Origin: Bacillus sp. HMF5848
GTDB taxonomy: Bacteria; Bacillota; Bacilli; Bacillales; HMF5848
Direction: 5' to 3'
NCBI RefSeq assembly: GCF_003944835.1
Contig: NZ_RWIV01000001.1
Span: forward strand, 2,388,501-2,452,500
DNA: 64,000 nt
Both the position numbers and the translations under genes were made by a program. Shown here one piece after another: positions 1-64,000 of this stretch. Each line of letters begins with the position of its first letter. Positions within the stretch are counted from its first letter, which is position 1. The notes beneath the pieces were generated by a model. It was not told the DNA's origin. It worked only from the letters and a program-made list of their open reading frames with translations, and did no database searches.

Positions 1-254
1 TACATAACCTCTTAAAAATTAGTAATTTTCAGGGATAAACAGAGGAAGACATATTCCATATTCCACACTTCACCTTCTTGACTGAACACACATGATTATT
101 AAAAGAAAAGGCGTGGTGGCACTACTAGTTTAATGCTAATAACATATTTCTTAATGATCTGCTAAATCAACTTTATCTTAGTTAAATAGCGCAAATGCTC
201 TTTATCTCATCAGTATCTTTGCGGATGGTGCAAAACATTATGTAATGAATGAAT

Positions 255-290
255 ATCAAAAAGACTGCGACAGCCTGTCACAGTCCCTTT
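255..290 (-). terminator. Rho-independent terminator of the MerR gene
   Basis: An 11-bp stem (263-273 with 275-285, one wobble) is followed on the minus strand by a T run. It lies just past the stop of the MerR-family gene at 297. Bases 1-254 hold no gene that I can support. Confidence 0.75.
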
Positions 291-296
291 CTGTTA

Positions 297-1199
297 TTAT
301 TTCAAACGTTCCTTTAACCAATTATCCCAATCTTCTTTTGTATCTCCTAAAAAATTAGCCTCATATTTACTATCTTTTGTAGCGCCTGCAAAAGCCGCTC
401 CTCCTATACCGATTGCTAAGTCTGAGTTTTGAGATTGTAATTGATCAATAAGTTGTAAGGTTTTCGATGCATTTTCAGGTAATGTAACAGAAAGAAAAAG
501 GAATTTTGGATTTATTTCTGCTATAACCTTTTCAAGATCATTTTCTGCTAAACTTGCACCTAAATATACAACATCGAATCCTTTTCGACGAATATATAGA
601 GTGAAAATTAATAAGCCTAACTCATGCCACTCATTTGGTCCGCACACAGCTACTCCTTTTGGTAATAAACCATTAACGGGCAATGTGTGAAAGATAGAAC
701 CTATTCGTGACCTTATAAATGAGCTTGCAAAGTGTTCATGTGCACTTGTAATTTTACCCTCCTCCCACAATTCGCCAATACGAACTAAAACAGGTCCGGT
801 AATCTCGATAATAACCTTTTCTATACTATAAATACTAAAGGCCCGATTCATAACTTCAGTTCCCCGTTGTTCATCAAATGCTAACAATGCTTGTAACAAA
901 TCATCAATATTTTCTTGAACATGATTATTAGATTCTACTACCGTGGGTGCCGTATCGATTTTCATGTCACTACTTTCTAGTAGGGACACAGCTTGGCTAA
1001 TCGTGAAGCCATTGTTTACTTTGTTCATAAGCCACTTTAGAATTTTTAAATGCTCATCACTATATAAACGATGCCCTGAATCATTTCGTACTGGTGCAAT
1101 CATCTTATAACGACGTTCCCAGGCCCGTAGAGTCCCGGGCTGAATGCCAAGTATTTTTGAAATTGCTTTTATATTATATTTTCCTTCATGGGACGCCAT
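297..1199 (-). CDS. MerR-family regulator with B12-binding domain (CarH/LitR type)
   Basis: A 300-residue protein. Residues 7-75 are a MerR winged helix (TLRAWERRY at 23-31). Residues 98-175 resemble the helical cap and 180-300 the B12-binding Rossmann fold. The CarH-type signature W145...E155-H156 is present, as is the NEWHELG loop whose H192 matches the lower cobalt ligand. In CarH/LitR proteins adenosylcobalamin senses light: the dark tetramer represses and light breaks it apart, often controlling carotenoid genes. A cobalamin adenosyltransferase (31683) and carotenoid genes (59294-62527) lie in this window, so a light-responsive role is plausible but inferred. Monocistronic, ending at its own terminator. 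Confidence 0.88.
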   Translation of the reverse strand: MASHEGKYNIKAISKILGIQPGTLRAWERRYKMIAPVRNDSGHRLYSDEHLKILKWLMNKVNNGFTISQAVSLLESSDMKIDTAPTVVESNNHVQENIDDLLQALLAFDEQRGTEVMNRAFSIYSIEKVIIEITGPVLVRIGELWEEGKITSAHEHFASSFIRSRIGSIFHTLPVNGLLPKGVAVCGPNEWHELGLLIFTLYIRRKGFDVVYLGASLAENDLEKVIAEINPKFLFLSVTLPENASKTLQLIDQLQSQNSDLAIGIGGAAFAGATKDSKYEANFLGDTKEDWDNWLKERLK

Positions 1200-1275
1200 A
1201 TTATTCTCCTCCAGCCTAAAAACTATCCAATATAAATTATATAGGATTAACCAGAGTGTGTAAACTTTGTATAGG

Positions 1276-2067
1276 TTATGAATAGGTTTTGCTTGAGAAT
1301 TGACTGCTTGTTATATTTATAATATGAGTTTCAGCACGCGCTCCTAACCTCAACGGAACACCAGTTGTACCGTAACCGTTACTGATCAATTGAATAAAGG
1401 GTCCCTTTTTATGGATTTGTCCGACCTCGTATGGTCCAAAGCGTCCTAAGCGTATTTGACCTCCATGTGTATGTCCACTTAGAATAAGACCAATGTTTGC
1501 ATGATCAGGGATTTTTCTCAATATCCTAGGATCATGACTTACTAGTATTTTAAAAGCATTTTGCTCACAATCAAGGAGTGCCAGCTTCAAATCATCTCTT
1601 CGGGTTGCTCCATCATCTACCCCAACTAGAAAAAGTAAATCCCCCTGTTCAGATTCAAAGGAGACTGCTGTGTTATCAAGAACTTTAATTCCACAATCTA
1701 TTAATAGAGCATCAAGCTCTCGATAGTCAGTTTCATAATCGTTATTTCCCCAGACGAAATATACTGGAGCTAGTCGCCTGAGATTTTCCAAATTTTCTCG
1801 AACCTTAGACATCGGGACGCCTTTTTCAGTTAGGTCCCCACCAATAATTATCATATCAACCTCATGTGTTTTTACTTGTTCTAAAATAGAATCAGCTATT
1901 TTTCTTCTATGGATATCAGAAATAAAAAACAAAGATACACGCCCAAATCCGCTAGGGAAATCATCTAACGAGATATCTTCGATTTTCACAACATTACGGT
2001 GTGCTTCATACAACATCCAAGTAATAAGAACAATTCCTAAAACCAAAATTATTAAAACAAAAATCAT
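1276..2067 (-). CDS. Metallophosphoesterase, YkuE/YaeI-like
   Basis: A 263-residue protein with an N-terminal membrane anchor (residues 2-18) and a calcineurin-like fold. Metal-ligand motifs run in order: SDIH (about 50-53), GGDLT, WGNNDYE, SHDPR and SGHTHGGQ. This family includes twin-arginine or membrane-anchored phosphoesterases of the cell envelope. The substrate is not deducible. The ATG start is preceded by AAAGGGAATT. Confidence 0.85.
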   Translation of the reverse strand: MIFVLIILVLGIVLITWMLYEAHRNVVKIEDISLDDFPSGFGRVSLFFISDIHRRKIADSILEQVKTHEVDMIIIGGDLTEKGVPMSKVRENLENLRRLAPVYFVWGNNDYETDYRELDALLIDCGIKVLDNTAVSFESEQGDLLFLVGVDDGATRRDDLKLALLDCEQNAFKILVSHDPRILRKIPDHANIGLILSGHTHGGQIRLGRFGPYEVGQIHKKGPFIQLISNGYGTTGVPLRLGARAETHIINITSSQFSSKTYS

Positions 2068-2266
2068 GCCACAATTCCCTTTCTATCAAATCGACTTTTT
2101 ACTCTCTTCTAACGAAATAATACCATAGAGTGCTGCGAAAATTATAAAAAGAATGCAACAAGTATATTCATTTTGAACATGTATAGTTGCGGCAAAATGG
2201 CAATGCAGTACAAGGTGAATTCACTCTTATTTATATCCTCCCCATTGATTAGTCCAAAGAGCAGAA

Positions 2267-2470
2267 CTAAAAAGTAACGGATAATGTGCGAGAAAATAAG
2301 AAAACCAATAAAAACATAATTGTCATGGCGATAAACACAATCGGGTTAATTATGAATTGTGCCAGTATGTTTGACAATGTGTATGGCTCTGGAGTAGGAA
2401 ACCATCGAATAGTTAAATATTCACAAAAAAAAGCAGCAAAGGCAATTACAAATATTTTTATCGGATACAT
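2267..2470 (-). CDS. Small membrane protein of unknown function
   Basis: A 67-residue protein starting at the ATG at 2470, chosen because GGGGGG lies 7 bases upstream. Two hydrophobic helices are visible (about 3-22 and 35-62), so it should be an integral membrane protein. It sits between the phosphoesterase and the CBS-ACT gene on the same strand. I do not recognise a family. Confidence 0.65.
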   Translation of the reverse strand: MYPIKIFVIAFAAFFCEYLTIRWFPTPEPYTLSNILAQFIINPIVFIAMTIMFLLVFLFSRTLSVTF

Positions 2471-2525
2471 AAAAAAATCCCCCCTACATTGTAATTGTAT
2501 GGGGGGACAACCTGAAAATTTACAA

Positions 2526-3158
2526 TTAATCCTCTTCAATATCAAGAATTCTAAAACCTGACTCCTCAAGCTTCTTTATAAATTTGTTTATGTTGCTGCG
2601 CTTTTCAATTTTTAATACAATGCGACGTACTAGTTTATCTGTTTCGTCAAATGTAACAAGGGATATAATTTGTTCATGCATCTGTTTGGCTATTTCAGCT
2701 AATCTCGCTATACGTCCTTCTGTTTCAACAGAAGTAAAGGCAATCCTTACACCAGGTTTATGCATTCCAAAAGCACTTTGGAATTGCTCCAAAACGTCAT
2801 AACGCGTTACAACACCCAGCAACTGTCTTTTTTCATTTACGACTGCTAATACTGGGAAGTCTTTAAGCATTAACAATGTACGTTCAAATATCTCTTCACC
2901 TTCAATAAACGTATCACTGTGTGTAGCTATATCCTCAACCTTTGTTTGTTGTAAGTAAGAATCCTTGTCTATACCAGCTTTGAAGAAATTCTCATAAATT
3001 GTATATCTTGTTACCATTCCAATATATATATCACCTTCGAGTATCGGCAATCCATCAATTTGATACTTCTCTAGTTTGTCTAAAGCATCTTGAACTGTAT
3101 TACCTTTGTTAACAAAAATACTTTTTAGCTTAGGAATCATTAAACTTTTTACAAACAT
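2526..3158 (-). CDS. CBS-pair plus ACT-like domain protein, CbpA-like
   Basis: A 210-residue protein. Residues 1-125 form two CBS motifs (MIPKLKSIFV; PVLAVVNEKRQLLGVVTRYDVL). Residues 135-210 resemble an ACT domain (GRIARLAEIA...ISLVTFDETD). The arrangement and length match the cyclic-di-AMP-binding CbpA family known from Listeria; ligand binding is inferred from that resemblance. The start is supported by GAGGTGA upstream of ATG 3158. Confidence 0.75.
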   Translation of the reverse strand: MFVKSLMIPKLKSIFVNKGNTVQDALDKLEKYQIDGLPILEGDIYIGMVTRYTIYENFFKAGIDKDSYLQQTKVEDIATHSDTFIEGEEIFERTLLMLKDFPVLAVVNEKRQLLGVVTRYDVLEQFQSAFGMHKPGVRIAFTSVETEGRIARLAEIAKQMHEQIISLVTFDETDKLVRRIVLKIEKRSNINKFIKKLEESGFRILDIEED

Positions 3159-3250
3159 CTCTCCGTCACCTCATCATCATAAGAAGTCTTCTCATAATAT
3201 TAATTCCACATGGTCTTTACAAAATCCTTTTATTAACGAAATATTTTTTT

Positions 3251-3280
3251 GTTATGTTCTTGTTGTCTCTCTCATATAGT
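3251..3280 (+). promoter_or_regulatory. SigE-type promoter of the cotJ operon
   Basis: GTTATGTT (3251-3258) and CATATAGT (3273-3280) are 14 bp apart, close to the SigE consensus (-35 near GTCATATT, -10 CATACANT). The cotJ operon of B. subtilis is SigE-dependent. The site lies 34 bases before the start of cotJA. Confidence 0.65.
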
Positions 3281-3313
3281 TAAATGATGAATCCTATTAT
3301 GGGAGGAACCTAT

Positions 3314-3541
3314 ATGTATACTCTTAGAAAAACATATTATCCTTATGTCAGTCCGTTTGATCCATGTCCACCTCTCGTTCCTAAAGTATTTGTAACACCA
3401 CCAAATTTATATTTAGGATTTCAACCTCCAAATCTGCCACAATTTCCAATAAAAGAAGCACTTTATAAAGGTACTTTATGGAAAGTATTCTATGATCCTT
3501 ATTACAATCCTTATGAAAAACAACGGGAGGAGATTACCTAA
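3314..3541 (+). CDS. cotJA: Spore coat-associated protein CotJA
   Basis: A 75-residue proline- and tyrosine-rich protein with the typical SPFDPCPP, TPPNLYLGFQPPNLPQF and FYDPYYNPYE segments. I place the start at ATG 3314 because GGGAGG lies 7 bases upstream; an ATG at 3284 would add ten residues but has no ribosome site. The stop overlaps the start of cotJB (TAATG). CotJA is needed for assembly of CotJC into the inner coat layers. Confidence 0.92.
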   Translation: MYTLRKTYYPYVSPFDPCPPLVPKVFVTPPNLYLGFQPPNLPQFPIKEALYKGTLWKVFYDPYYNPYEKQREEIT

Positions 3542-3804
3542 TGAATAAGCAATTACCACCAGAGTATTACAGCTTGTTAGAAAATTTACAAGCTGTTGAC
3601 TTCGCTCTAGTTGAGCTAACGCTGTATTTAGACACTCATCCACAAGATTATCAAGCTATTCAGCAATTCAATGAACTTGCAAAAGAACGAAAAAAACTTA
3701 GTAAACTCTATGAGTCACAATATGGTCCTCTTCTACAGTATGGACATAGCTACTCAGGTTATCCTTGGAATTGGGACGATACACCTTGGCCTTGGCAAGT
3801 ATAA
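3541..3804 (+). CDS. cotJB: Spore coat protein CotJB
   Basis: An 87-residue protein with the CotJB pattern: a helical ENLQAVDFALVELTLYLDTHP segment and a Trp/Pro-rich tail ending YPWNWDDTPWPWQV. It is translationally coupled to cotJA and 26 bp upstream of cotJC. Acts in the mother cell as part of the CotJ coat complex. Confidence 0.93.
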   Translation: MNKQLPPEYYSLLENLQAVDFALVELTLYLDTHPQDYQAIQQFNELAKERKKLSKLYESQYGPLLQYGHSYSGYPWNWDDTPWPWQV

Positions 3805-3830
3805 TATTTTCTGTAAGGGGGGATTAGTAC

Positions 3831-4112
3831 ATGTGGGTATATGAGAAAAAATTACAGTATCCTGTAAAAGTTAGTAGCTGTAACCCTAGACTTGCTAAAT
3901 ACTTAATTGAGCAATATGGTGGAGCTGATGGTGAGCTTGCTGCTGCCCTTCGATATTTGAACCAACGATATACAATACCAGATAAAGTTATCGGTTTATT
4001 AACAGATATTGGAACTGAGGAGTTTGCACATTTAGAGATGATCGCAACAATGATTTATAAATGGAACATTTCTAAAATGCAACCTTTAGAAAGTCCTCAA
4101 ATCACCCTCTGA
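3831..4112 (+). CDS. cotJC: Interrupted cotJC, 5' part (CotJC residues 1-77 plus 16 foreign residues)
   Basis: CotJC is a manganese-catalase-like ferritin-fold coat protein. Codons 1-77 follow the family closely up to MIATMIYK. At 4056-4061 (TATAAA, codons 76-77) the reading frame enters a mobile element and continues for 16 unrelated codons to a stop at 4112. The rest of the gene is at 17470-17808 in the same orientation. Joining 3831-4061 to 17470-17808 yields a 189-residue protein, the expected CotJC length. In the integrated state only a 93-residue fragment can be made, lacking the C-terminal half. A ribosome site (AAGGGGGG) precedes ATG 3831. Confidence 0.95.
   Translation: MWVYEKKLQYPVKVSSCNPRLAKYLIEQYGGADGELAAALRYLNQRYTIPDKVIGLLTDIGTEEFAHLEMIATMIYKWNISKMQPLESPQITL
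4034..4084. other. attL of the cotJC element
   Basis: Core TATAAA at 4056-4061. Left of it is cotJC sequence (half of attB); right of it is the element arm, ending in ATGCAACC (4077-4084). That octamer is the exact inverted complement of GGTTGCAT at 17443-17450. The symmetry axis of the joined arms falls between 4059 and 4060, making AA the likely central dinucleotide. Confidence 0.8.
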
Positions 4113-4163
4113 TTATCCTCAGATACATTTCATTTATTTCCTTATTATATACCTAAAAAAGAG

Positions 4164-4193
4164 CATAAAAAAAAGAAGGCTTTATCAGCCTCC
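4164..4193 (-). terminator. Terminator downstream of the 52-residue ORF
   Basis: Stem 4175-4181 with 4187-4193 (one mismatch), followed on the minus strand by a run of eight T. It lies between the ORF at 4209 and the left element end, and would stop minus-strand transcription before it reaches cotJC. Confidence 0.65.
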
Positions 4194-4208
4194 ATTTCTA
4201 AAAGTTAT

Positions 4209-4367
4209 TTATCTCCAGAATGATTTTAAGTTCATTGCTACATTGATAAATTTCTTTATATCTAACTCTCCTACATCAGATGCCTTTCCAATTCCTTCTA
4301 TAATAACTGTCTTATTTTCTGCAATATCAATATTTGTATTTTTAGTTTTAGCCTCCTGTTTATTCAT
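4209..4367 (-). CDS. Small protein of unknown function next to attL
   Basis: A 52-residue protein beginning MNKQEAKTKN and ending NLKSFWR. The ATG at 4367 is chosen because GGGGAGGAG precedes it by about 5 bases. No family recognised. It is the element gene nearest the left junction and has its own terminator. Its size and place suit an accessory factor such as a recombination directionality factor, but nothing in the sequence proves this. A weak SigE-like -10 (CATATAGAT, minus strand of 4404-4412) lies 37 bases upstream, with no convincing -35. Confidence 0.6.
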   Translation of the reverse strand: MNKQEAKTKNTNIDIAENKTVIIEGIGKASDVGELDIKKFINVAMNLKSFWR

Positions 4368-4625
4368 GATGTCTCCTCCCCTGTAACTCTCTGCTGTTAT
4401 AAAATCTATATGTTTGTACTGATTGTCCCTATTCACTTCTTATTAAGTGCCTCTCTGTTACATTAGAGCTGAGTCTACTTTTGTGACCTTTTAATAATTG
4501 CCCTCACTTATAGATAAGAGCAGGGATAGTAAACTGTGACAGGTGGAGGAAATGTACATTCAAAAATGAGACTTTACATAGTAAAAGAGACAGATACTGT
4601 ATCAGTACCTGCCTCAGTAAGTTAA

Positions 4626-5366
4626 TTATTTTTTGTCTAGATTAGCAAAAGCATTAGATAGCTTTTTATGAGCTGTAGCCCTGCTAGTTGATGCTTGAAC
4701 ATTACTAGCCCTCAATGACTTAGCTACCTGCTCATTTTCTGTAGCTGTTACTTTTACATTTTTTAAAGGATTAGCCAATCTGCTCACCTCCTTTAAGAGC
4801 TTATTGACCTGATAATTCACAACACCTACAGAGACTCCATACTGTTTAGCAATCTCTGCAAACTTAGCTCCTGACTGTCTCATGTCTATCCATTCTTGTA
4901 ACATCTCTGGAGAATATTTCTTAGGTTTCCTGCCTCTTTTCTTTTTAGGCTTATTAGCCTCCTCAATCTCATCCTGTAACCTACAATAAGCATCAAACAG
5001 ATCAGCATCCTCAAAGAAATAATTCTTATGATGCTTGTACCCAATACCTACAACCTGTCTGCCCTTTACTACAGGATGAGGATAGACAATAGATATAAAG
5101 CCATCTTGATTAATAGCCCATTTATTAGGAGTATCTTTCAGAGTCTGCAATACATCAAAGATAATGTTATCCATGTTGTCCTGATGCATCTCTGTAAACT
5201 CCTTATCCAATGCCTTTAACAGCTTAGCTTTCTGCTTTTCTTCTAGGTTATAATCTACATCAATATAATCAGAGATAGCATCTAGAGTAGTGCCCCTATT
5301 AAGCATCCTCTGTAGGTAGTTATCCTTTACCATTGTATAATCTACTGTACTTAGCTTGTTAGGCAT
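4626..5366 (-). CDS. Element protein with basic hook and HTH, function unknown
   Basis: A 246-residue protein. A mixed alpha/beta N-terminal part is followed by a basic patch (KKKRGRKPKK, 141-150) and a resolvase-like helix-turn-helix (about 150-192, EIAKQYGVSVGVVNYQVNKL). The tail is Ser/Thr/Ala-rich. Start ATG 5366 follows AAAGGAG; an ATG nine bases upstream lies too close to that ribosome site. It overlaps the stop of the preceding gene by 8 bp, so the two are coupled. DNA binding is likely. Confidence 0.65.
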   Translation of the reverse strand: MPNKLSTVDYTMVKDNYLQRMLNRGTTLDAISDYIDVDYNLEEKQKAKLLKALDKEFTEMHQDNMDNIIFDVLQTLKDTPNKWAINQDGFISIVYPHPVVKGRQVVGIGYKHHKNYFFEDADLFDAYCRLQDEIEEANKPKKKRGRKPKKYSPEMLQEWIDMRQSGAKFAEIAKQYGVSVGVVNYQVNKLLKEVSRLANPLKNVKVTATENEQVAKSLRASNVQASTSRATAHKKLSNAFANLDKK

Positions 5367-5682
5367 TGCTGACATCTCCTTTAAACATCCTGTCCAGTTC
5401 CTCAGGCTCAGTCTCTGCCATCTCCATAAAGATATTAAAAGCTCTAGGACTGAATGAGCCTCTAAGGACTGCCTTTACAGTCTGATGAGGAATAGCTGTA
5501 ATATCCCTACAAAGTGCATTGGCTGACTCTCCTTGAATGTAATGTCTGTAAAGGATGTTACCTAGCATTTCTCCTGTAAACATTCCATGACCTGACCTCA
5601 GCAATTCATAGCCTTTCTCACTAATCTCAGTTGCTGTTTCTCCTGAATTTCTCCATTGATTAAACTTATAATTTATAGCCAT
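5359..5682 (-). CDS. Element protein of unknown function (107 residues)
   Basis: Starts at ATG 5682 after GGGAG. Residues about 10-90 resemble a small helical DNA-binding domain (GNILYRHYIQGESANALCRDI, then IPHQTVKAVLRG). The C-terminus is acidic (AETEPEELDRMF). No family recognised. Translationally coupled to the HTH gene downstream, which suggests one function. Confidence 0.6.
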   Translation of the reverse strand: MAINYKFNQWRNSGETATEISEKGYELLRSGHGMFTGEMLGNILYRHYIQGESANALCRDITAIPHQTVKAVLRGSFSPRAFNIFMEMAETEPEELDRMFKGDVSNA

Positions 5683-5713
5683 TTTTTCTTGCTCCCTTTT
5701 GTAGTTTGTAAAT

Positions 5714-5745
5714 AAAAAAGAGCAAGGCATTAGCCTCACTCTCCT
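5714..5745 (-). terminator. Terminator after the coiled-coil gene
   Basis: A 9-bp stem with two wobble pairs around a TAAT loop, then six T on the minus strand. It separates the 5882-7521 gene pair from the 4626-5682 pair. The rest of 5683-5881 shows no gene. Confidence 0.6.
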
Positions 5746-5881
5746 TATTTGTTGCTGTATAGCTTTTCAGCTATTTTAAACATTGAAAGTACAATGACTC
5801 CCTCTAAGATTACTGACATAGTGTAAAAGCTCCTCTCTGAAAGTAGTAACTCCTACCTCTCTTAATGCCTCCTGATGCTTA

Positions 5882-6493
5882 TTACTTTAATCTAGCCTCT
5901 AGCTGTCTTACTGCCTCTTTATTGAAAAACCTTTTAAGCTCTGTGTGTAGCTCTCTTTGTCCTAGATGAATTCCTGCATAGTTCTTGTTACTGTCTGCCT
6001 GAGTAATGATGCCAAAGTCAATTAATACTGATCTTGCAAATTTAAAAGCAGTATTAATCTTATTAGCCAGTTGGAACAATGTCTCTGAGTCCTCTTGTAA
6101 GCTCCTGACAGAAACTGTAGCCTGATACTCCATCTCTAAGCCTCTATACAAGAATACTGCTTTTTTATGGACTGCAAATAGCTCCTGAGCCACATCCTCT
6201 AGCTCTGCTGTCCTTTGTTTAGCTTTTGCCTCATTGACTCCTTTGGTAAGCTCAATTTCCTCCTGTAGCTCCTGAGCTTTTTTCTGTAGCTTTTTAGCCT
6301 CAGTAACATCTGTAGCCTCTGCTTTTTCCTGCTCAATTTCCTCTAGCTTTTCCTGTAGCTCTACAATAACCTCAGTATCTTTCTCTTTAGCATCCTCTAG
6401 GTTATCTACTGTCTCATTTAACATAGTCTGTAATGCCTGTAGCTCCTCAGCCTTTTTAGTTACCTCTGCTGTCATCTGTTGTTTGTTTTCCAT
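5882..6493 (-). CDS. Coiled-coil element protein, function unknown
   Basis: A 203-residue protein. Residues about 5-110 are dense in Glu, Lys, Gln and Leu with heptad spacing, predicting a long coiled coil. Residues 110-203 are more globular (FLYRGLEMEYQATV; GIHLGQRELHTELKRFF). Good ribosome site AAAAGGAG before ATG 6493. It lies 38 bp downstream of the 329-residue gene, so probably the same transcript. No homologue recognised. Confidence 0.65.
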   Translation of the reverse strand: MENKQQMTAEVTKKAEELQALQTMLNETVDNLEDAKEKDTEVIVELQEKLEEIEQEKAEATDVTEAKKLQKKAQELQEEIELTKGVNEAKAKQRTAELEDVAQELFAVHKKAVFLYRGLEMEYQATVSVRSLQEDSETLFQLANKINTAFKFARSVLIDFGIITQADSNKNYAGIHLGQRELHTELKRFFNKEAVRQLEARLK

Positions 6494-6531
6494 ATTTAAT
6501 CATTCTCCTTTTAATAATTTAATAGTTTTAG

Positions 6532-7521
6532 TTACTGGTTATCTCTCATCATTTTCTGTATTTCTTCCTCTACAGAAAGTAGTATCTCTAGCTCCTCCTG
6601 ATGCTCTGTAGCCCTTTGTTTTACATCTGACTTATCAATCTCAGGAGGCTTTGTAGTTTGTTTAGCTGATCTGACCTCTGAAAGCATCTTCTCAGCCTCA
6701 TCCTTACCAAATACCTCTACATACATCTGCTTTATCTTTTCATCAGATATAGGCTTTTTATTAGCATCTTGCTTAATGCTGTTACCTTTTGCATACAGCT
6801 TTACAGCTCTCTTATTTAAGGGAGTAGCCTTGCCTTTCTGTATTCTGTCTAACCTTACTGCCTGTTGTAGCAGCTCCAAATCAGGATGCTGAGTCTGATT
6901 GTAAAGGCTCATAAACAACAAACCATAATACATAAGCTCCAATCTAAAGGACTCATCAGAAATATCTGCATCTACAAAGTTCTGAGTATTTTCTTTACTT
7001 TCTCTGTCCTCTCTGTAGAGTTTATCTGACTCCTCTAGCATGATGCCTAACTGTCTGCTGTCTAGATATTGACTGATAGAGGATAGCTCCTCTTTAATAA
7101 ACCAATGTAAACTCCTTTTCTTTACTGCTGTAAGGTTTAACAAGTCTTGTCCAGAGAGTCCTGCAAAATCAATCAGCAATTGCTTATCTTTGGTGGATGC
7201 TGAGGGCTTAATAGCTGACTGAATTAAGTTCTGCAAAAAAGCATCTAACTGCTCATTGGTTAATGTCCTGGCTAAATTGTTTACATCAGCCTCAGGCTCT
7301 TTAGTTGCCTCCTGTTGTGCTTTCTCCTCATCAAATGCTGTCTGGTTGTCTGAGATGTATTTCCTGAGAGTTCTATCTGATACTCCAATTTCTTTACTAA
7401 ACTGACTCTGAGTAGCCTCAAAATGCACTTTACAATAAGCAAAGCATAAAACAATATCCTCAGGAGTAGAGGGATTAGCCTCAGCTAAAAACTCCTGCAT
7501 CTGTTTAAGATTGTCTGCCAT
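6532..7521 (-). CDS. Element protein with N-terminal HTH, function unknown
   Basis: A 329-residue protein. Residues about 17-56 form a helix-turn-helix (FEATQSQFSKEIGVSDRTLRKYI), like the N-terminal domain of some phage terminase small subunits. Residues 60-329 are helical, acidic and basic, without a motif I know. As no large terminase or capsid gene is nearby, a packaging role is unlikely. Maintenance or regulation of the element is a guess. Confidence 0.6.
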   Translation of the reverse strand: MADNLKQMQEFLAEANPSTPEDIVLCFAYCKVHFEATQSQFSKEIGVSDRTLRKYISDNQTAFDEEKAQQEATKEPEADVNNLARTLTNEQLDAFLQNLIQSAIKPSASTKDKQLLIDFAGLSGQDLLNLTAVKKRSLHWFIKEELSSISQYLDSRQLGIMLEESDKLYREDRESKENTQNFVDADISDESFRLELMYYGLLFMSLYNQTQHPDLELLQQAVRLDRIQKGKATPLNKRAVKLYAKGNSIKQDANKKPISDEKIKQMYVEVFGKDEAEKMLSEVRSAKQTTKPPEIDKSDVKQRATEHQEELEILLSVEEEIQKMMRDNQ

Positions 7522-7625
7522 GTTGTAGCTCCTTTCTAACTTTAGTTGATATTTTATCTAGTCTGTCTCTGTCTCCTGCTCCTGATGGAGTCTCAATGCT
7601 CTTTTTTAATAAAACAATTGGAATA

Positions 7626-7662
7626 CAAAAAAGGAGCAGACCTATTAAATGCCTGTTCCTTT
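7626..7662 (-). terminator. Terminator after the Rep-like gene
   Basis: An imperfect stem (7631-7640 with 7650-7658) followed by six T on the minus strand, about 85 bases past the stop at 7744. Confidence 0.55.
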
Positions 7663-7743
7663 CTGCATATACTATTTCATCTGAGTGAACATATCTTAAA
7701 GTAGGTATAGCAAATTCCCTATAAGAAATTTTAGATGTACAGA

Positions 7744-8616
7744 TTATTTACCCCTAATTAAGAAATCTGCTTGTAATGACTTGTCAGGCTCCCCATCTTT
7801 TCTATAGAAAACAAATGGGTTTACCTTAAGATGTGTCTTTCTACCTTTTAATACCTTAGCAAAGACTGTCATACCATCCCATTTAAGATTATTAATTTTA
7901 GACTGTACATTTTTCTTATCAAGTCCTGTAATCTTACAGATGTCTGCTACAGATAATGCATCTATATTACCTCCATCAGTTTCAAAAGGATTAGAGCAAA
8001 GTAGATTATTTTCATAGTTAATGTAAGGAAGGATTAAATACAAAAATCCCATGTCAGCAGGTTTCTTTTTATTCCTTTTATTAATGTTAGCCTGATACAG
8101 CTTTCTGATCTGCTCAGAGAATGTCTTAGCTACTTTCTTGTTTTCTGTCCTGCCCTTAAAGTGATATTTATTGTTAATAGCAAAAGCATCAACCTCTTTA
8201 CCATCTACTTTGATTGTTTTGAGTGACATCATGCCTTTATCTAAGAAGTTGTCTATATGTTTCTTAATATGACTCCTGTTAGTGATGCCTAAGACCTCTC
8301 CAATGTCTCCTCTTTTCATAGGTACAGGATTATGAGTTGATTTAATTAATACATTGTCCTCATATCTTACATAAGTCTGCAATACAAGGAAGTAACCTAG
8401 CTCTACAGTTGTCAGCATTTCAATAACCTCCTTAGCATTTTCCATATCTGAAAAAGTAAAAGCCTTAGCTTTCTTTCTGCTATTCTCTCTCCTCTGTCTC
8501 TCCTGATATGCTTTCTGTTGTTCTGGTGTCCTAGTAAAAGCAAATTCATGTTTTTCTCCTGTTGCCAGATTTACATACTCATTAGCTTTATATTGTGTCA
8601 CTTGATAACCCTCCAT
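7744..8616 (-). CDS. Winged-helix protein, possible plasmid-type replication initiator
   Basis: A 290-residue protein with two likely winged-helix units: residues about 60-140 (VELGYFLVLQTYV; RGDIGEVLGITNRSHIKKHID) and 185-265 (MGFLYLILPYINYENNLL; SVADICKITGLDKKNVQSKINNL). Tandem winged helices of this kind occur in Firmicute plasmid and phage replication proteins. A pair of 24-bp direct repeats lies about 180-240 bases upstream of its start, consistent with an iteron origin or an autoregulatory operator. The replication role is inference. Confidence 0.6.
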   Translation of the reverse strand: MEGYQVTQYKANEYVNLATGEKHEFAFTRTPEQQKAYQERQRRENSRKKAKAFTFSDMENAKEVIEMLTTVELGYFLVLQTYVRYEDNVLIKSTHNPVPMKRGDIGEVLGITNRSHIKKHIDNFLDKGMMSLKTIKVDGKEVDAFAINNKYHFKGRTENKKVAKTFSEQIRKLYQANINKRNKKKPADMGFLYLILPYINYENNLLCSNPFETDGGNIDALSVADICKITGLDKKNVQSKINNLKWDGMTVFAKVLKGRKTHLKVNPFVFYRKDGEPDKSLQADFLIRGK

Positions 8617-8796
8617 ATATTTATTAGTGAGCCTGTATCAGCTCCTTTCTTCTGTTCATCTACTAGTGCAGCTAACTCATCCAGTTAACAAGTATGGAAG
8701 GGAAAAAAGTTAAAACAGATTTTAAAAAAGCCCTCTAGAGTATCATTAATAGAAAAAAAGCCAATTGTGACAGGGAGGTAATAGGCCTCTGATTTA

Positions 8797-8853
8797 ATTG
8801 GGGGTATTTTGTGAACATAAGTAGGCTGGATTGGGGGTATTTTGTGAACATAA
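8797..8853. repeat. Pair of 24-bp direct repeats, iteron or operator candidate
   Basis: The same 24 bases occur at 8797-8820 and 8830-8853 (start ATTGGGGGTATTTT, end GAACATAA). They are 33 bp apart start to start, about three helical turns, so both would face the same side of the DNA. They lie upstream of the Rep-like gene. Confidence 0.8.
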
Positions 8854-9798
8854 AAAAATAAGCCTTGAGCCTTACAGCCACAAGGGATTAGAGAGGATTG
8901 GTACACAAAGTTTTATCTTATATCTTGAGATATAGGAGCAAAGCTCCACAACAACAATAAATTATTACTAACAATCTTTTATAGCTACAATATGGACTTT
9001 TATTATTTAAGTTTGAGAGGATGGAAGGCTTTAGCCTGACAGACTCTAGCCCTTTAGGGCTTATTATGATTGTAAAAGCAGTAATAACAGTTAGAGCAGT
9101 TAGAGATACAATTATTTTCACAGCTACAGCCTTTAAAAATACAGTTAGTAGATAGATAAATAAATGTAGAGGGCTTTAATCCTCTGCAATGTCTCCTTTT
9201 TAATGATTTTAGTTATGTTGCTGTAACTAAGATTAATGACATAGGCAGAGAAAGGGCAGACAGCTAGTACTTACTGTATTAGTAACTGCTCAGTTTGTTT
9301 GTCCTTTCATCTCTCTTTAAGTAATGGAAATAACATATTGCTCAGGCTTTAGGGCTTTTCTAATATTGTTTTCTTGAGTTATTACTTTCTAATTTTAATT
9401 GATGTTTTATAACTGCTCTTTTACAGTCTGTTGTTCTTCTTTATGAGGTAGGACAGGCTGTATTTTTTTGTTTAAATGCTGGATAGATTACAGATCAGTA
9501 GGGAGATAAAGATAGTGTTACTGAATTTGGGATAACTCAAGTAGATGAGGCAGTTAGTATCCAGTAAATTGACTGTAAGAATTAGAGGGAGAATAAGAGG
9601 AAAAACATTCAAGAAACCTGCCCTGTGCAAGCCTCCTCCTGCCAGTACTTTTTTATCAGGTATTGTCAAGTAAATAACCTTTACATATTGTAACTACTGC
9701 AATTCAGCCCTTTCCTGCTGTTGTTCCTGTAAGTGTCTCAGTAGGAATAATGAAAGATTGTCAAAAGCTAATCTGCTGTAGTGATCCCCTTGAAAAAT
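8854..9798. other. Long non-coding stretch of the element
   Basis: About 1 kb without a convincing gene: no open frame has both a ribosome site and protein-like composition. It contains several short hairpins (around 9029, 9047 and 9168) and AT-rich tracts beside the direct repeats. This is compatible with a replication origin or small RNAs, but neither can be shown. Confidence 0.4.
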
Positions 9799-9821
9799 GT
9801 AACACAATGATATTATGTTAC
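9799..9821. promoter_or_regulatory. Inverted repeat upstream of the tyrosine recombinase gene
   Basis: Two 10-base arms, matching at nine positions, flank GAT (GTAACACAAT/ATTATGTTAC). The half-site GTAACA recurs at 9865-9870 and 9881-9886, just before the ribosome site. This clustering suggests an operator for a regulator or a binding site for the recombinase. Confidence 0.5.
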
Positions 9822-9908
9822 CTCTAAAATGTTGTTATATCAGTTCTCCCCTGTTAAACTTATAGTAACAGTATTAAAAAGTAACATATTGAGGAGAGTT
9901 ATTACATT

Positions 9909-10457
9909 ATGAATACAGCTCAGCCAATCAGAGATTTAAAGCAGGTCAATGACTTAATGGATGTTTATGAAAAAGGCTCAAAGCAGTATTTATTGTTAGC
10001 CTATGCCCTTAATACAGGACTAAGGATTAGTGACATACTTAAAGCAAATGTAAAAGACAGCCTTAAAGGAATCTGGAAAGACAGAGAGACAAAGACAGGC
10101 AAAGAAAAGATAATAGAGCTTACTCCAAAGTTACAGCTACTGATAAGAGATTTTATAGATGCTCATGATCTGCAAGCTGAGGATTATCTCTTTTACAGTA
10201 ACAAGGACAGGACAAAGCCAATAAGCAGAGTACAGGCTCATAGGATTGTAGCTAAGGCAGGAGATATGATAGGAATAACCCTAAGCTGTCATAGTCTGAG
10301 AAAGACTTTTGGCTACATTGCTTATAAACAGGGGGTAGACCTTTCATTACTGCAATACATCTTTAATCACAGTACACAGGCAGTAACATTAAGGTATATA
10401 GGGATAACACAGGATGAGGCTAATAAGGTAACATCCACAATGTCTATAGGGATTTAA
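9909..10457 (+). CDS. Minimal tyrosine recombinase (catalytic domain only)
   Basis: A 182-residue phage-integrase-family protein. All catalytic residues are visible: R39 (TGLRISD), a Lys near 62-65, H128 and R131 (CHSLRKTFG), H154 (FNHS) and Y163. It lacks the N-terminal arm/core-binding domain of ordinary integrases. GAGGAGAG precedes the ATG. As the serine recombinase accounts for the insertion, this enzyme may resolve multimers of a circular form or be a remnant of another integration module. Confidence 0.85.
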   Translation: MNTAQPIRDLKQVNDLMDVYEKGSKQYLLLAYALNTGLRISDILKANVKDSLKGIWKDRETKTGKEKIIELTPKLQLLIRDFIDAHDLQAEDYLFYSNKDRTKPISRVQAHRIVAKAGDMIGITLSCHSLRKTFGYIAYKQGVDLSLLQYIFNHSTQAVTLRYIGITQDEANKVTSTMSIGI

Positions 10458-10460
10458 GGA

Positions 10461-10493
10461 GCAGAGGGCAGAAAACCTCTGTTCTTTTTATTT
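10461..10493 (+). terminator. Terminator of the tyrosine recombinase gene
   Basis: CAGAGG (10462-10467) pairs with CCTCTG (10476-10481), followed by a T-rich tract. It starts right after the stop codon. Confidence 0.65.
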
Positions 10494-10580
10494 TGTTGTG
10501 GCTATTTGGGAGGGATTGTAGTATAAAAGAATTATGGGAATTTTTACCAACCCTATCCTCTACAAAAGGAGGTGAATTGA

Positions 10581-10766
10581 ATGAATGAAATAAGAAAAAC
10601 AATGTACAAGGGAAAACTTTGTTTTATTGTTCATGAGTACAGCTCTGGTTTCTGTGAGGTTAAAGAAATGAGCAAATCTGAATTTTATTTTAAAGTTGAT
10701 CTGGTGCATAAGTCAGAGTTACAAAAGCCTGAGCAAGATGAACAAAAAGAAAACCTCTTTGTTTAA
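10581..10766 (+). CDS. Small element protein, function unknown
   Basis: A 61-residue protein, beginning MNEIRKTMYKGK, with a likely small beta fold and a polar acidic tail. A strong ribosome site (AAAGGAGGTGA) supports it as a real gene. Bases 10767-11246 behind it show no further gene, only a short repeated TGTAAGCCTSACAAA motif at about 10773 and 10864. Confidence 0.6.
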   Translation: MNEIRKTMYKGKLCFIVHEYSSGFCEVKEMSKSEFYFKVDLVHKSELQKPEQDEQKENLFV

Positions 10767-11246
10767 CCCTCATGTAAGCCTCACAAATCTTTTCTAAACT
10801 ATCCAAAGTGTAATAAAGTATTGTAAGTCCAAAAGGATGTTTCCCTCCTGTACAAGCCTCTCTGTAAGCCTGACAAAAAACCTGCTAATGTATCTATTAC
10901 TCTCTGTTGCTAATGGTGAAAAGACATAAAACCTCTACATACTGCCAAACAGAGAGTAGAGATGCCCTGACAGGGGGGTCACACCCTAAAATATCAACCA
11001 AGGTATGCAGTCTACATATAAAATCCTAAAATTTACAAATTGGAGGAATTAAGAGCTACAAGACACCTCCATTCTTTGTAATGTCTATAACTGTATTATC
11101 TGAGGGGGTACATAAAATTAGACCCTTAAATTTTTTATTCCTATAAATGTAGATCAGGAGGAATAGGCCTTCTTAAAGAAATTTTTGCTAAGCAAACAGT
11201 ATTACATACCCCAATAATTTATGATAATCTATTCAAGGGGTGCATT

Positions 11247-11489
11247 ATGAATAATATTGAATATGATAATAATGGTAGAGCTAAGTATCATCCTGATTTA
11301 CATCCTAATCATGGAAAACACTATACTCTTTCAGAATTAGAGTATATCTGCAAATTTTATGAATCTGATGGGCGTAAAAGTGTAGCTGCCACAGTTGGAA
11401 GAACTGAATCAACTATTGCTGCCCTTGTACATACATTAAGAAAAAATAAAAAATATGACTATTATAAAAACCTAAACAAATTTTGGTGA
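11247..11489 (+). CDS. Small HTH-like protein
   Basis: An 80-residue protein. Residues 27-66 look like a helix-turn-helix (LSELEYICKFYE; SVAATVGRTESTIAALVHTLRK). The N-terminal NGRAKYHPDLHPNHGKHYT and C-terminal YYKNLNKFW are motifs I associate with small phage and plasmid proteins of Firmicutes. A regulatory role is inferred. It carries one of only four CpGs of the element (11373). Confidence 0.6.
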   Translation: MNNIEYDNNGRAKYHPDLHPNHGKHYTLSELEYICKFYESDGRKSVAATVGRTESTIAALVHTLRKNKKYDYYKNLNKFW

Positions 11490-11532
11490 AAGATAGCCAC
11501 ACAGTTAATTATGTAACTTTAACCAATTTAGT

Positions 11533-12312
11533 TCAGTCTTGGTATAAGCTATACAGATCAGCAATATCAATAGCTATACCACTTTCATTTAGTCTATTTA
11601 TCCTTTGGTTGTATAACTTATCAAGGATTTCTTGTTTGTCCTTAAATAAACCAAAATGTAGCTTTTTATGACAGACCAGACAAAGGGAAACAACATTTGA
11701 ATAAACATCTAAGCTATTATTAAATTTCTCTTGATATTTCATAGGTATTAAATGGTGTGCCTCAACATAGTTTTCCTTGCTAAATTTAGAAGTGAAATAT
11801 TGATGAGATCTGTCAAACTCACATAAATTATTTGCAATTGCAATTGTATCACTTGCAATTTTAGGGTTTCTAATCCAAACTTTATCATTATTAATTGCTT
11901 TATAGTGTGGTCTATCCCTAGGCATATCAGAAATTATGATTCTTCCTTTAGAGTCCTCACCCTTTTCTCTGATTTCCTTTTTATAAGCTATTTTATATTG
12001 CTCTATCTCACTCAGCAGTAAGAAGGTGTTTTTTTCAGACTCTGTATACTTTTTATAATACTTTAAAGCATTACTGTACATTCTATTTCCTTTTGTATCT
12101 TTACTGAGGAATTTAGGGATAGTTAAGTATTTAGTTATAATGTTTTCAATACTTTCTGGATCAGTAAGATTATATATGTTACCTTCTAACAATCCCTCTT
12201 GATTAAACTCTTTTGATATTGTATTAATTGCACTGGTGTATTTCCCAAGTGTATTAGCTGAAAGTTTTGTATTTTCCTCTAACCAGTTTAAAAACCTTTT
12301 TTTCCTCTCCAT
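11533..12312 (-). CDS. HNH endonuclease, probable restriction enzyme
   Basis: A 259-residue protein. Residues about 1-100 are helical. Residues 190-240 hold an HNH motif: VEAHHLIPM, then N and VSLCLVCHKKLHFG. The AHHLIPM form is typical of HNH nucleases in restriction systems, including McrA-like enzymes that cut methylated DNA. It is divergent from the adjacent C5 methyltransferase with about 200 bp between their starts, so it may be the cognate restriction enzyme or a separate defence gene. Specificity cannot be read. Confidence 0.75.
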   Translation of the reverse strand: MERKKRFLNWLEENTKLSANTLGKYTSAINTISKEFNQEGLLEGNIYNLTDPESIENIITKYLTIPKFLSKDTKGNRMYSNALKYYKKYTESEKNTFLLLSEIEQYKIAYKKEIREKGEDSKGRIIISDMPRDRPHYKAINNDKVWIRNPKIASDTIAIANNLCEFDRSHQYFTSKFSKENYVEAHHLIPMKYQEKFNNSLDVYSNVVSLCLVCHKKLHFGLFKDKQEILDKLYNQRINRLNESGIAIDIADLYSLYQD

Positions 12313-12514
12313 AATTCTCTCTCCCTTTTCTTTATTTAACTTGAAAATAATATACTAGTTTTATTTTAAAGGTAGCATTTCACTATTCCAACAAATATCT
12401 AATTTATAATTTTTTTGACAAAGATTGTCTTATTTTGTTGACTACATCATCACATTCATTCATAATAACCCTATAAAAGTTAAATATTATTTTAACTTAA
12501 GGGAGGGTATAAAT

Positions 12515-13855
12515 TTGTATACAATAAGCAAAGATAAAGTCAGATTGCTTATGAAAGAAAATGGAATTAACACTCAAAAAGATTTAGCAGAACAGTTAGG
12601 CATTAGTAAGAATCAACTCTCCATGCTACTCTCCCCTAACTTTAATCCTATTAAATCTAATGCTATGAAACTATGTGAGGTATTAGATGCAAAATTTGAT
12701 GAGATTATTGAGCCTGAGCAAATATCTTTTCTAGATGATACATATAATAGTATTTCAGATCAGACTCAGGAAAAAGAGATTAATGTAGCTGACTTTGAGG
12801 GAGATACCTTTGTAGATGTCAAAGGTATTAAAGCAAATAAGAGCTATACCTGTGTAGAGCTATTTGCAGGAGCAGGTGGTCTTGGACTTGGTCTTGAAGA
12901 GGCAGGATTTGAGTCAAAAGGTCTTGTAGAATTAGACAAGTATGCCTGCCAGACTCTGAGAAAGAACAGACCTAACTGGAATGTAATAGAAAAAGACATT
13001 GTAGAAGTAGCTGAACAAGGGATTAAAGACTTTGTTGATATTCCTATTGGGGAGTTGGACTTGTTATCAGGTGGTTATCCATGTCAGGCATTTAGTTATG
13101 CAGGAAAGAAAATGGGATTATCTGATGCAAGAGGTACACTGTTTTATCATTATGCTCAAATCTTAAAACAGCTATTGCCTAAAACTTTCTTAGCTGAAAA
13201 TGTCAGAGGCTTAGTAAATCATGATGATGGGAAAACATTATCCTTAATGCTTAAAGTCTTTTCTGATATTGGCTATACAGTTAAATGGAAAGTCTTAAAG
13301 GCATTAGACTATGATGTAGCTCAGAAAAGAGAAAGGATAGTTATTATAGGGATTAGAAATGATCTTGTTAATGACTATAACCTTGAATATCATTTACCTG
13401 AGCCTTATGGTTATCAGCTTACTCTGAAAGATATACTAAAAGATGTTCCAGAATCATCAGGAGCAAAGTATCCTGAGTCTAAAAAGAAAGTCTTAGACCT
13501 TGTGCCTCCTGGAGGATACTGGAGAGACTTACCGGATGATATAGCTAGAGATTTCATGGGAAAAAGCTATTACTCAGGAGGAGGCAGAACAGGTATGGCA
13601 AGGAGGTTATCATGGGATGAACCTTCTTTAACACTAACCTGCTCTCCTGCTCAAAAACAGACTGAAAGATGCCATCCAGATGAAACTAGACCATTTACAG
13701 TAAGAGAATATGCTAGAATTCAAAGTTTCCCTGATGATTGGGAATTTGACTGTTCAGTTAATAATGCATATAAACAAATTGGAAATGCTGTCCCAGTAAA
13801 TATGGCTAAAGCCATTGGACTTTCAATTGTTAATGTATTAAATCAGGTTAACTAA
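12515..13855 (+). CDS. C5 cytosine DNA methyltransferase with fused HTH regulator
   Basis: Start TTG at 12515 is chosen because GGGAGGG lies 7 bases upstream, giving 446 residues. Residues 8-60 are an XRE-type HTH (KDLAEQLGISKNQLSML). The methylase motifs follow: FAGAGGLG (117-124), SGGYPCQAFS with catalytic C190, AENV (227-230), QKRERIV (270-276) and GNAVP (423-427). The variable region is about 285-380. In enzymes such as M.EcoRII and M.SsoII an N-terminal HTH represses the methylase's own promoter, so autoregulation is likely. All key residues are intact. Confidence 0.93.
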   Translation: MYTISKDKVRLLMKENGINTQKDLAEQLGISKNQLSMLLSPNFNPIKSNAMKLCEVLDAKFDEIIEPEQISFLDDTYNSISDQTQEKEINVADFEGDTFVDVKGIKANKSYTCVELFAGAGGLGLGLEEAGFESKGLVELDKYACQTLRKNRPNWNVIEKDIVEVAEQGIKDFVDIPIGELDLLSGGYPCQAFSYAGKKMGLSDARGTLFYHYAQILKQLLPKTFLAENVRGLVNHDDGKTLSLMLKVFSDIGYTVKWKVLKALDYDVAQKRERIVIIGIRNDLVNDYNLEYHLPEPYGYQLTLKDILKDVPESSGAKYPESKKKVLDLVPPGGYWRDLPDDIARDFMGKSYYSGGGRTGMARRLSWDEPSLTLTCSPAQKQTERCHPDETRPFTVREYARIQSFPDDWEFDCSVNNAYKQIGNAVPVNMAKAIGLSIVNVLNQVN

Positions 13856-13913
13856 AGTTGTAGCTGATCTGGATTCCTGGTTAAAAACATAATGACTAAA
13901 TAATATCAAAAAA

Positions 13914-13948
13914 GGGGGATGCAAAATAACTGCATCCTCCTCTTTTAT
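13914..13948. terminator. Bidirectional terminator between methyltransferase and nuclease
   Basis: A 10-bp stem (13914-13923 with 13931-13940, one wobble) with T-rich flanks on both sides, located between convergent genes. Confidence 0.8.
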
Positions 13949-14694
13949 TACCAAACTTCTTTTACTATTTTAGGGTCATAATTCCACTCTTTAGCAATCT
14001 CTTTAGCCAGAGTTTTGATTACTTGCTCAATTAATTCAGAGCCATCAATCTCTGATGCTACATCACCAATTGCATCTGTAATCTTCTGATAGAAATCAAT
14101 CTCCCCAGTCAATCTGTGCCAGAATTCTTGTCCAACAATAACAGGGAATTCTTGATTAATTGTCTTATAATGCCCACTTAATTCCTCAGGAGTACCATAA
14201 AACACACCAACCATTAAGTCTGTAAGACTGATATTGAGGTTATTAGTCCTTGCAAGGTTTTTAACCCCTGAAAAATGACCTTTAATTGTTGCTACATCAT
14301 CTTTATTGATTGTATTTGGCCCTGCCTTGATCTGACAGTATTTCCTCCTACCATCAATCTTGTCAATAAACTCAATATCAATTCCTGAGGTTGTGGATGC
14401 AAAGCCCTCAAGTACCTCACTACAAAATTTTTGTAGCTTATTTCCAAAGGTAGTGTTAATAGATGTACCTAGAACCCTTGGATAAATTAAGGCTTTTGCT
14501 ACTGACTCAGGGTCATCATTCCCAGTCAGAAAGCTCGCTTTATACTTATCTAAAAAAGGATTAAGATTAAACTCTTTCAATCTTGTTAACTTCTTTGTGT
14601 TAGCGATATGACTAGGGACAATTTCATCCTTAAAAAATGCTTTTGCTTTAATGATAATCCTGTCCAATTCTTCCTTACTCAGTTTTTGAGTCAT
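13948..14694 (-). CDS. Type II restriction endonuclease, PmeII-like family
   Basis: A 248-residue protein from ATG 14694 (GGGGAGGA upstream). The overall pattern, including the segment from GIDIEFID to YCQIKAGPNT (about 118-142), matches what I recall of PmeII-family restriction enzymes. The D...QxK arrangement is a PD-(D/E)xK-type active site variant. It is convergent with the methyltransferase, a common restriction-modification layout. Recognition site unknown. Two of the element's four CpGs (14536, 14604) are in this gene. Confidence 0.75.
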   Translation of the reverse strand: MTQKLSKEELDRIIIKAKAFFKDEIVPSHIANTKKLTRLKEFNLNPFLDKYKASFLTGNDDPESVAKALIYPRVLGTSINTTFGNKLQKFCSEVLEGFASTTSGIDIEFIDKIDGRRKYCQIKAGPNTINKDDVATIKGHFSGVKNLARTNNLNISLTDLMVGVFYGTPEELSGHYKTINQEFPVIVGQEFWHRLTGEIDFYQKITDAIGDVASEIDGSELIEQVIKTLAKEIAKEWNYDPKIVKEVW

Positions 14695-14869
14695 CTGTTT
14701 TCCTCCCCTCTGCTTATTAGCCACAGTCAATATTATTAGTATGTGCAAGTGTGGCTAGGATAATCTTACCATTAAATTCCTGTTTTTCCTAGCCAATACT
14801 AACCATAGAAAAATAGGGAGCTTGTCTTATTATAATTTTACCAATATATATTTAACATTCTTATTCATG

Positions 14870-15757
14870 TCATGTATAAAAAAGCAAACCCACAACTACA
14901 ATTGAAAGCAATACATAAAGTATCCCCATAATTAATTTTTCATCATCTAGTTTCCTTAACCAACCTTTGGACTCTTTTGGTTCATTTTCATCTTTAATAT
15001 CCTCAAAATATGTAAGCAACAAATGTATATCTTCCCCAAACTCCCCTAAGGATGTTGCTATTTGTTCAGGATCAAATGTTGCCCTAGATAAATCAATAGT
15101 TAAGCCATGTTCTCTACCTGTTAAAAAAAGGTTTCCTTGTAAGGTATCTTCAACTTTAAAAATTCTTTCCCTTAAATCATCAGGAATAACAGAAATATAT
15201 TTACTTATAAATGCATCAATTTCTTTAGAGTGTCTTTCTTTAAAATAATTGGTGTACTGTTGAACTGATAATTCAACCTCTTTAAAACTATCAAAAATAT
15301 TTCCAGTATTTATACTGTTGTCTATTATTAAACTTCTGATACCTTTCCTTAGAAAGTCTTCTCTCACATAGTCATTAGTATTGTTTTTTATATTTTCCAA
15401 TTGCTGTTTGATGTCTTTCATATTAGAAACATCTTTAGCAACCTTTGTTGGCTCTTTTGTTATGTAAGCAATAAAGTCCTTTACAATATTCATAACCATA
15501 GACTCATATCTTGTACCTAACATCTTATATACTTTCTCTTTTAATTTTCTTTTTTCATTTCTTTGCAATAGATAAGCTATTAAATATGAGGCAATAAGAA
15601 TAAACACACTATCTATAATTGTACTAGGTATAAAAGATAACCAGAATTGCTCTGTAAGCCCTCCTGTTAAATGTTGAATAAGAAGTAATGAAACAGATAG
15701 GAAGATTACAAATATCCAAATTATAAAATGTTCTTTAAATGATAAAAGTCTTTTCAT
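14870..15757 (-). CDS. Membrane protein of the restriction island, function unknown
   Basis: A 295-residue protein from ATG 15757 (AGGGGAGGA upstream). It has two N-terminal membrane helices (about 11-30 and 40-62), a long soluble helical region (65-270) and one C-terminal helix (about 275-294). No catalytic motif seen. Position between restriction genes and recombinase suggests a defence or accessory role, but that is only context. Confidence 0.6.
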   Translation of the reverse strand: MKRLLSFKEHFIIWIFVIFLSVSLLLIQHLTGGLTEQFWLSFIPSTIIDSVFILIASYLIAYLLQRNEKRKLKEKVYKMLGTRYESMVMNIVKDFIAYITKEPTKVAKDVSNMKDIKQQLENIKNNTNDYVREDFLRKGIRSLIIDNSINTGNIFDSFKEVELSVQQYTNYFKERHSKEIDAFISKYISVIPDDLRERIFKVEDTLQGNLFLTGREHGLTIDLSRATFDPEQIATSLGEFGEDIHLLLTYFEDIKDENEPKESKGWLRKLDDEKLIMGILYVLLSIVVVGLLFYT

Positions 15758-15803
15758 TCCCAAGTCCTCCCCTGATGAAAATTATACCATTATGCTCCTA
15801 CCT

Positions 15804-15850
15804 TTTTAATAAAAAAAAAGAGGAGCTTAGGCTGTTTGCTCCTGCTCCTC
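15804..15850 (-). terminator. Terminator of the serine recombinase gene
   Basis: GAGGAGC (minus strand of 15844-15850) pairs with GCTCCTC (minus strand of 15820-15826), followed by nine T. The stem includes the last codons of the recombinase. Confidence 0.8.
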
Positions 15851-17392
15851 AGATTGACCTTTATAATGTATTTTCATTTCAATTTCTGCCTTATGATCTC
15901 CCACTCTTTTATATTCAATGTGGTCAATAAGGCTAGAAAGTAAATGGTTTATTTCTTTGGTTTCTAAATCTGCTGTCCCCATCAGAATGCTCTTTAACCT
16001 ATCCAATACTGCTTGTAGCTCATTTAACTTCTCATCATTAGACTTACTCTCTAATCTCTTTAACTGAGCCTCTGTATGCTCTCTCTGAGCTTTTAACTGC
16101 TTAATCTGTTTCTGAGCCTCTTCCTCAGTAAATATCTCCATGATAAAGCCCTGCTGTACTTTCTTAATGCTTGATTCAATCCTTTTAAGGTTGTTTTTAA
16201 GTGCTACCTTTTCATCAGCAGGATTAGATTTGTCCTCTTTCATGTTGTTCTTAATATCATCCAGATACTCCTCAAGAGCATCAACATACTGAGAAAACTG
16301 AGCAAAGAAAACTGTCTCAAAGAGGTCTAACCTGACTCCCTTGTTTTTACAAGTAGTATAAGTCTCTCCATCATCATTGTAATGTCTGGTCTGACATGAT
16401 GTAATTCTCAGCTCTTTTCCTTTCCTTCTCTGGAAACTGTGAGTCCTGCCACAAAGACTGCACTTTATCAAGCCTGTAAATATCACCTTTCCAATCCTAG
16501 CACTTGGAGGCTTAGAGTTCCTGCTTTCTCTAATGTCCTTTACTGCATCCCAATCCTCAGGAGATACAATAGGCTCATGTGCATCTTCAAAGATAATCTG
16601 GTCAGACTCCTCTGTTTTGTCCTGTCTAGGAGAGCCTGATGGTTTCATACTAGTCTTAGATACTTTTGTCTTACCATAAATAACAGTACCTTTATAAACT
16701 GGATTAGCCAATATTACAGAGATTCTTGCCTTATTCCACTTTGTTCCTGATGGAGTTAAAATACCCTCTAAGTCAAACATCCTTTCTATCTCAGTAGATG
16801 TATGACCTGATAAGTAAAGAGTAAAGATTCTTTTAATTACTGGTGCATTTTCATCTGGCACTAACTTCTTTGATTTATGGTCATAGCTGTAACCAACAGG
16901 AGTCTTACCTCCTACCCAGTTTCCTTCCTTAGCAGACTGCCTTTTTCCCCTTACCAGTCTTTTCTTAATGTTTAAGTATTCCTGCTTTGCTACAATAGAC
17001 TGCATATCTGACATTAAGTCATCTTCTTGAGTAGCATAGTCATATATTTTAGATGAGGTAACTACCTGTACTCCATAGTTAGTAAGGATTTCTTTAATTT
17101 GTGAAAAGCCTACTGTATTTCTTGAAAGTCTGTCTTGATCTGTAACTACTACAGCATCAAACTCATACCTCTGTACCTTGTCTAACATTTTATTAAGCTC
17201 AGGTCTGACCTTTTCATCAATACTCTGAGATGAGCCTATTTCTTGAAAGACCTCAAATTCCCAGTTATTTTCTACACATTTATCTACAAGAAAAGCTAAC
17301 TGTCTTTTGATGGTATCCTCAGTTTCATCAGGTCTGGACTTCCTGCTGTATATAGCCACTTTCTTTATTTTAGCCATTGATAAATTCTCCAT
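15827..17392 (-). CDS. Large serine recombinase, integrase/excisionase of the cotJC element
   Basis: A 521-residue protein from ATG 17392, chosen because AGGAGAGG lies 6 bases upstream. The resolvase domain (about 8-150) has the catalytic Ser in YSRKS (S19) and the DQDRLSRN motif. A recombinase domain follows (GKTPVGYSYD, about 165-290), then a zinc ribbon (CSLCG...C...C, about 310-360) and a coiled coil (about 395-475) typical of integrase-type enzymes. The gene starts 72 bp from the attR core and reads inward, as in SPbeta-like and skin systems. It contains no CpG, so every Arg codon is AGA or AGG. Confidence 0.96.
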   Translation of the reverse strand: MENLSMAKIKKVAIYSRKSRPDETEDTIKRQLAFLVDKCVENNWEFEVFQEIGSSQSIDEKVRPELNKMLDKVQRYEFDAVVVTDQDRLSRNTVGFSQIKEILTNYGVQVVTSSKIYDYATQEDDLMSDMQSIVAKQEYLNIKKRLVRGKRQSAKEGNWVGGKTPVGYSYDHKSKKLVPDENAPVIKRIFTLYLSGHTSTEIERMFDLEGILTPSGTKWNKARISVILANPVYKGTVIYGKTKVSKTSMKPSGSPRQDKTEESDQIIFEDAHEPIVSPEDWDAVKDIRESRNSKPPSARIGKVIFTGLIKCSLCGRTHSFQRRKGKELRITSCQTRHYNDDGETYTTCKNKGVRLDLFETVFFAQFSQYVDALEEYLDDIKNNMKEDKSNPADEKVALKNNLKRIESSIKKVQQGFIMEIFTEEEAQKQIKQLKAQREHTEAQLKRLESKSNDEKLNELQAVLDRLKSILMGTADLETKEINHLLSSLIDHIEYKRVGDHKAEIEMKIHYKGQSEEQEQTA

Positions 17393-17432
17393 GTTTGTCC
17401 TCTCCTGTCTGCCTAAATGCTTATGTATCAAT

Positions 17433-17461
17433 AGTTTAACATGGTTGCATATTGGTTTCAA
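17433..17461 (-). promoter_or_regulatory. Possible SigA-type promoter of the recombinase gene
   Basis: TTGAAA and TAAACT, 17 bp apart on the minus strand, lie 41-69 bases before the start codon, wholly inside the element beside the attR core. If used, the recombinase could be expressed in both integrated and excised states. Confidence 0.4.
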
Positions 17462-17490
17462 TCTATAAACTTACAAAAGACGCGACACCA
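17443..17490. other. attR of the cotJC element
   Basis: Core TATAAA at 17464-17469. To its left is the element arm beginning GGTTGCAT (17443-17450); to its right is cotJC sequence (CTTACAAAAGACGC...). CpG dinucleotides reappear immediately outside (17481). Confidence 0.8.
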
Positions 17491-17808
17491 GAACAACTTA
17501 AGCAAGCAGGTCTTGACCCACACTACGTTAACCATGATAGTGCACTGTTTTATCATAATGCTGCAGGGGCGCCTTTTACGGCTACTTACATCCAAGCAAA
17601 AGGAGATCCGATTGCTGATTTATATGAGGATATTGCCGCAGAGGAAAAAGCAAGAGCCACATACCAGTGGATCATTAATATGAGCGATGATCCAGACCTT
17701 AATGACGGATTACGTTTTTTACGCGAGCGGGAAGTTATACACTCTCAACGCTTCCGTGAAGCAGTTGAAATACTTAAAGCGGAACAAAATAAAAAACGTA
17801 TATTTTAA
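17464..17808 (+). CDS. cotJC: Interrupted cotJC, 3' part (CotJC residues 76-189)
   Basis: Encodes YK followed by LTKDATPEQ and the rest of CotJC to its usual KKRIF-type end, with no frameshift or internal stop. It has no start codon with a ribosome site of its own, so it cannot be expressed as a protein while the element is present. The conservation of this half argues that it is still under selection and is therefore rejoined in some cells. Confidence 0.95.
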   Translation, partial: YKLTKDATPEQLKQAGLDPHYVNHDSALFYHNAAGAPFTATYIQAKGDPIADLYEDIAAEEKARATYQWIINMSDDPDLNDGLRFLREREVIHSQRFREAVEILKAEQNKKRIF

Positions 17809-17908
17809 TCGGTGCAGTTGTTGATTTTAGTTAAGATGCCTACCCCTATGATAATTTTTTATTAGTCATAACCATCCTAGTGCCTGAAAATTTTTCCGTT
17901 ATAACGAT

Positions 17909-17945
17909 ACGCCTTGGCTAATTGCCAAGGCCCTATTTATTTTCA
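17909..17945. terminator. Terminator between cotJC and ypbF
   Basis: A perfect 8-bp stem (GCCTTGGC/GCCAAGGC, 17911-17931) with loop TAATT and a T-rich tail, between convergent genes. Confidence 0.75.
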
Positions 17946-18385
17946 TGGAATAAATTGATGTCATAATCATCTTTAATTTTCTTAAATAACGTATATCGTT
18001 TTTCCCACTCTGCAATCGTTGCCCACAGATCAGGGCCTTTTTGAATAATCTCACAGCGCAGGGCATGAAATTCTTTTTCTGCTTTATCCTTTTTTTTCTC
18101 ATATAGTTTCATAGTAGAAAACAAAGCTATGATTACCATCAAAGCATATACTTGATATGAAATATTAAGATATGCTGAAATCATTCCTGAAAATGAATGA
18201 TGTGGTAAGACAATAAATATTAAAATATATAGTACGTAAAGGCCTAAACTGACTAGCGAACATATTCGTAAAATATCATATGTAAGTTCATATTTGTCAA
18301 ACTTTTTCTTGTTTTTCACTACCTTTTGAAGCATGACATCAACAATTGGATTTGGCGCCTCCTCAAAAACATATTGATGCTCCAC
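17933..18385 (-). CDS. ypbF: YpbF-like membrane protein (DUF2663)
   Basis: A 150-residue protein with two membrane helices (about 42-63 and 74-92) and a basic, helical C-terminus. It starts at GTG 18385 after GGAGAGG. Identified by length, topology and its place beside ypbE in the Bacillus gene order. Function unknown. Confidence 0.75.
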   Translation of the reverse strand: MEHQYVFEEAPNPIVDVMLQKVVKNKKKFDKYELTYDILRICSLVSLGLYVLYILIFIVLPHHSFSGMISAYLNISYQVYALMVIIALFSTMKLYEKKKDKAEKEFHALRCEIIQKGPDLWATIAEWEKRYTLFKKIKDDYDINLFHENK

Positions 18386-18560
18386 ATATACCTCTCCTTT
18401 TTAATGACAATCTCTTTTAACTATATGAACTTGTCCACAAAAAAAGACCACATAGATATTATTTTAAAGAATAGGCTCTACCCTGAAATAATTGTGGATA
18501 ACTTTTATTTCATTGATTTATGTGCCAATTTATTTACATGTATGTCTGTTATACTTTGGT

Positions 18561-18688
18561 GTTGATTTTCGCTACATTGCGCTCGCTTTCCGCGGGGTGG
18601 CCGTAAGCCTCCTCGGCGCATGCGCCTGTGGGGTCTTACGCCTGCCACTACATCCCGCAGGAGTCGAGCGCATTACGCTACAATCAAC
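18561..18688. repeat. Intergenic palindromic repeat of the Bacillus type
   Basis: A GC-rich 128-bp unit flanked by GTTGATT/AATCAAC, containing CGCTTTCCGCGGGG, CCTCCTCGGCG and CCCGCAGGAGTCGA blocks. I recognise this as a repeat scattered through many Bacillus genomes. It is strikingly GC-rich against its AT-rich surroundings. The rest of 18386-18768 holds no gene. Confidence 0.7.
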
Positions 18689-18768
18689 AAAGTGTAAAAG
18701 TCAACATTCACCTTTAACAGAGCCAAAGAATAAAAAAAGTAGCTCGATTAATATCGAACTACTTTTTA

Positions 18769-19431
18769 CTATTTATTGAGAGGAATTGTTAAACGTTGTC
18801 CTACATATATCTCATTGCTCTTAAGATTATTGTTTTCTTGAATTATTTCAATGCCTTCCTTACTATTAAAATATTTCATTGAGATACTAAATAGTGTTTC
18901 CTTAGGTTGTACCGTATGATAAACAATATCCGTCTTTTTTACCGTGTTTTCTGCTGGAGCTTCCGTATTCTCAGATCCTTGATTCGAAGTAATATTATCA
19001 GTACTTTCCTCTTCTTCTTGACTCACTTCTGTCTCAATCTTTTGTCCAACTTCTTCTGAAGCTGTTTTTTCATCTTGAGATTCGACATCCGGTGTTGCCG
19101 CTTCTTCCTTATCTGGTTCACTTTTAGGATCACGTTTGTCATCAATGTTAACAGCCTCATAGACATTGTCGGACTGCAACTGTGGCTCATTTACAGTTTT
19201 CACATTCTGCTCACTACTATAGTACTTAATCGCAAGAATAGATATTGGTAATAGAATAAAAAATAATAATAGTAAACGAATAATTGGGTATTTCACCTTC
19301 AATTTAACTTTTTTATTATTTTCCTTTTTTTTGTGAATATCCGCTCTGGGAGGTAACTCTGTTGTTTGTTCAGCACCCTTAACTAATTCCACTCGCTCAC
19401 GTAAACGTTCAGCTTGATCCTTATCACTCAT
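18769..19431 (-). CDS. ypbE: LysM-domain membrane protein YpbE
   Basis: A 220-residue protein from ATG 19431 (AGGGGTG upstream), overlapping the ypbD stop by 8 bp. It has a cytoplasmic basic N-terminus, one membrane helix (about 49-67), a long Glu/Ser/Thr-rich linker and a C-terminal LysM domain (about 172-218, ETLFSISMKYFNS...IYVGQRLTIP) for binding peptidoglycan outside the membrane. Confidence 0.85.
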   Translation of the reverse strand: MSDKDQAERLRERVELVKGAEQTTELPPRADIHKKKENNKKVKLKVKYPIIRLLLLFFILLPISILAIKYYSSEQNVKTVNEPQLQSDNVYEAVNIDDKRDPKSEPDKEEAATPDVESQDEKTASEEVGQKIETEVSQEEEESTDNITSNQGSENTEAPAENTVKKTDIVYHTVQPKETLFSISMKYFNSKEGIEIIQENNNLKSNEIYVGQRLTIPLNK

Positions 19432-20026
19432 ATTTTTCACCCCTACGAGACTGCAAATAATCAAAACGAATTTTCGATGCAAAAAACAAATCTATTAAAA
19501 AATGAGCAAAAATAGTAATTATTATATTGTTCGTTACCTCGAACATAACACCTAACATAAAACTTAAAACAACAACGGTTATAAGTAGAAGCCATTTACG
19601 CAAATAACGAATATGTGCTAACGCAAATATAAGACTCGCTATCCAAATACCTGAATGTACTTGTAGAACACCACGGAACAATATTTCCTCAGTTACTGAT
19701 ATAATCATTGTAACAATTAAAATATGACCGTATGGTAGACGGCGAAACATTTTCTCATTAATGCCACCATCATCGTATAAGTGTTTGGGTACAAACTTCA
19801 TAATGAATAAATCGATAATAATGACAAAAAAAGCAAAGCTTGCACCCCATGTTATTATTTTAACATCTTTGAGGTCCCATAGCTGTGTAAATTCTCCCCA
19901 TGAATCAAATAATATAAATCCAATTATTAATGCGAGTATCATTAATAAGAGTTGAGTCATGTACAAATGAAATAACAATTGCTTCTCTGTTAACTGTTTT
20001 ACTATTTCTTCTTGTTTAGAAACCAT
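19424..20026 (-). CDS. ypbD: CPBP-family intramembrane metalloprotease YpbD
   Basis: A 200-residue polytopic protein. I place the start at ATG 20026, which gives the usual length and clears recQ. Active-site motifs of the CAAX-protease/bacteriocin-processing family are visible: SVTEEILFRGVL, then FALAHIRY and NIIITIFAHFLIDL. Substrate unknown. Confidence 0.85.
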   Translation of the reverse strand: MVSKQEEIVKQLTEKQLLFHLYMTQLLLMILALIIGFILFDSWGEFTQLWDLKDVKIITWGASFAFFVIIIDLFIMKFVPKHLYDDGGINEKMFRRLPYGHILIVTMIISVTEEILFRGVLQVHSGIWIASLIFALAHIRYLRKWLLLITVVVLSFMLGVMFEVTNNIIITIFAHFLIDLFFASKIRFDYLQSRRGEKYE

Positions 20027-20069
20027 ACGTACACTTCTCTTTCGTATTCTAAAAGCAAACCCCTTACTT

Positions 20070-21599
20070 TCAAGCTTCGACATGTCCATGTAAAAGTAAT
20101 GCTTTAAGCTCATCAAGCCAATTACCCCATTCAGGCTTTTGATTTGATGGACTACTAAACTCATCTAGTGGAATAGGTTGACAAGTATCACAACAATACT
20201 TTGGCTTGGATTGGAGCTCTCCTTGAAAATATGCCACTAGTTGGGCACGTCTACACTCTGAAGAATTAAATAACCACTCATGCATCGCTTGAAGCTTATA
20301 TTGTTTATCTTTTTGCCTTGCAATAATTTGATTTACTAAATATTGATATAACTCATCAAGCTCAAATAGCTGTATTATATCGTTTTCATCAACTACATGC
20401 TGCTCTCGGAGATGATAACGTATAAATCTCCATCCGGTCTCACTTAACTGAAACTGTATTTGATAGATACGTTCCCGTTCTTTTGTTAACTGGGAAGATG
20501 CATTACCATTTATCTCGGACAAAACTGCTAATAATTGGTTTTCGTTCGGTAAGTCTTGATGAATTAATGAAGATGCTAATTGCTCATCACCTTTTGTAAT
20601 AAGTGTAATAGCTACACTAGGCTCTCCATCTCGACCAGCTCTTCCGATTTCCTGTAAATATGATTCAAGTTGATACGGATAATGAAAATGAATTACATAA
20701 CGAACGTTGTTCTTATTAACACCCATGCCAAATGCACTTGTTGCACATATTACATCGAGCTGATTATTAATGAACTGTTGTTGTACTAGCTTTCGTTCAC
20801 TATGCTCCATCCCTGCATGATAAAAAGCAACTGATTTATCTTTTTCAAGTAAAGCGGTGAATCGCTCACACCAGCTTCGGCTAGAAAAATATATAATTCC
20901 AGGCCCTTCTAAAACACGACAGTATGACAAAGCCTTAGTTATTTTATCGTCAAGTGAGTCTACTTTTTCAACTAGCATCGCGATATTTGGACGATCAATA
21001 TTTGTGTAGAACGAAGATGGATTATGCAAACAAAGTCTTTCTTTAATATCATCTAATACACGCGGTGTCGCACTAGCTGTTAACGCAAGACACGTCGGCT
21101 CCCCTAGCTGTTGTCTTACCTCACCTAGTCTCAAGTAATCCGGTCGAAAATCATGCCCCCATTGCGAAATACAATGCGCCTCATCTACAACGAATAGCGT
21201 AATGTTTAGCTGCTGTAACGCATTAATGAAAAATGAATTTTGTAGCATTTCTGGTGAAGCAAAAATAAATTTATAATTCGAAAGCTGATGAGTAGCAATC
21301 CGCTTGTCCCTGTAGCTTAAAAAACTATTAAATGCAATCACATGTTTTTCACCAATCATTCGGAGCTGTTGTACTTGATCCTCCATTAATGAAACAAGTG
21401 GAGACACAATTAATGTACTACCCTGTTTTAAATATGTTGGTAATTGGTAGCATAAGCTTTTCCCTGCTCCGGTTGGTAACATTGCTAATACATCTTTCTC
21501 GTGCATAACAGCCTCAATAATCTCACGTTGTAAAGGCCTAAAAGAACTAAGACCGAAGTGAGATTGCAGTGTTTTTTCTAGATTCAATATTTTCACCAC
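20070..21599 (-). CDS. recQ: RecQ-family ATP-dependent DNA helicase (RecS)
   Basis: A 509-residue superfamily-2 helicase. Motifs in order: LPTGAGKSLCYQ (Walker A), VDEAHCISQWGHDFRPDY (DEAH plus RecQ loop), LTASATP, YFSSRSWCERF, and QEIGRAGRDG. A short zinc-binding region follows (CRRAQLVAYF...CCDTC). Without an HRDC domain it matches the short RecS form. The start is GTG or a nearby TTG. It overlaps ypbB by 53 bp, implying coupled expression in recombination or repair. Confidence 0.92.
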   Translation of the reverse strand: MVKILNLEKTLQSHFGLSSFRPLQREIIEAVMHEKDVLAMLPTGAGKSLCYQLPTYLKQGSTLIVSPLVSLMEDQVQQLRMIGEKHVIAFNSFLSYRDKRIATHQLSNYKFIFASPEMLQNSFFINALQQLNITLFVVDEAHCISQWGHDFRPDYLRLGEVRQQLGEPTCLALTASATPRVLDDIKERLCLHNPSSFYTNIDRPNIAMLVEKVDSLDDKITKALSYCRVLEGPGIIYFSSRSWCERFTALLEKDKSVAFYHAGMEHSERKLVQQQFINNQLDVICATSAFGMGVNKNNVRYVIHFHYPYQLESYLQEIGRAGRDGEPSVAITLITKGDEQLASSLIHQDLPNENQLLAVLSEINGNASSQLTKERERIYQIQFQLSETGWRFIRYHLREQHVVDENDIIQLFELDELYQYLVNQIIARQKDKQYKLQAMHEWLFNSSECRRAQLVAYFQGELQSKPKYCCDTCQPIPLDEFSSPSNQKPEWGNWLDELKALLLHGHVEA

Positions 21600-22641
21600 T
21601 CTTTGCTAACACTAACCTAATTTCAAAATATGTTGCTTCAATATCTAAGGCTTGCTTAATAATTCTTAATTTACGGGTCTTACAATGTGCGAGTGTTTCA
21701 CGTATGTAATTTTGTCGATCTTTAGAAATATACGGATCAATACAAAAACCATTAACGTGTTGTGCAATTTCAACAATATGATCTTCAATAGTAGGTATCT
21801 TTAAATTCCTAACACGGGCAATATCATGATAGTCTAATCCTTTAGTTAACAAGTCAAATGTTACTTGAGCACTTTTCGTCAAAGGTGCTTGTTCATTGTC
21901 TTTTTCCACTAATGAAGACAGAATGGGATGCTCGTCTTTATTAGTAATTACTGTTTGTATTATACTATGAAGAACGTTTTTAAATACTAATTCAACAGTT
22001 GTTAGATCATATTTAAACTCAGATGCAAGTTGAGTAAATGTTAACCCTACTCGATGATGACCTGTAAGTCTATACGTAAATATTGTTGCTTGCGTATTAC
22101 TTACTTTATATAAGCAGGATTGCAATTCCCTGTGCAGGTCTTTCGCAAGCTTTGATCTAGACGGGTAAAGTTGAACAAACCCTTTTACCCACTGTAGAAT
22201 TTCAACCTCATCATATAGCGGAATATATTGTTTAACTTTATGATTAGCATATGAAATAACTTGAATCAACAATGTAATCTTTTTCCAAAATGGCAACTCG
22301 TATTTAGAGTAATCCAAGCCATTTATGTGTTCTATTTGCACAAACTCACTTTTATGACTTTGCAAGACATGATTACCCATATTAGTAAGAATGAAAGTGT
22401 TGTCTTCAGTTTCTACAATAAATTGCTTTTTTTCTAATGATTGAATATATTCATCAAAAATAGGTCTTGATAAAGATGGAAACACGCCAAAATACTTTGA
22501 TATTTTATATAAAGAAGCGTCTTGTATTGTTTGACTCGATTTTTTCCCTGTTAATAAATGATAAGTCGCCGCAGTACTTCTTTCACCACGAAATGCTGAG
22601 AAGCATTGTAATAAAATTAAACGTAGCAATTCATTTCTCAT
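21547..22641 (-). CDS. ypbB: YpbB, helix-turn-helix protein coupled to RecQ
   Basis: A 364-residue protein with an N-terminal winged-helix-like region (RGERSTAATYHLLTGKKSSQT) and a C-terminal HTH of the kind found in RecQ tails (DLLTKGLDYHDIARVRNLKIPTIEDHIVEI, about 275-305). In Bacillus it always precedes recQ/recS. It may supply the DNA-binding part missing from the short helicase; this is inference. Confidence 0.8.
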   Translation of the reverse strand: MRNELLRLILLQCFSAFRGERSTAATYHLLTGKKSSQTIQDASLYKISKYFGVFPSLSRPIFDEYIQSLEKKQFIVETEDNTFILTNMGNHVLQSHKSEFVQIEHINGLDYSKYELPFWKKITLLIQVISYANHKVKQYIPLYDEVEILQWVKGFVQLYPSRSKLAKDLHRELQSCLYKVSNTQATIFTYRLTGHHRVGLTFTQLASEFKYDLTTVELVFKNVLHSIIQTVITNKDEHPILSSLVEKDNEQAPLTKSAQVTFDLLTKGLDYHDIARVRNLKIPTIEDHIVEIAQHVNGFCIDPYISKDRQNYIRETLAHCKTRKLRIIKQALDIEATYFEIRLVLAKSGENIESRKNTAISLRS

Positions 22642-22725
22642 GTTTCATCACCTTTTTAAGAAAAGTGCAATGCACCTCAGACCTTCTAATCCATGTAAAG
22701 GCTTATGGGCTAAGGCAAATAAAAA

Positions 22726-23293
<568 letters not shown>

Positions 23294-23340
23294 AAGTTTA
23301 TCCAACTTCAGCAGATTTAGGGTGATGCTGAAGTGTACAT

Positions 23341-23378
23341 ATAAAAAAAGAACACATAATGTGTTCTTTTTTTATTTT
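23341..23378. terminator. Bidirectional terminator between fer and ribU
   Basis: AAAGAACACAT/ATGTGTTCTTT stem with A run on one side and T run on the other, between convergent genes. Confidence 0.85.
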
Positions 23379-23381
23379 TTA

Positions 23382-23957
23382 TTATGCGGCTTCATCAACA
23401 TAACTACTTTTTCTCATGACAGATGATAATTTAGGGTAAATTAATACAAATAAAACACTCACTGCCAAGCCTTTTATTAGGTTGAATGGTATTATTCCAG
23501 CAACAATTAAAGCTCTTATTTCTTCACCAGACATCGTCGGCATGTTTAATAAAGCCGTATACAACGGTAAAATGGCATAATAATTTAGAATACTCATAAC
23601 GATAGCCATACTTACCGACCCAACAGCTAAACCAAGTATTAACCCTTTTACAGAATTTATCTTCTTAAAAACAAAATAAGTCGGAACGATAAAAAATGTA
23701 CCTGCTAAGAAATTTGCCACTTGGTCAATCGGAATTCCAGTTGGGCTACCAAACATAATAAAATGCAACAGGTTTTTCAATGCTTCTACACTTACTCCTG
23801 CAACAGGTCCAAGCATGATAGCAGCAATTAATGCTGGTAACTCACTTCCATCAATCTTTAAAAATGCTGGCAAAAATGGTAATGGCATGTTTATCATCAT
23901 TAATAAAAATGCCACACTTGATAATACTGCGATTAGAACAAGTTTTTTTGTTTGCAT
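23382..23957 (-). CDS. ribU: Riboflavin ECF transporter S component RibU
   Basis: A 191-residue protein with five to six membrane helices and the ECF S-component pattern (FLKIDGSELPALIAAIMLGPVAG). It lies behind an FMN riboswitch, which identifies the substrate as riboflavin. It works with the EcfAA'T energising module encoded elsewhere. AGGAGG precedes ATG 23957. Confidence 0.95.
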   Translation of the reverse strand: MQTKKLVLIAVLSSVAFLLMMINMPLPFLPAFLKIDGSELPALIAAIMLGPVAGVSVEALKNLLHFIMFGSPTGIPIDQVANFLAGTFFIVPTYFVFKKINSVKGLILGLAVGSVSMAIVMSILNYYAILPLYTALLNMPTMSGEEIRALIVAGIIPFNLIKGLAVSVLFVLIYPKLSSVMRKSSYVDEAA

Positions 23958-24024
23958 GAAATGACCTCCTCATATTTTTTTGACCCATCTTAGAATTAGA
24001 GGAAAGGTAAATGTCCTATAAAAC

Positions 24025-24061
24025 ACAAATAAAACAGCCTTTAAAAACGAGGGCTGTTTTT
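24025..24061 (-). terminator. Terminator of the ribU riboswitch expression platform
   Basis: Nine-base arms AAAACAGCC (24031-24039) and GGCTGTTTT (24052-24060), then a T-rich tail, between the aptamer and ribU. FMN binding is expected to favour this hairpin. Confidence 0.7.
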
Positions 24062-24121
24062 TACGAACATAGACAAATAAACGTCTCTTCTCGAAAATTT
24101 TACGAAAATAACGTTTTACCT

Positions 24122-24248
24122 TCATCTTCTCCCATCCAGACTTTACTGTCGGCTCTGGAATCTCACCAGATCCTGCCTTGCGGCTCGCGGGCTTACAAAG
24201 TTCAATTGCTTTGTCACCGCCGGTCGGGAATTTCACCCTGCCCGAAGA
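24122..24248 (-). promoter_or_regulatory. FMN riboswitch (RFN element) of ribU
   Basis: On the minus strand it has the conserved RFN blocks in order: CTTCGGGCAGGGTG near 24245, CCGACCGGCGGT, AGCCCGCGAGC, GGCAGGATCTGGTGAGATTC, then GCCGACAGT and GTCTGGATGGGAGAAG near 24130. Confidence 0.95.
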
Positions 24249-24435
24249 TAGATCATATTCATTTCATCACAATTATTATAAATAAAAATCAATGGTTTGG
24301 AAAGTAAAGAGATCCTTATAATAGATAAAGCGTTTACAATTGTGAAATAATTAGTAAATCTATTGACATATGTTTTGTAACGTGTTAATTTATCAGAAAT
24401 TTAGGAAAATTTTACGTATTACGAGGAGGGCATGT

Positions 24436-26010
24436 ATGTTTAAAGTTTTGGTTGCCGATTCAATTAGTAACGACGGATTAAGGCCTTTACTAGAAGATGA
24501 CGCTATTGAGGTTGTGCAAGCCAAGGTTAACGATGTTGCATCTGAACTTGCTAGCTTTGATGGGATTCTTGTAAGAAGTGCAACGACTGTGACCGCAGAA
24601 CTAATGAAACAAATGACAAATTTAAAAATTATCGCAAGAGCAGGCGTTGGAGTTGACAATATCGATGTAGACACTGCGACCAAAAACGGAATTATTGTTA
24701 TAAATGCTCCTGATGGTAATACAATTTCCACTACTGAACACACATTTGCTATGATGGCAGCGCTAATGCGACACATTCCGCAAGCAAATGTGTCTGTAAA
24801 GTCAAAAGAGTGGCAACGAAATTTGTTTGTAGGTACTGAGTTATACCGTAAGACTCTAGGAATTATTGGTTTTGGTCGTATAGGATCTGAACTATCAAAA
24901 CGGGCCCGTGCTTTTGGTATGAAACTCTATGTTTTTGATCCATTTTTAACAAAAGCAAGAGCTGAGAAGCTTGGTGTGCTTTCTTGCTCACTAGAGGAAT
25001 TGTTAGGCAACTCTGACATCATCACTGTACATACACCTCTTACGAAAGATACTCAAGGCATATTAGGATACGATACTCTCCCCAAAACTAAAAAAGGAGT
25101 ATATATTATTAACTGCGCACGTGGAGGCATTGTTGATGAACAGGCTCTCATAACCTATTTAGAAAACGGACATATTGCGGGTGCTGCACTCGATGTATTC
25201 GAATCAGAACCACCAACTAATGAGCGATTACTGCAATTTGATCAAGTGATTACTACACCACACTTAGGTGCATCAACGAAAGAGGCACAGTTAAATGTTG
25301 CAGCTCAAGTAGCAGAAGAAGTTAAAAAATTTGTTAATGGTCAACTTGTTTCATCATCTATAAACCTACCATCTCTTTCAAAAGATGTATTTGATCAAAT
25401 AAGACCTTATTACGAGCTCGCTAGAAAAATGGGAACAATTTTATCGCAATGTATGAAGGTTCCTGTAACTGAAATCAGTATGACATATGCCGGTCAAGTA
25501 TCAGACTTAGATACAACATATATATCTCGTAGTTTGTTAGCTGGATTTTTAGCACAAAGAGTTGATGTTGGGGTCAATGACGTTAATGCAGCTGTGATTG
25601 CCAAAGATCGAGGAATATCATATGGTGAAAGAGTAACAACAGACACACAAGGTTATGCAAACTTATTATCCGTTACTGCCTTAGGAGAAAACCTTTCATT
25701 CACTATTAACGCAACTCATATACCACATTTTGGTCCTCGTGTAGTGGAGCTTAACGGGTTTGATATTGATTTCTTGCCAGAAGGAAACTTACTGTATATC
25801 CAACATACTGACAAACCAGGTGTAATTGGAAAAGTTGGTAACATTCTCGGAGAACATAATGTAAACATTGCTACTATGCAAGTTGGCCGTAAAGCTGCTG
25901 GCGGTGAAGCGATTATGATGCTTTCGTTTGATAAACCATTATCAGACGATATGATGCATAAGTTGTCCACCATTGATGATATAGTATCCATGAGCAAAAT
26001 CGAAATATAA
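24436..26010 (+). CDS. serA: D-3-phosphoglycerate dehydrogenase
   Basis: A 524-residue enzyme that oxidises 3-phosphoglycerate in serine synthesis. NAD-binding motif GFGRIGSELSKRA, catalytic Arg (CARGGIVDE), Glu and His (TPHLGASTKEAQ) are present, followed by the intervening domain and a C-terminal ACT domain (about 450-524). ATG 24436 is chosen for the GAGGAGGG upstream. Confidence 0.96.
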   Translation: MFKVLVADSISNDGLRPLLEDDAIEVVQAKVNDVASELASFDGILVRSATTVTAELMKQMTNLKIIARAGVGVDNIDVDTATKNGIIVINAPDGNTISTTEHTFAMMAALMRHIPQANVSVKSKEWQRNLFVGTELYRKTLGIIGFGRIGSELSKRARAFGMKLYVFDPFLTKARAEKLGVLSCSLEELLGNSDIITVHTPLTKDTQGILGYDTLPKTKKGVYIINCARGGIVDEQALITYLENGHIAGAALDVFESEPPTNERLLQFDQVITTPHLGASTKEAQLNVAAQVAEEVKKFVNGQLVSSSINLPSLSKDVFDQIRPYYELARKMGTILSQCMKVPVTEISMTYAGQVSDLDTTYISRSLLAGFLAQRVDVGVNDVNAAVIAKDRGISYGERVTTDTQGYANLLSVTALGENLSFTINATHIPHFGPRVVELNGFDIDFLPEGNLLYIQHTDKPGVIGKVGNILGEHNVNIATMQVGRKAAGGEAIMMLSFDKPLSDDMMHKLSTIDDIVSMSKIEI

Positions 26011-26013
26011 AAG

Positions 26014-26061
26014 AAACCGACATGTCACCGTCTTCTAACCGCGTTTGATATGTCGGTTTTC
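26014..26061 (+). terminator. Terminator of serA
   Basis: AAACCGACAT pairs with ATGTCGGTTT across a 26-base loop, followed by TTTTC. Confidence 0.65.
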
Positions 26062-26204
26062 ATATCTATATTCTCAATACTTGTACCAAAATAAACAGCC
26101 ATTGCACAATTAATACGGATGATAGTTGATTTAGATCATTGTCCCCTTGGAATTAAAGCCCCCAAAAAATCTTCCTGTTATCACTATCACTCTCCTATTT
26201 ATAA

Positions 26205-26858
26205 CTAATAACCTCGCAGGTAAATACTTATAAAGAAAATAAGTATTCCTAAACCAAAGAGAAAATGAAGAATAATTGGACGCCAAAAAACTTGATTATT
26301 CTTACTTCTTTCTATTCGGTAATGGTCTATGACTCTTAGCTTAAACTCATCACCTTCATATAATTTCCACCAACGCTTCAGAATCAATGTTAGTTTATCA
26401 GACCCTTCACCTTCCTTAGTCCAACGAACTACTGCTTTAGCGTGAACATCCTTTAAAAGGTAAACCCGCTCTTCCGAATCTACGCCATTCTTCTCTTCAT
26501 ATTGAATTGACAAGGTAGCTAACTCTGACCTTATTAATGAGAAGAGGGATTTTTTTGTAGCATCATAAATTGTAATTCTCACACCACCAATATATCGATT
26601 CAATATTAATGCAATGCAAAAGAGTATTAGAAAAATACTATACATCCAAACCAGTTCTTCCATACTGTTATATCCACTAAGTGGCTGTAATAATGATATA
26701 AACAGGCCTATTATATAGACAAGCTTTGAATCCTCAACAACACCCTTATAAAGTTGAATTCTAAAACCTTCATAAAAAGTAATAATAGCCATAAGAATAA
26801 CAAACACAAAAAATATTGTATCTTGAAGATTACTAATAATTATGACCCCATTTAGCAA
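26205..26858 (-). CDS. Membrane protein of unknown function
   Basis: About 217 residues. Helices at about 12-28, 45-62, 68-86 and 196-213 with a soluble middle segment (95-190). The start is uncertain: the frame opens with TTG 26858 just after AGGA, and a later ATG exists. No family recognised. Confidence 0.55.
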   Translation of the reverse strand: MLNGVIIISNLQDTIFFVFVILMAIITFYEGFRIQLYKGVVEDSKLVYIIGLFISLLQPLSGYNSMEELVWMYSIFLILFCIALILNRYIGGVRITIYDATKKSLFSLIRSELATLSIQYEEKNGVDSEERVYLLKDVHAKAVVRWTKEGEGSDKLTLILKRWWKLYEGDEFKLRVIDHYRIERSKNNQVFWRPIILHFLFGLGILIFFISIYLRGY

Positions 26859-26930
26859 TTTCCTACAGATATTATAATATTAGAATAATGAGAAGTCATT
26901 GTTCCAACACTTGTTATTGTTATTAGTAAA

Positions 26931-27043
26931 GCACAAGAGCGCCTTGCTCAGCCCTGACCAGCTTAAAATGCCACCCGTAGGAAGAATTTTCAACCGAAAG
27001 AGGGACGGCTTAAGTCCTCGAGGGGCTAGGCGCTGGAGCTAGA
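26931..27043. repeat. Intergenic repeat, Bacillus type
   Basis: Starts GCACAAGAGCGCCTTGCTCA and ends with CTAGGCGCTGGAGCTAGAC, which I recognise as a frequent intergenic element in Bacillus genomes. Complementary ends suggest a folded RNA. Related, weaker copies lie at 22726 and 48860. Confidence 0.65.
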
Positions 27044-27079
27044 CACTAATGTAGGTTAAAAAACTAATACTTCAACGCT

Positions 27080-27116
27080 AAAAAATGACAAACCACAAAG
27101 TATCCTGGTTTGCCAT
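27080..27116 (-). terminator. Terminator of the PHP phosphatase gene
   Basis: GGCAAACC and GGTTTGTC pair on the minus strand across a 12-base loop, followed by ATTTTTT. Confidence 0.6.
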
Positions 27117-27150
27117 TAATTGGTGTTTAAGCTGAATAATAGTTACATCA

Positions 27151-27963
27151 CTATCCTAATTCCACTTCCTTACGTTCTCCTTTTTTAAAAGTCATGACAG
27201 TTTTGTAACCAACCTTCTTAGCTAGTGCCACTGCTTCATCAAAGTTCGCACCAACGTCACGAGGGAAATGGGCATCAGAGCTTAACACGATGGGAATACC
27301 TTTTTTAAAGCACATCTCTAGTAATCTCTCATCTGGATAAATTCTACCTATTGGTTTTCTTATCCCAGCAGTGCTTATTTCTACACATGTTTTTGAGTTA
27401 GCTAAAGCAGTTGTAGCCCGATCATACTGTGACAATAAAAAATCCTCATTTTCGGGTATATATTTAAATATTTTAACTAAATCTATATGACCGATAATAT
27501 CAAACAAGTCAGACTCAGCTAACGTAATCACTTGGTCATAATATTTAGTGTATGTATCATAAATGTCTCGCTTGTCCCATTCGCCTTTATACTCCATCAA
27601 GTCGATTCCAAAATCATCAACCCAATGTATAGAACCTATTACATAATCGAAATCATACGATTTAATAAACGACTCCATCTCTTTATGCTTACCTGGTGTA
27701 TAATCCATCTCTATAGACATTTTTATAGGTATATTTGCATTCCATGCCTCACGGAACAGTTGAACATAATCCTTCATGTCGTAATACCGTCTTTTATTAA
27801 CCCATCCATTTTGCAAAATATCACTCGTTTGATAGAAATGATAAGCATGCTCTGAAATGCCAAATTCTTGAATACCTTTCTGCTCGGCGGCATTCGTAAA
27901 TTCCTTTAACCACGGTAAGGTTAAAGTGCCATTTTCTAAATGGTTATGATAATCAGTTAACAT
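27151..27963 (-). CDS. PHP-domain histidinol-phosphatase (HisJ/HisK type)
   Basis: A 270-residue enzyme from ATG 27963 (AAAGGGGATGG upstream). PHP metal ligands are visible: DYHNHLE, GISEHAYHF, EMDYTPG, GSIHWVDDF, GHIDLVK and SSDAHFPRDVG. It would dephosphorylate histidinol phosphate in histidine synthesis. As it stands alone, another phosphate ester is possible. Confidence 0.85.
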   Translation of the reverse strand: MLTDYHNHLENGTLTLPWLKEFTNAAEQKGIQEFGISEHAYHFYQTSDILQNGWVNKRRYYDMKDYVQLFREAWNANIPIKMSIEMDYTPGKHKEMESFIKSYDFDYVIGSIHWVDDFGIDLMEYKGEWDKRDIYDTYTKYYDQVITLAESDLFDIIGHIDLVKIFKYIPENEDFLLSQYDRATTALANSKTCVEISTAGIRKPIGRIYPDERLLEMCFKKGIPIVLSSDAHFPRDVGANFDEAVALAKKVGYKTVMTFKKGERKEVELG

Positions 27964-28179
27964 TGATCCATCCCCTTTTCTATTTACCAACACAAACATT
28001 ATGTTATCAGTTATAATAAGACAACATCTTGTCACTTCGTTTAAATAAAAAATCGTTTGCTAGCCTTATAAGAACAATTACACAAAGACAATGCAATCTT
28101 TAACGCATATTGGTATACCACACATTATCCCAACCTTAAATGGGATTTTTCGTTCGGAAATCGGTAAAAAAAATAGCCA

Positions 28180-28518
28180 CTATTGGCCATCAAGTTTTTT
28201 CAACGTTAAAGATAGAACACCTTCTAGAAAAGTAGCTTGTATATTGCTCTCATCAATATTGTCTCCGACAAATATTGTCTCTGTGACTAATGGGCCATCC
28301 CGCTGGTCAATCTGTATACGCAAATTACCGTTAACATATTCGTAACTTAAGTGTTCCTTTTTAATACCAGGCAATTTCATCTCAATTAATATATTCTCAG
28401 GCAAGTGCTGTACAGAATGGGAATAGCCATTACTAGAAGATGAATATGAATTGGCCTGAAACATGTTTTTCACCGCCCGTTCCAACCTTGACTCTTTTTT
28501 ACCTTGGCCTTTCTTCAT
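28180..28518 (-). CDS. Hsp20/alpha-crystallin-like protein
   Basis: A 112-residue protein. Residues 35-112 resemble the alpha-crystallin beta sandwich (ENILIEMKLPGIKKEHLSYEYVNGNLRIQI; TFLEGVLSLTLKK). Such small proteins in Bacillus include coat/germination members (GerT, CotM, CotP) and general chaperones; which one applies here is not clear. Good ribosome site before ATG 28518. Confidence 0.75.
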   Translation of the reverse strand: MKKGQGKKESRLERAVKNMFQANSYSSSSNGYSHSVQHLPENILIEMKLPGIKKEHLSYEYVNGNLRIQIDQRDGPLVTETIFVGDNIDESNIQATFLEGVLSLTLKKLDGQ

Positions 28519-28613
28519 AACATCTCCCCTTTACTATAAAATTTTTTCTTCTTATTTTCATTATACACTTTTCTTTAAATAATGAGAGGGATATTTGCTG
28601 AATATTCATATTT

Positions 28614-29405
28614 TTAATACGTGTTTTTAATAACCTTACTGACAGTCGTTGTCTGTTCACTTGGGTAAAAATATAAAATTTGGCCAGCACGAATTAAATG
28701 AGCAGATTGTAACGAATTCCACTCCATAATTTCTTGAATAGATACGTCATATTTAACTGCAAGCTCTGATAAAGTATCGTGTTTCTGAACAATAATCTTT
28801 GTCGGCTTTTGATTTCCTACGCTAATTACTTCCGAATTTCCTGCTACTACACCTGCCGAATAAGTAGCCGGTTGCCATTCTTTTGACATGGCTTCTAATC
28901 TATCTAAACGTAACAATACTACAGGATCGATAGCGTGCTCTTTTGCGTAGTTCCATTCACCTTTATGTAATTCAAAATGAAGATGTGGTCCAGACGAACG
29001 TCCTGAATTACCTAACGTTCCTACCACTTGACCTTGCTCAACTTTATCATTTCGCGAAACATAACGCTTTTTAAGATGTGCATAAACTGATTCCATCCCA
29101 TTTTCATGACGCACGAATACAACATGTCCATAAGTTCCCGAATAATAAGATTTGAAGACTGTCCCAGCTGCAACTGCTCTTATAGGTGTACCCATTGGAG
29201 CTGCAATATCAATTCCTTTATGATTTCCGCCTCTTGTTCCAAAGGAATCTGTTATCTTACCATAGACAGGCCAAAGCCAATTCACCTCTACTTCTACTTC
29301 CTCATTTGAAGCCGCCTCTACTTTATTTATAAATACGTGACTGTGAAAAATTACGAACCCTAAGATGAGGATGCAACTTATATTCCTTATATATGTATAT
29401 AGCAT
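28614..29405 (-). CDS. Secreted M23 peptidase with LysM domain
   Basis: A 263-residue protein. Signal peptide or anchor (about 6-31), then a LytM/M23 domain (45-160) with zinc ligands in HKGID and HLHFEL, and a C-terminal LysM (about 197-243). Cleaves or binds peptidoglycan peptides outside the cell; possibly used in sporulation as SpoIIQ-like proteins are. AAGGAGG precedes ATG 29405. The 400 bp upstream (29406-29765) are AT-rich with no gene seen. Confidence 0.88.
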   Translation of the reverse strand: MLYTYIRNISCILILGFVIFHSHVFINKVEAASNEEVEVEVNWLWPVYGKITDSFGTRGGNHKGIDIAAPMGTPIRAVAAGTVFKSYYSGTYGHVVFVRHENGMESVYAHLKKRYVSRNDKVEQGQVVGTLGNSGRSSGPHLHFELHKGEWNYAKEHAIDPVVLLRLDRLEAMSKEWQPATYSAGVVAGNSEVISVGNQKPTKIIVQKHDTLSELAVKYDVSIQEIMEWNSLQSAHLIRAGQILYFYPSEQTTTVSKVIKNTY

Positions 29406-29764
29406 TATAATTCCTCCTTAATATGTTTCACTTTTTATTTATGAATTTGTAGACAAGTTTAGAACAGAAGTAGATAGGTTGGAAACAAACACAAAAATTA
29501 GTATGCGAGGAATTATTAAAATTATTACAAGAAACAGCCTATGCGAACTCTGAAAAATACGGTATTGTAATTATTTACTATAATTATTTTACCATTTTAT
29601 TACATTTTAATTACAAAGTATGAATTTAAATATAAGGTATATACTGACTTTGATTTTCAGTAACCCTATATCGACTAAAAAACTAGAAATATATTGTGAT
29701 TCGCTCGATTTAACAGTCAACTTATTTAAATTTTATATATTGCTGATTATTATGTTTTAGACTA

Positions 29765-29803
29765 AAAAAACTGCCTGTGTTTAATAACACAGACAGCTAA
29801 AAT
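29765..29803 (-). terminator. Terminator of the sigX-rsiX operon
   Basis: CTGTCTGTGTT/AACACAGGCAG stem with loop ATTA, then seven T on the minus strand. Confidence 0.85.
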
Positions 29804-29807
29804 AAAG

Positions 29808-31034
29808 TTAATCAAGATTCACAAGATTCGGTGCAATAGGCACAGGTATTGGTTTTGTTAAGTCATATGGTCCTATTTGGAAATTGTCTATACCGTTAAA
29901 ACTTACATTGGTATATCCAAAATCCTTTGCAGTTAGTAACACAGCTTCGATAAAATAAACATATTCATCATTATTCACAAGTGTACTATCTTTACTAAAT
30001 TCAATGACAACTTCCTGGTCTTGAGAAACTACAGATGTAATAGTTACTCCGTCAGGAATAGCAGACAATAACATATGAGTATCTACAGGATCATTCATTC
30101 TTGTAATAGCTTCTTCAATATTTACAAATGGGACGTCTGCATACGGCACTAAAAATGTAGGGTATTCTTCACCCTTCTTATACAGAAAATATGCTTGGTC
30201 CATTGTCAATTCTATGCTTTTTTCCAACATGGGTCCAAATTGTGCAAATTCAATACCTGGCTGACCATCCGTAGTAAATTCAACTTTCGTATAATCTAAC
30301 CATCGGAACGTTTCCTCTAGTGATTTCATAAAAATTAATTCAGGCGTTGATGTGCCGATAATCTCACCAGGTTGTACATCAACCTGAACAGTGGTGTCAT
30401 CTTTTTCAGCTATAATATAAGGCTGTAAAGGATATACTCCTAACCCTAAGCGTTCAATGGGTAAAGTGTCCTTTATTTCAGATAATAACTCTATTTCATT
30501 TCTACCATCCTGTGGTACGAGAACACTAATAGGAACAATATTTTGACCCATATCATCAGCAACACCAAATGTTAACAGAGTGCTATTAGCATATTGCTCT
30601 GCAGTCACAAGATGTGAGGACGGTTCAGGTGCCATGAAGGTTAGAGCACGGTCACTTGCTTCGGGATTTTGAAGAGCATTTTCGCTAGGTGCAATCTCTT
30701 GAATAGCAATTTTTTCTTCCATAGTCCCCTCATCCATCGCTGTACTTTCTTCTTTACTTGAATCAGCCTGCATAAGAGAAAGATTGTCGAATGGCTGATT
30801 TTGAAATAACACCGGAAGTAATATTATTAACAGAAAAGCGGCCGCGAGTGTCGCAAATCCTGGAACTAACCAAGTAGGTGCTTTCTTTTGAGGTTGCTTT
30901 TGCTGTTTTTGTTCTTGTTTTATTTTCTCTTGAATGCTGGCGTACACAGCCTCTTTAGAACGTGTTTCTTGAATGGAGGGCATTGAACGCAACAGACTCT
31001 CAATTCTATCGTCATCCCAACCTGCTTTTTTCAC
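29808..31034 (-). CDS. rsiX: Anti-sigma-X factor RsiX
   Basis: A 408-residue protein. The N-terminal 55 residues are cytoplasmic, followed by one membrane helix (about 55-76) and a large extracellular part ending in a GerMN-like domain (about 310-395). It overlaps sigX by 23 bp and follows it as in B. subtilis, so it should sequester SigX at the membrane. GTG start after GGAGGGTG. Confidence 0.88.
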   Translation of the reverse strand: MKKAGWDDDRIESLLRSMPSIQETRSKEAVYASIQEKIKQEQKQQKQPQKKAPTWLVPGFATLAAAFLLIILLPVLFQNQPFDNLSLMQADSSKEESTAMDEGTMEEKIAIQEIAPSENALQNPEASDRALTFMAPEPSSHLVTAEQYANSTLLTFGVADDMGQNIVPISVLVPQDGRNEIELLSEIKDTLPIERLGLGVYPLQPYIIAEKDDTTVQVDVQPGEIIGTSTPELIFMKSLEETFRWLDYTKVEFTTDGQPGIEFAQFGPMLEKSIELTMDQAYFLYKKGEEYPTFLVPYADVPFVNIEEAITRMNDPVDTHMLLSAIPDGVTITSVVSQDQEVVIEFSKDSTLVNNDEYVYFIEAVLLTAKDFGYTNVSFNGIDNFQIGPYDLTKPIPVPIAPNLVNLD

Positions 31035-31560
31035 TCGTCACACCCTCCTTCTCTGCAATATCTTCCATGTGCTTTTTTAACACTTTTAGCGCACGGTGTT
31101 GTGTTGTTTTTACTTTACTTTCTGTCCAGCCGAGTGTCTCCGCTGTTTCAGCAATTGATAACGATTGAATATAGCGAAGGATAATCACCATTCGCTGATC
31201 AACTGTACATAAATCAAGACATTGGTACAATTGTTGTATTTCTTCATGTTGCACAGCAATTTCTTCCGGAAGAGGAGCAGCATCGGCTACTTGTTGCTTC
31301 GACCAATCGAATGACTCAATAATTCGTTGCTTCCAATTTTTATGTTTACGAAAAGAATCTATAGCTACGTGACGAGCAATAGAAAAAAGCCACGTTTTTT
31401 CACTACTTTTTCCTTCAAAACTGTCATAAGCACGCAACACTTTTATATACACTTCTTGAACAAGATCTTCTGCCTGTTCTTTATTCTTTACCATATAAAA
31501 TAAAAACTGAAAAACATCTTGATGATATTTCTCGTATAGTTCTTCAAAGACGGAGTCCAC
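31012..31560 (-). CDS. sigX: ECF sigma factor SigX
   Basis: A 182-residue ECF sigma: region 2 (QAEDLVQEVYIKVLRAYDSF...TWLFSIARHVAIDSFRKHK) and region 4 (MVIILRYIQSLSIAETAETLGWTESKVKTTQHRALKVL). It controls envelope charge and lipid genes in B. subtilis. GTG start at 31560 after GGGGGAGAA. It is followed by rsiX and preceded by its own SigX-type promoter. Confidence 0.93.
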   Translation of the reverse strand: MDSVFEELYEKYHQDVFQFLFYMVKNKEQAEDLVQEVYIKVLRAYDSFEGKSSEKTWLFSIARHVAIDSFRKHKNWKQRIIESFDWSKQQVADAAPLPEEIAVQHEEIQQLYQCLDLCTVDQRMVIILRYIQSLSIAETAETLGWTESKVKTTQHRALKVLKKHMEDIAEKEGVTSEKSRLG

Positions 31561-31586
31561 TACTTCTCCCCCGTTTCATTAATATA

Positions 31587-31613
31587 GTCGGACTGTTGTC
31601 GAGAAAAGTTACA
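31587..31613 (-). promoter_or_regulatory. SigX autoregulatory promoter
   Basis: On the minus strand TGTAAC, exactly 17 bp, then CGAC: the SigX consensus, 27 bases before the sigX start codon. Confidence 0.8.
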
Positions 31614-31682
31614 TATTAACTATAGTATGAAACGAAAAAAAATGGAAGAATGTTTTTCCTTTTCTCCCATTTCACTCCATAT

Positions 31683-32255
31683 CTATTTATCTTTTGTACG
31701 AAATACAATAGCACTGCGTTCATATTCAACATCTTTTACTTGCAGCCTTGCATTTATGATGCGAGCAACAGCGAATAAATAATCCGATAACCGATTCATA
31801 TAAACTAATACGTGCTCATTTATTGCTTGCTCTCTATTAAGCGTAACTATTTGTCTTTCGGCACGCCTCGCAATTGTACGAGCGACATGAATAGTGCTTG
31901 ACGCTTTAGATCCCCCTGGTAAAATAAATTTTTCAAGTGGAGGAGCTTCCGATATATAAGCATCAATACGCTCTTCTAAAAATTGAACCATCTGTGCGTT
32001 AACTTTATACGGATATTTATCTCCAACAAAAGCTAAATCTCCACCACAGTCGAATAACTCATGTTGAATTTTTTGCAACTCTTGATAAACATCCTTCAAG
32101 TCTTCTTCCTCAACATATGCCATAGCTAAGCCGATATAAGAATTCACTTCATCTATTGTTCCGTAAGCATTAACTCGAAGGTGGTCTTTATCTACACGAC
32201 CACCAACAATACTTGTTTTACCTTTATCACCTGTTTTTGTGTATAGCTTCAACAA
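31683..32255 (-). CDS. Cob(I)alamin adenosyltransferase, PduO type
   Basis: A 190-residue enzyme with the PduO pattern TKTGDKGKTSIVGG...RVNAYGTIDEVNSYIG and IARRAERQIVTL. It makes adenosylcobalamin from ATP and cob(I)alamin. It corresponds to YvqK of B. subtilis by family. It could supply the cofactor of the B12-binding regulator at 297. TTG start after GGGGGGAA. Confidence 0.92.
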   Translation of the reverse strand: MLKLYTKTGDKGKTSIVGGRVDKDHLRVNAYGTIDEVNSYIGLAMAYVEEEDLKDVYQELQKIQHELFDCGGDLAFVGDKYPYKVNAQMVQFLEERIDAYISEAPPLEKFILPGGSKASSTIHVARTIARRAERQIVTLNREQAINEHVLVYMNRLSDYLFAVARIINARLQVKDVEYERSAIVFRTKDK

Positions 32256-32448
32256 AATTCCCCCCTGAAAAAATGACTTGGACTCAATAACATGCGAACA
32301 ATAACCAAATCAGTATTGAGTTATCATTTTTTTAGTCCGTACATATTAGCATATGATTTTGTCATTATCATTGTACGATTGTTTTAGTAATGAAAGTAAC
32401 ATAAATCTGTCAGCTTCGATTTTGTTTCGCATGGAACAATAATTTTCG

Positions 32449-34239
32449 TCAATACACTTCAGGATACATCATTTTTCGAGGTAGCGAGAAAGAAAAAGTT
32501 GTACCTTTTCCCACCTTACTAGTAACAGTTATACGTCCTTCATGCGTTTCAACTATATTTCTTGCAATTGCTAGTCCAAGACCTGTCCCACCTTTTCCTT
32601 GACGGGTCCTTGCTTTATCTGCTTTATAAAAACGCTCAAATACGAAAGGAAGGTCTTCAGCTGGAATTCCCGAGCCAGAATCCTCAATTTTTATAGTCAA
32701 ATTATCATTTTTGTCATCTACCGTAATAACAACTTCCCCACCATCAAAAGTGTGTCTAATGGCATTGTCAATCAGATTAGTTAACACCTGCTCAATTCGA
32801 TCAGGGTCAAAGTTCCAGCTACGAGATGATGATTGAAGGTTAGCAGACAATTGTATGTCTTTTTCTTTTGCAAGCCCCTGGAATTTTCGAATTACTCGGT
32901 TAACAAAGGACTCTATATCAACATCATCATAGATTAACTCAATATGTCCCGCTTCCATCCGAGCTAAATCAAGGAGATCATTTACAAGTCTACCCATTCG
33001 AAGTGCTTCATCGTAAATTACTTTAGCAATCTCCTTCTTTTCTTCATCTGTACTTGCGATATCATCAACAATCGCTTCAGAATAGCCTTGTAGCATAGAT
33101 ATCGGTGTACGTAACTCATGTGACACGTTAGCGATAAAGTCTTTACGTAATTTATCAAGCTTTCTCTCTTCAGTCATATCACGTAATACAGCAACAGCAC
33201 CGCGTATGTATGTTTTATTATAAAGAGGGCTCATGAGAATTACCCAGCTATTATTTTGAATAGTTATCTCTGTAATTTGTTCAGACTCTAAAGAGACAGC
33301 CTTAAAAAACAACTCATTTAATGAAGGCGGTAATTGCTCAGATCCTTGTTCATTTTGATAACTCCAAGCTTGTAAAAAACTTTCGGCAGGTGGGTTTGTA
33401 ACTAAAATAGTGCCATCGCGACTAAAAGTAATAACACCATCGGCCATACTACTTAAAATACTTGAGAGCTGCTCTTTCTCTTGGTTCAATGCGTTAATAT
33501 GAAACTTTAGCTGACGGCCCATCTGATTAAAAGCCACCGCAAGTTCACCGATTTCGTCATGTGTTAATATCGGAACCTTCGTATCAAATTTACCTCTAGC
33601 AACTTCAAAGGCCGCCTCACGCATTTTCCTAAGTGGGGCTGTAATTCGCGTTGACAAGAAAAAGGCAAAAATTGTCGTCAACACAATAGCAATCCCTGCT
33701 GCCAGTAAGATAAATTTGGTTGTTTGCTTCGTAGTACGCTCAACTACATTTAAAGGCTGATACACGAATACAGCACCCTTGCCATAATTAGGCAACTCAA
33801 TTGGTACTCCTACAATAATAATTTCATTATATAAGCTATCGGCTTGTAATGAATCGGGCAAATAACTTCGTTTTATTACTTGCGTGTGGTCATCAAGAAC
33901 TCGTGATAAATCAACATCCTCATTAATAAATGACATAGGAATGTCACTTAAACTCTCAATGTAGGGAGAGTACCAATGCTCATTGTCTAAAATGATGATT
34001 GCTTTTGTTACATCATCTATAAGTTCCCAAGATATATCACGAGCTAATCCGATATCTTTGTATTCCTGCATAACTACTGAAATATTTGCTGCTACATCTG
34101 TTAAGTGTCCCTCTGCTTCATTAACATGATAATTTTCAAAAAACTCTAACAATAATATTGTTAAAATAAACAATACGAATGAAACTAATAATAAAATGGT
34201 AAACCACAGTTTACCAACAACACTTCTCCAAAACATCAT
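32449..34239 (-). CDS. resE: Sensor histidine kinase ResE
   Basis: A 596-residue kinase: two membrane helices (about 11-32 and 173-193) around an extracellular sensor, HAMP (195-245), PAS (about 255-355), HisKA (NVSHELRTP, phospho-His about 370) and HATPase ([22 protein letters not shown]). With ResD it senses oxygen limitation and NO. It overlaps resD by 4 bp. Confidence 0.95.
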
Positions 34240-34952
34240 TCATTGACTACCTCGAACTTATACCCCACTCCCCAAACTGTTACAATCATTTTAGCAGCTT
34301 CTTCAGACACTCTATTTAATTTTTCACGTAATCTCTTTACATGTGTATCAACCGTTCTTAAATCCCCAAAGAACTCATAATGCCACACTTCTTTTAATAA
34401 CTGTTCACGATCAAACACTTTGTCTGGTGCTTTCGCTAAAAAGTACAGTAGCTCATATTCCTTAGGTGTCAAGCTTACTTCCTTACCATCAGCTGATACA
34501 CGATGTGCATCATTATCTATTGTTAAATGCGGAAAGACAATTAAATCTTTTGTAGTTGGTTCTGTTTGTAAATATGAAGTGGGTGATGAGCGTCTTAATA
34601 GCGCTTTCACTCGTAAAACAACCTCTCTTGGGCTAAACGGCTTTACGATGTAATCATCTGTACCTACTTCGAATCCTTGAACACGGTTTACTTCTTCACC
34701 TTTCGCAGTAAGCATAATAATCGGCGTAGCTTTCTTTTCACGAATTTCTTTACATACCTCAATGCCATCCTTACCAGGCATCATAAGGTCAAGAACAATT
34801 AAATCATATTCATTTTGAAGTGCCATATCAAGCGCTGTAATACCATTATCAGCTTCATCAATAACATAATCTTCTCTTTCTAAATACATTTTCAATAATC
34901 GGCGAATTCGTTCTTCATCGTCTACTACTAAGATTTTTTGATCAGTTTGCAT
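34236..34952 (-). CDS. resD: Response regulator ResD
   Basis: A 238-residue OmpR-type regulator: receiver with DDEE, phospho-acceptor Asp in [10 protein letters not shown] and Lys in DYIVKPF; C-terminal winged helix (about 140-235). Activates anaerobic and aerobic respiration genes, including resABC. AAGGAGGG before ATG. The 550 bp to resC (34953-35502) hold the resC terminator and probably the resD promoter. Confidence 0.96.
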
Positions 34953-35429
34953 AGCAGTTCCCTCCTTCGGGTTAATCTCAGTTTATTTGTTAAAGTCCTA
35001 AGTCCAGCTATAAGTTACTTTTATTGAAGTAGTCCTAAATTAAGACTTTGTGTTATTTATATATCTATTATTATTAATTTATCAAATTGACTTAGTTAAG
35101 AAAAGAGATATTTTAATTTTACAAACAAACACACTCTTTTATTAACGCTTCGTAATTAGTTTTTTACGTAAAAACACTAAAACCTATTCTAACGTAAAGG
35201 TAAACTATCTTAAAATAGAGTATTCAATAACACAAGAAGTTAAGATAAATATATAATACCTTATTTAGAATTGATAAAACTAGCGCTTCCTTATTATTGC
35301 TTCCTTAAATGTTTGTATTGATATTAATTCTTAATTTTCTTAGTCTGCCAACTAGCGAGCCTGCTCAGTTTTCCTCGCACCTTCTAATTGATTAGTACTT
35401 CTGAAATAAGTTTTTTAAAATAAAACACC

Positions 35430-35500
35430 GTAAAAAAGCAAAAGGTTATCCCAAAGCACTAAGTAATATCAACTTGCTTAGTGCTTCACTGGGACAACCT
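35430..35500 (-). terminator. Long-stem terminator after resC
   Basis: AGGTT-TCCCA-AGCACTAAG pairs with CTTAGTGCTT-TGGGA-AACCT with small interruptions, then a T-rich tail on the minus strand. Confidence 0.75.
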
Positions 35501-35502
35501 CT

Positions 35503-36693
35503 TTATGCGTATGAGTGTAACCCGGCAATTACAAGGTTTACAAATATCATGTTGAAAATAATAATGGCAAAACCAATAACAGCAAGCCACGCTGACTTTT
35601 CTCCATGCCAGCCCTTAGATAATCGTAAATGTAAAAATGCTGCGTAAAATAACCAAGTAATAAGTGCCCATACTTCTTTAGGGTCCCATCCCCAGAAACG
35701 AGTCCATGCAATCTGGGCCCAAATCATTGCAAATATTAAGGCACCTAACGTAAAAACAGGAAAACCTATTGTTACCGAACGATAGCTTATTTCGTCTACA
35801 ACATCTAAATTAATATTTTTCGTAAGAGGCTGTAATAACGCTGCAATTCGTCGACGAACAATTAATCGAGTTAAAAGATATAGCAAAGATCCCGCAATAG
35901 TTGCCCACAATACAGTATTAACTTTTCTTGCACTTAATATAGCAGGCAATTCTACAAAAGGTTCGAATTTATTTGGAGTAAGTAACTCTCCCTCATTTGG
36001 TCCTACAAGAGCTGGTAAATGATAAACCATATCTAGTGGAGCTTGCTCACCTGTTTTATCAACCCAAGAAAAAACTGATTCATAACCGACAGCTCTAAAG
36101 CCAATTGTAACAGCAATATAACCGACCGTGATAAATAAAATAACCATAATAGCTTCTAGCCAGAACGTACGCTTAGACGAACGAGATTGATCAACTACTT
36201 TAACAAGGTATAATACACCCGCTCCAAAACTTACAGCTAAAATAGCTTGACCAGCTGCCGCTGTTGTTACATGAATCTTTAACCAATCACTTTGTAGAGC
36301 TGGAATAAGTGGTGAGATTTCAGTAGGAAACATACTTGCATACGCAATTAATAATATCGCAATTGGTAAAGTAAATACTCCTAATGCTGGTACTTTATAA
36401 ATATAGTAAATAACAATAAATGCACCTACAAGCATCATGCCAAAGAAGGTTGTAAATTCAAAGAGATTACTTACTGGTGCATGACCTGCAGCTATCCACC
36501 GCAAAATAAAATAGCCTAACTGACTAAAAAATCCCACGGCAGCAACTATCAGGCCCCACGTAGCAAAACGACTGACTTTTTCGTCAGCATGTCGCTTATC
36601 CCGAATTGCCCCTCCAAATAGAAGAGTTGCCAGCAAATATAATACGAATGCAATATATAATAGAGCACTGCTGACAGACACTAAATTATCCAT
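35503..36693 (-). CDS. resC: Cytochrome c biogenesis protein ResC (CcsA)
   Basis: A 396-residue protein with about eight membrane helices and the tryptophan-rich heme motif [24 protein letters not shown] near residue 325, as in CcsA/ResC. With ResB it moves heme and attaches it to apocytochrome c outside the membrane. Confidence 0.95.
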
Positions 36694-36714
36694 TCCGATT
36701 ATTCCCCCTCTTTT

Positions 36715-38355
36715 TTATGAACTTGTACTTTTTTTGTCTTGATTCAATTGGTCCACTGGTACAGCTATTCCAGTATCCACTACAGCCAATTCTATTTCTT
36801 TTTTTAATGTAAACCAGTTTTTATTTGTATGTGCTGCAACCAATACTTCGTTATTGTCCGTAACCTTCACCCAAATTCGACGATGGTTCCAGTACATTCC
36901 TTGAATAACACCAATCATAAAGATAATACCACCAATAGCTAATATCCATAACGTTCTGTCAAGCCGAACTGTTAACGCTGTAATATCCCGTTGATTAATG
37001 TTAGTAAACTTCATCTTATATTGGTTTTCTCCTAATGGTTCTAACGTTTGCTGGATAGCGGTAAAGCTAACTTCGCCATCAGGTTTATCCGGCGTTATCA
37101 TTTTAAATACGAAGGCAGGGTTATTTGGTAGTTTTGATTTTGTTGCAGGTTCATTCAAGTCATTAAAATAAAAGTCAGGAAAGTAACTTACTATTTCTAC
37201 AGTGTAACCATTGCCGAGGTCGTAAACACTTTCAGGATCAAACAAGTCAATCGTCATCGATCCGAAGCTTTCTCCGCTTGCTTTATCAGTTAAATTAAAG
37301 GTCATAGCGTACATTTCTCCGAGTTTATAACTAACTTGATACAGTGCATAATCTTCAAATTTTAGTGGTTGATTCACTCTTATCTCAAAATCTTTTACTC
37401 TCTTTAGCTCAGGTTCACTTCCAGGGATAGCTTCATCTAGCCTTTCATATAATACAACATTTGATTGGTAGTTTTTAGGGGCCATCCCATTACCCACACG
37501 ATCAATCGCTTCAGAAAATACTTCACTTTCATTCTCTTTCGAATAAGTTTCAAAAATAAACTGCTCATTTTCCAGGTAGTACTTACCTCCTGTGCCAGGA
37601 ATCATCTTCGTTTCACCTTCACGAATCCACAACTCATCATCTATATACATACCAGGAACAAATCGAAGCATACTCCCAATTAAAAAGATAATTAACCCTA
37701 CATGATTCACATACGGGCCCCATCGGGAGAATCTACCTTTTTCAGCTAGTAAATTACCATTTTCTTCACGAATTCTATATTTCTTTTTTATTAGTGCAGC
37801 TTTAATTGCATGTATCGAATCTTCTGGATTTTTTACAATTGAAGATCCATATAGACGTTGACGTTTTAGGAAGCTCTCGTGCCGTGATATCCCTTGTCGT
37901 TTAAGAGCTTTATATAATGGTATAACACGGTCTAAGCTACAAATAACAAGGGACACTCCAATAGATGCTATTAGGAGCATATACCACCATGAGCCATACA
38001 AATGGTGAAAACCAAGCTCATAATACAATCTACCAAATGATCCATATTCAGCTTCATAAAAAATAGCTGGATCAACGTTAGGGGGTATGTACATTTTTTG
38101 AGGGAAAATGGTACCAAACGAAGAAGCAATTAGCGTTATGACAATTAACCAAACCCCTACCTTTACTGACGAGAAGAAATTCCATATTCTATCAATAATA
38201 GTTCTGTTGTATGTTTGTGATCTTCTGGCACTACCATCATACCGCATATCAAGTACCACTTTGGTGGCATCATCTTCAAATGTGCGCCCACATGCTTCAC
38301 AAATAACTGTACCAATTGGATTAATATGTCCACATTCACATTTCACTTGATTCAT
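36715..38355 (-). CDS. resB: Cytochrome c biogenesis protein ResB (CcsB)
   Basis: A 546-residue protein. The N-terminus is a small zinc ribbon (CECG...CEACG), then membrane helices near 75-95, 128-145 and 215-232, a large extracellular domain and a final helix about 472-492. ATG 38355 is preferred for spacing to AGGGG; another ATG lies two codons upstream. Partner of ResC. Confidence 0.94.
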   Translation of the reverse strand: MNQVKCECGHINPIGTVICEACGRTFEDDATKVVLDMRYDGSARRSQTYNRTIIDRIWNFFSSVKVGVWLIVITLIASSFGTIFPQKMYIPPNVDPAIFYEAEYGSFGRLYYELGFHHLYGSWWYMLLIASIGVSLVICSLDRVIPLYKALKRQGISRHESFLKRQRLYGSSIVKNPEDSIHAIKAALIKKKYRIREENGNLLAEKGRFSRWGPYVNHVGLIIFLIGSMLRFVPGMYIDDELWIREGETKMIPGTGGKYYLENEQFIFETYSKENESEVFSEAIDRVGNGMAPKNYQSNVVLYERLDEAIPGSEPELKRVKDFEIRVNQPLKFEDYALYQVSYKLGEMYAMTFNLTDKASGESFGSMTIDLFDPESVYDLGNGYTVEIVSYFPDFYFNDLNEPATKSKLPNNPAFVFKMITPDKPDGEVSFTAIQQTLEPLGENQYKMKFTNINQRDITALTVRLDRTLWILAIGGIIFMIGVIQGMYWNHRRIWVKVTDNNEVLVAAHTNKNWFTLKKEIELAVVDTGIAVPVDQLNQDKKSTSS

Positions 38356-38366
38356 TATCATGTCCC

Positions 38367-38897
38367 CTATTGCAGTAATGTTCCAAAATGGCTTCTTAAC
38401 TGCTCTTCTGTCTGTTCTCCCGTCACGACTTGGATAACAGTACCAGATTTATCTATCAATACGCTTGTCGGAATAGGATTTATGTTGTATGCTTCCAAAA
38501 CTTCACCATCTTTATCAAGAAGTACAGGAAAAGTTAATCCCATTTCATCGACAAATTTCTGTACAGCCAAGGAAGATTCTCCTAAGTTTACCGCTATAAC
38601 AACGATACCCTTATCTTTTAATTCTTCATAAAGTCTGTTCATCGCAGGCATTTCACGTTTGCAAGGTTCACACCAAGTTCCCCAGAAATTCAGGAAAACA
38701 CCTTGACCCTTATAATCAGAAAGTGTGTGCTTAACTCCCTGCAAATCCTCTAACACAAAGTTAGGGGCAGTATTTCCAAGAACAGCTGTCTCTTTTGATA
38801 CGAAAAAATTAGTGTATAAAGTATAGACAATGGCTGCTAGTAACACTAGGAGAATAGCGGAACGCATAATTAGTCTCTTTTGCTTCAATATTCTCAC
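38367..38897 (-). CDS. resA: Thiol-disulfide oxidoreductase ResA
   Basis: A 176-residue membrane-anchored thioredoxin-fold protein: helix about 10-30, active site WCEPC (about 73-77), cis-Pro loop NPIPTSVLID. It reduces the CXXCH cysteines of apocytochrome c. The frame opens at GTG 38897; TTG 38888 is better spaced from GGGAGA and is equally possible. Confidence 0.94.
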   Translation of the reverse strand: MRILKQKRLIMRSAILLVLLAAIVYTLYTNFFVSKETAVLGNTAPNFVLEDLQGVKHTLSDYKGQGVFLNFWGTWCEPCKREMPAMNRLYEELKDKGIVVIAVNLGESSLAVQKFVDEMGLTFPVLLDKDGEVLEAYNINPIPTSVLIDKSGTVIQVVTGEQTEEQLRSHFGTLLQ

Positions 38898-38997
38898 TCT
38901 CCCTGAGATATCTTATATGAGTATACCATTTTTACATCATAATCGTAGTGTTATTCCCACGCTCAATATGTGACAAATTTGTGTCATTTTTCTGTTA

Positions 38998-39738
38998 TTA
39001 AAAAATAATTCGTGAATCTTTACTTGTAGCCAATGCACGTAATCGTTTTACCTCATGTGGGCCTATTTCTCGCGCATCACCAGGTCTTAAGTTACCAAGA
39101 TGAAGAAAGCCATATCGTTCACGTTTAAGCTTAACTACCTCATGCCCAATTGCTTCAAACATTCTTCTAACTTGGCGATTACGTCCCTCATGAATTGTTA
39201 GTTCAACAATAGTTGTGTCTTTACGGTTATCTGTTGAAATAATTTTTGCTTTTGCTGGAGCGGTTTTTCCATCAGATAATACGACACCTTTTTCAAGTTC
39301 TTTTAATTTGTACCGATTTACTATCCCTTTTACTTTTGCTACGTACACTTTGTCAATTTCAAATTTAGGATGCATAAGGAGATTGGCAAATTCACCATCA
39401 TTTGTTAACAGTAATAAGCCTGATGTATCGTAATCTAAACGACCAATTGGATATATACGTTCCTTTACATGAGGAAAGAAGTCTGTCACAACTTTACGAT
39501 TCTTATCGTCAGTAACTGCTGAAATAACACCACGTGGTTTATACAGCATGTAATATACCGGTTCTTCCTTTGATAATGGCACTCCATCTATCTCTACTTT
39601 ATCGTTTGCTCCTACCTTCACACCTAGTTCATTTACAACCTTACCATTTACTTTTACTCTGCCTTCTATAATCATTTCTTCTGCTTTACGACGCGAGGCT
39701 ATGCCTGCGTGTGCAATGACCTTTTGTAGTCTTTCCAT
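38998..39738 (-). CDS. rluB: 23S rRNA pseudouridine synthase RluB
   Basis: A 246-residue enzyme: S4 domain (about 1-60, RRKAEEMIIEGRVKVNG) and RsuA/RluB catalytic domain with YPIGRLDYDTSGLLLLTNDG (catalytic Asp). Modifies helix 89-93 region uridines of 23S rRNA. GAGGTGA precedes ATG. Confidence 0.93.
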   Translation of the reverse strand: MERLQKVIAHAGIASRRKAEEMIIEGRVKVNGKVVNELGVKVGANDKVEIDGVPLSKEEPVYYMLYKPRGVISAVTDDKNRKVVTDFFPHVKERIYPIGRLDYDTSGLLLLTNDGEFANLLMHPKFEIDKVYVAKVKGIVNRYKLKELEKGVVLSDGKTAPAKAKIISTDNRKDTTIVELTIHEGRNRQVRRMFEAIGHEVVKLKRERYGFLHLGNLRPGDAREIGPHEVKRLRALATSKDSRIIF

Positions 39739-39927
39739 ATTGTCGTCACCTCGTACACAATCTTACGCTTTTCTTGTATGATTAGCAAGTTGAACACATT
39801 AACATGTTTGCTTCATAACTATTAACTTTAGTATTTACAATCAATGCTTTTCATGTGTAAAATTTTAACCTAAAATATGTTATGATAACAACGAAAACTT
39901 ACATATTATATTTAAAGGAGAATGTAA

Positions 39928-40857
39928 ATGGAAAAGGTACTTATATTCGGACATAAAAATCCTGATACTGATAGTATTACATCAGCAATTGTGTATGCTG
40001 ATTTAAAACGTGAGCTTGGAGTGGATGCAGAGCCAATTCGTCTTGGCGAACTTAATGGAGAAACACAACATGTTTTAAACTATTTTAAGGTAGATGTTCC
40101 TCGTTTTGTTGAGAATGTTTCGAGCGAAGTTCAAAACGTTATACTAGTGGACCATAATGAGCGTCAACAAAGTGCCAACGACATTGACAGTGTTCGCGTC
40201 CTTGAAGTAATTGATCACCACCGCATAGCAAATTTTGAGACTAGCGATCCTTTATATTATCGAGCTGAACCAGTTGGTTGTACTGCTACTATTTTGTTAA
40301 AGCTTTATAAAGAAAAAGGTGTGGCTGTAAAAAAAGAAATGGCGGGGCTTATGCTTTCTGCTATTATTTCTGATACGTTACTTTTAAAATCACCTACTTG
40401 CACTGATGAAGATGTTGCTGCTGCTAAGGAACTAGCTAGTTTAGCTAAAGTAGAGCTGGAGTCATACGGATTAGACATGCTAAAAGCAGGAGCTGATATG
40501 AGTAGTAAATCAGTTGCGGAGCTATTAAGTTTAGATGCAAAAGAATTTCAAATGGGTAGTAAAAAGGTTGAAATTGCTCAAGTCAATGTAGTAGATGAAA
40601 ATGATGTCTTAGGACGACAAGCAGACTTGGAAACAGCAGTAGAAGCAATCATCGCGACAAAGAATCTAGATTTATTTGTATTTGTAGTTACAAATATCTT
40701 AACAAATGATTCCGTTGCTTTGACACTTGGTAATTCAACGGAAGCTGTTGAAAAAGCCTATAATGTTACGTTAGATAACAACACAGCTGTACTAAAAGGT
40801 GTTGTCTCGCGTAAAAAACAAATCGTACCAGTATTAACAAATATTTTAGGTAAATAA
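39928..40857 (+). CDS. ppaC: Manganese-dependent inorganic pyrophosphatase
   Basis: A 309-residue family II (DHH) enzyme: [19 protein letters not shown], and the C-terminal SRKKQIVP substrate-binding motif. Hydrolyses pyrophosphate in the cytoplasm. AAAGGAG before ATG. It lies between rluB and spmB, which are adjacent in B. subtilis. Confidence 0.96.
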
Positions 40858-40895
40858 TACATCTCACAAGACAACAATTTAACTAGTATTCAATA

Positions 40896-40935
40896 AAGGA
40901 ACAGCCACCAAGAGACGAGAGGCTGTTCCTTTTAG
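40896..40935 (+). terminator. Terminator of ppaC
   Basis: GGAACAGCC (40898-40906) pairs with GGCTGTTCC (40921-40929), then TTTT. Confidence 0.8.
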
Positions 40936-41087
40936 TTAACTATATAAATAAACAGCTTATTACAGCTAAACAAAACAATAAGCGCTTGGGTGTAAAGATC
41001 AGAGGTTTGAAGGGCGATTTTTTGTGTTTACGTGCAAAAGAAAAAATTTCGAGTTCAAAGTCACACTCTATTTTGAAGAATTCGTTA

Positions 41088-41621
41088 CTAGCTCCCAAAA
41101 ATCAATGTAACAATGATTATTGCTGCTATAACTCCAACGGCATCAGATAACAAACCAACCTTCAATGAATCTCCCATTTTCTTAATTCCAATTGCACCGA
41201 AGTACACAGTAATAATATACAAAGTTGTATCCGTACTACCCTGCATGGTAGAGGCTAATCGACCAATGAATGAATCTGGTCCATAGGTTGCTAGAATATC
41301 AGATGTTAGTCCTAACGCTGCTGTACCTGAAATAGGACGAATGAGAGCAAGCGGGATAATCTCTGCTGGTACACCAATGGTTTGAAGAAGTGGCTTTAGC
41401 ATGTTAATAAAAAATTGCATAGCCCCTGATGCACGAAATACTGTTATAGCTACTAACATCCCAACCAAATAAGGGATAATGGAAAAGGCAATTTGAATTC
41501 CCTCTTTCCCCCCCTCTACAAATGTTTCATAAGTAGGAACTTTTTTATAAGTGCCATATAACAAAATAAAACTAATCATTAGAGGGATAATCCATATAGA
41601 TATCAAACTAACAATCTCCAT
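41088..41621 (-). CDS. spmB: Spore maturation protein SpmB
   Basis: A 177-residue nucleoside-gate-like membrane protein with IRPISGTAALGLTSDILATYGPDS as in SpmB. With SpmA it affects spore-core dehydration. It begins directly after the spmA stop. Confidence 0.93.
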   Translation of the reverse strand: MEIVSLISIWIIPLMISFILLYGTYKKVPTYETFVEGGKEGIQIAFSIIPYLVGMLVAITVFRASGAMQFFINMLKPLLQTIGVPAEIIPLALIRPISGTAALGLTSDILATYGPDSFIGRLASTMQGSTDTTLYIITVYFGAIGIKKMGDSLKVGLLSDAVGVIAAIIIVTLIFGS

Positions 41622-42215
41622 TTATTTTTCACCTTTTTTCAATCGTCGATAATAAAAATAGCGATCTATTAAAATAGCACCTATAGTAGAACATATAGTA
41701 GCAAGCAATGTAGTTCCAACAATCTCTGTCGGATCTGCTGAATCATATGTCATACGTATCGCAATAACAGTTGTTGGAATAAGTGTTAAGCTTGATGTAT
41801 TTAATGCGAGTAATGTTATCATCGAGCGACTTGCGTTATTTTTATTGTTATTTAATTTCCTTAGTTCTTCCATTGCTTTAATCCCCATTGGTGTAGCTGC
41901 ATTCCCTAATCCGAACATGTTGGCAATCATATTAGACAAAATATATCCTTGGGCAGGATTATTCTTTGGTACATCAGGAAACAACCAAGTAACAAATGGT
42001 CTAAAAAGACCTGCTAGTTTCTCTAATAAACCAGCAGCTTCAGCGATTTTCATCAAACCAAGCCAAAACACTAAAATACTAATTAGACCAATTGAAATGG
42101 TAACTGCTTCCTTAGCACCGTTGAATATCGCTTCATTAACATCATTCATTGTACCGTTAATCATCGCAAATAAAATGCCGATAACTGTTAGGGCAACCCA
42201 AATAATATTAACCAT
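41622..42215 (-). CDS. spmA: Spore maturation protein SpmA
   Basis: A 197-residue membrane protein of the nucleoside-recognition (Gate) family, with GLGNAATPMGIKAMEEL and NTSSLTLIPTTVIAIR. ATG 42215 follows AGGTG by 6 bases. It overlaps dacB by 8 bp; dacB-spmA-spmB is the B. subtilis operon order. Confidence 0.92.
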   Translation of the reverse strand: MVNIIWVALTVIGILFAMINGTMNDVNEAIFNGAKEAVTISIGLISILVFWLGLMKIAEAAGLLEKLAGLFRPFVTWLFPDVPKNNPAQGYILSNMIANMFGLGNAATPMGIKAMEELRKLNNNKNNASRSMITLLALNTSSLTLIPTTVIAIRMTYDSADPTEIVGTTLLATICSTIGAILIDRYFYYRRLKKGEK

Positions 42216-43350
42216 AGGATACACCTAACACTAACGCAAACAAATTCTTAAAATAATCAAAAATGCTTTGAGACGGTTTTTCAACTTCACCATTATCAAA
42301 ATATATTGGTAATTCTCCAATCGACTCTTCATCTAATGTAATTTTAAATGCCCCAACAATACTAGGTACATCTTTTGCCGTCTTCCAGCCTTTTGTAGCC
42401 GGATCCATTAGCTCAATAGATATTTCAACCTTGCTTTTCTCGTCTTCTGTTAAAGGATAAATAAAATCTCTTGTTACAAAAAGCTTGTCTTTATAAAAAT
42501 CATTTTCTATCTTTTTTAGCGTCCCTTTCTCTTGAATAAGAACAAGGTCAAAATTATGGAAGCTGTTTTCATACATACGAATGTGATCATTCCAATCATC
42601 AGGCGCATCGATCGTTACTGCGATTAAATCATGGCCATCTTTTGAAGCTGTAGAGACTAAAGTACGCCCAGCTCGCTTCGTATAACCTGTCTTGCCTCCG
42701 TTACAATACTCATACTTTTCGGTTAATAAACGATTTTTGTTTTTCCATGCGTAATTCCACGTTTCTGCTCGATATATTTTAGTTCCTGCAATTTTTCGAT
42801 ATGTTTCATTTTGCATTGCGTATCGAGTTAAAATGGCCATATCATACGCACTTGAATAGTGATTTTCATGATCATCAAGCCCATGAGGATTAGCAAATTC
42901 AGTGTTAACCATACCAAGCTCAGTTGCTTTCTGGTTCATTAAAAACACAAAGCCTTCTAAGCTCCCACCGACATGTTCCGCAATAGCAACAGCTGCATCA
43001 TTACCAGAACGAAGCATTAAACCGTATACAAGATCCTTTAACTTCAATTTTTGTCCTTGTTCAAGGTAGATGGATGATCCTTCTGTGTACACTGCTCGTC
43101 TACTTGCTATTGCCATTTCTTCTAATTGACCTGATTCAATCGCTAAAATGGCCGTCATAATCTTTGTTATACTCGCAATCCGTCTAGGGGTATGAGCATC
43201 TTTTTCATAAAGTATTCTCCCTGTTTCTTGATCAATTGTGACAGCACTTCTTGCGCTAACACTGTAACTAGCTTGTGTATGTAGAGGAAATGTTGTAAGT
43301 ATTAATAAACAAGCAAAAGTGACTAGCAGCATCTGTTTCAGAATCTTCAC
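42208..43350 (-). CDS. dacB: D-alanyl-D-alanine carboxypeptidase DacB
   Basis: A 380-residue sporulation penicillin-binding protein. Signal peptide (about 1-27), active-site SITK motif, SGNDAA (SxN) and KTGYT. It trims spore cortex peptides. Start GTG 43350, matching the family length and spaced from GGAAGGA. Confidence 0.94.
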   Translation of the reverse strand: MKILKQMLLVTFACLLILTTFPLHTQASYSVSARSAVTIDQETGRILYEKDAHTPRRIASITKIMTAILAIESGQLEEMAIASRRAVYTEGSSIYLEQGQKLKLKDLVYGLMLRSGNDAAVAIAEHVGGSLEGFVFLMNQKATELGMVNTEFANPHGLDDHENHYSSAYDMAILTRYAMQNETYRKIAGTKIYRAETWNYAWKNKNRLLTEKYEYCNGGKTGYTKRAGRTLVSTASKDGHDLIAVTIDAPDDWNDHIRMYENSFHNFDLVLIQEKGTLKKIENDFYKDKLFVTRDFIYPLTEDEKSKVEISIELMDPATKGWKTAKDVPSIVGAFKITLDEESIGELPIYFDNGEVEKPSQSIFDYFKNLFALVLGVSYG

Positions 43351-43457
43351 TACGTATCCTTCCTCTCTCGGTGTTTTGTAAAAGTTTATGCAGGACAAGT
43401 GTCATTATGCCCTTTTATAGCCAGTTCCAAAACTACTTTTTTAAGTTTGCGTAATAC

Positions 43458-43505
43458 AATAAAAAAACTTGCTCCAGATGTACCTTCTGGAACAAGTTTT
43501 ATTTT
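43458..43505 (-). terminator. Terminator of sodF
   Basis: AACTTG-TTCCAGA pairs with TCTGGAG-CAAGTT, then TTTTTTT on the minus strand, immediately past the stop. Confidence 0.85.
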
Positions 43506-44357
43506 TTAGTATGGCTGCCAACGTAATTTTGAAGCCTCCTCAAAGCGTTCTTCAACAAATGGCCAGTTAATCAAATTCCACCAGTTCTTTACATAAGACT
43601 TGCGATCCGTTTTATATTGTAAGTAATAAGCATGTTCCCAGACATCAAGGGGTAGAATCGGAATAGTATCCCATTGCGTAAATAATTGTTGCTTTTCTGT
43701 TTGTAAAATTTCAAGACGCTGTGCCCGTGGAGCCCAAACTAATATGGCCCAACCTACACCTTCAGCCTGTTCAGCAGCTTTAGAAAAATGAGCTTTAAAA
43801 TCATCGAAGCTACCAAAATCCATGTCAATTTGTTTGAGTAACTTCCCCTTCGGCATTCCACCACCTGTAGGCGTCATTACATCCCAAAAAAGAGTATGCA
43901 AGTAGTGCCCAGAACCATGAAAAGCAGCTTCTCTCTCCCAATGTTTTAATAAGTCATAATCCCCTGTTTTACGAGATTGTTGCATTTTCAGTTCTGCTTT
44001 ATTTAGACCGTCGACATAGCTTTGATGATGCTTTGTGTGATGCAATCGCATAATTTCTTCATCAATATACGGTTCGAGAGCATTATAATTATAAGGTAAA
44101 GGCGGCAAAGTATGCTGACCTATTGGAACACGCTGACGATCTGAGCGATTTTCGATGGCACTCTGTAATTGTCTAACACACACATCCAACTGACGAACGG
44201 TGTCTTGTGTAGCGGACTTGTTCGTTAAAGTAGATATTTCTTGAATGATTGAGGATAGTGTACTACTTCTAGCATCCTCAGTAACTGCTTTTTCAACCTG
44301 TTGAACCCACGATTGAACGTCCTTTACATATTGTTCATACGTAAGCTGTCTGTCCAT
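43506..44357 (-). CDS. sodF: Fe/Mn superoxide dismutase with N-terminal extension (SodF type)
   Basis: A 283-residue protein. About 80 helical residues precede a normal SOD domain (LPPLPYNYNALEPYIDEEIM). Metal ligands lie in HHTKHHQSY, HGSGHYLHTLFW and DVWEHAYYLQY. The extension is as in B. subtilis SodF. The 387 bp upstream (44358-44744) show no gene. Confidence 0.93.
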   Translation of the reverse strand: MDRQLTYEQYVKDVQSWVQQVEKAVTEDARSSTLSSIIQEISTLTNKSATQDTVRQLDVCVRQLQSAIENRSDRQRVPIGQHTLPPLPYNYNALEPYIDEEIMRLHHTKHHQSYVDGLNKAELKMQQSRKTGDYDLLKHWEREAAFHGSGHYLHTLFWDVMTPTGGGMPKGKLLKQIDMDFGSFDDFKAHFSKAAEQAEGVGWAILVWAPRAQRLEILQTEKQQLFTQWDTIPILPLDVWEHAYYLQYKTDRKSYVKNWWNLINWPFVEERFEEASKLRWQPY

Positions 44358-44744
44358 AGGTTTCCCCCTTAAAAAAAATCATCGACAAATTGTATGCACG
44401 TGAAATTGAAATAAGACTAACTAGATTTTTGAGCATCTATTTCTTGCTTAGTCTAATAAATACTTGCATAACTTTTATGCCTCCGTCCCTTCTAAACAAG
44501 AGTTAAACAGGTACCCTCTTCTTTGTTCTAAATAAGATGAGAAATTGGACTTTTCACAAAAATCAGAATCTATATCTAATCATTCGAAAAGATACGAAGA
44601 TTATTTCTAGAAGTCTCATGGCTCTTAAAGTTAGAGAGCATTAAAAATCAATTGGAATATTGTACATTTTAAAAAACATCAATAAAAACCTCATGATTCC
44701 TTCTCCACTCACATAACATTGTAGAAGAAATCATATGAGGTGAT

Positions 44745-45557
44745 ATGATGAATCCAACAATTCGAGATGAGGCTTTATTCGAAGCGAAGTTTTGGATGCA
44801 AGTGCTAGGTGATCACGCTAGGTTTATTTACGATTCATTAGCTCCTTCAGAAACAGTATTTATTGCGAAAGCCGAGGATTTTATTAAATCGTTCGATATA
44901 CTGTTTGATACAGCTCGAAAATCTATAGCACAAGATGAGCTTAAGACGTTATTGAGAAACGGCATAAATGAGGCTAATCAATTAAGAGCATTCAAGCTTA
45001 CTATTTTAGAGAAACAGCTTGTGGACGACGTTGCTATTTCCTTACCCCCTTCCTTTCTAAATCATATGGTTAATGAGCTAGATGAATGGTTAAGAGTAGC
45101 AAATTCATTATTAGAGGAACAAAGCCCTATTGCTCATCCTTTGCATCACGATCTATTATGGTTACTTGATGCTGCGGGGCATGCTGGAGCAATAAACGAT
45201 AGTCTTGACCGTGTTGAAAAAGATTTGAAACAAAAAAGTGCGGATTACACAAAACAGTGGGAGGACTTCTATCTTAAAGCCGTGGAGTTAGTAGGGTATC
45301 TTCGAGCAAATATATCTCAATTCCCGGCATTACAACGATTTCATAATGACATCGAAGTCACTATGAAGGTCTTCAAAAGCTTTTTACGGGAATTAGAAGA
45401 GCTTGGATTTACGAAAAAGTCGCTTGGTACTTTAACTCCGCTCATGGCAGATCACATGGCTCGTGAAGAATGCTACTACTTAACAAAGCTAGCACAAACA
45501 ACAGATGTTGTTTCGCAACCTAAATGTGATCCTACAAAACCACGAACTGAACTATAA
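44745..45557 (+). CDS. DUF2935 protein
   Basis: A 270-residue all-helical protein with two related halves, each carrying an E/H-rich helix (ALFEAKFWMQVLGDHARFI near 9-27; HHDLLWLLDAAGHAGAIND near 126-144), and a final MADHMAREECYYL. This suggests a ferritin-like metal site. Found in spore formers; function unknown. GAGGTGAT precedes two adjacent ATGs, so the start may be 44745 or 44748. Confidence 0.8.
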   Translation: MMNPTIRDEALFEAKFWMQVLGDHARFIYDSLAPSETVFIAKAEDFIKSFDILFDTARKSIAQDELKTLLRNGINEANQLRAFKLTILEKQLVDDVAISLPPSFLNHMVNELDEWLRVANSLLEEQSPIAHPLHHDLLWLLDAAGHAGAINDSLDRVEKDLKQKSADYTKQWEDFYLKAVELVGYLRANISQFPALQRFHNDIEVTMKVFKSFLRELEELGFTKKSLGTLTPLMADHMAREECYYLTKLAQTTDVVSQPKCDPTKPRTEL

Positions 45558-45570
45558 GTTTATTCACACA

Positions 45571-45602
45571 AACTAACCACTTTTTTAAAAAGTGGTTAGT
45601 CT
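45571..45602. terminator. Hairpin between DUF2935 gene and sipS
   Basis: A near-perfect palindrome (CTAACCACTTTTTTAAAAAGTGGTTAG) between convergent genes, probably a bidirectional terminator. Confidence 0.65.
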
Positions 45603-45607
45603 CAATG

Positions 45608-46231
45608 TTAATTATTCATAGGACTTACTTTATTTAAAGGATAAAATCGGACTAATATTTTCCCTACTAAATTATCAAGTGGTACCGGGCCAATTACTCG
45701 ACTATCTAAACTACGATTACGATTATCTCCCATCACAAATACATGTCCATCTGGGACAGTCACCGAAGTAAATGATATTTCCATGTCCTCTTTAATGTAA
45801 GCTTCATCAAGCTCTTCTCCATTACGATACACTTTTCCATCTATATACTCAAGCTTATCACCTGATTTACCAATCACTCTTTTCACCCATAAATCTTGGT
45901 TGTTTGTGCCATTTACAATTTTATTTATAATAGGACTCTCTAGAAATGAATCCTTGATCGTTCGTTTTCGATTGATACGCTTATCTACAACTACAATATC
46001 ATTATAATCAGGCATATCACTTATGACATACGCACTCTTGTAAACTAATACAAGATCACCTTGTTTATCAGTATTAGTAGGATCTGTTCCTTCTAGTGTA
46101 GGTTCCATTGAACTACCATTTACTACATAGGGCTGTACAACAAACGCACTAATAACAATTGCAAGTGTAAATCCAATTAATAGTGCTTTAACCCAACCTA
46201 GTGTTTCCTTTATAAATGAAGTATTTCTCAT
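45608..46231 (-). CDS. sipS: Signal peptidase I
   Basis: A 207-residue protein from ATG 46231 (AAGGAGAAG upstream). One membrane helix (about 12-32), catalytic Ser in GSSMEPT, catalytic Lys in VKRVIGKSGD, and the GDNRNRSLDSR box. Removes signal peptides on the outer membrane face. The symbol follows the Bacillus paralogue near the rib operon and could equally be another sip paralogue. Confidence 0.88.
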   Translation of the reverse strand: MRNTSFIKETLGWVKALLIGFTLAIVISAFVVQPYVVNGSSMEPTLEGTDPTNTDKQGDLVLVYKSAYVISDMPDYNDIVVVDKRINRKRTIKDSFLESPIINKIVNGTNNQDLWVKRVIGKSGDKLEYIDGKVYRNGEELDEAYIKEDMEISFTSVTVPDGHVFVMGDNRNRSLDSRVIGPVPLDNLVGKILVRFYPLNKVSPMNN

Positions 46232-46361
46232 GACTCTTCTCCTTATATACAATCTATTACTATCATATCAAAGTATAATACAGAATTCATTATGAAAAAA
46301 AGTGTAGCAATAAATGAGATAATGTACCTATGTATTTTTAACAAGCCTGTTGTTGAACACA

Positions 46362-46390
46362 TAAAAAAGCCGCAGATTGCGGCTTTTATT
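46362..46390 (-). terminator. Terminator of ypuI
   Basis: AAAAGCCGCA/TGCGGCTTTT stem with a three-base loop and T tail on the minus strand, overlapping the last codon. Confidence 0.8.
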
Positions 46391-46874
46391 GAGACTGTAC
46401 CATTTTTGTTCGGTAATCAGTTTCATAGTATTCTAGTTCTTCACGAATCGTTTGAAACTCTCCTTCTAATGAACTAATAAGCTTTGCAAATGAATTAGGT
46501 ATCGATTGGCGAAATTTAATAGAATTGTGCCCTGTATAAGCTGACCGACTATCCTCATACCAAAGATCTGATTTAGGTGAAAAGAATTCTTGGACACATT
46601 GATGATAAATGCGATATAACGTTCTTTCCGCAGCTGGCTTTGAAAAAGGCTCATTTTGAACTACAACAGCACAAGCATCGAGTCCTTCTTCACAAAATAC
46701 TGATAACCTACGAACACTTGATAGTATCTGTTCATAATACTGCGACTCATCATTTTGTTCTGTTCTCATGTCATTAATAGTCGTATTATTTAAAAATGTA
46801 TTAAGAGATGTGACTGTAGACTTTAAGAATGTTTGAACTTGCTCTATTTGTGTTTTAACAAGTGCGTTAGCCAT
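46386..46874 (-). CDS. ypuI: YpuI-like protein (DUF3907)
   Basis: A 162-residue helical protein with SRSAYTGHNSIKFRQSIP near residue 110. Identified by position between scpB and dacB and by family look. Function unknown. AAAAGGAG before ATG 46874. Confidence 0.78.
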   Translation of the reverse strand: MANALVKTQIEQVQTFLKSTVTSLNTFLNNTTINDMRTEQNDESQYYEQILSSVRRLSVFCEEGLDACAVVVQNEPFSKPAAERTLYRIYHQCVQEFFSPKSDLWYEDSRSAYTGHNSIKFRQSIPNSFAKLISSLEGEFQTIREELEYYETDYRTKMVQSQ

Positions 46875-46912
46875 GAAACGTCACTCCTTTTATAAAAATA
46901 CTTCCTTTATGA

Positions 46913-47323
46913 TTACCCCATAAAGAAAGGTGATCTAATTTCAACACTTTGCTTAAGATTAAGCTCTGTCAATAGAGCTGGGAGCTTATCGAAGTCAAGC
47001 CCTTCAAAATATTTATTAAAATCCTCTTGTTCATTAATGTAAACTTTTCGTTTAGATTGAAGCTCACGGTTTCGCAACAGACATATGAGTGCGACAATAT
47101 CACGAAAATAAATTGGTATTTGACCTGATGTAATAATAGGATCTTGCTCAAACGGTGTAATAGAAGCTAACTGTTCTTCAAAAAAACGAACATACAACAC
47201 ATGAAGTGTTTTTGTTTGTCCTTCTTCATTAATATATGTGACTTCTGATCGGTTAAAAAAGTCTTCTGATGTATTCGGCTTTTCTTTCTCTAATTCATAG
47301 CCTTTACACTCAACTATTCGCAA
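46913..47323 (-). CDS. Conserved protein of unknown function between ypuI and scpB
   Basis: About 136 residues from TTG 47323, chosen because GGGTG lies about 7 bases upstream and the protein then begins RIVECKGYELE. An ATG ten codons upstream lacks a ribosome site. Mixed alpha/beta, no membrane segment, no motif recognised. Confidence 0.65.
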   Translation of the reverse strand: MRIVECKGYELEKEKPNTSEDFFNRSEVTYINEEGQTKTLHVLYVRFFEEQLASITPFEQDPIITSGQIPIYFRDIVALICLLRNRELQSKRKVYINEQEDFNKYFEGLDFDKLPALLTELNLKQSVEIRSPFFMG

Positions 47324-47404
47324 AAATTTACACCCTTTCCCTGATACATACACTAGTAAATTGTTTTAATTTTACCACATTTTCAGAAAAAAGTTAATAC
47401 AGAG

Positions 47405-47989
47405 TTATTCAATACTACGGTCTTGAAACTTTTGAAAAAACAAATCCGCTTCCTCTTGAACGAATTCATCATCCATATTATCTGGAAGTGCAGGAAGCTC
47501 TTCAATCGTTTTTAATCCAAAATAGTCTAGGAACTCTTTTGTTGTTGCATACAAAATGGGCCTACCGGGACTCTCCATACGACCTGCATCCTTGATTAAT
47601 GCTCGGCTTAATAACGTCTGAATAGGACGTTCTGTTTTCACACCGCGAATATCTTCAATTTCAGCACGTGTAATTGGTTGCTTATAAGCTACAATCGCTA
47701 ACGTTTCTAACGCTGCTTGCGATAAATGCGTATTACCTGGTGTTTCCACAAGCTTTTTCAAATATATAGCAAAATCACGCTTTGTAGCCAACTGATATGT
47801 ACCAGCTAGTTCAATAATACCAATCCCACGATTGTCCTTTTCAAAATCAACCTTTAGTTGTTCGATTATTTCCTTTGCACGTATTTCATCAACCTCTAGT
47901 ACACTACTAATTTGTTTAACTGTAAGACCTTCATCACCTACAGCAAACAAGAGACATTCAACAATTGCTTTCCAATTTACAATGTCCAT
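47405..47989 (-). CDS. scpB: Segregation and condensation protein B
   Basis: A 194-residue protein of two winged helices, with the conserved ALETLAIVAYKQPITRAEIEDIRG segment. Forms the condensin complex with ScpA and Smc. GGGAG before ATG; 22 bp after scpA. Confidence 0.95.
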   Translation of the reverse strand: MDIVNWKAIVECLLFAVGDEGLTVKQISSVLEVDEIRAKEIIEQLKVDFEKDNRGIGIIELAGTYQLATKRDFAIYLKKLVETPGNTHLSQAALETLAIVAYKQPITRAEIEDIRGVKTERPIQTLLSRALIKDAGRMESPGRPILYATTKEFLDYFGLKTIEELPALPDNMDDEFVQEEADLFFQKFQDRSIE

Positions 47990-48011
47990 TTAAACTCCCT
48001 TTCTCTAACAC

Positions 48012-48758
48012 TTACTGCAGAAAGTTTGGTATAGTTAGCCAAATATCTGCAAAATTATTTTCCTGTTCTATTATTATACTTTTCGTTTTCATCAATTCAA
48101 GTATAGCCAAAAACGTTACGACCATGTGCTCTTTATCCTGATAAGAAAACAACTCTAAGAAGCTTTTTCTCGCAGAGGGCGCTTTAGACAACTCAGAAAG
48201 GACCTCTTTCATTCGAGACTCTATCGTTATTTCTCGTCTAGCCACCTTCGTATGTAAGGGCTGTTGAAATTTTTTCCGACGCATCAATTTATGAAATGCA
48301 CCAAGCATATCATATAACGATACTTGTAAAGATGATGGATTATCATGTTTCACGCTATATTCACTTAAATCACTAGGGGGTCGCGTAAAAACAAGACTTC
48401 GTTCCTCTTCTAATAGGCGTAAGTCTTCGGCAGCCTCCTTATATTTTCGATACTCTATGAGTCTCTCAACAAGTTCATCTCGAGGATCCTCTTCATAAGC
48501 AAACTCCTGCTCAACATCATCTAGCTCTTGCTTTGGCAAAAGCAATTTACTTTTAATAGCTAGAAGTGTTGCTGCCATTACTAAATATTCACTAGCAACA
48601 TCCAATTGAAGTACCTGCATCGCTTGGATGTATAACATGTACTGTTCTGAGATTTCTGCCATTGGAATATCATATATATCAATTTCCATAGAATTAATTA
48701 AATGCAAAAGTAAGTCTAACGGACCTTCAAAAGCCTCAATTTTCACATTGTACTGCAT
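48012..48758 (-). CDS. scpA: Segregation and condensation protein A
   Basis: A 248-residue kleisin: N-terminal FEGPLDLLLHLI, middle ATLLAIKSKLLLP, C-terminal winged helix (about 175-245). ATG 48758 is used since GGTGGA precedes it and the length matches the family. Bridges Smc heads. Confidence 0.94.
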   Translation of the reverse strand: MQYNVKIEAFEGPLDLLLHLINSMEIDIYDIPMAEISEQYMLYIQAMQVLQLDVASEYLVMAATLLAIKSKLLLPKQELDDVEQEFAYEEDPRDELVERLIEYRKYKEAAEDLRLLEEERSLVFTRPPSDLSEYSVKHDNPSSLQVSLYDMLGAFHKLMRRKKFQQPLHTKVARREITIESRMKEVLSELSKAPSARKSFLELFSYQDKEHMVVTFLAILELMKTKSIIIEQENNFADIWLTIPNFLQ

Positions 48759-48859
48759 TATTCCACCACAATTCATAACATATATACATAAGTATAGTCG
48801 ATTATAGTTCGTTGTCCAAGCTAAATTATGATACACTTTTTAACATAATTAGAAAACGC

Positions 48860-49015
48860 TAACGACTATAAGCACAAGACAAGCACCGTCGTTGACAACA
48901 ACATGACATCCTAACGCAGTGCGCACACTACGACTTTTAGCTGTCGGAAATCCTAACTTCCAGAGGCAGTTGCGTTGCTTCCTCGAGCCATTGGCGCTTG
49001 GAGCTAGACTCCCAT
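48860..49015. repeat. Degenerate intergenic repeat, Bacillus type
   Basis: From about GCACAAGACAAGC to GGCGCTTGGAGCTAGAC; the ends match the element at 26931-27043, with a different middle. No gene is supported here between scpA and ypuF. Confidence 0.5.
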
Positions 49016-49204
49016 CCAGGTTCAGAATTTTATGCATGTCTTATACGTTTTAATAAAAAGCGCCAAGCTAACCTAGCTAAGACTTTAAAACACGAGAGTT
49101 TAACCGACACTTATAAAAATAAATAAAAAGCACATCTATGAATGAAATCAAAAATATCCATAGTTAATTTAGAACATTGTCTAAATAATAAAGGAGGTAA
49201 TTCT

Positions 49205-49719
49205 TTGTATCCATCTGCGTACATTGATTATTTAGTTCATTTTCATGGTGACCGCGATTATTTTGAATGCCATGAAATTTTAGAGGAATTTTGGAAGGAA
49301 AAACCTGTCAACGAGCGCGATCGAACTTGGGTTGCACTTATTCAAATAGCTGTTGCTATGTATCATCATCGTCGAGATAATTTTCCCGGTGCGGAAAAAA
49401 TGTTAAGCAATGCATTGCAGTTTATTGAAAAAAAACCAGAAAACTTTAAAGGTCTTGGTTTACACAATTTAAAATTAGTGACACTGTTACAAGAACGTCT
49501 TCATGCCATTAAACAAAAGCAACCGTATCAAAGCATTAACCTTCCTATTACAGATGATGCATTAGTATCAGCTTGTAATGATCGCTGTAATCAATGTGGA
49601 TTTGTATGGCAAAGCATTAGTGACCTAACAAATAAAAATCTCGTGCACAGACATTCTATGCGTGATCGTGAACCAGTCATCCGTGAGCGTGAAAAACAAC
49701 TAACACTCCGTAAACAATA

Positions 49720-49735
<16 letters not shown>
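49205..49735 (+). CDS. ypuF: DUF309 protein YpuF
   Basis: A 176-residue protein with the DUF309 core FHGDRDYFECHEILEEFWK and WVALIQIAVAMYHHRRDN. TTG 49205 is preferred: AGGAGGT lies 6 bases upstream and the protein then starts YPSAYIDYLV like relatives. An ATG at 49142 lacks a ribosome site. Function unknown. Confidence 0.85.
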
Positions 49736-50140
<405 letters not shown>

Positions 50141-50256
50141 TTATAACCACTTTGCTAGTAAATTTAAACCCAATTAATAGAATTCATTAAAAAAACAATA
50201 ATAACCCCATATCACTTTTCATTATATTACGTCAGAAAAAGCGTTTCGTTACCCCA

Positions 50257-50727
50257 TTATTGCTGTAGGCTACGATGTAAATTTGCCATTTCTATCGCTG
50301 ATACAGCAGCCTCCCAGCCTTTATTACCTGCCTTTGTTCCAGCTCTTTCAATTGCTTGTTCAATGTTTTCTGTTGTTAATACACCAAAAATAACTGGTAC
50401 ACCAGTCATCATACTAGCTTGTGCTACTCCTTTGGCCGCCTCATTACAAACATAATCATAGTGAGTTGTTGCTCCACGAATAACTGTTCCTAGAGTAACT
50501 ACAGCATCATATTTTCCTGTTTCAGCAAGCTTTTTTGCAATAGAAGGAATTTCAAACGCCCCAGGCACCCATGCTACATCAATATTCTCATCAGTTACTC
50601 CGTGACGAATTAGCCCATCCTTTGCTCCACCTAATAGTTTACTTGTGATAAACTCATTAAATCTTCCTACTACAATTGCAACCTTTAACCCTGTCCCTAC
50701 TAAATTACCTTCAAATGTGTGTCCCAT
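50257..50727 (-). CDS. ribH: 6,7-dimethyl-8-ribityllumazine synthase
   Basis: A 156-residue enzyme from ATG 50727: [23 protein letters not shown] and [14 protein letters not shown] active-site segments. Condenses the pyrimidine with dihydroxybutanone phosphate; forms a 60-mer capsid around riboflavin synthase in Bacillus. Confidence 0.96.
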
Positions 50728-50769
50728 ATAGATTTCCACCTTTTTTAAAATTATTATCAATCGCTATAT

Positions 50770-51963
50770 TTAAAATTTGAGTAAATGACCTAGTTTTTCA
50801 TGTTTCGTGTGTAAATATTTCTCATTTGCTGTATTATGTGGCAGCTGCAATGGTACTCTATCAATAACTTGTAATTCATAGCCTTCTAATCCTGTTATTT
50901 TGCGTGGGTTATTCGTTAATAATTTCATTTTACTAACACCCAAATCCTTCAAAATTTGAGCTCCAATACCGTACTCACGCAAATCAGCGGCAAATCCTAA
51001 CTTTTCGTTTGCCTCTACTGTGTCATAGCCCTGCTCCTGAAGTTCGTAAGCACGGAGTTTATTAAGAAGACCAATTCCGCGTCCTTCCTGGCGCATGTAC
51101 AATAATACACCAGTTCCTTCTTCCTCAATCTGAGATAATGCAGCATGTAACTGCGGTCCACAATCACAACGATGTGAGCCAAATACATCCCCTGTTAAGC
51201 ACTCAGAATGCACACGAACTAAGACAGGGTCTTCCGATTTTATATCACCTTTTACAAGAGCAACATGCTCTTTACTATCCACAATATTCGAATAACCGAT
51301 TGCTTTAAAGGTACCGTATTCCGTTGGCATCGATACCTCTACCTCACGTTTTACAAGCTTATCCTTTTGATTACGATAACGAATCAAATCTTTTATAGTA
51401 ATCATCTTCAGATTATGCTCATCAGCAATTTTCCGTAAGTCAGGTACTCTTGCCATCGTTCCATCGGCATTCATTATTTCACATATAACAGCTGCTGGTT
51501 CTGCACCGCATAGTTTAGCTAAGTCAACCGCAGCTTCTGTATGTCCTGCTCTACGAAGAACCCCTCCCTCCTTAGCTACTAAAGGAAAGATGTGACCTGG
51601 TCGCTTAAAGTCCTGCGCCCTTGTGTTTGCATTTATTAGAGCTTGCACCGTTTGTGATCGCTCAAATGCACTAATCCCTGTCGTAGATGTTTTATAATCC
51701 ACACTCACGGTAAAAGCCGTCCCATGAGGATCTGTATTGTGTGTTACCATTGGCACTAAATCTAATTTAATCGCTATTTCCTCGGTTACTGGCGCACACA
51801 CAAGACCACGTCCATGTGTTACCATAAAATTAATGACGTCCGGGGTAGATTTTTCTGCAAGGGCAATAAAATCGCCTTCATTTTCTCTGTCCTCATCGTC
51901 ACATACAATAACGACTTTTCCTTCTTGAAGATCCTTTAATGCTTCTTCAATTGCTTGAAACAT
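50770..51963 (-). CDS. ribBA: Bifunctional DHBP synthase / GTP cyclohydrolase II
   Basis: A 397-residue fusion. The N-terminal half makes 3,4-dihydroxy-2-butanone 4-phosphate ([19 protein letters not shown]). The C-terminal half is GTP cyclohydrolase II with zinc ligands (C...FGSHRCDCG) and [16 protein letters not shown] before ATG. Confidence 0.97.
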
Positions 51964-51980
51964 ATGACACTCACCCTTTC

Positions 51981-52625
51981 TTATGACGTAAATCCATGAC
52001 TTTCCAAAAATGATTCAGTAAGGTTTGATTGCTGTGATGGTTTTCTAATAAATTTTGCGACATATTTACCAAGCATATCTGTTTCAATATTAACGATGTC
52101 ACCTACACCTTTTTCACCTAATACTGTTTCGGAAAGTGTATGTGGAATAAGTGATAAAGTAATAGATTTCTCAGATACTCCAAAAATGGTTAAGCTCGTT
52201 CCGTCAACAGCTACAGAGCCTTTCAGAAGCATATAGTCTAATAAATCATCTGATACCTGTATCTCGTAATAAACAGCATTTGCCTCTGCTTGTTTCTTTA
52301 TTATCGTTCCCGTCCCATCGACATGTCCACTTACAAAATGACCTCCAAAACGTCCATTTGCAGCCATAGCACGCTCTAAATTTACATGCGAGCCGATTGT
52401 TAACTGACTAAGCGAGGTTGCTTTAACTGTTTCAGGCATAATATCTACTGTAAATATATCTTTTGTATGTGATGTAACTGTTAAACAAACTCCATTCACT
52501 GCAATACTGTCGCCTATTTGCACGTCTTGAAGTATTTTTTCAGCTGCTAATGTCATTTGTATTGCGTTTGCTTGTTTTTTAATAGCTTGAACATTGCCTT
52601 TTTCCTCGATAATTCCTGTAAACAA
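51981..52625 (-). CDS. ribE: Riboflavin synthase alpha chain
   Basis: Start TTG 52625, giving [10 protein letters not shown] as in relatives with GAGAGGTGA upstream. 214 residues, two lumazine-binding barrels ([16 protein letters not shown]). Dismutates lumazine to riboflavin. Confidence 0.95.
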
Positions 52626-52627
52626 AA

Positions 52628-53722
52628 TCAATCACCTCTCAATGGTTTTGCAATAATTTTTATATCTGAGCCAATACTAGACATCGATTCAATAGACAGG
52701 TTTGTAGTCTCCGCTATTTCGGCAAATCCTTCTCCCCCTATCGGCGTAGGAGCATACTTGCCACCGATGAGTTTTGGTGCAATGTAAGCAATAATTTGTT
52801 GAAAGGCATTTGCTTTTACAAAGCTTTCATTCACTGCAGCTCCTCCTTCAACAAATAGCGATGTAATGTTATGCTTTCCTAGCATTATCAATAGGTCTTT
52901 AACTTCAATATTCGTACGATCCATAGTGAAGACTTTCACATGTCCGTGATTTAACAAGTCACGTCGGGCAGAAGTTACATTCTTACCAGTAATAATCCAC
53001 GTTTCTGCTTGCCCATCTTGTATAACACGACTTTGTTCAGGAGTACGCAAATTTGTGTCCAATATTATTCGGATAGGGTTTTTCCCGCCACCATGTGGGA
53101 GTCTTGTTGTAAGACTTGGGTTATCCTTTATAACCGTATTCACACCAACTAAAATAGCGTCGTGCTGATGACGGTATTGGTGAACATCGTGTCTTGCTGT
53201 CTCGCTTGTAATCCATTTACTGTCGCCGGTGTGTGTGGCAATTTTCCCATCTAAGCTCATAGCTGTTTTCAATGTCACATAAGGTATTTGTTTAGCTATA
53301 AAATGGAAAAACACTTCGTTTAATGAATCGGCTTCTTTCTTAAGAATACCTAATTCAACCTCAATACCAGCATTACGAAGTCTCTCAATACCTTTCCCTG
53401 CTACAAGTGGATTTGGATCTGTTGTAGCAATCACGACTCGCCGAACTTCGCTTTTTATAAGCAAATCACTACATGGCGGTGTTCTTCCATAATGACTGCA
53501 TGGTTCTAGCGTGACATATATTGTCGCACCTTTTGCTTTTTCCCCAGCCATTTGCATAGCATGAACTTCAGCATGCCCTTCTCCAGCTCTTAAATGAGCC
53601 CCCATCCCTACTACTTGATGATTTTTAACAACAACTGCACCAACCACAGGGTTTGGACTCGTTTGACCTTTTGTACTTTCAGCTAACTGAATTGCCAATT
53701 GCATATATTCTGAATCAGTCAT
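52628..53722 (-). CDS. ribD: Bifunctional riboflavin deaminase/reductase RibD
   Basis: A 364-residue fusion: deaminase with HAEVHAM and PCSHYGRTPPC zinc motif, then reductase (KTAMSLDGKIAT; FVEGGAAVNESF). First gene of the operon behind an FMN riboswitch. Confidence 0.97.
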   Translation of the reverse strand: MTDSEYMQLAIQLAESTKGQTSPNPVVGAVVVKNHQVVGMGAHLRAGEGHAEVHAMQMAGEKAKGATIYVTLEPCSHYGRTPPCSDLLIKSEVRRVVIATTDPNPLVAGKGIERLRNAGIEVELGILKKEADSLNEVFFHFIAKQIPYVTLKTAMSLDGKIATHTGDSKWITSETARHDVHQYRHQHDAILVGVNTVIKDNPSLTTRLPHGGGKNPIRIILDTNLRTPEQSRVIQDGQAETWIITGKNVTSARRDLLNHGHVKVFTMDRTNIEVKDLLIMLGKHNITSLFVEGGAAVNESFVKANAFQQIIAYIAPKLIGGKYAPTPIGGEGFAEIAETTNLSIESMSSIGSDIKIIAKPLRGD

Positions 53723-53763
53723 CCTACCACTTCTTTCAAACGGTTTACATAATTTTTAATAAA

Positions 53764-53801
53764 CAAAAAAGACCCTAGGAAAATAGTCCCGGGGTCTTTG
53801 T
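53764..53801 (-). terminator. Terminator of the rib-operon riboswitch
   Basis: AAAGACCC pairs with GGGTCTTT across a 17-base loop, followed by TTTTG on the minus strand, between aptamer and ribD. Confidence 0.75.
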
Positions 53802-53885
53802 AAAGTGCACTTTCATTATACGTGCAAAAAAACAGGTACAGAAAATAAAGGTATGCTCAATCACATTTTTTCATACCCTGCTTTT

Positions 53886-54014
53886 GTTCTTCTCCCATCC
53901 AGACTGTAACTGTCGGCTCTGGAATTTCACCAGATCCTGCCTTATCGGCTCGCGGGCTTTGCATCCATAATGCATTTACCGCCGGCTCGGAATTTCACCT
54001 GACCCCGAAGAACT
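53886..54014 (-). promoter_or_regulatory. FMN riboswitch of the ribDE-BA-H-T operon
   Basis: Minus strand shows the RFN blocks CTTCGGGGTCAGGTG, CCGGCGGTAAATGC, GCCCGCGAGC, GGCAGGATCTGGTGAAATTC, GCCGACAGT and GTCTGGATGGGAGAAG in order. Confidence 0.96.
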
Positions 54015-54075
54015 ATTATTCAATTTTACGTCATTATATCACATTATATTAAAAAAGTAGAACTGAAATAGCTTT

Positions 54076-54717
54076 TCAAGAATAAACAAATGATAACTCT
54101 TCATGTAGCATCAAAAAAATTTGTTCCATGGTTAACTTACTACTGTCATGAAGCTTTTTCTCATCATACCACTTTTTTGCTACTTGAACAGCGTTTGGAT
54201 AGTCCAAAGACAGTTGCTCATGAACAGGTAAAGACTTATCATGATTGATAAGTAAGTCAAAGTATACATTTAACACAATGGAAAGATGTTCAAGTTCAAG
54301 AATTGACCGCTGTATTGTAATTGGTTTACGCTGCATATATGGTGTCGTACCTAATAAGTTTGTGCTTCCTCCATACTTATCCTTAGCAGCAAAATGCAAG
54401 TGTCGAATACCGCTCATATAAAAGGCACCGAAACAAAGTGGGCATGGTTCTAATGTTGAATATAAAGCGTAGTTATTAACTTGTTTATGTACTCGATTAT
54501 CTAACTTTAACAATGCATTGACTTCGGCATGTGCCAACTCATTATATTTAATGACACTGTCCGATACATCATTAAAAGTTGCACTTTTCCCTCTAGCAAT
54601 TATATTTTCATCTTCATCAATAACAATGGCGCCAACTGGCCGAGATCCTTCTTGAAAGGACATCCATGCCTCGTTGAAACATTCCTGCCAAACATATGGT
54701 ATGTCGCTCCAATTCAA
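54076..54717 (-). CDS. Nucleoside/cytidine deaminase-like protein
   Basis: A 213-residue protein with the deaminase zinc site AHAEVNALL and EPCPLCFGA, in the nucleoside deaminase (guanine deaminase/TadA-like) superfamily. The extra C-terminal 70 residues and the SGIRHLHFAAKDKYGG segment leave the substrate open. TTG start after AGGAG. Confidence 0.8.
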   Translation of the reverse strand: MNWSDIPYVWQECFNEAWMSFQEGSRPVGAIVIDEDENIIARGKSATFNDVSDSVIKYNELAHAEVNALLKLDNRVHKQVNNYALYSTLEPCPLCFGAFYMSGIRHLHFAAKDKYGGSTNLLGTTPYMQRKPITIQRSILELEHLSIVLNVYFDLLINHDKSLPVHEQLSLDYPNAVQVAKKWYDEKKLHDSSKLTMEQIFLMLHEELSFVYS

Positions 54718-54825
54718 AATGTATCATCTCCTATCTTTTATTTTATCAGAAAAACATGTATGTCCATTTAAAATAATGTAGAATTTTATAATAAACAAAA
54801 ATCTTTATGATGGAGGGGATGACCA

Positions 54826-55617
54826 TTGGAAGAAAAAATTCAACAAATTATCGAACATATAGAGACTGATTATGATGTTAAAGTTTTATATGCTTGTGAA
54901 TCAGGAAGTCGTGTATGGGGATTTCCATCAGATAACAGCGACTATGATGTACGCTTTATTTACATACACAAAACAGATTGGTATTTGTCTATTGATCAAA
55001 AAAGAGATGTACTAGAGATTCCTAGTCAAGACACCCTTTCCTTGCCAATTGATAGTCAGCTTGATCTCAGTGGCTGGGAATTAACTAAAGTACTAAGGTT
55101 GTTTAGAAAATCAAATCCACCTTTATTAGAACAGTTACACTCGAGCATTGTTTATTATCATAAATACTCTACCATTAACAAAATGAATATGCTTGAAAAG
55201 AATGTATTTTCGCCTATCACTTGTATACATCATTATCTTAATATGGCAAGCGGGAATTATCGAGATTTTCTAAAGTCAGAAATACCGGTCACAAAAAAAC
55301 TAATTAATGTTATTCGGCCCCTTTTAGCGGCAAAATGGGTTGAAGCTAATAATTCAGTACCACCTACTAACTTTCAATCTTTATTAAAAGCTGTTGTACA
55401 TTCCACGTTACTTACTGAAGAAATATACAACGTAATTACCTTAAAGATGGAAGGAACAGAATTCCTGATCAATATTAACCTAGATTTGATTAACCAGTTT
55501 GTAGAACGAGAATATGATCATTTAAAAATATATGTAAAACAAATAGATCACAAACTGAGCGATCCCACCTTACAGTTAAACAAACTATTTCGTGATACTC
55601 TTTTAGAAGTTTGGTAA
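54826..55617 (+). CDS. Predicted nucleotidyltransferase (RlaP/YcgL family)
   Basis: A 263-residue protein of the DNA polymerase beta superfamily: ESGSRVWGF and SDYDVRFIYIH hold the Gly-Ser and Asp residues. The family is linked to RNA ligase/repair systems in some genomes, but no partner is nearby. TTG start after GGAGGGG. Confidence 0.82.
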   Translation: MEEKIQQIIEHIETDYDVKVLYACESGSRVWGFPSDNSDYDVRFIYIHKTDWYLSIDQKRDVLEIPSQDTLSLPIDSQLDLSGWELTKVLRLFRKSNPPLLEQLHSSIVYYHKYSTINKMNMLEKNVFSPITCIHHYLNMASGNYRDFLKSEIPVTKKLINVIRPLLAAKWVEANNSVPPTNFQSLLKAVVHSTLLTEEIYNVITLKMEGTEFLININLDLINQFVEREYDHLKIYVKQIDHKLSDPTLQLNKLFRDTLLEVW

Positions 55618-56106
55618 TAATTTCCCAAAAAAAGGGGGATTATATATGGCAATTACAGATTTCTTTAAGTTCGGAATACTATCTCAATAATTACTAAATA
55701 AACAACTTTCCCTTTAATAGGAACCTTGATTATCGGCCTACTTCTGAGATTTATTTCAGTAAGTTTACACACGTTCGTTCATATAGAGATCATTATGCTG
55801 TAAACAACATTAGGCTTGTAATCATACAAGCCATTTTTTACACAGACTCTGTTTTCCCTAGGTGAAAATTAGGTTGAATATACAACATGTAGATTAAGAA
55901 CAAAACTGACGTAGACAATATAAGGGATCCTGTTAATAGTAAAAACTATTCGCAACGCTTATGGTAATTGATATTTAACAGCTAATTGATACTGGCCTTT
56001 TTCATTAAATAAACCACCCAACCTGTATGTAATTGAGTAACCTGAAGAAGTTTCACTAGCACATCTTGTAACACGGCATGAAAGATATTCCATCAATTAA
56101 TTTTCC
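55618..56106. other. Intergenic region with a remnant ORF and a hairpin
   Basis: A ribosome site (AAAGGGGG) leads to a 14-codon ORF at 55646-55690 (MAITDFFKFGILSQ), probably the head of a decayed gene. A GGCTTGT/ACAAGCC hairpin with a T run lies at 55812-55839. No other gene is visible. Confidence 0.4.
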
Positions 56107-56826
56107 TTAGCCAAGTCCAACCAGCTTCGTTTTTTCACTCGTTTTTAGAATATGATGTAAATCTTCTAATCTATGAATTTCATAGGTTGGTACAATGTTG
56201 GTATTATTAGCTTTTTTGTTTGGATTGAACCAGCACGTATCTATACCGACCAGATTTCCACCTTTAATATCGGCACTTAATGAATCACCAATAATCAAGG
56301 CATTTTCTGAATTAAAATGGGGGATTCTATTAAATACGAAATCAAAATATTTCTTCATGGGCTTCTGATATCCTGTATCCTCAGATACGAAAATCCCTTT
56401 AAAGAACGGAAGCACCCCTGCATCATGTAAACGTTTATTTTGTGTTTTAGAAACACCATTCGTCACAATATACAAATCGTATTCACCATGCAATTTTCCC
56501 ACTAAATCATATGCTCCATGAACAAGTTGATTACCTTGTCCTAAATAGGTTCGATATTTTTGTTCATAAAGAATCCCATCTATCTCGTAACCAAGGGTCC
56601 GAAAAAAAATCGAAAAACGAGTATTCAATACCTCATCTCGAGTTATTTCTCCATTTTCAAAAGACTGCCAGAGACCTATGTTTATTTTCTTGTAATGCTC
56701 TTCCATTTCAGCCGTTAAAGAAAAGTTCACTTCATCAGCAAGCCTACTTAGTGCACATTTCTCTGCTGCCTGGAAATCTAATAGTGTATCGTCGACATCA
56801 AATAATAGCGTCTTATATTTTTTCAA
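56107..56826 (-). CDS. HAD-family noncanonical pyrimidine nucleotidase (YjjG/YfnB)
   Basis: A 239-residue HAD enzyme: LLFDVDDTLLDF (nucleophile), IVTNGVS, KPMKKYF and IGDSLSADIKGG. YjjG-family members clear modified pyrimidine nucleotides. TTG start after GGGGAG. Confidence 0.85.
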   Translation of the reverse strand: MKKYKTLLFDVDDTLLDFQAAEKCALSRLADEVNFSLTAEMEEHYKKINIGLWQSFENGEITRDEVLNTRFSIFFRTLGYEIDGILYEQKYRTYLGQGNQLVHGAYDLVGKLHGEYDLYIVTNGVSKTQNKRLHDAGVLPFFKGIFVSEDTGYQKPMKKYFDFVFNRIPHFNSENALIIGDSLSADIKGGNLVGIDTCWFNPNKKANNTNIVPTYEIHRLEDLHHILKTSEKTKLVGLG

Positions 56827-56917
56827 AAGTATCTCCCCACCTAGTTTTTATCAATTCATATATACTCTTATATTAACACTATTTTTCTAATAAATTGTAT
56901 TAGTCCGCCCCGAAAAA

Positions 56918-56956
56918 TAACAGACCCACATATATGTAAGGTCTGTTTGTAGAAAT
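56918..56956 (-). terminator. Terminator of the PfpI gene
   Basis: ACAGACC pairs with GGTCTGT across a 13-base loop; moderate T content follows on the minus strand. Confidence 0.5.
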
Positions 56957-56964
56957 GTTTAATT

Positions 56965-57486
56965 TTATCTTTCCATTACTTTAATAAACTCACGCAAATA
57001 ATCAGGCAAATCTGGTGGGCGACGACTAGATATTAAATGTTCATCTACGACAACTGGCTCATCTACCCAAGTTGCACCTGCGTTTGTCATATCATCTTTA
57101 ATGCCAGGAGTACTTGTCACTTTCCTCCCATGTAGGATATTAGCTGAAATGAGCACCCAGCCTGCATGACAAATTTGCCCTATAGGCTTTCGGACTTTAT
57201 CGAATTCTCTTACTATGTGTAATACTTCTTCATACCGTCTTAGCTTATCAGGTGCCCAGCCACCTGGTACTAATAGAGCATCATATGAACTTGCATCAAT
57301 ATCATTATATGCATAATCTGATACAGCAGGTACACCGTATTTACCTGTGTATGTATGCTTTGCTTCCTTGCCAACGATATGGACTGTAGCACCTTCTTCA
57401 CGCAAGCGCAATACTGGATACCATAATTCTAAATCCTCAAAATCATCACTAATGATTTGAAGAATCTTTTTTCCTTGAAGTTTCAA
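56965..57486 (-). CDS. DJ-1/PfpI family protein
   Basis: A 173-residue class-I glutamine amidotransferase-like protein with DDFEDLELWYP and the nucleophile elbow IGQICHAGW (Cys about 105). Members act as deglycases or intracellular proteases; YfkM of B. subtilis is similar. TTG start. Confidence 0.87.
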   Translation of the reverse strand: MKLQGKKILQIISDDFEDLELWYPVLRLREEGATVHIVGKEAKHTYTGKYGVPAVSDYAYNDIDASSYDALLVPGGWAPDKLRRYEEVLHIVREFDKVRKPIGQICHAGWVLISANILHGRKVTSTPGIKDDMTNAGATWVDEPVVVDEHLISSRRPPDLPDYLREFIKVMER

Positions 57487-57699
57487 CTTTCATCACTCCC
57501 CTTATTATATACAAATGGTGTACCCAACAAGCTAAAAGAATAAACTTCTGTATACTATATAGAATATTATTAATTTAACGCCATTATTATTAAGCTTTAG
57601 AATGCTAGTAAATAAGAGCAATATTAAAACAGTTTTCGTTATATTTTTCCATTGTCTTCATATATACTAACATTTAAAGAGTAAATTAGGAGAATGCGT

Positions 57700-58884
57700 A
57701 TGTGGAAAAAACTAACCAAGCTTCATAATGCAAATATTGCTGTTGTTATTTTTCTTTATGTAACAGGCATACTTCTTGCCATACCATTTTTAAGAGGAAT
57801 GATTGCTGACGTACGAGTGCCTTTTAAAAATTTCCATATATTTATAGGGTTTGTTTCCATTGTTCTATTAATTATGTATTATCGCTATTTTCAGTTCCAC
57901 TATAAGACCGTAAAAAAACAGAATGCTAAAAAATTCAACCTGTGGTTTGTAATTACTTTTACTATTGGGTGGATAGCATCAGGACTTATACTAACATTTC
58001 ATCGTTCATTCCCAGCTTTAGCTAACCAAAGTGCATTGTTCATCCATAATATACTAACTTGGGTTGGCCTTCCTTTTATCGTATATCACTCTATTACAAG
58101 AGCTAAGTGGGTACGTAAACAACTCTTGAATAAAAACAATTCTCAACCTAGTCTTTTCAATTTCAGTCGTAAAGGCTTTATAAAATATGGTATCACTTCA
58201 CTGCTTGTCATTTTAGTTGGGCCAACAGTTTATCGGTGGATGAAGCAATTTTTAGATCCTGGTGGTCAGGTACTAGCAGATGTTGTCAGACGGGACAAAA
58301 ATAAAATGAACCCACTCCCTACACCAGCACCTGCATCTAACCCTCCAGTTGGAGGTGGATATAAAGGAAATTTTCGCGTATATACCGTTACGGACATACC
58401 TAAGTATAAAAATGATAATTGGTCTTTCACTATAGACGGACTTGTTGAAGAGCCCGTAACATTGTCATGGGAAGAATTCATAACAATGAAACGAGTTGTT
58501 CAAGTAAGTGATTTTTATTGTGTCACTGGCTGGTCTGTGTTCAGTGTCACATATGAAGGCATTCTATTAAAAGATTTATTGAAAAAAGTCAACTTTACAA
58601 ACAAGGCTACCCATTTAAAATTTTATTCAGGCGATGGTGTTTACACAGATTGCTTATCACTAGAACAGGCTCATATGGATGATGTTATGGTCGCTCTTTT
58701 AATGGATGGATACCCCATTCCTTCTGATTACGGAGGACCTGCTCGCCTTATTGTCCCTAAAATGTATGCCTACAAAGCGGTGAAATGGCTAGTCCGTATA
58801 GAAGCAATAGACCATGAACACTTAGGATATTGGCAAGTAAGGGGTTATGATACAAATGCGTGGGTTCATGGAAAACAATCATAG
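57700..58884 (+). CDS. Molybdopterin oxidoreductase fused to a cytochrome-b-like membrane domain
   Basis: A 394-residue protein from ATG 57700 (AGGAGA 6 bases upstream). Residues 1-190 hold about five membrane helices with conserved His (HNANIAVV, FHIFIGF, IHNILTW, YHSITRA), like a heme-b domain. Residues 215-394 are a sulfite-oxidase-type Moco domain with the molybdenum Cys in DFYCVTGW. The domains sit in one chain where MsrPQ uses two proteins. Extracytoplasmic electron transfer is inferred; substrate unknown. Confidence 0.85.
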   Translation: MWKKLTKLHNANIAVVIFLYVTGILLAIPFLRGMIADVRVPFKNFHIFIGFVSIVLLIMYYRYFQFHYKTVKKQNAKKFNLWFVITFTIGWIASGLILTFHRSFPALANQSALFIHNILTWVGLPFIVYHSITRAKWVRKQLLNKNNSQPSLFNFSRKGFIKYGITSLLVILVGPTVYRWMKQFLDPGGQVLADVVRRDKNKMNPLPTPAPASNPPVGGGYKGNFRVYTVTDIPKYKNDNWSFTIDGLVEEPVTLSWEEFITMKRVVQVSDFYCVTGWSVFSVTYEGILLKDLLKKVNFTNKATHLKFYSGDGVYTDCLSLEQAHMDDVMVALLMDGYPIPSDYGGPARLIVPKMYAYKAVKWLVRIEAIDHEHLGYWQVRGYDTNAWVHGKQS

Positions 58885-59010
58885 TTATATTGTTAAAAAT
58901 ACGAACAAAACTACGAAAGCAAACGTACGATACAAAAAGATTATTATTTAATACGTCCAAAGAAGCAGGTTGATTTTACAATAGAATCATATTTTAAAGG
59001 AGGCACAAAA

Positions 59011-59169
59011 ATGACTATTTTCCTTACTATGATTATTGTCCTCATAGGTATAGCAATGCTTGTGCTGGGATTAATGAAACGAAAAAAATGGTTAGTGGTT
59101 CTGTCTTTACTCATGATAATCTTTGCAATTAGTTCTTTTATGCTAATGTTACTCATGTTTTTCCATTGA
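59011..59169 (+). CDS. Small two-helix membrane protein
   Basis: A 52-residue ORF (MTIFLTMIIVL...LLMFFH) with strong AAAGGAGG upstream. Two hydrophobic helices (about 2-20 and 26-50) are separated by KRKK. Function unknown. The rest of 58885-59293 shows nothing else. Confidence 0.65.
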   Translation: MTIFLTMIIVLIGIAMLVLGLMKRKKWLVVLSLLMIIFAISSFMLMLLMFFH

Positions 59170-59293
59170 AGTTAGCTCTTATCTTTAAGTATACATTGAA
59201 AATCAGATGATCATAATCTAAGCACTACTAATTGTGTATCAAGCGCAAAAAACATATTGTCAATTAATCTCTCCACACCTTTCATAGCTGTTT

Positions 59294-59785
59294 TTATAAC
59301 TTGAATACTTGCTGTACCTTATCCTGACAAAAGCTTACCCTTTTTCTCTTTTGCATTATGTGCAGTAACCTATATCGATTATAACGCTGAATCATTATGA
59401 ATGGAGTATTAAAACAAAACGCATATACTATCATTATCCACCCCGACAAAATATCATTGAAAGTAAAGAAGATTGGAGCGGGTAGGATCTGCATAATGTG
59501 TGAGAGCTCAGCTCGTTTCGTTTCAAATATAAAACGCTCCACTCCCTTAATACTCTTAACATTGATCTCGCGTTTTTTAATACCACCTTTCACCCAATCT
59601 CCACCGTCAGGTAGCTTTTCCTTCCACTTTTTTATACGTAGTTTTTCATATACCTTCACTTCCCACCTGTTCACTGGATATAAGCACGAGAAGAAATTAA
59701 TGGTCTTTTCATTAAATTTTGATGGAATATATGCTCCAATTGTATGAATAATCCCCCAAACTAATACATTAATTAATGCAATCAT
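59294..59785 (-). CDS. crtO: CrtO-like acyltransferase of carotenoid synthesis
   Basis: A 163-residue membrane protein resembling staphylococcal glycosyl-4,4'-diaponeurosporenoate acyltransferase (YEKLRIKKWKEKLPDGGDW is characteristic). It overlaps crtQ by 4 bp. It would acylate the sugar of the C30 glyco-carotenoid. Confidence 0.85.
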   Translation of the reverse strand: MIALINVLVWGIIHTIGAYIPSKFNEKTINFFSCLYPVNRWEVKVYEKLRIKKWKEKLPDGGDWVKGGIKKREINVKSIKGVERFIFETKRAELSHIMQILPAPIFFTFNDILSGWIMIVYAFCFNTPFIMIQRYNRYRLLHIMQKRKRVSFCQDKVQQVFKL

Positions 59786-60894
59786 ATATCTTGATCACCC
59801 TTTGTTTTAGATACAACTATTTGTCGACCCTTCCATGATGCATTTTTTAATAAAAATGTACTTATTACCGAATAACAACTAACAAAAATAAAAAATACGA
59901 TGTGAATAGGAAATAGAATGGTATCAAACAAAGAAAAGTTCCCGATTTGTCGTAATATGCGAAAATATAACAGGCACATAAAAACGTATGTTACAACAAA
60001 GAAAATTGACTGTTCAAATATAATATCGATGCTTTTTGTTATAAATGAGAAAGCTACGGCAATCCAAATTATAATAAGAAATGTGAATTTAGGAGATGTT
60101 TTTTTAGCTCCTGATGCTATACTTTTTGCCCACCCTTTAAATACACTCACTATTCCATCTTGATACATTCTCATGTTAATTATGTTCTTCCCTACTATTG
60201 CGCGAGCATAAAAACCTTTAGATATAGCAAGCTGACAAAAGGCAAAATTCTCTACAATCTGCTCCTTTATTGCCTCATGCCCTCCTAGCGTTACATATAT
60301 CTCTTTCTTACAAATTAGAAGCTGTCCAAACCCTCCAGCAGGCTTTGTATTTTTAGAAAATATATGTGTAATTCCTAAAGATAAAAAAACAACTAAATGG
60401 AAAAATGCTGATAACTTTTCATACCATCGCTCCATTACATGAAACGGATGAATGGTTAATAAATCAGTTTTGTTATCTTCTTGAAATGTAGATATAGCAT
60501 TTTCTATCCCATTTTTACTAAACCATGTGTCTGCATCAACAAATATTAAAATATCACCTTTTGCCACAGTAGCACCATTCCAACAAGCCCACGATTTACC
60601 TAACCATCCAGCAGGTAAATCTTTATTATCTATGACTCTCGCTCCATATTGTAGTGCAATGTCCTTCGTTCGATCCGTTGATTGGTCATTGACAACAATA
60701 ATCTCAAGGGGTTGATAATCCTGACTTTGAATAGATGTTAATAGTCTTGCGATAGTTTGTTCTTCATTTCTTGCAGGGATAATAATTGAAATAATTTGAT
60801 TGCTCTTAACATTAGTTTCTTTTTTAGAAGCAGGAATTCTCCAAAATAAAAAGAGAAAGAGAACTACTGTCATTACACCATATACCAAATTCAT
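59782..60894 (-). CDS. crtQ: CrtQ-like 4,4'-diaponeurosporenoate glycosyltransferase
   Basis: A 370-residue GT2 enzyme: N-terminal helix, ISIIIPARNEEQTIARLL, VVNDQSTDRT, FVDADTWF (DxD) and three C-terminal membrane helices. Glycosylates the carotenoid carboxylate. Second gene of a crtP-crtQ-crtO unit. Confidence 0.88.
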   Translation of the reverse strand: MNLVYGVMTVVLFLFLFWRIPASKKETNVKSNQIISIIIPARNEEQTIARLLTSIQSQDYQPLEIIVVNDQSTDRTKDIALQYGARVIDNKDLPAGWLGKSWACWNGATVAKGDILIFVDADTWFSKNGIENAISTFQEDNKTDLLTIHPFHVMERWYEKLSAFFHLVVFLSLGITHIFSKNTKPAGGFGQLLICKKEIYVTLGGHEAIKEQIVENFAFCQLAISKGFYARAIVGKNIINMRMYQDGIVSVFKGWAKSIASGAKKTSPKFTFLIIIWIAVAFSFITKSIDIIFEQSIFFVVTYVFMCLLYFRILRQIGNFSLFDTILFPIHIVFFIFVSCYSVISTFLLKNASWKGRQIVVSKTKGDQDI

Positions 60895-60973
60895 CTCTCC
60901 TTGTTTAATACAATGCCAATTTACCTATATACATTAAAACAAAAAGGATACTTTTTGAAATGAAAGATGAAGT

Positions 60974-61004
60974 AACCCACCAAAACTATTTTGCTTGGTG
61001 GGAA
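60974..61004 (-). terminator. Hairpin between crtP and crtQ
   Basis: CCCACCAA/TTGGTGGG stem with an 11-base loop and no strong T run; possibly a partial terminator or mRNA processing/stability element inside the operon. Confidence 0.45.
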
Positions 61005-61021
61005 CTCATCATTGGTCAAAA

Positions 61022-62527
61022 TTATACTATTTTGCGACCAAGTTTTTTCTCATCATCTAAAATTAAATCTGCCGTCAATTGACCAGAAAGGGTAACCATA
61101 GGCACCCCACCACCAGGATGAGTTGAACCGCCAACAAAATACACATTATTAAAAAGCTCACTTCTACTAGGTATTTTAAACCCACCATTTAATTTCCGAT
61201 CTGTAACGACACCATAGATTGAACCACCATTAGCACCGTATAAACGTTTTAAGTCATCTGGGGTAAATATGTATTCAAACTCAATACTTTCACGCAACTG
61301 AGCCATACCCATACGCTCAAGTTTTGCTAGAATAGCATCCCGATACATTTCTTTATGCTGATCCCATGTCTCGCCTTCTTTTAAAGGTGGTACGTGTGTA
61401 AGAACAAATAAGTTTTCTTTTCCTTCAGGTGCTTGTGTAGAATCAGATTTAGATGAAATACCTACATACACTGTCGGATCATCAGCTAACTTTTTTTCAT
61501 CGAACATTTGCTGAAACTCTTTTTTCGGATCTTCAGAAAAGAAGAAATTATGGTGTGATAACTGATTATACTTTTTATTTACACCTAGTAATAAAACTAA
61601 CCCAGATACAGTAGGCGCAAAATTAGTTAGATTATTTGTAACACGTTTCCGTTCGTTAGAATTTTCTACAAATGTATTATAGAAGGGAATGGCTTCTAGA
61701 TTAGAAACAAGGAGATCTGTTTCTATGATTTTTTCATCCTCCGTTTCCACAGAAACAACCTTATTATCCGTCTCATTAATTTTGGACACTTTAGCATTAA
61801 GCAAAACTGTAACACCTAAATCTTGAAGTACGTTTTGCATAGCCTCAGCAATTTTGTACATCCCACCTTTTACGTAATACACTCCAATCCCTAATTGAAC
61901 ATGTGCTAACTGAGAAAGAACTGCTGGTGCATGATATGGTGAAGACCCTATATACATAATTAAAAAATTCATAAGCTGCTGAATGCGTTTGTCTTTAAAA
62001 TATTTTTGTGTTGATTGATCCATCGTTTTCATAGGATCCATTGCCCATAACTCTTTCAACGTATGCTCCAGGCGTAAATCTTGCAATCCACTTATACTTT
62101 TTTTGTAAAAGCTTTTTTGCATTAGTTCATACATTTGCGAGCAATATTGGAGATAAGATAAAAATGACTTAGAATCATCTGTTGAAACCTTTTTAATTTC
62201 TTCTAGCATAGTTGGTAAATCACTTGTCAGATCAATAGTCGTTCCATCCTCAAAAAACGTACGCCATCCTGGTTCAACACGCACTATTTCTAAATAATCA
62301 TGAATATCCTTACCAACGTCTTTAAATAGCTTTTCCAACACCCATGGCATAGTTAGTATTGATGGACCCGTATCAAATGTAAAGCCCATCCCTTCTCTTT
62401 TGTTTAGCTTTCCCCCTAGTCTTTCTCCTTGTTCTACAATCGTAACATCGTACTTAGCAGCAGCAAGTCTAATAGCCGCTGACATACCTGCTAGACCACC
62501 GCCAATAACAGTCACTCTTTTTTTCAA
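61022..62527 (-). CDS. crtP: Carotenoid desaturase/oxidase, CrtP (CrtNb)-like
   Basis: A 501-residue FAD enzyme from TTG 62527 (AAGGGGG 7 bases upstream): VTVIGGGLAGMSAAIRLA dinucleotide fold, GGKLNKREGMGFTFDTGPSILTMP, and C-terminal YFVGGSTHPGGGVPMV. The family contains desaturase CrtN and oxidase CrtP. With crtQ and crtO next to it the oxidase (making the terminal acid) is more likely. crtM and crtN are not in the window. Confidence 0.85.
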   Translation of the reverse strand: MKKRVTVIGGGLAGMSAAIRLAAAKYDVTIVEQGERLGGKLNKREGMGFTFDTGPSILTMPWVLEKLFKDVGKDIHDYLEIVRVEPGWRTFFEDGTTIDLTSDLPTMLEEIKKVSTDDSKSFLSYLQYCSQMYELMQKSFYKKSISGLQDLRLEHTLKELWAMDPMKTMDQSTQKYFKDKRIQQLMNFLIMYIGSSPYHAPAVLSQLAHVQLGIGVYYVKGGMYKIAEAMQNVLQDLGVTVLLNAKVSKINETDNKVVSVETEDEKIIETDLLVSNLEAIPFYNTFVENSNERKRVTNNLTNFAPTVSGLVLLLGVNKKYNQLSHHNFFFSEDPKKEFQQMFDEKKLADDPTVYVGISSKSDSTQAPEGKENLFVLTHVPPLKEGETWDQHKEMYRDAILAKLERMGMAQLRESIEFEYIFTPDDLKRLYGANGGSIYGVVTDRKLNGGFKIPSRSELFNNVYFVGGSTHPGGGVPMVTLSGQLTADLILDDEKKLGRKIV

Positions 62528-62821
62528 AGTAAAGCCCCCTTTTATTTTAGATGCGTTATTAACGCTTATTAATTTAGCCATGTATATAACTATTGAATAT
62601 ATGTTTTATTTCCATTATTTACATTGTATAAACCTAATAATCTATGAACAACCAAAAAAAGGCAAGTTTATATGTGTAAAAGAACATATTCAACTTAGAT
62701 TTAACTTCTTTGATTATCCGATAACTCTTACCGGATTTTTTACTATAAATAGATACTTGTGTCACTTTTTACTTATCTTTATGTCGCTGATTGTTTTCAG
62801 CTTTTTTTTAAATACATAAAA

Positions 62822-62852
62822 AAAAACGAGTAGTCTATTGCTACTCGTTTAT
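62822..62852. terminator. Terminator-like hairpin upstream of crtP
   Basis: A 10-bp perfect stem, AAACGAGTAG (62824-62833) with CTACTCGTTT (62841-62850), preceded by an A run. It resembles the rRNA terminator at 63229, so it may be a second rrn terminator copy on the minus strand. Confidence 0.6.
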
Positions 62853-62917
62853 GCTAATCTGATGTTTTTTAAAACACTAAAAAAAGCAACTTGCTCGCTA
62901 CTCAGTCGTTAGTTTAC

Positions 62918-63062
62918 CGACGTCCTGTTCTCACAGGATGTGCTAACTTCTGCGTTCGCCACAGGACGTGGCAGCTTTTAGCAGGAGTTCCAAATATCGC
63001 CCCACTACCACCGGTGCGCGAGCTTACCTTCCGTGTTTGGGGCTACGAGACACGATGACCTA
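62918..63062 (-). pseudogene. Decayed 5S rRNA-like copy
   Basis: 62918-62938 matches the 3' end of the intact 5S gene (CGACGTCCT..TCTCACAGG). 62998-63062 matches its middle and 5' half (CCCCACTACCACCGG, GAGCTTACCTTCCGTGTT, GATGACCT), with about 60 unrelated bases between. It lies past the rrn terminator. Confidence 0.6.
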
Positions 63063-63228
63063 CGAATCTCTTCGTCAGCTGCAGTTGTTCGCTGCTCTTC
63101 GGACGTATCATACATTCCGCTGCTCTCTCCCTTGCTTCCTAGACCTTCTTGCTCCTCATGCCTCTCGCTTATGATGTTTAGACTTCTTATCTTTTCTTTC
63201 GACCTTAAGGTCGACTATTTCTTATGCA

Positions 63229-63262
63229 AAACCAAAAAAACGAGTAGCCTATTGGCTATTCG
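63229..63262 (-). terminator. rRNA operon terminator
   Basis: CGAGTAGCC/GGCTATTCG stem (one wobble) with a T run on the minus strand, right after 5S. Confidence 0.75.
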
Positions 63263-63271
63263 CTTATGCGC

Positions 63272-63388
<117 letters not shown>

Positions 63389-63535
63389 CTACTGCTTGAT
63401 TATGCTTCTTTGCTGGCTTGTGCTCAAGGATAATCATCCTCGAACATGCTAGAAGACGCAGGCACAAACATTTAAAAGGGATTGTTCCCTCAAAACTAGA
63501 TAACGATAATACAACTGATGTTTTGTGCGTCGACT

Positions 63536-64000
<465 letters not shown>

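What the first reader, a model, noticed from the sequence alone, without database searches (positions are those of the whole stretch)
3831..17808. A skin-like intervening element splits cotJC and its precise removal restores the gene
Both halves of cotJC are intact, co-oriented and broken at codons 76-77. The only shared sequence at the ends is TATAAA. Leaving one copy gives ...MIATMIYK-LTKDATPEQ... with no frameshift, 189 codons in all, the usual CotJC length. A large serine recombinase sits at the right border. By analogy with skin in sigK, SPbeta in spsM and the spoVFB element in B. weihenstephanensis, excision in the mother cell would let the coat gene be expressed while the germline keeps the element. 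I cannot say from memory whether a cotJC element is already catalogued.
Basis: partly seen in the sequence, partly recalled or inferred. Interest (0 to 1): 0.95.

Follow-up and report, generated by a model that had tools for sequence, protein, structure and literature searches.

The report
Excisable element splitting spore-coat gene cotJC
A 13.4-kb, apparently non-viral DNA element splits the spore-coat gene cotJC of this bacterium, and related elements split the same gene at the same codon in 14 other spore-former genomes; each is predicted to be cut out by its own recombinase and a tiny helper protein in the mother cell during sporulation, which would make the gene whole again.

Summary
cotJC is split after codon 77 by 13,408 bp; joining the flanks at one TATAAA gives an uninterrupted 189-codon CotJC, and the genome has no other CotJC. 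A large serine recombinase (LSR) sits at the right end.

It is not a one-off. Counting the window, 15 genomes have cotJC split at codon 77 by LSRs 42-83% identical to this one, with a relative of the small protein at the opposite end (one only partly resolved). No intact CotJC was found in any of the 15. Elements run from about 2.1 to 14 kb; the Niallia one is 2,076 bp and encodes only the LSR and the small protein. Upstream of the small ORF lies RACAA-N9-12-CATA (7 of 7 discovery cases, 6 of 8 held-out), resembling a SpoIIID box plus a sigma-E/K -10.

Best reading: a dedicated non-phage family of developmentally excised cotJC elements (LSR plus directionality factor), most like gin in gerE and SPbeta in spsM. 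Excision was not observed. No published cotJC element turned up in my searches, but one key survey (Mageeney 2020) was not held.

The parts
3251..3280 (+). sigma-E-like promoter of the cotJ operon (GTTATGTT, 14 bp, CATATAGT)
   Evidence: read by eye against a recalled sigma-E consensus; not tested
3314..3541 (+). cotJA
   Evidence: Pfam CotJA, 3.9e-08
3541..3804 (+). cotJB
   Evidence: Pfam CotJB, 2.8e-29; the only CotJB in the genome
3831..4061 (+). cotJC 5' half, codons 1-77
   Evidence: Pfam Mn_catalase 1-80; joined gene 189 codons
4059..4060 (+). predicted crossover dinucleotide AA, left copy (attL)
   Evidence: centre of the attP inverted repeat; crossover itself inferred
4061..4084 (+). 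left element arm of the attachment site (P')
4209..4367 (-). 52-aa candidate recombination directionality factor
   Evidence: relatives at the end opposite the LSR in the other elements
4409..4427 (-). GACAA-N10-CATA motif upstream of the candidate RDF (SpoIIID-like box plus sigma-E/K -10-like box)
4626..8616 (-). cargo: helix-turn-helix protein (4626-5375), three proteins without confident family (5359-5739, 5882-6493, 6532-7521), PHROG 9501-like protein (7744-8616)
9909..10457 (+). short tyrosine recombinase
   Evidence: Pfam Phage_integrase 1.3e-24
11533..12312 (-). HNH endonuclease
   Evidence: Pfam HNH 2.2e-06; PADLOC type IV restriction 3.4e-08
12425..13855 (+). C5 cytosine methyltransferase with N-terminal HTH
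   Evidence: Pfam DNA_methylase 6e-86
13948..14748 (-). EcoO109I-like type II restriction endonuclease
   Evidence: Pfam RE_EcoO109I 4.7e-34
14870..15763 (-). protein of unknown family
   Evidence: no Pfam family
15827..17392 (-). large serine recombinase; ATG at 17392 is my choice of start, the listed ORF starts TTG 17461
   Evidence: Pfam Resolvase, Recombinase, Zn_ribbon_recom; best PDB relative SPbeta YokA/SprA
17443..17466 (+). right element arm of the attachment site (P)
17467..17808 (+). cotJC 3' half, codons 77-189, with the right copy of the core AA at 17467-17468
   Evidence: Pfam Mn_catalase 100-199

Best explanation
A 13,408-bp element of a serine-recombinase family found in cotJC splits that gene after codon 77, and it is predicted to be excised precisely in the mother cell during sporulation, which would restore the 189-codon spore-coat gene. 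Shown by sequence: both halves are open and in register, no other CotJC was found in the genome, an LSR lies at one end and a conserved ~50-aa protein at the other, and the ends form an inverted-repeat attachment site centred on the AA of codon 77. Inferred: the LSR recombines attL with attR at that AA; the small protein is its recombination directionality factor (RDF), made in the mother cell from a sigma-E/K promoter helped by SpoIIID; excision therefore happens when the sigma-E-controlled cotJ operon is on; the forespore chromosome keeps the element, which is how it is inherited.
For: Gene restored in frame; no spare CotJC found in this genome or in the 14 others with a split gene. Codon 77 is the junction at the C-half in 15 of 15 and at the N-half in 15 of 15 elements, window included. 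All 10 LSRs at 61-83% identity from the genome-contig scan lie in a split cotJC; the 16 at 39% or less show no cotJC hit in their loci. 9 of 397 genomes of the order have the LSR, all 9 beside a cotJC half. Small ORF opposite the LSR: 7 of 7, then 4 of 4, then 4 of 4 (one partial). The 2,076-bp Niallia element encodes just these two proteins, as in the engineered SPbeta with only sprA and sprB, which still excised during sporulation (PMC4191935, abstract and passages). Promoter motif 7 of 7 and 6 of 8 held-out, 0 of 11 upstream of LSRs. SpoIIID present in the host; the C. difficile skin RDF depends on sigE and spoIIID (PMC5025042, passages).
Against: No excision data. The RDF role rests on linkage and size; it matched no known family and its model was poor. 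The motif was chosen from the first 7; 2 of 8 held-out lack it, several held-out cases are near copies of others, and the Bacillus SpoIIID consensus is recalled. LSR synonymous divergence is below that of cotJC in the 7 pairs compared, so insertions are younger than the host genes and conservation of the 3' half does not prove use after insertion. One relative (L092, broken LSR at a contig edge) is in a genome without CotJC.
Confidence: 0.85

Rival explanations
1. An ordinary integrative island that uses cotJC as a landing site and simply inactivates it; the small protein serves transfer rather than development, and the host tolerates loss of a dispensable coat protein.
For: Elements have moved between hosts after the host genes diverged and carry restriction and other cargo. 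In the order sample only 9 of 397 genomes carry the LSR.
Against: The 2,076-bp Niallia element has kept LSR and small ORF and nothing else of size; the small ORF carries a mother-cell-type promoter motif and the LSR does not; the halves are open in the cases read.
Confidence: 0.1
2. The element excises and restores cotJC, but on another cue (growth phase, DNA damage, transfer), so restoration in the mother cell is incidental.
For: yin in yabG was detected excised at all time points (PMC10747680, passages); SPbeta also excises on DNA damage (PMC4191935).
Against: The conserved motif upstream of the small ORF and the absence of other genes in the Niallia element.
Confidence: 0.04
3. Assembly artefact or chance juxtaposition.
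For: No read data were available.
Against: The same junction recurs in 15 separately assembled genomes, and both halves lie on one 4.5-Mb contig here.
Confidence: 0.01

Closest known systems
gin element in gerE, Bacillus cereus ATCC10987 (GirC + GirX; PMC5595907, abstract, sections 3, 8, 9, 11 and passages)
   Same: Non-phage element with restriction-modification genes splitting a mother-cell gene; LSR plus a very small RDF (42 aa); in-frame restoration
   Different: Target is cotJC, not gerE; gin is 28.6 kb with three serine recombinases; whether GirC is related to this clade was not tested
SPbeta in spsM, B. subtilis (SprA + SprB; PMC4191935, abstract and passages)
   Same: LSR plus 58-aa RDF at opposite ends; the RDF has a mother-cell promoter; a two-gene remnant suffices for excision; YokA/SprA is the best PDB relative of this LSR
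   Different: SPbeta is an active prophage; SPbeta-group LSRs are about 29% identical; the RDF candidate here gave no match to the SprB-containing PDB entries
skin in sigK (B. subtilis; C. difficile: PMC5025042, passages)
   Same: Split mother-cell gene; in C. difficile the RDF gene depends on sigma-E and SpoIIID, in B. subtilis SpoIIID activates the recombinase gene (PMC517825, passages)
   Different: Prophage-like, 48 kb in B. subtilis, and splits a sigma-factor gene
vfbin in spoVFB and yin in yabG (named in PMC10747680, passages)
   Same: Elements interrupting sporulation genes
   Different: Other genes; described as prophage-like; yin was reported from one strain, while the cotJC elements span several families

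Membership tests
Developmentally excised sporulation-gene-intervening elements | Sits inside a sporulation gene expressed in the mother cell | tested here: met
   cotJC by Pfam and operon context; sigma-E control of cotJ from the title of Henriques 1995 in a reference list
Developmentally excised sporulation-gene-intervening elements | Precise removal restores the reading frame | tested here: met
   189 codons, no stop
Developmentally excised sporulation-gene-intervening elements | Site-specific recombinase in the element, with attachment sites at its ends | tested here: met
   LSR; inverted repeat centred on codon 77; activity not tested
Developmentally excised sporulation-gene-intervening elements | Element-encoded RDF | tested here: inconclusive
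   conserved small ORF linked to the LSR; function inferred
Developmentally excised sporulation-gene-intervening elements | Mother-cell-specific expression of RDF or recombinase | tested here: inconclusive
   promoter motif 7 of 7 and 6 of 8 held-out
Developmentally excised sporulation-gene-intervening elements | Excision observed during sporulation | not testable with these tools
   needs cells
Prophage-like elements (skin, SPbeta) | Phage structural genes | tested here: not met
   No structural family among the ORFs scanned: 14 element ORFs in Pfam, 9 in PHROGs
gin | Inserted in gerE | tested here: not met
   target is cotJC
gin | GirC/GirX homologues | not tested
   Their sequences were not in hand; a B. 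toyonensis LSR at 44% identity (P0090) has unknown position

The most novel reading that the evidence does not exclude
cotJC hosts its own class of non-phage 'DNA introns': one recombinase clade aimed at codon 77 of cotJC, spread between hosts across the Bacilli, found in nature as small as a 2.1-kb two-gene cassette (recombinase plus a new ~50-aa RDF family wired to SpoIIID/sigma-E), and spliced out of the mother-cell chromosome each time a spore is made.
Probability: 0.7. Interest if true: 0.85.

Novelty: new variant of a known kind. Interest (0 to 1): 0.77.

Why it matters
Programmed gene reconstitution during sporulation was known from a handful of genes, mostly through prophage-like elements. 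Here a coat gene is split at one fixed codon in many genera by elements that share a recombinase clade and a small accessory protein. That gives a natural comparative set for asking why sporulation genes are targets, how an RDF becomes tied to a mother-cell promoter, and how small a self-excising developmental element can be. The 2,076-bp Niallia element could be moved whole into B. subtilis for a direct test, and the family offers new LSR/RDF pairs.

Tried and rejected
Considered and rejected or left open. (1) Intact second cotJC: none found in 15 of 15 genomes with a split gene; some are drafts. (2) The Mn-catalase fragment at C1:1503129 as a spare 3' half: short and degenerate, not CotJC-like. 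(3) Purifying selection on the 3' half as proof of function: proteins conserved and synonymous sites near saturation, but element genes are younger than cotJC divergence, so not decisive. In one search, 8 of 11 N-halves and 10 of 11 C-halves were extracted by pattern, and L017 has an indel that misaligns its ungapped C-half comparisons (pN 0.56); the N-halves of L009, L015, L017 and the C-half of L015 are missing. (4) SprB-like fold for the small protein: model too poor (mean pLDDT 56.9, pTM 0.28); no fold search was run. (5) Phage or plasmid origin: no record at 60% identity or more among 916 phage and 618 plasmid records with a match, best listed 29%; viral contigs gave two relatives at 24-25%; small protein not in phage records. 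(6) Naming the host: all 60 relatives returned were 'same order' only and contig 2 matched one plasmid record over 6%; left unnamed. (7) A first motif scan of L100-L102 used a narrower pattern by mistake and missed L102; one search used the original pattern.

Literature: cotJC + 'intervening element' + sporulation, 0 papers; cotJC + recombinase, 8 papers, of which I saw passages of PMC11222575 only; at least 3 of cotJC, prophage, interrupt, excision, 15 of 384 listed, PMC4028888 among them not read; 'regulated gene integrity' + sporulation, 2 papers, passages seen; rearrangement and intervening-element searches, passages of PMC10747680 and PMC13141910. Mageeney et al. 2020 (doi 10.1093/nar/gkaa156), the likeliest place for an earlier listing, is not held; from recall its abstract does not name cotJC. 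A search for the recalled SpoIIID consensus string found 0 papers.
Full report
What is there. The window holds a cotJ operon (cotJA 3314-3541, cotJB 3541-3804) whose third gene, cotJC, stops being CotJC after codon 77 (4061) and resumes at 17467. Joining the flanks at one TATAAA gives 189 codons and a stop with no frameshift; the insert is 13,408 bp. The genome (4.55 Mb, 2 contigs) has one CotJB and no second CotJC: its other Mn_catalase hits are one longer non-CotJC enzyme and one short degenerate fragment.

The element. At its right end, pointing inward, is a large serine recombinase (LSR) whose best solved relative is YokA/SprA of SPbeta. The rest includes a helix-turn-helix protein, a short tyrosine recombinase, an HNH nuclease, a C5 methylase, an EcoO109I-like restriction enzyme and unknowns. 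No phage structural family was recognised among the 14 element ORFs scanned with Pfam and the 9 scanned with PHROGs.

It is a family. A genome-contig scan with an alignment of 17 LSRs gave 26 loci. The 10 at 61-83% identity (L008-L017) all lie in a split cotJC, the LSR next to the 3' half in nine and next to the 5' half in L011; the 16 at 39% or less show no cotJC hit in their loci. Whole-genome searches found the LSR at E <= 1e-100 in 9 of 397 genomes of the order (the window included), all 9 beside a cotJC half, among them LSRs of only 50% and 46% identity. In the class it is in 4 of 398: the window, two more in cotJC (45% and 42%), and one broken LSR at a contig edge in a genome without CotJC. 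The phylum search (398 genomes, E <= 1e-60) gave the window and one 28% relative with no cotJC hit in its 4.3-kb locus. Six genomes I take to be named ones already seen (matching contigs, coordinates or identities; inferred); on that basis 15 distinct genomes have the split gene. In an LSR tree the 15 cotJC rows form one group against 14 others (support 94/89; 92% of 200 bootstrap trees). A second tree that adds 18 LSRs of unknown position places many of those among the cotJC rows, so cotJC targeting is shown for members whose context was read, not for every relative.

Junctions. The C-half resumes at codon 77 (AAA or AAG) in 15 of 15 elements and the N-half ends there in 15 of 15, window included; the preceding codon varies (TAT, TAC, or TGT at some right ends). 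The element ends make a 50-bp inverted repeat centred on the AA of codon 77 in 7 elements tested; the symmetry was reached by 0 to 26 of 2000 simple shuffles, and this centre is the best one in 6 of 7, not in L012. In L011 and L090 the element lies the other way round, LSR beside the 5' half and small ORF beside the 3' half.

The second gene. A relative of the small ORF lies at the end opposite the LSR in 7 of 7 elements whose far end was in view (in L009, L010, L013 and L015 it was not in view), in 4 of 4 of those far ends fetched later, and in 4 of 4 distant elements, where it is recognisable mainly by a V.V.G.L...K pattern read by eye; in L101 only a 29-aa frame was found. For L013, L015 and L088 the two halves are on different contigs, so linkage is inferred. 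The smallest element (Niallia, L016) is 2,076 bp (from coordinates) and encodes the LSR (512 aa) and this protein (57 aa); L090 spans about 2.7 kb. A database search with the 7-member profile found 54 relatives, 16 of them on contigs (matched by longest-contig length, a proxy) that also carry one of the 120 listed LSR hits. I take it to be the RDF. It matched nothing in Pfam, NCBIfam, PHROGs or phage records, and nothing credible in the PDB.

When it would act. Upstream of the small ORF, 7 of 7 first elements have RACAA-N9-12-CATA (2000 shuffled sets: mean 0.09, max 2); the motif was chosen from those seven. In eight far ends read afterwards it is in 6 (L045-L048, L090, L102) and absent in 2 (L100 has AATACATT where CATA would be; L101 none). 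It is in 0 of 11 LSR upstream regions and in 8 of 984 window 130-mers. L045 and L046 resemble each other and L048 resembles L017, so fewer than six held-out cases are independent. RACAA resembles the SpoIIID box (Bacillus consensus recalled; C. difficile KRTAACARK, PMC5025042) and CATA the sigma-E/K -10 (recalled). The host has SpoIIID. The C. difficile skin RDF falls 25- and 40-fold in sigE and spoIIID mutants (PMC5025042); sprB has a perfect sigma-E/K -10 and an imperfect -35, with SpoIIID among suggested helpers (PMC4191935); SpoIIID activates the B. subtilis skin recombinase gene (PMC517825). This timing suits cotJ, a sigma-E operon by the title of Henriques 1995 (reference list).

Selection and spread. 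No intact CotJC was found in the 15 genomes with a split gene (G109 has an extra 43-aa fragment). Of 60 other genomes of the order, 47 list a CotJC-length frame and 13 list none (hand count); none lists two halves kilobases apart, though G012 and G053 show another Mn catalase in adjoining pieces. Halves are open and conserved with synonymous sites near saturation. But LSR synonymous divergence is below that of cotJC in the pairs where both could be compared (for example L009/L010 0.23 vs 0.86, L013/L014 0.52 vs 0.83), and the LSRs of two Sporolactobacillus species are nearly identical. So elements move between hosts and re-enter the same codon, and conservation cannot by itself prove excision after insertion. 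Cargo differs between elements: Eco57I-like methylases, a short tyrosine integrase, small resolvases, an ion channel, a Rep-like protein and an ABC-3C-type protein among the 20 of 61 listed ORFs that I scanned.

Comparison. Closest in working are gin in gerE (non-phage, LSR plus 42-aa RDF, restriction genes; PMC5595907) and SPbeta in spsM, whose engineered two-gene remnant still excised during sporulation (PMC4191935); the Niallia element looks like a natural counterpart of that remnant. It differs in target, in non-phage content (against SPbeta and skin), in breadth and in RDF sequence. I found no published cotJC element, but Mageeney 2020 could not be read. GirC was not compared; a B. toyonensis LSR at 44% (P0090) may or may not be it.

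Verdict.

Noticed in passing
L016:9911-11987: Natural 2,076-bp cotJC element in Niallia sp. NCCP-28 with only an LSR and a 57-aa small protein.
   Followed up: yes
L011:9688-17652 and L090:1193-4417: In two of 15 elements the insert lies in the opposite orientation, with LSR beside the 5' half; the core AA keeps its place in the host, so the attP arms appear swapped around it.
   Followed up: partly
L088:675-809 and G109:C107:8151-8279: A second small-ORF-like frame outside the cotJC 3' half and an extra 43-aa cotJC C-terminal fragment suggest a past second insertion in genome G109.
   Followed up: no
L009, L011, L012, L014, L017 element interiors: Varied cargo: Eco57I-like methylases, an ABC-3C-type protein, an ion channel, a G2P/Rep-like replication protein, small resolvases (20 of 61 listed ORFs scanned).
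   Followed up: partly
L008-L017, about 40-60 bp upstream of the LSR start: Several LSR genes share a TTGATAYATCAA-like palindrome upstream, perhaps an operator (seen by eye).
   Followed up: no
L092:113-976 (genome G424): Broken LSR relative (48% over 293 aa, two stops) at a contig edge in a genome where only a 33% Mn catalase, no CotJC, was found.
   Followed up: partly
P0090 and P0099: B. toyonensis and B. nitratireducens LSRs (44%, 41%) group beside the L090/L091 cotJC LSRs; their insertion site, cotJC or gerE, is unknown.
   Followed up: no
G000:C1:1503129-1503377 (L005:5127-5312): Short degenerate Mn-catalase fragment between two short-chain-dehydrogenase-like genes (gene type read by eye).
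   Followed up: partly
window 24120-24253 and 53883-54016: Two FMN riboswitches on the minus strand; part of an LSU rRNA and a 5S rRNA at the right edge.
   Followed up: no
PMC11222575 (passages): In C. difficile R20291 a cotJC-like gene is described as lying next to prophage phi027; whether it is interrupted was not checked.
   Followed up: no
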